A DNA stretch of 35,251 bases, from positions 1 to 35,251 of the forward strand of contig NZ_JADEWN010000068.1 of assembly GCF_015207655.1 (NCBI RefSeq). Reading direction: 5' to 3'. The notes below the pieces were generated by a model. It worked only from the letters and a program-made list of their open reading frames with translations, ran no database searches and was not told the DNA's origin. A program made the position numbers and the translations under genes. The DNA is from Gloeocapsopsis crepidinum LEGE 06123 (GTDB taxonomy: Bacteria > Cyanobacteriota > Cyanobacteriia > Cyanobacteriales > Chroococcidiopsidaceae). Of the stretch, positions 1-35,251 are shown piece by piece; the stretch's first letter is position 1, and each line of letters starts with the position of its first letter.

Positions 1-117
1 TTCGACTCACTTGATGCTGTTACAGATGTCCTTTGCCAAGGCTTGCAGGAGTTAATGCTAGCTCCTGCAAAGCTGTCTTCCATGACCTACTTCCCTCATC
101 TGAGAATTGTTCTTTAG
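1..117 (+). CDS. C-terminal end of a probable IS630-type transposase (cut by window edge)
   Basis: An open frame enters from the left edge and ends at TAG 115-117, giving 38 residues. It begins FDSLDAVTDVLCQGL and ends in SSMTYFPHLRIVL. The pattern 'FxSLDAV...L..GL..L...P..L.SMT.FPH' resembles the last segment of IS630-family DDE transposases, after the final catalytic Glu. No catalytic residue lies inside the window, so the family call rests on recalled family resemblance only. A YrhK-like frame opens directly after it, as expected at an insertion boundary. It could instead be the tail of an unrelated protein. Confidence 0.45.
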   Translation, partial: FDSLDAVTDVLCQGLQELMLAPAKLSSMTYFPHLRIVL

Positions 118-289
118 AACGCGGTTTAGTATTAGTTGGTTATTTCTCATTGGCTCTTTAATTTTCACCCATGATGCAATTTTAGATAACATCAAAAGCA
201 TTTCTTTTTCATCACTTTTGCACATATCAGCAAGTATCTTGTTCACTGTTGGTTCTGTACTTTTTATACATAGTAATCAACACAAATAA
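107..289 (+). CDS. YrhK-like two-helix membrane protein, probably 5'-truncated
   Basis: This short frame encodes about 60 residues with two hydrophobic segments, ISWLFLIGSLIF and LHISASILFTVGSVLFI. The 'WLFLIGS' and 'LLHISASILFTVGSVLF' phrases recall the small YrhK-like membrane family. The only start is TTG 107, which lies inside the end of the transposase-like frame with no Shine-Dalgarno sequence, and an in-frame stop sits at 101-103. The gene therefore looks beheaded, possibly by the insertion whose tail lies at 1-117. DUF4079 follows after 11 bases with its own good ribosome site. It may be non-functional; the function of the family is unknown. Confidence 0.4.
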   Translation: MFFRTRFSISWLFLIGSLIFTHDAILDNIKSISFSSLLHISASILFTVGSVLFIHSNQHK

Positions 290-300
290 GGAGCGAAGTT

Positions 301-780
301 ATGGAAGTAACAAATACGATTAATTTTCTTAGTTTTGGCTTTCTCATACAGTTCATTCATCCAGTAATCATGCTGGGACTGTTTGCTTACTTGCTTTACA
401 CTGGCTATCTTGGGTTTCAAGTTCGTCGCACTCGCAATACCCAAGGTGACATCAAAAAAGAATTGATTCAAGGTAAATATCCACTTCGACATTATCAATC
501 AGGAGCGATCGCGCTTGCGGTGATGGTAATTGGTGCAGTGGGAGGCATTATGATTACCTACTTGAGTGCGGGTAAAATTCCAGTCAATTCTCACTTGTTT
601 GTTGGTTTAGGAATGACAGCTTTGGTGGCACTTTCTGCAGCGTTTGCTCCTTTGATGCAACGTGGTAACAATTGGGCACGATATCTCCACATTACAATTA
701 ATATAACTCTTCTAGCATTCTTTGCTTGGCAATCTATGACAGGCTTACAAATTGTGCAAGAACTTTTGACGATCTCTTGA
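301..780 (+). CDS. DUF4079 family integral membrane protein
   Basis: The product has 159 residues with about four membrane helices: near residues 10-32 (FLIQFIHPVIMLGLFAYLLY), 65-88, 98-117 and 128-148. The conserved 'HPVIMLGLFAYLLYTGYLGFQ' region, a following Arg-rich loop (RRTRNTQGD), and a later His-rich WARYLHITIN segment are typical of the DUF4079 family found in cyanobacteria and plastids. AAGGAG lies 7 bases before the ATG, so the start is secure. No catalytic motif is visible and the function is unknown; a thylakoid or plasma membrane role is only inferred from family distribution. Confidence 0.85.
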   Translation: MEVTNTINFLSFGFLIQFIHPVIMLGLFAYLLYTGYLGFQVRRTRNTQGDIKKELIQGKYPLRHYQSGAIALAVMVIGAVGGIMITYLSAGKIPVNSHLFVGLGMTALVALSAAFAPLMQRGNNWARYLHITINITLLAFFAWQSMTGLQIVQELLTIS

Positions 781-953
781 TGTTTTATTCTCCAAATGTA
801 CTTAGGCGATCGCACTTCCTCAAATTTAGGAGTAACAAAGGTTTATGGCAAGTTGTTTTTGACTAATGTAATTAGGAAATAATTGCCTTCTACTCATTAT
901 TCGTCAGAATAAGAATGTAGATAGCTTCTTATATGACGTTTGCAGATTGAGCG

Positions 954-1529
954 ATGAAATTTCTGAAACCCAAAGTTTTACTCAGTACAACACTTGTCCT
1001 CATCGGGATAAGTGGAACCACGCCACGAGTGACGCAAGCAGTTCAATTAAGAGACGGTACAGTTTACTTTGTACAACCACCAGATTTAGTCTCAGCGACA
1101 ACGACAGTTAACAGCGTCAATGCTTGGGGTGCAACCTACTACTTCACAATTAATGTTCCAGCGAACGCTGATGAACCACTGCAAAGAGTCACAATTAAAC
1201 AAAGAGATGGCAGTGATGATGTTCGCTTTAAACTTGATGATAGCCGTGCGTTTGAGGGAACACGCGATCGCCGAGGTACATCATTAACTTTGGGCGAAGT
1301 CACGCGCGATCGCGAAAATAGAACTGTCAATGTCATGTTTGACCCGCCAGTTGCTCCAGGAAGAACGATTACAATCGGCTTACGCCCTGTCCGCAATCCG
1401 CTATTTTCTGGTGTTTATCTCTTTGGCGTTACAGCGTTTCCTCCAGGCGAAAAAGCCCACGGTCAATTTCTCGGCTTTGGGCGGTTTCACTTCTATGGTA
1501 ACGATCGACCGTTTTTCTTATGGAGATGA
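954..1529 (+). CDS. Secreted DUF2808 protein
   Basis: The product has 191 residues. An N-terminal signal peptide (basic MKFLKPK, hydrophobic VLLSTTLVLIGISG, cleavage likely near VTQA-VQLRD) leads to a single beta-rich domain. The run VYFVQPPDL, then YYFTINVPANADEPLQRVTI, and a later FDPPVAPGRTITIGLRPVRNP are typical of cyanobacterial DUF2808 proteins. The C-terminus ends in HFYGNDRPFFLWR. It is probably periplasmic or attached to the cell envelope; no enzymatic motif is seen. The Shine-Dalgarno sequence is weak. The gene stands alone, tail to tail with the ion-channel gene 29 bases downstream. Confidence 0.85.
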   Translation: MKFLKPKVLLSTTLVLIGISGTTPRVTQAVQLRDGTVYFVQPPDLVSATTTVNSVNAWGATYYFTINVPANADEPLQRVTIKQRDGSDDVRFKLDDSRAFEGTRDRRGTSLTLGEVTRDRENRTVNVMFDPPVAPGRTITIGLRPVRNPLFSGVYLFGVTAFPPGEKAHGQFLGFGRFHFYGNDRPFFLWR

Positions 1530-1558
1530 ACGTTAGGTATAGTAGTCTTGAGTGTGAT

Positions 1559-2599
1559 TTAAAGTAGAAAAGCTGCTATCAGGATAATGTTGGATACACT
1601 AAATACTGCTGGAACTAGCCAGCGCGCCGTGCGATCAATTTTTAAAGATAGTTCTTTCTTTTTTTCTAAATCGAGCCAGTGTTTTACTACTGTGTAGATG
1701 ATGACCAAGCAGATAAACACATAAACTATCAAAATAAATCCATTTATGAAGGTTAAATAAGCAACTTTTGGTAATTCTTCTACAACAACTATATTAAAGG
1801 CGATCGCTGATACCAAAGAACTAGTAGCAATTACAGTATTAGATTCAAAAGATCTAGACCAAAATACTGTCCACGAAACAATGATAATAAAGAATAGCGG
1901 TAGAAATACATTCCAAATATAGGGATTGTGATAACGCGAAATGTTAATTTCATATACATATTCTGAAAAATTTTCTTCTTCAACCTCAGATACTCTTACC
2001 CTAGGGAATGCTTGAAAATCTCTTATTCTCCATCCTGTTAAAAAAGCATCTTTGGCTGTGCCTGTTTTGCTATTGTCTGCAAGAAGAACTAGGTTTTTAC
2101 TATTGTCCAACGATTCAACAATAACTCTAAGTCTTTGACGATCAAAAGGAAATCTTTGCAGATTCATCTCTGAATTAAATTGTCCCGTAAACCGCTCTTT
2201 GTAATAAACTGTGCCATCAGGTTCTACTTTCAATAGTATATAAGCTGTCTCTCGAACACTCTCAATGTTCAAGAATTTTATATTCGGTGTCCAGATTTCT
2301 CCGATGTTGTAAGTTTTACTATTTACCGCAGTTTGGCTGGGATTAAATGCTAGCCGTTGATCCTGCCAAGTTAAAAACAAATAGCCATTTAACTTAAAAG
2401 ATTCATCGATTTCATCAAATGTATCAAAATCAATTAAATAAACTCCTACCGCAACTTCCGTAGGGTTATCAGTATCAGGTCTTTGGCTTATTTGATATGT
2501 GGTTTCTTGCTGTGAAACTTCTTGTGCTACGACTTTTGGAACATTAATAGGTAGATAAAGGGACAGGAAAGCAAACAAGTAAACAATTTTTTGGCGCAT
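1559..2599 (-). CDS. Prokaryotic pentameric ligand-gated ion channel (GLIC/Cys-loop receptor superfamily)
   Basis: The product has 346 residues. A signal peptide (residues 1-25, cut near VVAQ) precedes a beta-sandwich ligand-binding domain (about 45-222) and four membrane helices: M1 about 225-247, M2 252-273, M3 283-305, M4 325-345. Family marks include the loop GYLFLTWQDQRLAF (72-85), IWTPNIKFLN (102-111), the signature loop NLQRFPFDRQRL (146-157) without the eukaryotic cysteines, and EINISRYHNPYIWNVFLPL before M1. M2 reads FESNTVIATSSLVSAIAFNI, with Glu252 at the -2' position that gives cation selectivity in GLIC, and Ser at 6'. M2-M3 has the conserved ELPKVAYLTF. The M3-M4 link is short, as in bacterial channels. 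ATG 2599 is chosen because it starts the signal peptide; a TTG five codons upstream is the alternative. The channel is likely in the plasma membrane. The ligand is unknown. Confidence 0.9.
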   Translation of the reverse strand: MRQKIVYLFAFLSLYLPINVPKVVAQEVSQQETTYQISQRPDTDNPTEVAVGVYLIDFDTFDEIDESFKLNGYLFLTWQDQRLAFNPSQTAVNSKTYNIGEIWTPNIKFLNIESVRETAYILLKVEPDGTVYYKERFTGQFNSEMNLQRFPFDRQRLRVIVESLDNSKNLVLLADNSKTGTAKDAFLTGWRIRDFQAFPRVRVSEVEEENFSEYVYEINISRYHNPYIWNVFLPLFFIIIVSWTVFWSRSFESNTVIATSSLVSAIAFNIVVVEELPKVAYLTFINGFILIVYVFICLVIIYTVVKHWLDLEKKKELSLKIDRTARWLVPAVFSVSNIILIAAFLL

Positions 2600-2697
2600 A
2601 TCTATCTCGATCAAGTGATAAATTTTTGAAGAGCTGCTTTCAGCTGAGTCAATTTAATTAAATGTGAGATAGCCTTCTTTGTTGTATCAATAGGCAA

Positions 2698-2718
2698 GGG
2701 CAGGCAAGATGCCCGCCC
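2698..2718 (-). terminator. Hairpin downstream of the epimerase-STAS gene
   Basis: GGGCAGGC, loop AAGAT, GCCCGCCC forms an 8-bp stem with one mismatch, starting 12 bases after the stop of the minus-strand gene. It may end that transcript. Similar GGGC...GCCC palindromes recur in cyanobacterial spacers, so it could equally be a dispersed repeat. There is no strong U-run. Confidence 0.45.
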
Positions 2719-2730
2719 CACATTTAAAAT

Positions 2731-4860
2731 TTAATGAGCTACTACGATTTCTTCATTCAATTCACTTTGCTCGATTGCTTCTTTGACTGCTCCTTTGACA
2801 CCTAACGCTGTGATGTTAAAATTACTGCCTGCTTTTTGTTTGTAGAAGGCAAGGTATCGTAACGCTTCATCAGAGATCGAGTTGAGGTCTTGCATATTCA
2901 GGACAACACCTTTTACTCCGTGGGCTTTCTCTAGTTCTTCCTTAAAATACTTCAACATACTCGGCTCTAAAGAACCAGTCAAATCGATCTTCGCTACTCC
3001 ATCGGTAACTTCGATTAAGTCAGCGTCAAAATCAACGCTAGCTGGCACTATCCGCACTCTGACTTTCATTTCTGCTTGGTCGGTAGGCAGTTTAATTGTC
3101 AGCGCTTCGGCATCAAAATCGGTATATTTGTGTCCATTAATCCATACTTCATCAATCCGAATGCTACCTGGTGGCAGAATATCTGGCTGCACTCGCAGGA
3201 TGTTATCTGGAAAACCTCCAGGCGTTGGCTTGAAGTAGAAATCCATAGGTTCTTTATTAATTAGCAAGTTGGTATAGACAGCCGCTAAGTAGCACAACTC
3301 AAACGAGTGATAACCTGCCATTGAGTGACTACCTTTACCACGTTCAGTCCCTAAAGCGTAGGGTTCTCCATTAGCCAAAACGTTAAAGTAAACACCGCCA
3401 GATTCAGTATCCAAGAACCATGCGTTATAAAAGGCAGCACCTTCGCGGGCAAACCGAATAAAATTAGGGTCTTGATAGACACCAGCCATAATGTAGTAGG
3501 CAAGAATTCCTTGTTCTTGTTGCCACCAAGCCTTGCGATCGTGCCAAACGAGTCGATGGAATTTTTCACCTGGGGCTAACACTCGTTCCATCATGTCATA
3601 CCAACCACCGCGCTGGCGATCGCAACCAACCGCAGGAATAACGTGACCGATCTTTTCCGCAAAAGTTTTGTACGTTTCTTTTGCCTTCAGGCTATGCATC
3701 CGCGTCAGATTCCAGGCAATCTTGAGATTATGACCAATAATTGACCGATTCTGCTGCACTGTTTGGTAGTCTTTTGACCAATCATCGTTAAACTTCTCTT
3801 GAACGAAAGGACTTGCGTCATAATCAGGAAAATGATTGGCGATCGTATCAAAAGTATATTCCAGAAAATCAGCGTATTCTTGTTCGCCCGTTGCTAGCCA
3901 GAGATTAATAAGATACGCAGGGGCGTGGTCGCCAACAGAGTTCCAATTCTTCTTAGCCCGATTGCGTCCGAGAGATTCACTATAAGCGCTAAGGGTAATC
4001 GGATCGATGTGGGAATAGTAGCCGCCTTTTTCACTTTTGTCTTTGAAGAAGCGGTGAAACAGGTTGACCGTTGCCTTAATATCATCTATCGTCCGGCGAT
4101 CGCCTGTGATTCGATATGTCTGGGTTGGACCTGCTAAGGCGTAAATCTGCTCATAGCAAGGAATCGCGTCATAGTCATCACCAAACTCAGAAGCAAAGAT
4201 TTTTTGCTCAGTACCGTCATCTTTAATATCAACAGCATGATACCAGTAGCAAATACCTTCGCTCTCATCACGGAAGCGCATATGTTCGCGCAAATATTTC
4301 GTACCTTTTTCCGCAGCTTCTAGGAAACGGTCTTCTCCAGTCAGTAAATAAGCTGAGGCAAAGCCGTAAACTAAACGGGAAATCGTATCAGTTTCTTGGC
4401 GTCCCGATTTTTGCTTATCACCTGTAATAGTTAAGTTAGTACGGTATTCAAAGTAGTCAATTTCACCGTCGCCAAACTCAGCTTTCAGGTAAAAGTTAGC
4501 TAATTCCCGTACCTGCTTAATCCACCAGTTTTGTTGTTCAAACAAATACTCATTCTCGCTACGACCTAGAAAAACAATGTGTTTAGCATCAAACTTGTAG
4601 TCACCGTTTTCTCCATCTGGGTAGAAAATACCGTAGGCAAATACAAATCGTCCTGGTACTAACATCTCGCGCATCTGGGCTGTAGCATCGCGATACGCCT
4701 CTCCTAAGTTGCGTACCAATTCGCCAAAGGCAGTTGAAGTTAAATGAACTAAGAACTCTCGGTCATCAGAAGTTTTTAAGCCAAAAGTGTCTTGAGTTTG
4801 GTCGAAGTGGGTTACATATCCAGCAATCAGATCTGAGAAAGTAAAGTCAATAGTATTCAT
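2731..4860 (-). CDS. AGE/cellobiose-epimerase-like (alpha/alpha)6-barrel protein fused to a C-terminal STAS domain
   Basis: The product has 709 residues. An N-terminal segment of about 100 residues (MNTIDFTFSDLIAGYVTHFD...) looks like a small beta domain. Residues of about 110-520 match the N-acylglucosamine 2-epimerase/cellobiose 2-epimerase barrel: ETDTISRLVYGFASAYLLTG, NRSIIGHNLKIAWNLTRM, VGCDRQRGGWYDMM and DRKAWWQQEQGILAYY carry the typical His, Trp and Glu positions. A link of about 80 residues follows, with beta-like sequence (SIRIDEVWINGHKYTDFD). Residues of about 616-705 form a STAS domain (VTDGVAKIDLTGSLEPSM, VKGVVLNMQDLNSISDEAL). The likely activity is sugar epimerisation or isomerisation; the STAS domain suggests control by an anti-sigma-like partner. 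In SpoIIAA-type STAS proteins a phosphorylatable Ser occupies the site where Glu665 appears to align here. The gene is downstream of glgX on the same strand but separated by 325 repeat-rich bases. Confidence 0.82.
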   Translation of the reverse strand: MNTIDFTFSDLIAGYVTHFDQTQDTFGLKTSDDREFLVHLTSTAFGELVRNLGEAYRDATAQMREMLVPGRFVFAYGIFYPDGENGDYKFDAKHIVFLGRSENEYLFEQQNWWIKQVRELANFYLKAEFGDGEIDYFEYRTNLTITGDKQKSGRQETDTISRLVYGFASAYLLTGEDRFLEAAEKGTKYLREHMRFRDESEGICYWYHAVDIKDDGTEQKIFASEFGDDYDAIPCYEQIYALAGPTQTYRITGDRRTIDDIKATVNLFHRFFKDKSEKGGYYSHIDPITLSAYSESLGRNRAKKNWNSVGDHAPAYLINLWLATGEQEYADFLEYTFDTIANHFPDYDASPFVQEKFNDDWSKDYQTVQQNRSIIGHNLKIAWNLTRMHSLKAKETYKTFAEKIGHVIPAVGCDRQRGGWYDMMERVLAPGEKFHRLVWHDRKAWWQQEQGILAYYIMAGVYQDPNFIRFAREGAAFYNAWFLDTESGGVYFNVLANGEPYALGTERGKGSHSMAGYHSFELCYLAAVYTNLLINKEPMDFYFKPTPGGFPDNILRVQPDILPPGSIRIDEVWINGHKYTDFDAEALTIKLPTDQAEMKVRVRIVPASVDFDADLIEVTDGVAKIDLTGSLEPSMLKYFKEELEKAHGVKGVVLNMQDLNSISDEALRYLAFYKQKAGSNFNITALGVKGAVKEAIEQSELNEEIVVAH

Positions 4861-4882
4861 AAGGTTTGCCTTAAAAGATGAA

Positions 4883-4937
4883 GGGGTCAGAGGACGCGCT
4901 TCGCGCAGACCTACGGTTCAGAGGTCAGAGGTTAGGG
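4883..4937. repeat. GGTCAGA-type heptamer array split by a palindromic insert
   Basis: Copies of AGAGGTC/GGTCAGA flank a block of about 25 bases (4894-4918) containing the hairpin CGCG-CTT-CGCG. The same heptamer family appears at 29772-29796 and, inverted, at 29910-29933. This is repeat within repeat in a spacer; no coding sense is seen. Confidence 0.55.
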
Positions 4938-5023
4938 CTATTTGGATTGAAGATCTGCGCTTCTCGTCTCCCGAATTCGACGAGGGGAAATGTAAGAAAG
5001 GGTGAGGAAAAACCAAAGCTTTC

Positions 5024-5100
5024 AAAGTCCCCCATATATGGGGAACCACTGCGATGCGGAGGTTTCCTCATTGAGTGCAAGTGGCGTGGATTTAGGGGGC
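5024..5100. repeat. Nested palindromic repeat (CCCCATATATGGGG with an inserted hairpin block)
   Basis: AAAGTCCCCC...GGGG (5024-5043) contains the perfect palindrome CCCCATATATGGGG (5030-5043). The usual continuation GGATTTAGGGGGC appears only at 5088-5100. Between them lies a block with its own pairing, CCACT (5046-5050) with AGTGG (5080-5084). This looks like one small palindromic element inserted into another. The whole spacer 4861-5185 holds repeats and no convincing gene. Confidence 0.5.
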
Positions 5101-5185
5101 TGCGAGTGCAGTTGCTTAACGATTCACACATTGATTCAGCAATGCCGAAAGAGTTTGACCGTCTGCGACTTTAGCCACCTCTTTC

Positions 5186-7279
5186 TTACTGAGAAATCAA
5201 CACAACAACGCTGCGATTTTGAACTGAGTAGGTGTTACCTGTAATCAGGGTTTCCTTACCTGAGTCTGCAATGTCTAAAGGAGAAGCTTGTGCGGTGTCT
5301 ACAACTCGATACCACTGTCTGCCTTCCACAGGTGGGATATCAAAATCAAGTGATTCCCAGTACATATTGCACATCACGTGAATATCGGCTTCACCGTTGA
5401 ATCCTCCCAACGTAAATGCTAGAACACGCGCGTTAGTGTCATTCCAACCAGGACTGTATAATCGGCAGCCGTGCCAGGAAATTTCGGCTAAGCCACGTTC
5501 ATTCACTGCACCTGTAGAGTAACGCCCGCGATGTAGAATCGAATGGCGTTTGCGGAAGTTGACGATCAACTTCCAGAAGCGGAACATATCGCTATTTTGA
5601 GTAACTAAGTTCCAATCGAACCAGCTAATCTCGTTATCTTGGCAGTAGGCGTTATTGTTGCCTTTTTGAGTGCGTCGTACTTCATCTCCCATCACAATCA
5701 TCGGTACGCCTTGGGAAAGGAGAAGAATCGTGGCGAAGTTCTTGATTTGGCGATCGCGCAGATCTTCCACCCAGCGATCGCTTGTTTCGCCCTCAAAACC
5801 GCAATTCCAGCTTAAATTTTCGTTGATGCCATCCTGATTGCCTTCACCATTCGCTTCGTTGTGTTTGTTGTTGTATGAAACTAAATCATTTAGCGTGAAA
5901 CCATCATGGGCGGTAATGAAATTGACACTATTAATTGGTAAGTGACCGTGACTTTGATAGAGGTCAGCGCTACCAGTCATTCGCGTAGCAACAGCACCGA
6001 TGATTCCAGGATCGCCTTTGACAAAGCGCCGAAGATCATCGCGATAGCGTCCGTTCCACTCCGCCCACCGATAACCAGGAAAATAGCCGATTTGATACAA
6101 TCCAGCTGCATCCCACGCCTCGGCAATGATTTTCGTATCAGCCAAGACTTCCGACAATTCGATATTCCAAATTACTGGTGGATATTGCAGCGGTGTTCCA
6201 TCTTGACCGCGTGATAAGACGGAACCTTCATCAAATCGGAAACCGTCAACGTGTAATTCTTGCACCCAGTATTCTAAAGACTCAAGAATCAGCTTTTCGG
6301 GAATCGGATGGTTGCAGTTAAACGTATTGCCGCAACCTGTGTAGTCGTAATAATACTGCTTATCTCCAGGAACCAAATAGTAGTAAATACTATTGTCGAT
6401 GCCTTTGAAGCAGAAGATGGGTCCCTGATGGTTGCCTTCATCAGTGTGGTTGAACACGACATCCAAGATGACTTCGATTCCAGCTTTATGCAAAGCTTTA
6501 ACCATGTCACGAAACTCTTTGACGTGCTGTCCTTCTTCTGGGTTAACACAATAACCTGTATGCGGAGCGAAGTAGCCCATAGTACTATAGCCCCAGTAGT
6601 TCTTGAGCAGCTTACCCTCAACTTCCCGCACTTCCGTGTCATCGAACTCAAATACAGGCATCAGTTCCACCGCTGTGACTCCCAACTCTTGGAGATAAGG
6701 AATCTTCTCAATAATTCCAGTGAAAGTTCCTGGATACTGGACACCAGAAGACGGCGACTTGGTGAACCCGCCAACGTGCATTTCGTAGATAATTGTTTCG
6801 CTCATCGGACGATTAAGCGGGCGATCGCCTTCCCAGTCATAATCTGATGTATCGATGACTACGCTGCGCATTGAGGTTGCAAGATTATCACCAGGTACGC
6901 AAGCATTACCCCGTTTCCAAAGCGTTTTGTTGTTTCCTTTGGCATATGGGTCAATCAGAACTTTGTCTTTGTCGAAGCGATGCCCTGCACTGCGATCGGG
7001 AGGACCATCTATCCGATAGGCATAATGCATTCCTGAGGGCAATCCTTTAACGTAAATGTGCCAGAAGTGGAAAGTTTTATTTACGTCTGGATCTAATTGA
7101 ATAATTTGTATTGGTGCTGGATCGTCATGCTCATCAAACAACAATAATTCAACTGACGTAGCATGTTCTGAAAAAACAGAAAAATTGACTCCATTATTAT
7201 CTGGAATGGCACCCAAAGGATGAGGGCTTCCCTTTTCTATTTGATATGTTGTTTGCGGCGCATCTATTGTTAAAGTCAT
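5186..7279 (-). CDS. glgX: Glycogen debranching enzyme, GlgX/isoamylase type (GH13)
   Basis: The product has 697 residues. An N-terminal CBM48-like beta domain (about 15-140; GVNFSVFSEHATSVELLLFD) is followed by a GH13 (beta/alpha)8 barrel and a C-terminal beta domain. Conserved GH13 regions are visible: DVVFNHTDEG (273-282), DGFRFD with the nucleophile Asp350, IIAEAWD with the acid/base Glu387, and FITAHDGF with the transition-state Asp459. Length and the QGVPMIVMGDEVRRTQKGNNNAYCQD stretch match bacterial GlgX, which cleaves alpha-1,6 branch points of phosphorylase-trimmed glycogen. The residues after the nucleophile read EGS rather than the LAS common in enterobacterial GlgX. The DJ-1 gene lies 26 bases upstream on the same strand, so the two may be cotranscribed. 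Confidence 0.93.
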   Translation of the reverse strand: MTLTIDAPQTTYQIEKGSPHPLGAIPDNNGVNFSVFSEHATSVELLLFDEHDDPAPIQIIQLDPDVNKTFHFWHIYVKGLPSGMHYAYRIDGPPDRSAGHRFDKDKVLIDPYAKGNNKTLWKRGNACVPGDNLATSMRSVVIDTSDYDWEGDRPLNRPMSETIIYEMHVGGFTKSPSSGVQYPGTFTGIIEKIPYLQELGVTAVELMPVFEFDDTEVREVEGKLLKNYWGYSTMGYFAPHTGYCVNPEEGQHVKEFRDMVKALHKAGIEVILDVVFNHTDEGNHQGPIFCFKGIDNSIYYYLVPGDKQYYYDYTGCGNTFNCNHPIPEKLILESLEYWVQELHVDGFRFDEGSVLSRGQDGTPLQYPPVIWNIELSEVLADTKIIAEAWDAAGLYQIGYFPGYRWAEWNGRYRDDLRRFVKGDPGIIGAVATRMTGSADLYQSHGHLPINSVNFITAHDGFTLNDLVSYNNKHNEANGEGNQDGINENLSWNCGFEGETSDRWVEDLRDRQIKNFATILLLSQGVPMIVMGDEVRRTQKGNNNAYCQDNEISWFDWNLVTQNSDMFRFWKLIVNFRKRHSILHRGRYSTGAVNERGLAEISWHGCRLYSPGWNDTNARVLAFTLGGFNGEADIHVMCNMYWESLDFDIPPVEGRQWYRVVDTAQASPLDIADSGKETLITGNTYSVQNRSVVVLISQ

Positions 7280-7305
7280 AGCTTAATTTCTGCGTAATCT
7301 TAAGT

Positions 7306-7872
7306 TTATGCTGCGAGCATTTCTATAATCTTTTTGGCAAACAGATGACAGTGAGCGCCTGTACGTCCTGTAACCAAATCCTCATCGACAACGACATCAC
7401 GATCAGTGTAAATAGCGCCCATATTGATAACATCGCCGTGCAAGTTATTGTGACAAGTAACGGGACGACCTCGCACCAATTCTGGTACAGGAGAAACTAG
7501 CCACATTCCATGACAAATAATTCCTTTGATGATATTTTTTTCGGCAAATGCTCGCTTGAGAAACTCCGTCGCTGGTGGGAGTTTATGAATATCATCTGTA
7601 TATCTGAGACGATCGGAGACAATGGCAGATGGCACAATGATCGCTGCATAACTTTTAAGTTCTTCATCGCTCATATCTTCAAAGCTTTCATTACATTCAA
7701 AGGGTGCATGATATTCATGTCCTTTAAAAGTGAGAGAAGGTTGACCCCATAAGCGAGTTAGAAAGTGGAGTTCTGCACCTTCTTCGGGAAAGCGATAATG
7801 GTAGTACCAAATCTCGTGTTCGTAAAAGTCGCTTTCTAGTAAGATGCCGATTTTTTTACCTTGAAGGTTCAT
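7306..7872 (-). CDS. DJ-1/PfpI-superfamily protein (small)
   Basis: The product has 188 residues from ATG 7872 (MNLQGKKIGILLESDFYEHE). A Rossmann-like beta-alpha start follows at once, and upstream in-frame sequence shows no conservation signs, so this start is preferred over one at 7968. The nucleophile elbow is KGIICHGMWL with Cys120, and the acidic partner is probably Glu13 in LLESDFYEHE. The family includes PfpI-like proteases, glyoxalase III and chaperone-type proteins; the substrate cannot be told. It lies 26 bases upstream of glgX. A decayed copy of residues of about 15-84 of this protein is present at 13035-13255, which ties this gene to the accessory cluster. Confidence 0.85.
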   Translation of the reverse strand: MNLQGKKIGILLESDFYEHEIWYYHYRFPEEGAELHFLTRLWGQPSLTFKGHEYHAPFECNESFEDMSDEELKSYAAIIVPSAIVSDRLRYTDDIHKLPPATEFLKRAFAEKNIIKGIICHGMWLVSPVPELVRGRPVTCHNNLHGDVINMGAIYTDRDVVVDEDLVTGRTGAHCHLFAKKIIEMLAA

Positions 7873-7971
7873 ATTCTGTTTTGTATTTTGGCTGAATTTA
7901 TGTGAATGTTTTTTTGTAGATATAGCGGTTGAATAGACCTTACACAAAAGTTTGAAAAAATGAATCACATT

Positions 7972-8007
7972 CCCCGCAGGGGTTGCCGTTAGCCGCAGGC
8001 GCTAGGC
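7972..8007. repeat. Palindromic repeat pair
   Basis: CCCCGCAGGGG (7972-7982, 4-bp stem) is followed by an imperfect palindrome around GCCGCAGGC (7983-8007, with GCC...GGC ends). They lie in the spacer between the ankyrin-SnoaL gene and the small DJ-1 gene. This could be a dispersed repeat or a transcription end for the ankyrin gene. Confidence 0.4.
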
Positions 8008-8105
8008 TAGGACACAAAGATCGCAAAGTAATAAGAAGTTCAGGGAGATTTTGTGTAAGTTTTAGTAAGGGGAAGAACTTTGGAAGTTAGCGGAGTTTTC
8101 AACTT

Positions 8106-9566
8106 CTATTTAGTGCCTGCCAATTTTGAATGAATCAATTGTGGAATTTCACCATTACTACCAAATACATCAACGGCGATATCTAATGCTGTTTTGCCGT
8201 CGTGTCCTATGAGTTCTAATTTGGCTCCAGCGTTGATCAGAATTTCAGCACATTCGCTATACCCATGCCATAGGGCATCATGAAGTGGGGTATAACCATT
8301 AATGGGTCCCTGAACGTCAAGATCGATATCAGGATGTTCAACAAGCATTTTCAGAATCTCAGGATTGCCGTTGTAAGTTGCTTTATGGATGGGAGCACCC
8401 TTAAACACCCAATCTTCAACTCTGACTTTAGCGCCTGCTTTGAGAAGTTCTCTGACAATTTCTGTATGTCCGTCGCGGGCAGCAACTAATAGGGGAGTGT
8501 GTCCATCTAAGAAAGAATTCACATGAGGGTAGACGGTATTAACATCAGCTTGATTCTCGATTAATTGCTTAACTGTATCTAGATCTCCTTGATTGGTTGC
8601 TGCCATCACTTTCTGAGAGTCAATGCTTTCGCGTGTAGCTTTTCTACCTGCATCAATGATTTCTTGAATGACGATAAACTTCTGCTTCTCTTCGCCTTGA
8701 TTGACGTTAAGTTCAAAGTTAAGGTGATCTTCTAAGGTAAAGCCATAGTGGGTACTCAAATAGAGGTTTGCTCCTCGTTCAACAAGTAACCTTACCAATT
8801 CCGGCCACTTGTACCACAGAGCATCCATAATTGGGGTATGCCCCATTGTCGGCGTCACAGCATCAATAAATGCCCCAGCATCTAGTAGTAACTGAGCGAC
8901 TTCTACACTACCGCCTTGGCAAGCTTTATGTAAGGCAGTTGCTCCAGTTTTGCTGTCTGTCGTGAAAACATCTGCGCTAGCATTGAGCAACAATTTCGCC
9001 ATTGCAACATTGGCATGACAAGCTGCAGTCATTAATACAGTTAATCCATTGCCTGGATTGCGCGTATTAGGATCGGCACCCTGTTGCAGGAGGATCGTCA
9101 CTGTCTCTAGATCGTCATTTTCGACAGCTTCAATTAAACGCGATCGCATATCTCCCCGAAATGCCGCAATAATGGGCGATGGGTCGCAGTAAGATTTCCA
9201 TTTGACAATCTTGCCGTCGCGAATCTGCATCCAAGTGGCAAAAGTGATATCAAAGGTGAGTCCCGTTGCTTCAACAGTTGTAATGTCATGCACTGTGCCA
9301 AATGCCTGATCTCCTTGCACGACGAGATCGACGGGTTTGAAAACCTTGACTTGAGCAATGCGATCGCGGGTTTGAAAGGATTTCGTGACTTCCGCAACTC
9401 CGTAGGACGTACCAATCCAGGGAATGATATCGCTAACACCCTTGACTGGTTGAAGATTAATCCACTCGATATCGTCTGCTAGACAACTCATTGCGGTTGC
9501 ATAATCAGCTTGATCCAATGCCTTAAACCACTTCTCGGCGACTTGCTGTGTCTCTTCTTGACTCAT
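8106..9566 (-). CDS. SnoaL/NTF2-like domain fused to ankyrin repeats
   Basis: The product has 486 residues. Residues of about 1-130 form an NTF2-like SnoaL domain (QQVAEKWFKALDQADYATAMSCLADDIEWI; GTVHDITTVEATGLTFDITFATWMQIRDGKIVKWKSY). Residues of about 138-480 hold roughly eight to nine ankyrin repeats, for example DLETVTILLQQGADPNTR, GATALHKACQGGSVEVAQLLLDAGA and GHTPLLVAARDGHTEIVRELLKAGA. It has no signal peptide, so it is probably cytosolic. SnoaL folds bind or isomerise small hydrophobic molecules, while ankyrins mediate protein contacts, so an enzyme scaffold or sensor is possible. AAAGG lies 7 bases before the ATG. The GMC oxidoreductase gene ends 15 bases upstream, so an operon is likely. 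Confidence 0.88.
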   Translation of the reverse strand: MSQEETQQVAEKWFKALDQADYATAMSCLADDIEWINLQPVKGVSDIIPWIGTSYGVAEVTKSFQTRDRIAQVKVFKPVDLVVQGDQAFGTVHDITTVEATGLTFDITFATWMQIRDGKIVKWKSYCDPSPIIAAFRGDMRSRLIEAVENDDLETVTILLQQGADPNTRNPGNGLTVLMTAACHANVAMAKLLLNASADVFTTDSKTGATALHKACQGGSVEVAQLLLDAGAFIDAVTPTMGHTPIMDALWYKWPELVRLLVERGANLYLSTHYGFTLEDHLNFELNVNQGEEKQKFIVIQEIIDAGRKATRESIDSQKVMAATNQGDLDTVKQLIENQADVNTVYPHVNSFLDGHTPLLVAARDGHTEIVRELLKAGAKVRVEDWVFKGAPIHKATYNGNPEILKMLVEHPDIDLDVQGPINGYTPLHDALWHGYSECAEILINAGAKLELIGHDGKTALDIAVDVFGSNGEIPQLIHSKLAGTK

Positions 9567-9581
9567 GGTTGACCTTTACAA

Positions 9582-11087
9582 TTATGAATGTTTGATATCT
9601 TCAGCTAAAATCCGCTCCAGGGAACGTTCGGCGATCGCAGCGATTGTCAATGCCGGATTGACACAAGTACTAGACCCTGGAATTAATGCACCATCGACAA
9701 CATAGAGGTTTGGATGTCCTGCCACGCGCCCGCAATCATCGCAAACTTGACCCATGCACGCGCCCCCCAATTGATGACCAGTTGTTTGCGAGGCAATAGG
9801 AGGCACTTCACCACCGTTTTTTTCACTCAGTAGTTCGGCTAAGTACTTTGCAGCTTCTTTCGCTTTGGGGTCGCTGGCGAAATTTAATTGAACTGTATCC
9901 GAAGCAGAGTCGTAGCTAAAGTTGCCACGATAAGGAGTCATCGCAAATACAAAGCTACCAATGACATTCTTTTGGGGAAAATCCTGTTCAAATCTGGGCA
10001 ATGGCGCCCGCATCATCACGCAGGGCAAAATCGGATTTTCATAATTGAGAACAGCGATCGCGCCAGGATCACCTAAATGCGGATTGGTTGTTTCTGAGAG
10101 ATGAGTGCGGAAGGCATAGGTATCGCCATCGTTACCAAATCCCTCACCCAGATGATGATTGATTTTTGGTAAATCGCCCTTGGCTTTAGCTTTAATCAAA
10201 AGTTCGCAAGTTCCCATCACGCCAGCAGCCATAAACAGGTACTGGCAAGTTAATGTTTGCTGGTCAATGATTTCACCCGAATCATCAATAATGTTTACCG
10301 CAACTGCATACCCACCTTCGGGTTTTTCAGCCACTTTGGTTACAAGATGATGCGTGCGAATTTCAACTGCACCCGTTTCCTCAGCTAACTTCAGGTAGTT
10401 TTGATCCAGAGTTTTCTTACCACCGCTGTTGTTACCAAACCAAAATTCAGCGGCAATTACCGAGGGAACCCTTTCTCCTGCAATTTCCTCGCGGACAATG
10501 TCCCAATCCACTCCCATAGGAAATCGAGTAATGCCATTAGTTAAACCATTAGTTGATTCAACATAAGGCAATCCTGACTTGAGTGCATGTTGTTCTAACA
10601 CCTTTAGTCCCAGGTAATATTCACTTTCTAGAACGTCATCTGGAATAGGTGCACTGCCAATAATAGAGTGTACTCGCGGAAAATAAATGGTATCCATCTC
10701 TTCATAGCTAATCGCGCTAGGAAACACCTGCTCAAATAGCTTTTGCGGTGGCTGAATTAGTATTCCTCCATAAGCTAGAGAACCACCACCAACACCACAA
10801 CCCACGAGAAACTTATAGTTTCCTCTTTCCAGTACTTCAAGTACTCCTGTATATTTGTCAATCGGAATACCTTCATAACCTGGGGTTTTTGTAACTGTAT
10901 TCAGCCACTCTGCCCGCCCATCTGGATTTCTAAATGTTGCAAAAGTCGCATTCTTAGTCGGGTCTTCAATCGTCCAGCGTCGTCCTCTTTCTAGTACTAC
11001 TGTTGCAATTTCAGCTTGCCCCAAACGCAATGCAGCTACAGCCCCACCAAAGCCACTGCCAATTACAATTGCTTTAATATCAGTCAT
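9582..11087 (-). CDS. GMC-family FAD oxidoreductase (cholesterol-oxidase-like)
   Basis: The product has 501 residues. It opens with the FAD-binding motif VIGSGFGGAVAALRL (Gly10-x-Gly-x-x-Gly) and VVLERGRRW with the ribose-binding Glu. GCGVGGGSLAYGG is the GMC signature region. The C-terminus carries HQLGGACMG, NLYVVDGALIPGSSTCVNPALTIAAIAERS with the conserved His and Asn of the active site. There is no signal peptide or BBE domain. Such enzymes oxidise alcohols to carbonyls with O2 or another acceptor. CGRVAGHPNLYVVD and the overall length resemble the cholesterol oxidase/GMC branch, but the alcohol is unknown. It is the first gene of a pair with the SnoaL-ankyrin gene; a 332-base spacer precedes it. 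Confidence 0.9.
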   Translation of the reverse strand: MTDIKAIVIGSGFGGAVAALRLGQAEIATVVLERGRRWTIEDPTKNATFATFRNPDGRAEWLNTVTKTPGYEGIPIDKYTGVLEVLERGNYKFLVGCGVGGGSLAYGGILIQPPQKLFEQVFPSAISYEEMDTIYFPRVHSIIGSAPIPDDVLESEYYLGLKVLEQHALKSGLPYVESTNGLTNGITRFPMGVDWDIVREEIAGERVPSVIAAEFWFGNNSGGKKTLDQNYLKLAEETGAVEIRTHHLVTKVAEKPEGGYAVAVNIIDDSGEIIDQQTLTCQYLFMAAGVMGTCELLIKAKAKGDLPKINHHLGEGFGNDGDTYAFRTHLSETTNPHLGDPGAIAVLNYENPILPCVMMRAPLPRFEQDFPQKNVIGSFVFAMTPYRGNFSYDSASDTVQLNFASDPKAKEAAKYLAELLSEKNGGEVPPIASQTTGHQLGGACMGQVCDDCGRVAGHPNLYVVDGALIPGSSTCVNPALTIAAIAERSLERILAEDIKHS

Positions 11088-11419
11088 AATTTTTGTCTCA
11101 CTTATGTTGCAGCCATCATCGTCTAAATCAATCGGGATGAGTCTTTAATAGGTGCGACTACTAAGTAGGTGGGCAAATTATTGATCGCACGTTTCTGCTG
11201 ATTAATGATTAATCTTTGCTCCACTAACCATTGACTATTGACCGATAACAGCCCTTGAATGATGCTTACTTTCACCCAATTTTTTATTTAATTGTTTAGA
11301 GATTTAAATTTTTCCATAAACTGGATATCGCTGGCTTTGTTATCTCTAAAAAAAAAATTAATCAATCCTTTTAACAACAAATCAAAGAGTTTATAGCAGG
11401 TTTAGAAGAATCAAAAGTG
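11088..11419. other. Gene-free spacer upstream of the GMC gene
   Basis: It is AT-rich with no convincing frame. It holds the short palindrome CTACTAAGTAG (about 11157-11168) and the left arm of a 54-base inverted repeat (11207-11260). It must contain the promoter of the GMC/ankyrin pair, unless transcription reads through from the half-VOC gene. No clear -35/-10 pair could be assigned. Confidence 0.5.
11207..11260 (+). repeat. Left arm of diverged 54-base inverted repeat
   Basis: Compared base by base with the reverse complement of 17233-17286, 39 of 54 positions agree. This includes an unbroken run TATTGACCGATAACA and the shared TTGCTC. The arms lie on either side of the 11.4-16.4 kb gene block. 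They may be remnants of a mobile-element end, or members of a common intergenic repeat family. Confidence 0.4.
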
Positions 11420-11626
11420 TTAATTCTTCTCTTCGATTAACTCGATTCTAACGTCATCTGTCTCTATTAATAAAATCCGAGTGTCAAATTCTGGAAACTC
11501 TCTTCTGACGACTTCCTCAAAACCTAATTGCTCTTTATACCACTTTGCAGTTTCTTCTAAATTAAATACTGCAATAGAAACAACAAGATTCTTGACAGCA
11601 GCTATAACTTCACTCTGATTTATCAT
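11420..11626 (-). CDS. Half-length VOC (glyoxalase/dioxygenase fold) protein
   Basis: The product has 68 residues from ATG 11626; a TTG six codons upstream is less likely. It covers just one beta-alpha-beta-beta-beta module: VVSIAVFNLEETAKWYKEQLGFEEVVRREFPEFDTRILLIETDDVRIELIEEKN. The intact VOC protein at 13264-13716 shows the same phrases (KWYQEKLGYQVFTRKDFPDFGTRIAVLE, RLEIIEQNN) and then continues with a second module that is missing here. The stop falls exactly where the second module should begin, and no continuation was found downstream in any frame. It may be a truncated relic or a dimerising single-module protein. Confidence 0.6.
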   Translation of the reverse strand: MINQSEVIAAVKNLVVSIAVFNLEETAKWYKEQLGFEEVVRREFPEFDTRILLIETDDVRIELIEEKN

Positions 11627-11662
11627 AATTGTCGTCCAAATCAAACACTATGCTTTAGATTG

Positions 11663-12358
11663 CTAGCGGGATTCTGGTCCAATAATCCAGTGCTCATCTG
11701 TAACAAAGCTGTGAGCATATTTGAGTTCAACAAAGTTTGCTAAATCGGCAGCAGATTCTTTGTTTTCATCTGACTCCAGCATTTTTTCAATAGCTTGGAT
11801 GTCGTCGAACCACAACTGCGAAACACAATCTAAAATTGATTCACCAACGGTATAGAACGAGTCGCGTACGTGACATTGAATGTAACGTCGTAAACCAGGA
11901 AGCTTGAGGTCTTTAGGTCCATGAATTTCTAAGCTGTACTTCCGAAATTCTTCTAACGGCATTCCAGCTTTACGCTTAACCAGAGCGAATATTTTGATCA
12001 TGGTAGAGTCCTTTTTAAGTGGCTCTCCTTCCATCAAGACGTGAGTGTTTGTATCTAACACTACAGTGCGCCAGAAAGCTGCCCAATTAGGTTCGTCGAG
12101 ACGGGCACCTTCTAAGAACTCTTTAGATTGCAGTGAAGCTAACTGCTCTTTTTCATTTTCTAACCATATTTCAGCGACACCACTAAAAAGAGGATCTTGT
12201 GGTTCTGAACCAAATGGAAGGCGAGAATCAATCAGGTAACGCTTGATCTGAGGAATCTTGCTAGCGTACTTAACGGCATGAACATTAATCCAGTAGTTCT
12301 GAAATTCCTTTTCACTCATGCCTGGCTTAGGGTGGGCAAATATAAGTTGATGAATCAT
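11663..12358 (-). CDS. Tandem EthD-domain protein
   Basis: The product has 231 residues from ATG 12358, which has AGAGG five bases upstream. A TTG at 12424 overlapping the upstream stop is the alternative. There are two EthD-type ferredoxin-like (dimeric alpha/beta barrel) domains. The first, of about 1-115, has HPKPGMSEKEFQNYWINVHA; the second, of about 120-225, has ALVKRKAGMPLEEFRKYSLEIHGP. The 'F..YW...H' pattern is the family mark. EthD proteins assist ether-degrading P450s, and relatives include polyketide cyclases and dehydratases, so this may act on a hydrophobic intermediate made by the neighbouring enzymes. It follows the SnoaL gene by 62 bases. Confidence 0.82.
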   Translation of the reverse strand: MIHQLIFAHPKPGMSEKEFQNYWINVHAVKYASKIPQIKRYLIDSRLPFGSEPQDPLFSGVAEIWLENEKEQLASLQSKEFLEGARLDEPNWAAFWRTVVLDTNTHVLMEGEPLKKDSTMIKIFALVKRKAGMPLEEFRKYSLEIHGPKDLKLPGLRRYIQCHVRDSFYTVGESILDCVSQLWFDDIQAIEKMLESDENKESAADLANFVELKYAHSFVTDEHWIIGPESR

Positions 12359-12420
12359 AGAAACCTCTTGAAGTTGTTCGCTATCCTGATAGGTGGCTTT
12401 AACTGGAACATCAAACTCAA

Positions 12421-13068
12421 TCAACCTGCTGGGCTATTCGGATCGAGGATGAGAGTCCGACTTTTAAATTTCCAATTTCTACCAATTTTTATTATTTGAT
12501 CCTTGTAAACTCCGGTTCTAATAACAGCGGCAGGGTCATTCTTGATATTCATGGCAATGATGTAGCACCCCCCTTTAGCACCTTGAGTATTCGGTTCTAT
12601 AATCAGGTCATTGATCCAGTGCCGAGTTGTTTGCACATCTGGAAAAGTTTTGTAAACACGAAGTAATTCTTGAGTTCCTGTTGCTTTGATAACAACGTCC
12701 CCATTGGCTCTGACAATAGAAAATGTGCCGTCGGGTGTGAATGTAGCTGCCCAATTAGTACCAGGATCGCCAGGAATAAGGTTACTGAGTCCATCGAGGG
12801 CATAAAAATGACGGGCGTTGAGAGCTTGAATTGCAAGGATATCCTTGGATGAAAGTAGCACTTTAGGTGTCTGGGCAAAGATTTTACGAGGATGAATACC
12901 GCCCAAAATCAGCACCGATCCAGATCCCACTATCAGCAGCATTCTTCGTCGTGTCACTTTCTGTTGTCGTTTGTTCTGGTTATCAAAGTCTTGATGAATC
13001 ACGTCCTTCTTTGATGAAGATTGTGGAATGCCGAGTATAGACAAGATTGGCTCAAATGATAGGAGCAT
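12421..13068 (-). CDS. SnoaL-like protein with twin-arginine-type signal
   Basis: A basic segment with a twin-arginine-like motif (VTRRRMLLIVGSGSVLILGG) and a probable cleavage after KIFAQ precede a SnoaL/NTF2-like domain (LLSSKDILAIQALNARHFYALDGL to GRNWKFKSRTLIL), so export is likely. The start is uncertain. The frame is open to GTG 13164, but bases above about 13035 are a decayed DJ-1 gene read in another frame, so the first 40 or so residues of the long form are not ancestral. ATG 13068 is given; GTG 13002 (MIHQDFDNQNKRQQKVTRRR) is a good alternative and still keeps the full signal. The EthD gene follows closely, so the two are probably cotranscribed. Confidence 0.75.
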   Translation of the reverse strand: MLLSFEPILSILGIPQSSSKKDVIHQDFDNQNKRQQKVTRRRMLLIVGSGSVLILGGIHPRKIFAQTPKVLLSSKDILAIQALNARHFYALDGLSNLIPGDPGTNWAATFTPDGTFSIVRANGDVVIKATGTQELLRVYKTFPDVQTTRHWINDLIIEPNTQGAKGGCYIIAMNIKNDPAAVIRTGVYKDQIIKIGRNWKFKSRTLILDPNSPAG

Positions 13069-13255
13069 ATTTCTAAAGTTCTTTGTCGTTGATGTCCTCA
13101 AAACTTTCGCAATCCTCGAAAGGAGCATGATATTTGTGACGTTTATAAGGTCACTATTTTTCACTCTATAGGCAGGTTAGTAAGGAAGTTTGGCTCCTTC
13201 TGGAAAGCGATTAATAGTAGTACTAAATCTCGTGTTCGTAAAAATTCACTGCGGC
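13035..13255 (-). pseudogene. Decayed DJ-1/PfpI gene remnant
   Basis: Reading the minus strand in shifting frames gives NFYEHEI*YYY, then RFPEGAKLPY*, then RHKYHAPFEDCESFEDINDKEL*KYAPII*. Each piece matches the intact DJ-1 protein at 7306-7872 in order: DFYEHEIWYYHYRFPEEGAELHF, GHEYHAPFECNESFEDMSDEEL and KSYAAII (its residues of about 15-82). There are at least two frameshifts and several stops, and both ends are missing, including the Cys elbow. It sits between the VOC stop and the SnoaL gene, and its sequence now supplies in-frame upstream codons to the SnoaL frame. Confidence 0.8.
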
Positions 13256-13263
13256 ATCAGCGT

Positions 13264-13716
13264 TTAATGCCTATGCTTGATTTCATTTAGATGTTCTTTA
13301 GCTTCAGGCATCAATTCAACAAACTGAATCAGATTGCCATCACAGTCTTCAATAAACTGGAAGCTTAACTTGAGATCCTCATCTACTCGTTTTACCCAGA
13401 CTGTTTCAATACCTTTGCTTTTCAGTTCTGCAATCTTGGCATCGAGATTATCTACGAGAAGGGCAAATTGCGAAATACCATTAATGTTGGTGTGAGCAGG
13501 GGGATGATGACGTGGTGGTGATATTGGAACTGAGTTGTTTTGCTCGATGATCTCAAGTCTGAAGTCATTTAACTCTAAAACGGCAATTCGCGTTCCAAAA
13601 TCTGGAAAATCTTTTCTTGTAAATACTTGATATCCGAGCTTCTCCTGATACCATTTGACAGATCTATCAATGTTTGGGGTTGATAAGCTGACATAAAACA
13701 GTCTAAAGGGGAGCAT
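13264..13716 (-). CDS. VOC-family (glyoxalase/bleomycin-resistance fold) protein
   Basis: The product has 150 residues with two beta-alpha-beta-beta-beta modules. Module 1 (about 5-60) is FYVSLSTPNIDRSVKWYQEKLGYQVFTRKDFPDFGTRIAVLE; module 2 (about 78-135) is ISQFALLVDNLDAKIAELKSKGIETVW then FQFIEDCDGNLIQFVELM. The terminal FIEDCDGNLIQFVE with its Glu is the usual metal-ligand position. A His-rich link (PPRHHPPAHTN) joins the modules. Such proteins act on dicarbonyls, aromatic diols or antibiotics; the substrate is unknown. AAGGA lies 7 bases before ATG 13716. That ribosome site is part of a relic of the SnoaL coding sequence (13722-13808). Confidence 0.87.
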   Translation of the reverse strand: MLPFRLFYVSLSTPNIDRSVKWYQEKLGYQVFTRKDFPDFGTRIAVLELNDFRLEIIEQNNSVPISPPRHHPPAHTNINGISQFALLVDNLDAKIAELKSKGIETVWVKRVDEDLKLSFQFIEDCDGNLIQFVELMPEAKEHLNEIKHRH

Positions 13717-13721
13717 ATAGT

Positions 13722-13808
13722 ATCCTTGGATGAAAGTGATGCTTTAGGCATGTGGACGGAGATTTAAATAAGGACGAAGACCACTTAAAACCAGCGCTGA
13801 GAGTCTGG
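13722..13808 (-). pseudogene. Remnant of a second SnoaL gene (signal-peptide region)
   Basis: ATCCTTGGATGAAAGT at 13722-13737 is identical to 12841-12856 inside the SnoaL gene, and similarity continues for about 85 bases at very roughly 70 per cent. Translated on the minus strand it gives ALVLSGLRPYLNLRP and MPKASLSSKDT in two frames, matching VLILGGIHPRKIFAQ and TPKVLLSSKDI of the SnoaL protein. The copy is frameshifted and stops where the VOC gene begins. It fills the whole gap between the ThDP-enzyme gene and the VOC gene. Confidence 0.7.
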
Positions 13809-13810
13809 TT

Positions 13811-15562
13811 CTACTGTCCACACCTAACCCCAATCATCTCTGGATGCACATTACCTTCTAAAACCAGGTCAATGAGAAATGGTCCCTTATGTGACAAAGC
13901 TTGCTTGATAGCCGGAGCAATCTCGTCTGGTTTTTCAACTCGGACAGCTTCAACACTCAGCGATCGCGCTATCTCATCAAAGCGGATAGCAGGTTTAGAC
14001 AAATCAAAACTCAGCGGAAAATCATGCTCTGGGATACTCTGCTCTTGCCAGTAAGCTTGGATATTCAACTGCAATATGCGGTAAGATCTATTGTTGCAGA
14101 CAACAAACTTAGCATCTACATTGTGGCGAGCCGCTGTCCAAAGTGCTTGAATGGTGTACATTGCTCCGCCGTCACCTGTAAAGCCAATCACTGTCTTGTC
14201 AGGATTGGCAATTTTGGCACCAATCGCTCCTGGTATGCCCACGCCTAAGGAACCACCACGAGTTAGGAAGTAGTGCCCTGGTTTAGTTGTTGGTCGATAG
14301 CGCGTCACCGCAGGTGAATTGGTTAAAGCTTCATCGAAGATAATTGCATCCTCTGGTAGTTGCGTTGCCAGTTCTGCCATAAAGCGAGACAAATATAGAG
14401 GTACCGCATCCTGAAGGTGGCGATCGCGTTCTAACTCACTTTCGCGTTTAGCTGCTTTCGCTGTAGCAATTTCAGCAGTTCGAGCTTTAGCCTCTGCTTT
14501 CTGTTCTGCTGTCATTATTGCTTCTAGGTTGGTTGCCAACTTTGCAAGTGTCAGTTTCGGATCGCTGACCATCCCAATATCAACAGGGTGATTTTTAGCA
14601 ATCTCATAGGCATTGAGATCGATGTGCATCACCTTAGCCTCAGAAGCGAAGATATTACCTAGTTCAGGAAAGACCTCTGGTAAAAGATAAGTTCCACAAA
14701 CTAAATTGACATCTCCCTTGGATACGATAGGTAAGCTTTGAGCGCCAAACATATGCCCTGTTGCACCTTGATATAGGGAATGGACATGGCTCATATTCAA
14801 TTCTCCTGCATCGGCTTCCCACACTTCTGCACCTAAGAGTTCAGCAACGCGAGTTAGTTCATCTTGTGCGCCAGAAAACGCCACTCCATCGCCCACAAAT
14901 ATCATCGGCTTTTGAGCCGCTGCCAACATCGTCGCTCCAGCCTTGAGTAAATCCTCGTCGGGCACTACTTTGGTAGAAGGGAACGAAGTTGGTCTTACCT
15001 CTTCAACCACAGGCGCATCTAAAATATCTTGCGGTAAGCAAACATACACAGGTCCCATGGGAGGAGTTGCAGCAATCTTGATCGCTCGTCGCAGCACGCG
15101 CAGAAGCGAGGATGGTTCCATCACCATCGTTGACCATTTGGTCACTGGTTCAGCGAAAGCTACTAAGTCAGCTGCCATTTGAGCATCCATTGCCTGATAC
15201 TTAATTCCAGCATCTCCACCGATAACCACTAGTGGCGAGTGACCCCGCTTTGCTTGGTAAAGTGCTCCGATCGCATTCCCTAATCCAGGACTACTGTGGA
15301 TCTGAACTACAGTAGGTTTTTGGGTTGCCCGCGCGTAACCATCGGCTGCCATTACTGCAACTGTTTCTTGCAATGTCAAGATATACTTCAAATCTGGGTA
15401 TGCCCGCAGGGCATCTAGAAAACCTTGCTCGACAGTACCAGGGTTGCCAAAAATGTAACGAATACCATCTGCCAGAAATTGCTCTAAAATTGCAAAGCAT
15501 CCAGTTTTGCGTGTCATGAATTCTGCCTTGTGCATGGTCTGTAGCTCTTTCAGCGTTTTCAT
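13811..15562 (-). CDS. Thiamine-diphosphate-dependent decarboxylase/carboligase (acetolactate-synthase/benzoylformate-decarboxylase-like)
   Basis: The product has 583 residues with the three-domain ThDP fold. The N-terminal Pyr domain has IFGNPGTVEQGFLDAL and LTLQETVAVMAADGYAR with the cofactor-activating Glu66. The middle domain is about 195-345. The C-terminal PP domain carries the ThDP/Mg motif GDGGAMYTIQALWTAARHN to FVVCNNRSYRIL from about 461. His89 (VVQIHSSPGLGNAIGAL) fits the active-site His70 of benzoylformate decarboxylase, but the second His of that enzyme (His281) has no counterpart in VNLVCGTYLLPEVF. The reaction is thus a decarboxylation or carboligation of a 2-oxo acid, not assignable further. 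A charged Ala/Glu/Lys helix (about 350-385) is inserted. It starts 4 bases after the large DJ-1 gene, so they are one operon. Confidence 0.85.
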   Translation of the reverse strand: MKTLKELQTMHKAEFMTRKTGCFAILEQFLADGIRYIFGNPGTVEQGFLDALRAYPDLKYILTLQETVAVMAADGYARATQKPTVVQIHSSPGLGNAIGALYQAKRGHSPLVVIGGDAGIKYQAMDAQMAADLVAFAEPVTKWSTMVMEPSSLLRVLRRAIKIAATPPMGPVYVCLPQDILDAPVVEEVRPTSFPSTKVVPDEDLLKAGATMLAAAQKPMIFVGDGVAFSGAQDELTRVAELLGAEVWEADAGELNMSHVHSLYQGATGHMFGAQSLPIVSKGDVNLVCGTYLLPEVFPELGNIFASEAKVMHIDLNAYEIAKNHPVDIGMVSDPKLTLAKLATNLEAIMTAEQKAEAKARTAEIATAKAAKRESELERDRHLQDAVPLYLSRFMAELATQLPEDAIIFDEALTNSPAVTRYRPTTKPGHYFLTRGGSLGVGIPGAIGAKIANPDKTVIGFTGDGGAMYTIQALWTAARHNVDAKFVVCNNRSYRILQLNIQAYWQEQSIPEHDFPLSFDLSKPAIRFDEIARSLSVEAVRVEKPDEIAPAIKQALSHKGPFLIDLVLEGNVHPEMIGVRCGQ

Positions 15563-15566
15563 TGGG

Positions 15567-16430
15567 CTACCACCCGTAACGAGTCAGCCCTGTTTCCAGC
15601 ACTTGCACTAATATCCGACCACACTCACGAGAAGATGCAGTTGAGCGGCTGGTAATGAAAGGATAATCAACAAGCACAGATGTCTGATGCCCTACATTGC
15701 CGATGAAAGCACCATCTGATCCAACAGCATCGCGGAGAATGAATTCTAGCGGGTAGAAAGGAGGACCAAAATTGATATAGCCATCTCCAAACCCCTTGTT
15801 AGTACCATCAATTGCATGATGACCTTCAAATCCCGTACCATCCAGGTAGTCATAATCAATCGGATGCCCAGTGACGTGCTTGCCCCAAATCAAGCTCTTT
15901 TTCTCTCTAAAGTCTCGTGCAAATGCTAAGCAGGCAACACCATAGCATTCAGCAGCAATTGGTTTTTGTAACTTGTAAAAACCTAAGATAAGGTCATGCA
16001 ATCTCTGGTTATTAGCAAGATCGACCATTGCCCCGCTACCACCAACAATCGCGAGCGCATCATATTCGCTGAGTTCCTCGGCGATAATCTTATCGATTTG
16101 TTTATAATAGGCTTCCATGTCTCTGAGATAAGTCGCAGAACTAGGGTAGGCTCGTCGAGGAAACCAGTCAGCAAGGCTTTTAGGATTATCTAGTCGCTCT
16201 GAATCGTTGATTTTGCGTGTTTTTTCTGCCATTTCTTCTGACGTAACCGACCGTCCCAAAGGCGGATCGATGTAGCCTGGTGCGCAACTGACTGATAGTG
16301 GAGTTGGTTTCTTTCCGTTCGGGGTCAAGAACGTAATATCGTATCCCGCTGAATCACATGCTTCTAAGGGACCAATCAGTTCTTCGCCCCAATATCCCCA
16401 CTCTGATAAAACAAATAAAATCTTTTTCAC
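15567..16430 (-). CDS. Large DJ-1/PfpI (Hsp31/glyoxalase-III-like) protein
   Basis: The product has 287 residues and starts at GTG 16430, with AAAGGAG about 10 bases upstream. It begins MKKILFVLSEWGYWGEELIGPLE with the acidic partner near Glu17. It has an inserted helical region with IDPPLGRSVTSEEMAEKT, then YDALAIVGGSGAMVDLANN and the nucleophile elbow PIAAECYGVACLA with Cys162. The size and the extra 'PL.R..T..E' region resemble the Hsp31-like branch, whose members act as glyoxalase III or protein deglycase. It is the first gene of the cluster and is followed at 4 bases by the ThDP enzyme. A 17-base palindrome lies about 100 bases upstream and may control the operon. Confidence 0.85.
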   Translation of the reverse strand: MKKILFVLSEWGYWGEELIGPLEACDSAGYDITFLTPNGKKPTPLSVSCAPGYIDPPLGRSVTSEEMAEKTRKINDSERLDNPKSLADWFPRRAYPSSATYLRDMEAYYKQIDKIIAEELSEYDALAIVGGSGAMVDLANNQRLHDLILGFYKLQKPIAAECYGVACLAFARDFREKKSLIWGKHVTGHPIDYDYLDGTGFEGHHAIDGTNKGFGDGYINFGPPFYPLEFILRDAVGSDGAFIGNVGHQTSVLVDYPFITSRSTASSRECGRILVQVLETGLTRYGW

Positions 16431-16528
16431 TCACTCTTCTCCTTTTACGTAATATTGTTGCGATTAGTCTGCTTGTCATACCTTGTAACTGCGATCGCCA
16501 GTCTCAAAAGTGAAACCATAGGCAATAG

Positions 16529-16545
16529 TTGAATCAGTGATTCAA
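16529..16545. promoter_or_regulatory. Operator-like 17-base perfect palindrome
   Basis: TTGAATCA-G-TGATTCAA is a perfect 8+8 inverted repeat lying 99 bases upstream of the DJ-1/ThDP operon start. Size and symmetry suit a dimeric HTH regulator such as a TetR, MarR or GntR type. No such regulator gene is in the cluster. The related TGATTC-GT-GAATCA lies at 17502-17515. Confidence 0.45.
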
Positions 16546-17232
16546 TACTCATCTGAAAGCTTAAAAAGTACGATTACTAACAGTGCGATCGCAAAGCTAA
16601 GAAATTTGTTTACTAACTTTATTTCATCTTCAGCGATACTAAGTTGATAAATAGTTATTTGATTTGTAATCGATACATTGAAAACTGAATCTAGCTTCTA
16701 CTCTCAACTCATTTTGATCAACCAAAGTTTAGGCTTTTAAGGACAAATTTAAGGATTTATATTCAGAAAATTCCCAAATCCAGCATCAGTAAAGGTTTCA
16801 ACAGTCATCAGACTGAATTAATTGCAGGTGTAAGTTTGCTTAAAATCGGAAAAGTTTTCTTATCTACAGAAAGTGTGTTCTTTTCTATGGAAAAATTAAT
16901 GAAATGTGATGCAATTGCTAAGATACTTGTGATAGAGATCGCAGCATGGAACTACATTATTCCCTTACTTATGTACTATATTCATTTCAAGATTTTTTGC
17001 CGTAGTGTTGGCGTTTTAGTAAGCGATCGCCACTCGTCCTGCAGAATTTCATTCAAAGAACTGTGCAACTAAATCTTACTTTTTATCATTTTTTTGACAA
17101 AACGTTAAAAACAATAGTTTGAAGTGCGCACCTTTTCCGACTTTTTCTGGTTGTTAGTACCAAAAAAACTAGCTTATATTAATAACTGCAGCGATAGTTC
17201 AAACAAAATAAGTAAGTGGGTAAAAAAATAGA

Positions 17233-17286
17233 AACTAAAGGGTGTTATCGGTCAATATTTAGCGATCAGTAGAGCAACAATTAACC
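17233..17286 (-). repeat. Right arm of diverged 54-base inverted repeat
   Basis: This is the reverse-complement partner of 11207-11260 (39 of 54 bases agree). It lies in the spacer before the AAA-ATPase gene. Confidence 0.4.
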
Positions 17287-17501
17287 ATAAAAAAACATAA
17301 AATTTGCGATACATAATTACGCCCACCGACTTTTCAACATATTTATTCTCTAATTCTCAACTTTTTACCAGGGAGAACTAAACTTATCGAGAGCGTATTT
17401 TCTCAAGAGTTGTTTTTATTATCTCTACGACTCTTGAACTTACCTTCAATAGTTATCGTTTCCAGCAAATGAATGTATTCAAGATATATAGTGCTTCTAA
17501 A

Positions 17502-17515
17502 TGATTCGTGAATCA
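17502..17515. promoter_or_regulatory. Second operator-like palindrome
   Basis: TGATTC-GT-GAATCA is a perfect 6+6 inverted repeat about 290 bases before the AAA-ATPase start. Its right half continues GTGAATCAATAC, close to GTGATTCAATAC at 16538-16549 in the other palindrome. It could be a second site for the same regulator. Confidence 0.35.
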
Positions 17516-17797
17516 ATACATAGAAGAGTACCTAAGAGCTTATAGTCACGAACAATTACTATTAGCCATTAGATATTAACAACTCCTAGCGGATGTGCAT
17601 AACTCAAATAGAAACAATATATAACTGAATTCTTAATATTAATCAAGAGATGTTATCAAATGTAAAATAATTTTTCTTTTTTGAAAAAACATAAACGCAA
17701 TTTAGAACCAAAGCTAGTTTGGTGCAGGACAACTAACTGTGCTTAGGAAAAAGGAAAATAAGTCTCAAGTACATCAACCTAAAATCAAGGAGTGACG

Positions 17798-17830
17798 ATG
17801 CTAGATGAATGGACAACAATACAGGCGTAG
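17798..17830 (+). CDS. Possible 10-codon leader peptide overlapping the ATPase start
   Basis: ATG 17798 has AAGGAG five bases upstream, an optimal spacing, and encodes MLDEWTTIQA before TAG 17828-17830. The ATPase ATG 17805 lies inside it in another frame, 12 bases after the same AAGGAG. The ribosome site thus fits the mini-frame better than the gene. It may regulate initiation, or be chance. Confidence 0.35.
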   Translation: MLDEWTTIQA

Positions 17831-19220
17831 GCGGGGTGTAATCTTAACACCTCAAGGATTTCAGAAACTCCAAGCAGCTAAATCCAATGCAGAAACATGG
17901 CAAAATGCCGGCAACCGTTATACACTTGAAGCCTTGAACGAGTACACAGGATTGTCTGTGGACACCCTAATGAAAGTATTTAAATGCGAATCTGGAGTCG
18001 ATAAGCAAACTTTAAAGTGCTGCTTTAGGGCTTTCAATCTGTCTTTAGAGCCTGGTGATTATTTCCAACCAGCACGACAAATTGAGCAATTGGAGGCGAT
18101 GTACACTGCACAATCAACACTTGAGTTAGAACCAGAATTTCCAGGAAGTCAAGTACCTTTATATTCAGCTTTTTATGTCGAGCGTTTTCCTAGTGACACT
18201 GATTGTTACAAAACAATTGTGCAACCAGGGGCACTGATCCGGATCGAAGCCTCTAGGCGAATGGGAAAAACTTCGTTGATGGCGCGGATTTTGGATCAGG
18301 TAGCAACAAAAGGCTATCGAACCGTGCTTTTAAACTTTCAGCTAGCAGATAAGACAATTTTCCAAGATTTGAATAAATTTTTGCAGTGGTTCTGTGCCAG
18401 TGTTGGATTAAGCGTACAAATGCCTAATCGGTTAGCGAACTATTGGAGTGAGACGTTTGGCAGTAAAATCAGCAGCAAAATGTATTTTGAGCAATATCTG
18501 CTGGCTGAAACAACACAGCCTTTAGTACTGGGGTTAGACGAAGTTGACCTCTTGTTCCAATATCCTGAGATAGCTGACGAATTTTTTGGGATGTTGCGAA
18601 CTTGGCATGAGGAAGCTAAAAATCGAGAAATTTGGAAAAGACTCCGGTTAATAGTTGCGCATTCAACACAAATATATATCCCTTTGAATGTGAATAAATC
18701 GCCGTTTAATGTGGGGTTGCCGATTGAGTTGCGTGCGTTTACAAGTTCTCAAGTGCAAGATTTAGCATTGCGGTATGGACTAGATTGGTCATCTGAAGAG
18801 GCGGAGCAACTGATAGCTCAAGTAGGAGGGCATCCCTATTTGGTACAGTTAGCGCTATATCATATTTGGCATCAGGATGTCACACTGGAGCAATTGTTGC
18901 AAACATCTCATATATCGTTTGAAATTTATCGCAATCACTTGCAACAGCAATTGTGGCATCTACAACAGCATCCAGAACTGGCAATAGCTTTTGGTCGGGT
19001 TGTGGCTGCACCATCGCCAGTGGAGATAGATTTAATACAGGCTTTTAAGTTGCAACGTATGGGATTAGTGCATTTGCAAGGCAATCAGGTGACACCCATT
19101 TGCAAGTTATATGCTCAATATTTCCGCGCTTACTTCAGCAGCAATTTGGAAGTTTTAAGGATAACGCAATGCTTAGCTTCAACACAAGCAGGTAGTGAGT
19201 CATGCCGCTTAAATCACTAG
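17805..19220 (+). CDS. AAA-like ATPase with N-terminal HTH-like domain
   Basis: The product has 471 residues. Residues of about 7-85 (RRRRGVILTPQGFQKLQAAK, NRYTLEALNEYTGLSVDTLMKVF, DKQTLKCCFRAFNLSLEPGDY) form the helical HTH-like domain often found in front of NTPase or WD40 modules in cyanobacterial signalling and conflict proteins. Residues of about 115-440 are an AAA-like (AAA_35-type) domain: Walker A IRIEASRRMGKTSLMARI, Walker B PLVLGLDEVDLLF, and GLPIELRAFTSSQVQDLALRYGL with GGHPYLVQLALYHIW of the winged-helix lid. There is no effector domain, so it may sense or assemble with partners. It is divergent from the DJ-1/ThDP operon across the long spacer and convergent with recN. The start is ambiguous because of the overlapping mini-frame at 17798. 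Confidence 0.82.
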   Translation: MNGQQYRRRRGVILTPQGFQKLQAAKSNAETWQNAGNRYTLEALNEYTGLSVDTLMKVFKCESGVDKQTLKCCFRAFNLSLEPGDYFQPARQIEQLEAMYTAQSTLELEPEFPGSQVPLYSAFYVERFPSDTDCYKTIVQPGALIRIEASRRMGKTSLMARILDQVATKGYRTVLLNFQLADKTIFQDLNKFLQWFCASVGLSVQMPNRLANYWSETFGSKISSKMYFEQYLLAETTQPLVLGLDEVDLLFQYPEIADEFFGMLRTWHEEAKNREIWKRLRLIVAHSTQIYIPLNVNKSPFNVGLPIELRAFTSSQVQDLALRYGLDWSSEEAEQLIAQVGGHPYLVQLALYHIWHQDVTLEQLLQTSHISFEIYRNHLQQQLWHLQQHPELAIAFGRVVAAPSPVEIDLIQAFKLQRMGLVHLQGNQVTPICKLYAQYFRAYFSSNLEVLRITQCLASTQAGSESCRLNH

Positions 19221-19299
19221 CTACTCGATGATAGTCTAGTTATTTGGCTGAAGAAATATTATTTCTCAAAGCAGGATACTGACTATATCAAGACTACTA

Positions 19300-21033
19300 T
19301 TAGCGCTCCAATTCTCGCAAAGGTACGCGACGTTGTGCAGCTTGCGTCAGTAGCGATTCTGCAAATGCGATCGCATCATGTGCCGATTTACCACCTGCTA
19401 AAGTTGCCAGTTCTTCACGGCGTGTCGTGAAGTTATTAAGTGCAGTGACTCGCACAATTGTACGTAAATTAGAAGTTGTGGAAGTTTCCTCCACAACTTT
19501 ATCAACACGAAAGTGCCGATCTGCCATTGCTGCAACTAGAGGTTGGTGTGTGACACACAAAACTTGATGATGTTGACTAAGTTGGTGTAATTTTTCAGCG
19601 ATCGCCTGTGCAACTCTTCCGGAAACTCCAACATCAATTTCATCAAATATTAATGTTCCCACAGCGTCGGCTTCGGAAAAACATGATTTCAATGCCAATA
19701 AAAAGCGACTCATTTCGCCACCTGAAGCGATCGCTGTCAGCGGTTGTAATGGTTCGCCAGGATTCGGACTAAACAAGAACGTTATTTTATCTGCGCCCAT
19801 TGCTGTAGGAGATGTCGCCATCACTTCCACTTGAAACTGTACCTTTTCCATTGCCAAAGGTTTAAGTTCTGCAATCAATCGCGCTTCTAGTTTTGCCGCC
19901 GCAGTTTGACGTAAATCTGTTAATTTGTGACAAGCTTGAATTAATTTCTTGAGATACTTTTGTTCTTTTTGTTCTAAAGCTTCAACCGAGTATTCATTAC
20001 TATTCAGTTCTTCTAATTCGGTGCCAATTTTCTGATAATAGGCGATCGCATCTTGCAATGTTGGACCATATTTTCGACAAATTTGCTTGAGTTCGCGAAT
20101 GCGTTCTTCGACTTCAACAAGTCGCTGCGGATCGGCTTCTAATCGTTCACCGTAAGCATTAATTTGCCGTCCTGCTTCGGTTACACTTGCTAAAGCTTCA
20201 CTGACCAAATCCAAAATTGATTGCAACTGCGCATCATACTGCACCATATCGGTTAACTTTGCTTCTGATTGCGCAAGTAAATCAGCACCAGCAGGGGCGT
20301 CATCATCGTTTTGATACAGTGCTTGATAAACTTGATAACTCAATTGCTGCAACTCGACAACGTGACTTAATCGCTGGCGTTCTTGTTCGAGTTGTTCAAA
20401 TTCATCAGGTTCGGCAAGATTTGCGGTTTTCAGTTCTTGAACTTGATAGGTCAGTAAATCGAGTTGTTGCAAGCGATCGCGTTCGGATTGCCGCCGTTTT
20501 TCGAGTACAGTTTTTGCTTGTTGATAGTCTGCAAATGCAGCGGTGACAATTTCTCTTTGTTGTACATGGGCTGCACTACCGTAAGCATCTAACCAATCGC
20601 GAACTTGTGCAGGTTGTCCTACTTGTACTGTTTGCCCTTGCGCGGTAATTTCTACAATGCGATCGCGCAATTCTGCCATTAATTGGCGATTCACGAGAAT
20701 ACCATTCACCCGCGAACGACTGCGGAGGCTACCACCTGTTGTCGTCATTTCACGACTACAGACAAGACAATCTTCATCGATTAATTCGATTTCTTGGGCA
20801 GTTAACCAAGGAATCATACTATCGAGTTTGAACGTTGCTTCTACTAACGCCCGATTGGTGCCAGTGCGAATGACGCGACTAGAAACTTTACCTCCCAAAG
20901 CCGCATCGATTGCATCCAAGATAATGGACTTTCCCGCACCAGTTTCGCCCGTTAAAACATTTAAACCAGCCCCAAACTCTAGTTCTAGCTGATCAATTAA
21001 AGCAAAGTTTTCGATCCGCAGGCAGATTAACAT
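19300..21033 (-). CDS. recN: DNA repair protein RecN (SMC-like ATPase)
   Basis: The product has 577 residues from ATG 21033 (MLICLRIENFALIDQLEL). The longer in-frame start at 21087 adds residues without family likeness. Walker A is LTGETGAGKSII (28-38). Two coiled-coil arms lie in the middle (about 160-370, rich in QQREI, LEKRRQSERDRLQQLD, QKYLKKLIQACHKL). The C-terminal head has the ABC signature AIASGGEMSRFLLALK and Walker B GTLIFDEIDVGVSGRVAQAIAEKL, followed by VLCVTHQPLVAAMADRHF. RecN helps bring broken DNA ends together in recombination repair. It stands alone and is convergent with the ATPase gene. Confidence 0.95.
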   Translation of the reverse strand: MLICLRIENFALIDQLELEFGAGLNVLTGETGAGKSIILDAIDAALGGKVSSRVIRTGTNRALVEATFKLDSMIPWLTAQEIELIDEDCLVCSREMTTTGGSLRSRSRVNGILVNRQLMAELRDRIVEITAQGQTVQVGQPAQVRDWLDAYGSAAHVQQREIVTAAFADYQQAKTVLEKRRQSERDRLQQLDLLTYQVQELKTANLAEPDEFEQLEQERQRLSHVVELQQLSYQVYQALYQNDDDAPAGADLLAQSEAKLTDMVQYDAQLQSILDLVSEALASVTEAGRQINAYGERLEADPQRLVEVEERIRELKQICRKYGPTLQDAIAYYQKIGTELEELNSNEYSVEALEQKEQKYLKKLIQACHKLTDLRQTAAAKLEARLIAELKPLAMEKVQFQVEVMATSPTAMGADKITFLFSPNPGEPLQPLTAIASGGEMSRFLLALKSCFSEADAVGTLIFDEIDVGVSGRVAQAIAEKLHQLSQHHQVLCVTHQPLVAAMADRHFRVDKVVEETSTTSNLRTIVRVTALNNFTTRREELATLAGGKSAHDAIAFAESLLTQAAQRRVPLRELER

Positions 21034-21462
21034 AATGTTGAATTCACCGTGAGGGCAGATGCCGCAGGCTGGCAATTTAGGAGACACTATCTTTCATTAT
21101 GAGGAACGCGCGACAAGCTCGCTCACTTTTTTTGGGCGATCGCTGATTTGGATACAAAAATCAAACTAACGCATTTCGACGAAGTACTTTGAGAATTATG
21201 ATTTTTGAACTAAAAGAAGTAGGAGTTACGCACTTGCCCCTTTCACTCTCCCCCAATTTTGGGGAAGAAGAGCAGAAAAACTTTTATTCACGGGGCTAGG
21301 GGGCGGAATTGATTCAAATGCGTAAGGCTTGAGAAGTTTCTTAACTCATAACTCCGCGAAGCGGTCAGTATTGTATCCCCAACAAAACAACTAAAAACAT
21401 GAAGCTTGTCGCAAAATTTGTTACAATTATTAACATAGTTCCGCTACAGCGGTTAGAGATTC
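21034..21462. other. Spacer between recN and the ABC1 kinase gene
   Basis: This is a divergent promoter region with no gene. It contains small hairpins: CCCCAA-TT-TTGGGG (21251-21264), CCGC-GAA-GCGG (21354-21364) and CCGCT-AC-AGCGG (21441-21452). The last ends 10 bases before the kinase start codon and could mask its ribosome site. A CCCCAATTTTGGGG...GGGGCTAGGGGGC stretch looks like a dispersed spacer repeat. Confidence 0.5.
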
Positions 21463-23505
21463 ATGAACGGAAAATATTCACCTTCAATAAGACTTGATGA
21501 GCCTGTACCAAACCCAGTTATGCAAGCAAATGATCTAACCGTAGTAGAGGAACGAATACCACATCATTCAGTGATTGCAAGTAAGGTAGAACCAGAAACC
21601 ATACGCTACGATCCCATTGCGATCGCCGAGTATTTTCGCCACAGACCACTCGAAGTGTTTGGGCGGATACTCAAAGTATTATTTCCAATTATCAGCTTTG
21701 CGTTTGGTTTATGGTGGGACAAACAGCGTAGCCGTGCAGTCAAAAATGAACGGCGTCGCGCAATTCAGTTACGCGAACTTCTAACTCGATTGGGACCAGC
21801 GTATATCAAAATTGGTCAAGCATTATCTACTCGACCTGATTTAGTTCCCCCTTTGTATTTAGAAGAATTAACACAGTTACAAGATCAACTCCCGCCCTTT
21901 CCCAACGAAATCGCCTATCAATTTATTGAAGAAGAACTCGGCGATCGCCCCGAAAACATCTACGCCGAACTATCACCCCAGCCACTCGCTGCGGCTTCTT
22001 TAGGACAAGTTTATAAAGGCAAGTTAAAAACTGGGGAAACTGTTGCCGTTAAAGTTCAGCGCCCCGATTTACGCGAATGCATCACAGTAGATCTCTACAT
22101 ACTACGCCGCATTGCTACATGGGCAAACAACAACATCAAGCGCGTGCGTAGCGACTTAGTCGCAATTCTAGATGAGTTTGGTTATCGCATCTTTGAAGAG
22201 ATGGATTACATCCACGAAGGAGAAAACGCCGAACGCTTTGCCCAGCTTTATGGTCACATTAAAGATATCTATGTTCCCAAGATTTATTGGCAGTATACAC
22301 AGCGTCGTGTCCTCACGATGGAGTGGATCGTAGGAACTAAACTAACTCAAGCAGAAGCGATTCGCGCCCAAGGTATTGATGCCCGTTATCTTGTGGAAGT
22401 TGGCGTTCAATGTTCGCTGCGCCAGTTGCTCGAACATGGCTTCTTTCATGCCGATCCGCACCCAGGCAATTTACTAGCGACTCCTGATGGGAAACTAGCG
22501 TATCTCGATTTTGGCATGATGAGCGAAATCAAACCACAACAACGCTATGGTTTGATCGAAGCGATCGTTCACATGGTTAACCGCGATTTTGAGGGTTTAG
22601 CTCACGACTACGTCAAGCTCGATTTTCTCACCCCAGACACCGATTTAACTCCAATTATTCCGGCTTTAGCACGAGTTTTTAACAATGCTTTAGGCGCAAG
22701 TGTTGCAGAGTTAAACATTAAAAATATTACTGATGAGTTATCAGCGTTAATGTACGAATATCCTTTCCGCGTTCCAGCATATTACGCCTTGATTATTAGA
22801 TCGCTGGTGACGCTAGAAGGAATTGCCATTAATATCGATGCCAATTTTAAAGTTCTGAGTGCAGCTTATCCTTATGTTGCCAAGCGTTTATTGACAGATC
22901 CAGCCCCAGAATTACGCGCGTCTTTACGCGATCTTCTCTTTAGAGACGGTAGTTTTCGCTGGAATCGCTTAGAGAACTTATTACGTAATGCCAGCAGTAG
23001 CCAAGAATATGATTTCAATCAAGTTCTAGATCAAACAATTGAGTTTCTCTCTTCCGAACGCGGTGCTTTTATTCGCAATAACCTTGTAGATGAAATTGTT
23101 AAAGGTATTGATGCCTTAGGTCAAAATACCCTACACAATGTCACAAGTAACCTACGCGATCGCATTCTTAAAGCGCCTCTAGCTAATCGCCTCGCTTGGG
23201 CAATTGAAGAAACACCAAATGCATCTGTTGAGCAAGAACAAACGTTAGAACATATTAAGCGTGTTTGGAATATCCTTCAAGACACGCAAGGCTTTGATGC
23301 CTCAAAAATCGCGCCCCAGATACCACAGTTACTGTTAAAACCTGAATTACAGCGCATGGGTCAACAAGTTGCTAGCCGCCTAGCCCAGCGGGCGATCGCC
23401 CGTTTGATTCGAGAAGTCCTAGTCTCTCCTGAACCAGCATACACCAATGGTCAAGTCAAACCCAGACCTGCACTTGTTCCTATTCCAGCGAAAGCAAAAG
23501 TTTAG
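21463..23505 (+). CDS. ABC1/AarF/UbiB-family atypical kinase
   Basis: The product has 680 residues. After an N-terminal lead of about 90 residues come the family's KxGQ helix (AYIKIGQALSTRPDLVPPLYLEELTQLQD, about 115-145), the Ala-rich loop AAASLGQVYKGKLKTGETVAVKVQRP with the catalytic Lys, then MEWIVGTKL, FFHADPHPGNLLATPDGKLAYLDFGMM with the catalytic loop and DFG, and a long C-terminal helical region. The family (UbiB/ADCK, plastid ABC1K) controls quinone and prenyl-lipid metabolism; in cyanobacteria a role in plastoquinone or tocopherol homeostasis is inferred. The gene is single, followed by a strong hairpin shared with the convergent gene. Confidence 0.92.
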   Translation: MNGKYSPSIRLDEPVPNPVMQANDLTVVEERIPHHSVIASKVEPETIRYDPIAIAEYFRHRPLEVFGRILKVLFPIISFAFGLWWDKQRSRAVKNERRRAIQLRELLTRLGPAYIKIGQALSTRPDLVPPLYLEELTQLQDQLPPFPNEIAYQFIEEELGDRPENIYAELSPQPLAAASLGQVYKGKLKTGETVAVKVQRPDLRECITVDLYILRRIATWANNNIKRVRSDLVAILDEFGYRIFEEMDYIHEGENAERFAQLYGHIKDIYVPKIYWQYTQRRVLTMEWIVGTKLTQAEAIRAQGIDARYLVEVGVQCSLRQLLEHGFFHADPHPGNLLATPDGKLAYLDFGMMSEIKPQQRYGLIEAIVHMVNRDFEGLAHDYVKLDFLTPDTDLTPIIPALARVFNNALGASVAELNIKNITDELSALMYEYPFRVPAYYALIIRSLVTLEGIAINIDANFKVLSAAYPYVAKRLLTDPAPELRASLRDLLFRDGSFRWNRLENLLRNASSSQEYDFNQVLDQTIEFLSSERGAFIRNNLVDEIVKGIDALGQNTLHNVTSNLRDRILKAPLANRLAWAIEETPNASVEQEQTLEHIKRVWNILQDTQGFDASKIAPQIPQLLLKPELQRMGQQVASRLAQRAIARLIREVLVSPEPAYTNGQVKPRPALVPIPAKAKV

Positions 23506-23515
23506 GTAGTATGTG

Positions 23516-23535
23516 GAGAGGAACGAGTTCCTCTC
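23516..23535. terminator. Bidirectional hairpin between convergent genes
   Basis: GAGAGGAAC-GA-GTTCCTCTC is a perfect 9-bp stem followed by TTTC on the plus strand, 11 bases after the ABC1 stop and 28 bases after the end of the convergent hypothetical gene. It is well placed to end both transcripts, although the U-tract is short. Confidence 0.6.
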
Positions 23536-23538
23536 TTT

Positions 23539-23563
23539 CACTAGCCACTAGCAACTAGCCACT
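23539..23563. repeat. CACTAGC heptamer tandem repeat
   Basis: CACTAGC CACTAGC AACTAGC CACTC gives three and a half units of 7 bases, directly after the hairpin. It is of the short tandemly repeated heptamer class known from cyanobacteria. Confidence 0.65.
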
Positions 23564-24054
23564 CAATTTTCTCCTTCTCTCTCCCTCTTCAAACTTTCTT
23601 CCAAAGCTTGAATTTGTTCTCGACGTGCTTCAACTTCGAGCGATCGCCGTGCCAATTCCTGAGTTTGTAAAGTTAAAGTTTGCCTCCACTGTTCTGCTCT
23701 TTCGGTTTCCTGCTGCAAAAATGTTGGTGTAATCCCACTCGTTAAATAAGTTTTGACTAACTCCAGCACCCAGTTTGTTGCATTTTCGATCTGTTTAATT
23801 TCTCCTGTTGGAGATAACTCTAATAAAACCAGTAAACCTTCATGCAATTGTTCAGCATCAGGGCTTGTTAACACCTCAGCAGGAGGAATCACTTTCTCCT
23901 CAGTAAGAACGATCCAAGTATACTCAGCTTCTTGAACCGCCAGTAACCGGAGATTCAACTTACCAGAGAGTTGATGTTTTTGCACTTGAGCTAAATGTCG
24001 CATTGCCTGATAGAGGGGTGAGGGGTGAGGGGTGAGTAATTTTATCTGTAACAC
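23563..24054 (-). CDS. Hypothetical protein with C-terminal coiled coil
   Basis: The product has 163 residues and no family was recognised. It has a core alpha/beta region (PLYQAMRHLAQVQKHQLSGKLNLRLLAVQEAEYTWIVLTEEKVIPPAEVL), a link, and a charged coiled coil from about residue 105 (FLQQETERAEQWRQTLTLQTQELARRSLEVEARREQIQALEESLKRERE). The start is GTG 24054 with no clear ribosome site; ATG 24003 (MRHLAQ) is the alternative. A GAGGGGT heptamer array encodes the TPHPSPL stretch near the N-terminus. It lies 32 bases downstream of valS and is possibly cotranscribed. The YTWIVLTEE segment looks conserved, so it is probably a real gene. Confidence 0.65.
   Translation of the reverse strand: MLQIKLLTPHPSPLYQAMRHLAQVQKHQLSGKLNLRLLAVQEAEYTWIVLTEEKVIPPAEVLTSPDAEQLHEGLLVLLELSPTGEIKQIENATNWVLELVKTYLTSGITPTFLQQETERAEQWRQTLTLQTQELARRSLEVEARREQIQALEESLKREREGEN
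24013..24036. repeat. GAGGGGT heptamer tandem repeat inside a reading frame
   Basis: Three units of GAGGGGT plus GAG lie inside the first codons of the coiled-coil hypothetical gene on the opposite strand. Seven-base units shift frame with each copy, so copy-number change would frameshift the GTG 24054 start. Confidence 0.65.
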
Positions 24055-24086
24055 TTTATTAGGGGTTCGTTAAAAAACAAGAGAAG

Positions 24087-26819
24087 TTAAGCCAAACGAC
24101 GTAGCCGTTCTTGGAGAATCTGTAGCTGTGTTTCAGCTTCTGTAAGCGCTGCTTTGGCACCTTGGACAACTTCAGCTGGAGCCTTGTTAACAAAGTTAGG
24201 ATTATTGAGCCGTGTAGAAAGTGTCTTAACTTCAGCTTCAAGCTTCGTAATATCTTTCTTGAGTTTTGCTCGCAGGGCTTCGATATCAACGACACCTGTT
24301 AGTGGAATCAGTACTTGGATCGTACCAATTACACCAGCAATCACTGATTCAATCTCTTGCTCTACAGTAGCCGTAATATTTAATGTTGCGACTTTTGCTA
24401 GTTCCTGAATATACGATTGCCCTTGTGTCAAAGTTTCACGTTCATTAGCGTTTTCACTTTGCAAAATTGCTGTAACTTTAATTCCAGGCTTAATGTCTGC
24501 CTCAGCACGTAGATTGCGAATTGTGCGGATAGTACCAATAAGTAAGTCAAACTGTTGTTCTAATTCTGAATCGATCAGGTTTTGATTGACTTTTGGATAC
24601 GATTGCAGCGCTAAAAATTGATTTGCATCTGCTTGTGTCAGCGTATGCCAAATTTCTTCAGTAATATGTGGCATAAATGGATGCAGCAGCTTCAGAATGC
24701 CTTCTAAAACATATCCTAGTGTTTGTTGAGCTACTCGTCGCGAAGCTGTGGTTGATTTGTTTTGCAGACGCGATTTCACAAGTTCAATGTACCAATCGCA
24801 GAAATCACCCCAGATGAAATCATAAAGTCCCTTCGCTGCTTCACCCAATCCGTACTTATCGATGTAATCACTTGTTTGCTGCACGACTTGATAGAACCGC
24901 GAAAGAATCCAGCGATCGCTTAATTCTAATTCGCTGCTACTAGGCGAACCCAACTGTTGTGGTGTTTGCCCGTCTAAATTCATCATCACAAACCGCGCGG
25001 CGTTCCACAGTTTATTTGCGAAATTACGCGATGCTTCTACTGAAACTGATTCATCTGTTTTGCGATTGTATTCGAGTCGGATATCTTGCCCTGCGCCTGC
25101 GACTTCTTTAATCAAGGTATAACGAAGTGCATCTGTACCATATTTATCGATCAAAATCAATGGGTCGATGCCATTATTTGCCGACTTCGACATTTTCTTG
25201 TTATTTTCATCTCGCACCAAGCCGTGGATATACACATCCTTGAATGGCATTTGTCCGGTAAAATGTCCTGCCAACATCGTCATGCGGGCAACCCAGAAGA
25301 AAATGATGTCAAAGCCTGTCACTAATGTAGATGTGGGATAGTAAAACTCCAAATCGCGGGTTTGCTCAGGCCAGCCCAAAGTCGAAAACGGCCATAATCC
25401 CGAAGAAAACCACGTATCTAGGACATCAGGGTCTTGCTCTAGCTTGACATTTTCTCCAAATTGTGAAATTGCTTGTTCCTGCGCTGCCGCCGCACTCTGC
25501 GCTACGACAAACGGTGTTGCATCTGTAATCTCTCCATTCGTTTCACTGACAGCGTACCAAGCAGGAATTTGGTGTCCCCACCACAATTGACGCGAGATAC
25601 ACCAATCTTTGAGATTGACCAACCAGTCGCGATAAACCTTTGTCCAACGCTGCGGGATAAACTCCGGTGAATTGCGATCGTCAAGAAATTCAAGAGTGCG
25701 ATCTGCTAATGGGCGAATTTTGACAAACCACTGCGTTGAAAGTAGCGGTTCGACAGGAACTTTACCGCGATCGCTATACGGTACGGTATGCTTGTATTCT
25801 TCTACCTTGACTAAAACACCATCTGCCTCTAGTCGTTGGACGACATTCTTACGGGCAACAAATCGATCTTGTCCTTGAAACGGTCCTGCATTTTCATTCA
25901 GCGTACCGTCCTTGTTCATAATGTTGATAAACGGCAAATTGTGTCGCTTGCCCATCTCAAAATCATTCGGATCGTGCGCGGGAGTCACTTTAACGCACCC
26001 CGTACCAAACTCCATCTCAACCAACTCATCCGCAATGATAGGAATCTCCCGACCGAGAATTGGTAATGTCAGCATTTTGCCGATCAAATGCTTGTAGCGA
26101 TCGTCATTTGGATTCACCGCCACTGCCGTATCACCCAACATTGTTTCAGGGCGCGTAGTCGCGACTTCTACATAACCCGATTCATCAGTTAATGGATAGC
26201 GAAAATGCCATAAATGCCCCTTGACGTCCTGACTTTCCACTTCCAAATCAGACACCGCCGACTGCGTAGCCGGACACCAATTTACTAAGTAGTTTCCGCG
26301 ATAAATCAGCCCTTCTTCATACAACCGCACAAAAGCTGCCAAAACTGCTTTCGATAAGCCTTCATCCATTGTGAAGCGTTCCCGCGACCAATCTACCGAC
26401 ACACCCAAACGTCGTAGCTGGTTAACAATTGTGCCGCCTGATTCTGCTTTCCACTGCCAAGCGCGTTCGAGAAACTGTTCTCGTCCCAAGTCGTAGCGCG
26501 TTTTGCCTTCAGCCTTCAGTTGTTTTTCTAAAATTGCCTGCACCGCAATACTCGCGTGATCCGTACCAGGAAGCCAGAGTGTATTGCGTCCCTGCATACG
26601 GTGGTAGCGTACTAGCGTATCAATTAAGGCACTTTCAAAGGCGTGTCCCATATGCAAACTACCCGTGACATTCGGCGGGGGAATCACGATGCAGTAGGGT
26701 TCGCCGCCATTTTCGGGATTGGCTTGATAAACTTGGTTTTCTTCCCACGATTTTTGCCATTTGGCTTCGGTGGAGAAGGGTTCGTAGAGGCTGGGTAGAT
26801 TTGTCACGGTTGCGGTCAT
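24087..26819 (-). CDS. valS: Valine-tRNA ligase
   Basis: The product has 910 residues, the usual length. It has the class I synthetase HIGH motif as [15 protein letters not shown] (His56-Met-Gly-His59), an editing CP1 domain ([36 protein letters not shown]), the valine-enzyme phrase [17 protein letters not shown], the KMSKS loop as [14 protein letters not shown] near residue 540, an anticodon-binding helical domain ([15 protein letters not shown]...), and a C-terminal coiled coil ([38 protein letters not shown]) typical of ValRS. It attaches valine to tRNA-Val and edits mischarged threonine. It is followed by the small coiled-coil gene and is downstream of prk but separated from it by a terminator. 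Confidence 0.97.
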
Positions 26820-26877
26820 GGAGGGAAGACTATGTGAAGACAGCTTATATAAGATTTTGCCACAGGGTTATGGAAGG

Positions 26878-26905
26878 AAAAAAAAGGACGCATTGTGCTG
26901 CGCCC
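26878..26905 (-). terminator. Rho-independent terminator of prk
   Basis: On the minus strand GGGCGCA, loop GCACAA, TGCGTCC (one G-U pair) is followed by eight T residues, starting 24 bases after the prk stop. It has the classic form, one of the clearest terminators in the window. Confidence 0.8.
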
Positions 26906-26928
26906 CTAAGGAACTCTCGTACTCACCT

Positions 26929-27942
26929 CTAAACCTGAACAGCAACCTTTGCTTCTTTGTTCTTAGCTGCCATCAAGCGCTCATAAGTTGCCCGCATCTT
27001 CAAGCCTGTTAACACCTGGAACAATCCTGTACCATTGTTCGAGCCAGGATACTCGCGGTGCTGTAGCAATAAATGCGTCATTTCGCCAGGATACTTGGTC
27101 GAAGTATTGCTCAAATGCGTCTCAATGTAGCTTACTTCTTCCAATCGGTCGAATTGACCATCGACTTCTAGCACCGAAACATAACGACCATAGTAGACAT
27201 CTGAGCCGTAGAATAGTCGCATTCCAGGATAGGAGCAGGTCAGTTTTCGACCACAAGGTGTCCAATGAATTGTTGAACCTTGGTCAAATAGATACACAGG
27301 ATCGAAGCCTTCTTTACCTTCGCGCTGCAGCATTCGTACCCGCAATACTTTGCGCTCTTTGTCGTCTTTAATTAAATTGGTAGGCAACACTTGCAACACC
27401 ACATCAGCAAATTCTCTTTGTGGCTCAATATACGCCTCAAAGTCGGGACGACGAGCATTGATGGCTTGCATCACGTCTTCGTAACGATGACCTCTTTCTG
27501 CCATGTCACGTTGAATTTTCCACGCGACTTTGACTTCGTCACTGATATCAAGATAAACGCTGAAATCGAGGAGCGATCGCACTCGCTCGTCGTACAACGG
27601 ATGTAAACCTTCGACCACAATGATATGATTCGGCTCTACCCGTTCTGGCGGGTCGATCATGCCGGTTTCGTGGTTATAAATCGGTTTATCAATCGCTTGA
27701 CCATTTTTGAGCGCTTTAATCTGCTCATACATTAGGTCAAAATTATTTGCTCTAGGGTCAAGTGCAGTTATTCCTGTTTCTTTACGCTGTTTGCGATCCA
27801 AACTATGATAGTCATCGAGACAGATGACTGTGAGAAATTCTTCTCCAAATAAATCTGTTAAACGGCGTAAAAATGTGGATTTCCCGCATCCGGAGTCTCC
27901 GGCAACGCCAATTAGAACCACGCGGTCCGGCTTACTGGTCAT
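26929..27942 (-). CDS. prk: Phosphoribulokinase
   Basis: The product has 337 residues. It phosphorylates ribulose 5-phosphate to ribulose 1,5-bisphosphate in the Calvin cycle. The P-loop GVAGDSGCGKSTFLRR carries Cys19, and Cys41 follows in VICLDDYHSLDR. This pair forms the thioredoxin-controlled disulfide known from oxygenic phototrophs. A second pair, Cys230 and Cys236 (HWTPCGRKLTC), matches the C-terminal cysteines of the redox-regulated type, which forms the GAPDH-CP12-PRK dark complex. VVEGLHPLYDERVRSLLDFSVYLD is the Walker-B region. GAGG lies 7 bases before ATG 27942. The gene is divergent from petH over a 526-base spacer and ends at a clear terminator. Confidence 0.97.
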   Translation of the reverse strand: MTSKPDRVVLIGVAGDSGCGKSTFLRRLTDLFGEEFLTVICLDDYHSLDRKQRKETGITALDPRANNFDLMYEQIKALKNGQAIDKPIYNHETGMIDPPERVEPNHIIVVEGLHPLYDERVRSLLDFSVYLDISDEVKVAWKIQRDMAERGHRYEDVMQAINARRPDFEAYIEPQREFADVVLQVLPTNLIKDDKERKVLRVRMLQREGKEGFDPVYLFDQGSTIHWTPCGRKLTCSYPGMRLFYGSDVYYGRYVSVLEVDGQFDRLEEVSYIETHLSNTSTKYPGEMTHLLLQHREYPGSNNGTGLFQVLTGLKMRATYERLMAAKNKEAKVAVQV

Positions 27943-28153
27943 AGGTGTCCTCTAACAACAAGATGAGTCAATTGCTAAGTTTTCGCTAGCCCAAAGGTTA
28001 TTCTGTTGATCCGCTTTCTGTGGTGGCTTGTCCACAGAACTCTTTACAGGAGACAGCATATTTGCGTTACACTCCAGCAATCCCCAACTTGGGAGACGGG
28101 AGATATAGCTGTTAAGTATTTAGTCCTACTGTTATAGTAGATCCTACCAGAAT

Positions 28154-28167
28154 GTAAACTACTCTAC
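28154..28167. promoter_or_regulatory. NtcA-like site GTA-N8-TAC
   Basis: GTA-AACTACTC-TAC fits the NtcA core consensus. A TATCTT hexamer follows 17 bases later on the plus strand, shorter than the usual 20-24. petH is a known NtcA target in other cyanobacteria, but this core is expected several times per window by chance. Confidence 0.3.
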
Positions 28168-28356
28168 AAGGCTGATGTAAGCGTTATCTTCTGTCTCAGT
28201 ACTTATGCTAAGGTTTAGTTGCGCATTTTTATAAAAAAATTCAAAACTGACTCACTCTTGACATTATGCAAGTTGTTTACCCGATAGGGTGATAAAAGCT
28301 CAGGTGTCATTGCTGCAATTGCTGATTAATAGCGAGTGAGCGTCGTAGGGGTTCAT

Positions 28357-28407
28357 ATGAACAAAGCTAATGTCTTTAAATATTTTTTACTTCCAGACCG
28401 GCAGTAA
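28357..28407 (+). CDS. Possible short upstream ORF in petH leader
   Basis: ATG 28357 opens 16 codons (MNKANVFKYFLLPDRQ) ending at TAA 28405-28407, 61 bases before petH. GGGG lies 5 bases upstream. It may affect petH leader structure or be chance. Confidence 0.25.
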   Translation: MNKANVFKYFLLPDRQ

Positions 28408-28444
28408 AATTTGTTGTGGGCAGATTTGTTCAGTAACAAGTTAA

Positions 28445-29771
<1,327 letters not shown>

Positions 29772-29773
<2 letters not shown>

Positions 29774-29796
29774 AGGTCAGAGGTCAGAGATCAGAG
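29772..29796 (+). repeat. AGAGGTC heptamer array, left arm of petH-hom inverted repeat
   Basis: AGAGGTC AGAGGTC AGAGATC AGAG begins at the last bases of the petH stop codon. It can pair with 29910-29933 over about 24 bases with a few mismatches, closing a loop of 113 bases. Confidence 0.6.
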
Positions 29797-29870
29797 ATTA
29801 GGGGAAGAACAAAAATGTAACCCCTTAATTGGTTTCCAAAAAAGCGGATTTGTTCGTAGAGAAAAAGGCG

Positions 29871-29889
29871 TTCTGAATCAAATTCAGAA
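29871..29889. repeat. Perfect hairpin TTCTGAAT-CAA-ATTCAGAA
   Basis: An 8-bp perfect inverted repeat with a 3-base loop lies between the heptamer arms. It has no U-tract, so it is an unclear terminator; an operator or RNA stem is possible. Confidence 0.5.
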
Positions 29890-29909
29890 GCTTGACATGA
29901 ACGGAATTC

Positions 29910-29933
29910 CCTGACCTCCGACCTCCGACCTCT
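29910..29933 (-). repeat. Inverted heptamer array, right arm, just before hom
   Basis: CCTGACCTCCGACCTCCGACCTCT is three heptamer units in reverse orientation to 29772-29796, ending 8 bases before the hom start codon at 29942. The structure may act as petH terminator or insulate hom initiation. Confidence 0.6.
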
Positions 29934-29941
29934 TATTTTTA

Positions 29942-31258
29942 GTGAACTGGTACGAAAAAACTGTGATTAAGGTTGGTTTGCTAGGATTAGGAACCGTCGG
30001 CACGGGTACTGCAAAGGTACTATTTGATACTGCTGGACGCCACCCATTATTAGAAGAAATTGAAATTTATCGGATTGGAGTGCGATCGCTTGACAAAGAA
30101 CGTAGTGTCAATCTTCCAAAAGGTATATTGACAACTGATTTAGAATCAATAACGACTGCCCCAGAGGTAGATATTGTAGTAGAGGTTTTAGGAGGATTGG
30201 AACCTGCGCGATCGCTTATACTCAAAGCAATAGAAAACGGTAAACACGTTGTCACTGCCAATAAAGCCGTAATTTCGCGTTACGGAGATGAAATTTTTAC
30301 AGCGGCAAATGCAGCTGGAGTTTACGTCATGCTAGAAGCAGCAGTGGGCGGCGGTATCCCTGTGATTCAACCACTCAAGCAAGCTTTAAGCGTTAACCGC
30401 ATTCAGGCAGTAACAGGTATTGTTAATGGCACAACAAACTACATTCTGACACGGATGCAAGCCGAAGGCAGTGACTTTGATGAAGTTTTAGCCGATGCTC
30501 AACAACTTGGTTATGCTGAAGCCGATCCGAGTGCAGATGTTGATGGTTTAGATGCCGCAGACAAGATTGCGATTCTAGCCTCCTTAGCGTTTGGCGGACG
30601 CATCAAGCTACAAGAAGTTTATAGTGAAGGAATTCGTAGCGTTAGCCAAGCAGATATTGCGTATGCTGATAAACTCGGCTTCGTAATTAAACTTTTAGCA
30701 ATTGCTCAACGAACACAACCTACTTCAGCACTTTCAGTAAGAGTGCACCCGACACTGGTAACACGATCGCATCCTTTAGCGAGTATTAATGGAGTTTACA
30801 ACGCAATCCTGATCGAAGGCGAACCGTTGGGACAAGTGATGTTTTATGGTCCTGGGGCTGGGGCTGGGGCAACGGCGAGTGCTGTTGTCTCAGATATTAT
30901 GAATGTTGCCGCAGTCTTAAAAACGAGAAGCGATCAGGTGCAAACGCAGTTCAATCCCTTACTTGCTTGTTCGCATCAAGATTATTGTGCGATCGCCCCA
31001 ATGGCTGAACTGACAACGCGATTTTATGCTCGTTTTCTCACCAAAGATCGCCCTGGTGTCATCGGGAAATTAGGAACTTGCTTTGGCAACTACGGTGTTA
31101 GTCTAGAATCGATCGTCCAAATTGGTTTGCAAGGCGATCTAGCCGAAATTGTTGTTGTCACCCACGATGTTCGCGAAGGCAATTTTCACTTATCTTTGGA
31201 TGAAATTCACACCCTCGAAGCAGTAGACAGCATTCCTAGCGTGCTACGAGTTCTTTAA
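29942..31258 (+). CDS. hom: Homoserine dehydrogenase
   Basis: The product has 438 residues. It reduces aspartate semialdehyde to homoserine on the way to threonine and methionine. It has the N-terminal NAD(P) Rossmann motif VGLLGLGTVGTGTAKVL, EVLGGLEPARSLILKAIENGKHVVTANKAVIS, the catalytic GIVNGTTNYILTRM and AEADPSADVDGLDAADKIAILA with the active-site Lys and Asp, and a C-terminal ACT domain (about 352-435; RFYARFLTKDRPGVIGKLGTCFGNYGVSLESIVQ) for threonine feedback. It is not fused to aspartokinase. The start is GTG 29942 with no good ribosome site; GTG 29963 (MIKVGLLGLGTVG) would also keep the whole fold. Confidence 0.95.
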   Translation: MNWYEKTVIKVGLLGLGTVGTGTAKVLFDTAGRHPLLEEIEIYRIGVRSLDKERSVNLPKGILTTDLESITTAPEVDIVVEVLGGLEPARSLILKAIENGKHVVTANKAVISRYGDEIFTAANAAGVYVMLEAAVGGGIPVIQPLKQALSVNRIQAVTGIVNGTTNYILTRMQAEGSDFDEVLADAQQLGYAEADPSADVDGLDAADKIAILASLAFGGRIKLQEVYSEGIRSVSQADIAYADKLGFVIKLLAIAQRTQPTSALSVRVHPTLVTRSHPLASINGVYNAILIEGEPLGQVMFYGPGAGAGATASAVVSDIMNVAAVLKTRSDQVQTQFNPLLACSHQDYCAIAPMAELTTRFYARFLTKDRPGVIGKLGTCFGNYGVSLESIVQIGLQGDLAEIVVVTHDVREGNFHLSLDEIHTLEAVDSIPSVLRVL

Positions 31259-31260
31259 AA

Positions 31261-31319
31261 GCAAATTTATCCGCAATTTTTCGGTAAAACTCTCCAAAAT
31301 GGAGTATTTCAAAATTTGC
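31261..31319 (+). other. Three-way-junction-like structured element after hom
   Basis: An outer perfect 8-bp stem GCAAATTT (31261-31268) / AAATTTGC (31312-31319) encloses two hairpins: CCG-loop-CGG (31271-31284, extendable with TTA/TAA flanks) and CTCCA-AAA-TGGAG (31292-31304). It starts 2 bases after the hom stop. It may be a 3'-end stability element or a leader structure for the SLH gene. Confidence 0.45.
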
Positions 31320-31373
31320 ACCTGTAGGTTAATTTTTTAAGAGTTAGATTTTACGCTTATCTGGGTAATTCAG

Positions 31374-32369
31374 ATGACAAATCTCCCTCCCGACCCACCG
31401 TCATCGCCAAGAAGTCCCTTAGGATTTGACGAGTTTATTGCCATCTTGGTTGCTTTTAGCGCCATTGGAGCAATTTTGTTTTGGTCAATTGGTCGTCGAG
31501 ACCGAGGTTTTGATTGGGTTGGTATTCCTGGATTACTAACTCCATCACCTTCACCAACTGTGAGTCCTACTGTTGCACCAACTCCCGTACCAACGGCAAC
31601 ACCAGCACCGATACTCCCATTGCCTAAAGTAGCTCCCACTACACCGTCACCTGAAGCACTTGCACCTGCACAACCACAACCTTTTGCTGGAATTGTTCCT
31701 GTTCCTGCACCTGTTCCCCAAGCAACACCAACACCAACACCCACTCCTACTCCGACTCCAGAACAACAGCAACCAATTGCTTTTGTTGACGTTCCTGAAA
31801 ATCACTGGGCGCGTCCATTTATCGATGCACTTTCGGCGCGTGGGATTGTGAGTGGCTTTGCAGGAGACTATTTTCGTCCCGATGAACCTGTAACGCGTGC
31901 AGAGTTTGCCGCAATTCTACAAGCTGCTTTCGATCAACAGCCAGGTTCTGGAGAACAGGCGATCGCTTTTACTGATGTCCCTGCTGATTTCTGGGGAGTT
32001 CCAGCGATTGGTAGCGCGATTAGAAGTGGTTTTATGCAAGGCTACCCAGGAAATATCTTTCAACCACAACAACAGATACCTCGTGCCCAAGTATTAGTAG
32101 CCCTTGCCAGTGGTTTAAACCTACCAACTCCACAAAATCCTACTCAGGTACTGGGTATATTTGGAGATGCCAATCAAACTCCTAACTGGGCAGTTGAACA
32201 GGTAGCTGCTGCAACTGATGCTGGTTTAGTCGTTAATTATCCTGAAACCAATGTCCTAGAACCAAACCGCGATGCTAGCCGCGCTGAAGTGACTGCCTCT
32301 ATCTACCAAGCTTTAGTTCGTGCAGGTAGAGTCGAACCAATTCAATCTCAATATGTAGTGCAACAGTGA
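31374..32369 (+). CDS. Membrane-anchored SLH-domain protein with Pro/Thr-rich link
   Basis: The product has 331 residues. One membrane helix (FIAILVAFSAIGAILFWSIG, about 18-37) near the N-terminus is followed by a link of about 90 residues rich in Pro, Thr and Ala (including a run of TP pairs) and three S-layer-homology repeats: AFVDVPENHWARPFIDALSARGIVSGF...FRPDEPVTRAEFAAIL, AFTDVPADFWGVPAIGSAI...FQPQQQIPRAQVLVAL and GDANQTPNWAVEQVAAATDAGLV...LEPNRDASRAEVTASI. SLH repeats bind peptidoglycan-linked polymer, so it probably joins the inner membrane to the wall across the periplasm. The ribosome site at ATG 31374 is weak. Confidence 0.9.
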   Translation: MTNLPPDPPSSPRSPLGFDEFIAILVAFSAIGAILFWSIGRRDRGFDWVGIPGLLTPSPSPTVSPTVAPTPVPTATPAPILPLPKVAPTTPSPEALAPAQPQPFAGIVPVPAPVPQATPTPTPTPTPTPEQQQPIAFVDVPENHWARPFIDALSARGIVSGFAGDYFRPDEPVTRAEFAAILQAAFDQQPGSGEQAIAFTDVPADFWGVPAIGSAIRSGFMQGYPGNIFQPQQQIPRAQVLVALASGLNLPTPQNPTQVLGIFGDANQTPNWAVEQVAAATDAGLVVNYPETNVLEPNRDASRAEVTASIYQALVRAGRVEPIQSQYVVQQ

Positions 32370-32447
32370 CGTCAAAATACTTGGCAACTTTCTTCGCAGC
32401 TATACAAACCAAGTCTCTTTACGTGGACTCATAAAGAAAAAGGATTA

Positions 32448-32475
32448 AAAACCAGCAAAGATCGGTTTTGTTTTC
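32448..32475 (+). terminator. Weak terminator-like hairpin after the SLH gene
   Basis: AAAACC (32448-32453), a 10-base loop, GGTTTT (32464-32469), then GTTTTC. It has a short A/T-rich stem with T-rich tail about 80 bases after the stop. Confidence 0.4.
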
Positions 32476-32618
32476 ATAGTTGTAGTCAAAAGCGCTAGCT
32501 TCAAGGCATAAATCACTATAAGATAGATGCCCTGACACAATAAATGGGCGGTAGGTTTTGCTAAGACACAAATCCCCTCGCCCTTATATCTTTAATACGC
32601 TGGTAATTTCAGACCTAT

Positions 32619-33059
32619 TTATGATTCTGGTAGTTGTTGACTGCCAATTACTTGCTTTTTAAGCGATTGCAGTTCTTGTGATAACTCTTGCCGTTTGGAA
32701 GCTTGAAGTAAATATCGATTTACAAACCAAACTGAATAACCAATACCCACCAATTCAAAAGTTGGTGCGAGTAGTGGAATATCATTCAGTGCGTCTAATA
32801 CAGCTAAAACTACCTTAACAGTAATGATAGCTGCCAGGATTAAACCAACAGTGATAATTGGCTGCTTGTACTCGTTGAAAAATCTGCCAATGTACTCAGG
32901 TAGTTGCGCGAGAAATTCAGAAATTTGCGATCCAACCCGCCGCCATTGTTCGTCTTGTGTAGAAGGTGGCAAAGTCGCTAGAGGTGCTGAATCTGATACG
33001 CCTATTGTTTCCGAAGAAGTAGGGTTTGCGTATTCCGGTGGTTGCACTTGTGATTCCAT
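32619..33059 (-). CDS. CAAD-domain (CURT1-like) thylakoid membrane protein
   Basis: The product has 146 residues from ATG 33059 (MESQVQPPEYANP); a TTG nine codons upstream is less likely. A Ser/Pro-rich N-terminus of about 50 residues is followed by an amphipathic helix (QISEFLAQLPEYIGRFFNEYKQ), two membrane helices (PIITVGLILAAIITVKVVLAVLDAL and LAPTFELVGIGYSVWFVNRYLL) and a charged C-terminal helix (QELSQELQSLKKQV). This is the CAAD layout, shared with plant CURVATURE THYLAKOID1. The cyanobacterial protein bends thylakoid membranes and affects photosystem biogenesis. It is a single gene. Confidence 0.9.
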   Translation of the reverse strand: MESQVQPPEYANPTSSETIGVSDSAPLATLPPSTQDEQWRRVGSQISEFLAQLPEYIGRFFNEYKQPIITVGLILAAIITVKVVLAVLDALNDIPLLAPTFELVGIGYSVWFVNRYLLQASKRQELSQELQSLKKQVIGSQQLPES

Positions 33060-33888
33060 AGTTTTAACGTTGTTTTCAAATGACAACTTTGACGAGTGTT
33101 TTCCGGTGATACTTTAAACGTATAGCACCGCTAAAATTGACAAAGATAAAGTCTTTTCGATTTCTTTTTACAATACTTGACTCACAAATCTGCTTCATCA
33201 ACTCCAAGATAGAGAGGTGCTATCGTAAATCAAGTCATAAGACAGAGTAATATATCCTCCTTTTGCGTGTAAACACTTAAAATAAGATAGCTGATTTTAC
33301 TAAATTTTCAGCCTTCAATTACTGTTTTTTATGCAATTACTGCTCTAAAACTAGTTTTGCTTAGCATATCACCTGTTTTTCTCTTCCAGCGCGTTGTGAA
33401 AATCATTATCTGATGGCTATATGATAAGTGATGTGCTGTTTAGCTAACTGTACTCAAGTTAACGTTCGCGCTGAGGTAACACTTTAAAGTACGAATCACT
33501 ACATTCCAAGCCAATATCAGCCTCCAGCCGCAAAAGTAGCCATAATCAAAACTGAAAGGAGAATACCAGGAGTAAGTAGTAATATCAGCATTAACAAGTC
33601 ATGAGTGTTCATTTTGTTTCCTTTGAGAACTTTAAATTTACTTTAATTACTGTTATAGAAAAATTACTCACACCTGCGAAAGATCGTGCTTTCGTTGAAA
33701 GAACTACATGTCCAGAGTTTCCAAGTGCGAAAGTCTCGAACCGAGGATATCAAATTTCTAAGTTCAGTTAGTTAGCAAACAGAGTCTTCGAGGCTGGATT
33801 GAAGGATAGAAGCTTAATCAGCGCAACAAGACATCATATTACATTTACCTCTCCTGCCAACTTTAGCAGATTGCTTGCGATCCGTAGC
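33060..33888. other. 829-base spacer containing one small gene
   Basis: Apart from the 31-residue membrane peptide at 33517-33612, no gene is visible. The spacer holds GAAAG-ATCGTG-CTTTC (33678-33693), a small hairpin, and AT-rich stretches. No tRNA was found. Confidence 0.5.
33517..33612 (-). CDS. 31-residue single-helix membrane peptide
   Basis: ATG 33612 to TGA 33517 encodes a peptide starting MNTHDLLMLILLLTPGI and ending VLIMATFAAGG: a short polar head, one membrane helix with a central Thr-Pro-Gly, and a small-residue tail. AAAGGA ends 6 bases before the ATG, a strong ribosome site. It does not match PetN, PetM, PsaM, PsbX or Ycf12 as remembered. Small one-helix proteins are common partners of photosynthetic and respiratory complexes, so that is a possible role. 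It is a candidate gene and not proven. Confidence 0.5.
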   Translation of the reverse strand: MNTHDLLMLILLLTPGILLSVLIMATFAAGG

Positions 33889-35076
33889 TCAGATTAAAGG
33901 CAAACTTAAACCTTTTAATTGCATATCCGCGATCGCACCTTTAGATTGTACCAAGACATTGAATCCACCAAGTCCCATCGGATCGATGAGTTGATGCAAA
34001 CTATCCCTGCGCTGTAGCAGCTTTTGTACTGATTGCTGTGGGGACGTACTCAGTGTAGCAATGCGATTTCCTAACCCTAAAGCCATCAGGAACAGTCCTT
34101 GCTGAGTCAAACCTACAGTTGTTAAACCACACAATTCACCCCATACTTGCAGCGCTGTAAAATCTACATGAGCAGTGATATCCTGTTGCCCAATATATAG
34201 ATATGGATCGTTGTGGCGATGATGGCGATAGTAACACTGTAGCGTTCCTTGCCTGATGGGATTGTAGTAGCGGTTAGCTGAATAGCCGTAATCAATGGTT
34301 AACAAGTAACCTCGTTGTAGGCGTGCTGCTACCATTTTCAACCAATCTAAAGCTGCTAAGTTGACTTCACTACGGTAGCCTTCAGGATAGGCTGGAGAAG
34401 GTAAGGTAATTTTGTTTAAGTCAAAGTATTCGATGATTCTCGCTGTTGAAAGTTCGCCTCCGACTTCTGTAAATGTTGCGTGAGAAGTGCTTGCTGTCTG
34501 GCTTGTGACATAAATTTCGCGTAATTGTCCGTTTTCGATGACAATCTGATGTACAGGTAACGCATCTACTAATTCGTTAGAAAAACAGCAGCCAACTATC
34601 GAGTTTACTGGAATTTCTTCGAGGGTCTGCCACTGAATGCGACTATGATATTTTTGAAGTCGCTGTTGCTGTTCTTGAATTAAAGAAGGCGATCGCTCAA
34701 TAATGACATAACTAAGTGCCGCTAAAAAATCTGGATAGTACCCTTCAAGATAATTCAAGATATCTAACGCTAAGATACCTTGCCCTGCGCCCATTTCTAA
34801 TAATGTAAAAGGAACAGGTTTTTCTAGAATTTCCCAGATTTGGAGAAATTGTTCTGCGAGTAATTCGCCAAAATCTGCGCCCAAGTGTGGTGAAGTGAAA
34901 AAGTCGCCTTGCTTACCAAGCTTCGTGGCATGAGTATTGTAGTAGCCGTACTGAGGATGGTACAGCACTAAATCCATATATTCCGCAAAAGTAATCCGGT
35001 GCTGCGGACTGTTTGCTATCCGCAGCGCGATCTCCTCACACAACGCCGGATTAGAATCACTCACCGATTGCGTCAT
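33889..35076 (-). CDS. SAM-dependent methyltransferase of the MidA/NDUFAF7 family
   Basis: The product has 395 residues from ATG 35076. Family marks are RITFAEYMDLVLYHPQYGYY (27-46), GDFFTSPHLGADFGELLAEQ (57-76), SAM motif I TLLEMGAGQG (91-100), SNELVDALPVHQIV, LTIDYGYSANRYYNP and QQDITAHVDFTALQ. The human homologue NDUFAF7 dimethylates an arginine of NDUFS2, the complex I subunit equivalent to NdhH, during assembly. The ATG overlaps the ndhH stop as TGATG, so translation is probably coupled, which supports the same substrate here. A TTG one codon upstream is also in frame but less likely. Confidence 0.92.
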   Translation of the reverse strand: MTQSVSDSNPALCEEIALRIANSPQHRITFAEYMDLVLYHPQYGYYNTHATKLGKQGDFFTSPHLGADFGELLAEQFLQIWEILEKPVPFTLLEMGAGQGILALDILNYLEGYYPDFLAALSYVIIERSPSLIQEQQQRLQKYHSRIQWQTLEEIPVNSIVGCCFSNELVDALPVHQIVIENGQLREIYVTSQTASTSHATFTEVGGELSTARIIEYFDLNKITLPSPAYPEGYRSEVNLAALDWLKMVAARLQRGYLLTIDYGYSANRYYNPIRQGTLQCYYRHHRHNDPYLYIGQQDITAHVDFTALQVWGELCGLTTVGLTQQGLFLMALGLGNRIATLSTSPQQSVQKLLQRRDSLHQLIDPMGLGGFNVLVQSKGAIADMQLKGLSLPLI

Positions 35077-35251
35077 CAACGGTCTACAGAACCCATGATG
35101 ATATCTACACTACCCAAAATTGTCACAATATCAGCGACCTTAACACCGCGTAGCAAGTGCGGCAGAATCTGCAAGTTATTGAAATCCGCCGGACGAATCT
35201 TCCACCGCCAGGGAAAGACATGATCGTCGCCGATGATGTAGATTCCTAACT
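35076..35251 (-). CDS. ndhH: NDH-1 complex subunit H, C-terminal end (cut by window edge)
   Basis: The minus strand gives a 57-residue C-terminus including [35 protein letters not shown] and [16 protein letters not shown] before TGA 35078-35076. This is the conserved end of the 49-kDa/NuoD-type quinone-site subunit of cyanobacterial NDH-1, which takes electrons toward plastoquinone in respiration and cyclic flow at the thylakoid. The rest of the gene lies beyond the window. The midA start codon overlaps its stop by one base. Confidence 0.93.

Follow-up and report, generated by a model that had tools for sequence, protein, structure and literature searches.

A conserved cluster of icfG-type glucan genes and a DJ-1/ThDP gene set in Gloeocapsopsis crepidinum and in distant bacterial phyla

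What pathway, if any, is served by the DJ-1, ThDP, VOC, SnoaL, EthD and GMC genes that lie head to tail in the cyanobacterium Gloeocapsopsis crepidinum LEGE 06123? We analysed a stretch of 35,251 nucleotides of contig NZ_JADEWN010000068.1 (the window), for which the initial annotation had proposed one carbonyl-centred pathway. The folds fit this proposal, with a glyoxalase III-like DJ-1 protein, a benzoylformate-decarboxylase-like ThDP enzyme and a VOC protein, but it missed the glucan half of the cluster. With that half included, the cluster runs from 16430 to 2731 on the minus strand and has about ten genes. We hold with roughly even confidence that it is one functional metabolic cluster of two joined modules, an alpha-glucan-fed carbonyl pathway that is probably biosynthetic and stands on an icfG-type base.

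The first gene encodes the large DJ-1 protein (287 aa, 15567..16430; Pfam ThiJ_like/DJ-1_PfpI) and is followed by a 583-aa ORF for the ThDP enzyme (13811..15562; Pfam). A gap of 4 bases between them is true of the longest ORF only; the probable ThDP start is 15517 (residue 16), where the orthologues mostly start (their commonest ORF length is 568 aa, 20/64), and the gap would then be 49. Next come a VOC protein of 150 aa (13264..13716), a SnoaL-like protein with a Tat-type signal, RRRMLL (12421..13164), a tandem EthD protein of 231 aa (11663..12358; the ORF opens at 12424 and 12358 is the likely ATG), a GMC oxidoreductase that is cholesterol-oxidase-like over its whole length (9582..11087), and, after the 15 bases first reported, a SnoaL domain fused to ankyrin repeats (8106..9566). 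ORFs and Pfam matches confirm all seven on the minus strand. Eight coding units and two relics had been counted; we find seven intact genes and one truncated VOC ORF of 68 codons (11420..11626), at the position between EthD and GMC where two relatives (loci L115 and L123) carry a VOC gene, while the second relic is at most a fragment of 45 nt (13721..13765) similar to a piece of the Tat-SnoaL gene, forming a direct repeat with 12840-12884 at 78%. An end at 8106 is too early, as a small PfpI/DJ-1 protein (7306..7875, ORF opening at 7968; Pfam), the glycogen debranching enzyme GlgX (5186..7279) and a 709-aa protein, AGE::STAS (2731..4860), are part of the same conserved cluster. A Pfam scan found no ABC or MFS exporter in the window cluster.

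The genes of the cluster belong together. Among 81 non-redundant loci (87 before merging at 98% or more ThDP identity; two ThDP matches in genome G009 were left out at full flank), DJ-1 lies at most 10 kb from ThDP in 79, the other two (L044 and L076) breaking off at a contig end next to ThDP, and scattered homologues are thus clearly not what is seen. In 73 of the 79, DJ-1 is directly upstream of ThDP on the same strand with an ORF gap below 700 bases. Within 10 kb, any SnoaL is present in 65 loci, PfpI in 48, AGE in 47, any VOC in 42, any GMC in 37, GlgX in 33, EthD in 26 and SnoaL-ankyrin in 17 (weakly in L122), as scored on stop-to-stop ORFs with profiles derived from the loci themselves or from individual plasmid proteins; eight genes flanking the cluster, used as controls, occur in no locus except the window. 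Three loci (L047, L048 and L079) have the window's gene set in near-identical order. In a DJ-1-seeded sample of 291 cyanobacterial genomes DJ-1 is present in nine, all of which also carry ThDP within that cluster (one match is weak) and eight of which have AGE, and at E 1e-120 ThDP is found in eight genomes, all of them among the nine (hypergeometric 8e-15). The distances of DJ-1, PfpI, GlgX, EthD, SnoaL-ankyrin, SnoaLx2 and VOC6 track those of ThDP, none of 500 permutations reaching the observed value; for AGE one of 500 did, and its correlation with ThDP (0.31) is the weakest tested. The cluster genes are under purifying selection, with dN/dS of 0.03-0.10 for eight of them as far as dS was estimable (it exceeds 1 in several cases). 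The window VOC is higher (0.16-0.19, dS saturated), and 0.19-0.26 for Tat-SnoaL means weaker constraint. The neighbourhood counts, the flank controls and the selection together make the grouping more than chance. Promoter-like sites are not above shuffles (24 against a mean of 30.6), terminator-like sites hardly so (15 against 12.8, sd 3.5), and Rfam gave no match at the gathering threshold.

The note of an association unlike any known cyanobacterial cluster stands for scytonemin and falls for the glucan half. The scytonemin cluster has an acetolactate-synthase-like ThDP enzyme with a ScyB-like dehydrogenase gene beside it, and no such dehydrogenase was found by Pfam among the cluster proteins scanned. 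The PfpI-GlgX-AGE::STAS half, on the other hand, corresponds to the icfG cluster of Synechocystis sp. PCC 6803 (slr1852-slr1862), a likeness drawn from partial descriptions in the papers and not from Synechocystis sequences. As described there, icfG is a carbon-regulation operon (PMC12329169) with an AGE protein (Slr1855), two STAS proteins (Slr1856 and Slr1859), GlgX (Slr1857) and the gsp18-type gene slr1854 (PMC8670252, PMC12329169, PMC3726282). GlgX and AGE genes stand together in both (2731-7279 in the window), and cyanobacteria without DJ-1/ThDP show the order PfpI-AGE-STAS-GlgX-STAS, in most cases accompanied by RsbW and/or SpoIIE, which fits icfG as the papers portray it. The window differs from the published outline in that GlgX precedes AGE, in that STAS is fused to AGE, and in the seven additional genes of the DJ-1/ThDP module. 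Apart from the single fused STAS the window cluster has no separate phosphorylatable STAS protein of the icfG kind, no PP2C/SpoIIE phosphatase and no RsbW-type kinase; four SpoIIE genes over the cut-off lie elsewhere in the genome, and around them the profiles used gave no RsbW or STAS match (one of these stretches starts at a contig end).

The fusion protein consists of an N-terminal beta domain, an AGE/cellobiose-2-epimerase-like barrel and a C-terminal STAS domain (about 2731-3018). It has no Pfam match at E 0.001, but its (alpha/alpha)6 barrel, shared with the cellobiose 2-epimerase/AGE family, matches cellobiose 2-epimerase 3wkf (Foldseek E 3.6e-14), and RefSeq names most plasmid homologues "AGE family epimerase/isomerase" and one "N-acyl-D-glucosamine 2-epimerase". 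Besides the two extra domains, it differs from that family in lacking the HxxE motif, GHNLK being aligned with GHAIE of 8bry, and the replacing lysine (K380) is invariant in 21 sequences and conserved to at least 97% in 47 rows. HxxE is catalytic in AGE/cellobiose 2-epimerase, and ordinary epimerase activity is therefore uncertain. Of 25 cyanobacterial genomes with AGE, 17 lack DJ-1, and two of these 17 (G286 and G292) have the fused form. In a tree that left out nine loci (duplicates or continuations) and AGE ORFs below 520 aa or 600 bits, the fused proteins are one clade; L037 and L079 inside it look unfused because their stretches end within the gene. The phosphorylatable serine is kept in 8 of 28 fused STAS domains, the window having Asp, against all of 43 separate STAS rows (duplicates L033/L125, L129/L136 and L127/L137 included), and in the stretches read the fused form has neither a kinase nor a phosphatase gene beside it, nor one for a separate STAS. 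With STAS taken up into the AGE enzyme, the loss of the serine in most members and the absence of these neighbours suggest that the module was freed from partner-switch control.

GlgX scores 725.5 bits against TIGR02100, above the curated cut-off of 640.9. Its family debranches glycogen to linear glucans, and as no second copy over the cut-off was found in the genome it may simply be a housekeeping enzyme. PfpI is deglycase-like with C121-H122 conserved. An AF2 model of the large DJ-1 protein (pLDDT 84.4) has an Hsp31/glyoxalase III-like fold, with APC35852, SAV0551, Candida Glx3 and Hsp31 as Foldseek matches; it shares this fold with SAV0551 and Glx3, and E17, C162 and H189, each conserved to 97% or more across the window and 78 orthologues, are candidates for the Glu, the Cys nucleophile and the His of glyoxalase III. 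Identity is about 20%, and the protein is far below the DJ-1 subfamily cut-offs. Glyoxalase III turns methylglyoxal into lactate without glutathione. The ThDP enzyme has the three domains, catalytic Glu and GDG...N motif of its family, and E66, H89, GDG 463-465 and N491 are conserved across orthologues. Its best PDB match is 6a50 (E 3e-61), and the Glu in its LQE motif and the His in its (L/I)HS motif align with benzoylformate decarboxylase (MdlC) and relatives, but its 306.3 bits against PRK07092.1 are under the curated cut-off of 493, and it likewise stays below the cut-off of each of the 25 NCBIfam models among the matches listed. In the ThDP, DJ-1 and PfpI proteins alike the candidate catalytic residues are at least 97% conserved.

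The window VOC, as read from its sequence, has the usual metal-ligand positions partly replaced. A Tat signal is clear in only four of nine Tat-SnoaL sequences examined and is not conserved, which weakens the earlier suggestion of one exported step. The GMC protein has strong full-length similarity to cholesterol oxidase (E 1.7e-84), and 121.7 bits against NF058674, below the cut-off of 850. In the sister genome G001, Tat-SnoaL is truncated and ThDP split into two frames; genome G003 has three clusters with differing accessory genes. In the Runella cluster seven genes carry ester cyclase or NTF2 family annotations, and in Streptomyces an NTF2-type gene and an ankyrin gene are adjacent yet separate. 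A GLIC-like channel gene adjoins the cluster in four related genomes (the window's, G001, G003 and G033). It was rejected as a core part, since of 20 further genomes with the cluster 15 gave no match at E 1e-8, among them those of L033, L047, L048 and L079.

In the reading we prefer, module A (PfpI, GlgX and AGE::STAS) would descend from an icfG-type alpha-glucan module, and its AGE-type enzyme may act at the reducing end of a sugar or malto-oligosaccharide. Module B would have DJ-1 and ThDP at its core, joined by SnoaL, VOC, EthD and GMC genes that can be exchanged; in it the ThDP enzyme could decarboxylate a 2-oxo acid or ligate carbon to carbon on a glucan-derived carbonyl compound, the large DJ-1 protein could hydrate or isomerise in the same pathway, and the accessory enzymes would then modify a small product. 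That accessory genes can be swapped, and that one genome holds two or three different clusters, favours the biosynthesis of a product family over simple detoxification. Detoxification or repair of reactive carbonyls, where DJ-1, PfpI and VOC clear or mend dicarbonyl damage that sugar storage and stress bring about, the ThDP and GMC enzymes consume aldehydes, and GlgX and AGE are present because carbonyl stress arises together with sugar storage, seems to us rather improbable, although the DJ-1 fold, the deglycase-like PfpI and the frequent VOC genes agree with it. So do two antiporters, a cation:proton one accompanied by a TrkA-C protein close to the Streptomyces NBC_01766 copy and a second one close to the Deinococcus copy, and also slr1854, reported as a butanol-induced general stress protein (PMC3726282). 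It has, however, no obvious need for the cholesterol-oxidase-like GMC, for EthD or for the seven Runella genes, nor for clusters that differ in accessory set within one genome.

The accessory genes recur around the DJ-1/ThDP pair in at least seven phyla, also on plasmids, and both modules are head to tail on complete plasmid records of Streptomyces, Deinococcus, Runella and Gemmobacter, some of them having GlgE, GlgB, GlgA, TreS or maltokinase nearby (nine of 12 plasmid matches were read, the other three, H8-H10 from Streptomyces, having the same identity as H7). No match to DJ-1 at E 1e-30 was found in the phage collection. In 31 of the 81 loci (16 of the 56 whose flank reaches 16 kb or more) there is neither AGE nor GlgX within 10 kb, and module B is thus able to occur away from module A. 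This separation, the plasmids and the sporadic distribution would suit shared regulation or a mobile island, where icfG-type glucan genes and carbonyl enzymes work on separate substrates and travel together as both are useful in the same condition; the tracking of ThDP distances by the other cluster genes and the place of DJ-1 directly before ThDP speak against it, and we regard it as unlikely. A sensory cluster, where AGE::STAS and ankyrin-SnoaL bind metabolites or partners with little flux, is very improbable, for while the STAS and ankyrin domains, the adjoining GLIC-like channel and the reported part of icfG in carbon regulation (PMC12329169) point that way, the conserved catalytic residues and the phospho-site lost from most fused proteins point away.

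The glucan half is thus of the known icfG kind, and the DJ-1/ThDP carbonyl set looks undescribed; judged from listings, no paper on it was found in the open-licence literature. It is a tentative thought that the cluster represents a new, mobile class of small-molecule pathway that draws on alpha-glucan, has DJ-1 and ThDP at its core with interchangeable tailoring genes around them, and is spread over at least seven phyla; it would have recruited the icfG glucan module and, in the window's lineage, had STAS fused to the enzyme, which was thereby released from phosphorylation control. The regulatory proteins are the studied part of icfG, and the portions of the icfG papers at hand give no explanation for its AGE-type enzyme, PfpI and GlgX. 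That icfG-type genes are joined to a DJ-1/ThDP carbonyl module in distant phyla may offer a metabolic answer, and the cluster would point to a product tied to bacterial glycogen, as well as being an example of an enzyme that has captured a partner-switch regulator whose phosphorylation site has decayed.

The genes of the cluster run on the minus strand from position 16430 down to 2731, in the order large DJ-1 protein, ThDP enzyme, VOC, Tat-SnoaL, tandem EthD, a truncated VOC ORF, GMC oxidoreductase and SnoaL-ankyrin, and beyond these on the same strand a small PfpI protein, GlgX and a 709-aa protein (2731-4860). The window comes from a 5.67-Mb genome in 150 contigs with a completeness of 100; it also encodes a CpcD-linker reductase and a phosphoribulokinase-family gene, which suggest a cyanobacterial origin, as do the nearest ThDP loci described below. 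The initial annotation had described a carbonyl-centred cluster at 8106-16430, and this observation stands with corrections. Its gene coordinates and the 15-base gap between the last two genes were confirmed, while the 4-base gap between DJ-1 and ThDP holds for the longest ORF; most orthologues start at residue 16, and the gap would then be 49 bases. Directly downstream of the 709-aa gene lies a GLIC-like pentameric ligand-gated ion channel (1559-2614, minus strand; E ~1e-74 to GLIC in the PDB), which has the same place in genomes G001, G003 and G033. Of 20 other cluster-carrying genomes, 15 gave no match to it at E 1e-8.

The ThDP protein, used as query against the genome collection, picked out 57 loci, the nearest to the window's including named cyanobacteria, and with 20 stretches from other genomes, nine plasmid records and the window itself there were 87 loci, or 81 after near-identical ones were merged. 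In 79 of the 81, DJ-1 and ThDP are no more than 10 kb apart, and in 73 of these 79 DJ-1 is directly upstream on the same strand. In the two others (L044 and L076) the ThDP match starts beside a contig end, at base 190 and base 3 respectively. That the homologues are scattered with no conserved neighbourhood is thus ruled out by a wide margin. Within 10 kb, any SnoaL was present in 65 of the 81 loci, PfpI in 48, AGE (the epimerase-like family of the 709-aa protein) in 47, any VOC in 42, any GMC in 37, GlgX in 33, EthD in 26 and SnoaL-ankyrin in 17; a count restricted to the 56 loci with 16 kb of flank or more gave SnoaL 44, AGE 39, PfpI 34, GMC 30, VOC 30, GlgX 27, EthD 18 and SnoaL-ankyrin 10. 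By simple arithmetic, a single gene per 5.7-Mb genome would land in a 20-kb stretch with a chance of about 0.4%, and eight control genes from the window's own flanks were found in no locus but the window. Three of the 56 (L035, L112, L128) had no EthD, SnoaL, VOC or GMC family by the profiles used, although in L128 RefSeq names a VOC protein some 9 kb beyond ThDP. The window's gene set recurs in nearly the same order in L047, L048 and L079.

Five Prochlorococcus/Synechococcus loci (L067, L071, L073, L074, L077) have a compact cluster of GlgX, AGE::STAS, a TPR protein, DJ-1, ThDP, two SnoaL and VOC, with a protein of about 545 aa on the opposite strand. Several clusters (L131, L037, L116, L121 and L132) have pairs of Nif11-like small proteins next to EthD and GMC, and RefSeq names those of L131 natural product precursors. 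On a Runella rosea plasmid (L130), GMC and PfpI are separated by seven genes that carry ester cyclase or NTF2 family annotations. Six loci (L045, L046, L049, L083, L117, L122) have what read as a CoxS-like [2Fe-2S] subunit and an XdhC-like gene, which suggest a molybdenum aldehyde oxidase.

Of 291 cyanobacterial genomes taken in one even draw, nine have DJ-1 (E <=1e-60) and eight have ThDP (E <=1e-120), all within the nine; AGE was found in 25 (E <=1e-60), including eight of the nine, and EthD in two (E 1e-40). The hypergeometric probability of co-occurrence with DJ-1 is 8e-15 for ThDP and 8e-9 for AGE. A ThDP gene is clustered with DJ-1 in all nine; G182 gave a weak match of 333 bits, and G125 has a GMC gene between the two. 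Protein distances in eight other cluster families track those of ThDP, with Spearman coefficients from 0.31 (AGE) to 0.82 (SnoaL-ankyrin), and the observed value was reached in at most one of 500 permutations. With records labelled MAG left out, and the phyla of genome records taken from organism names, the DJ-1/ThDP pair is present in Cyanobacteriota, Planctomycetota, Desulfobacterota and Pseudomonadota, and the plasmids that have it belong to Actinomycetota, Deinococcota, Bacteroidota, Pseudomonadota and Cyanobacteriota; MAG records of Chlorobiaceae, Opitutales and others also carry it, and were given less weight. The distribution is sporadic. Three clusters are present in G003 and two each in G013 and G033, with different accessory genes.

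Conservation of at least 97% was seen for ThDP E66, H89, G463-D464-G465 and N491 and for DJ-1 E17, C162 and H189 (78 orthologues and the window), and for C121-H122 of PfpI (47 and the window). The predicted DJ-1 model resembles Hsp31/glyoxalase III structures, the ThDP enzyme matches benzoylformate decarboxylase, and the GMC protein resembles cholesterol oxidase over its full length, with the regions of the His and Asn motifs, which we take to be catalytic, aligned. The window's VOC reads as being without the usual ligands, unlike the commoner VOC6 family, where E57, H82 and E130 are conserved. For DJ-1, ThDP, EthD, GMC, SnoaL-ankyrin, PfpI, GlgX and AGE, dN/dS was 0.03-0.10 where dS could be estimated. 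Tat-SnoaL had 0.19-0.26 and VOC 0.16-0.19; several dS values were above 1 and near saturation. In the sister genome G001, of the same genus, the ThDP gene is broken across two frames, and truncated forms of the first VOC and Tat-SnoaL run together (L126). This may reflect either decay of the cluster in that genome or an assembly error.

The 709-aa protein has no Pfam or NCBIfam match at E 0.001, and RefSeq names its homologues AGE family epimerase/isomerase. Its predicted model (mean pLDDT 82.9) matches cellobiose 2-epimerase and glucose-2-epimerase in Foldseek (E 4e-14 to 5e-14), and its C-terminus resembles SpoIIAA-type STAS proteins (E 3.5e-4; Pfam STAS at E 0.01, below the cut-off). K380, conserved at 97% or more in a 47-row alignment, aligns with the Glu of GHxxE in 8bry. 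GlgX is the only copy in the genome above the cut-off, with seven further matches below it. Two Streptomyces plasmids carry, in this order, DJ-1, ThDP, PfpI, AGE, STAS, GlgX, STAS, a kinase-type protein, SpoIIE, MinD, GlgE and GlgB; a glycogen synthase lies further along from the cluster in Streptomyces NBC_01766 and directly upstream of it on the Runella plasmid. On Streptomyces and Deinococcus plasmids (L127, L129, L133, L136, L137) the cluster runs on into STAS, SpoIIE and MinD/ParA genes, with an anti-sigma-type kinase, GlgE and GlgB too on the Streptomyces ones, and NBC_01766 has a cation:proton antiporter near the cluster.

Thirteen AGE stretches came from genomes without a DJ-1 match (L142-L153, L161). 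Eleven have the order PfpI-AGE-STAS-GlgX-STAS, eight of them with both RsbW and SpoIIE, two with RsbW only and one (L145) with neither; the remaining two, L151 and L152, have a fused AGE beside GlgX. By its published gene layout, the Synechocystis icfG region matches this commoner arrangement, and we take its slr1854 product to be PfpI-like. The initial annotation recognised no known cyanobacterial cluster here; given the relation to icfG, the cluster is not without known relatives. AGE (Slr1855), STAS (Slr1856) and GlgX are placed in slr1852-slr1862 (PMC8670252), and the kinase Slr1861, the phosphatase IcfG and Slr1859 in the same operon, where Slr1861 phosphorylates Slr1856 and Slr1859, IcfG dephosphorylates Slr1856, and mutants have carbon-dependent growth defects (PMC12329169). 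PMC3726282 lists slr1854 as a general stress protein. For the DJ-1/ThDP half nothing turned up in listings of the open-licence literature, where icfG papers did.

A midpoint-rooted FastTree was built from 63 AGE proteins. The 28 in which a fused STAS was detected fall into a single clade (local support 0.875), which also takes in L037 and L079, where the stretch stops inside the AGE gene. No separate STAS, RsbW or SpoIIE gene (at least 60 bits) was found in the stretches examined of these 30 loci, and a separate STAS gene is present in 22 of the 33 loci outside the clade. The SpoIIAA phospho-serine position is Ser in all 43 rows of separate STAS, some of them duplicates. In the 28 fused ones it is Ser in eight, Asp in nine (the window's among them), Glu in three and Thr in three, and the last five each have a different residue. 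Read simply, a single fusion took place and most members then lost phospho-control, which may change how the enzyme is regulated. The cluster as a whole is best read as a putative alpha-glucan-fed carbonyl pathway, probably biosynthetic, on an icfG-type module.
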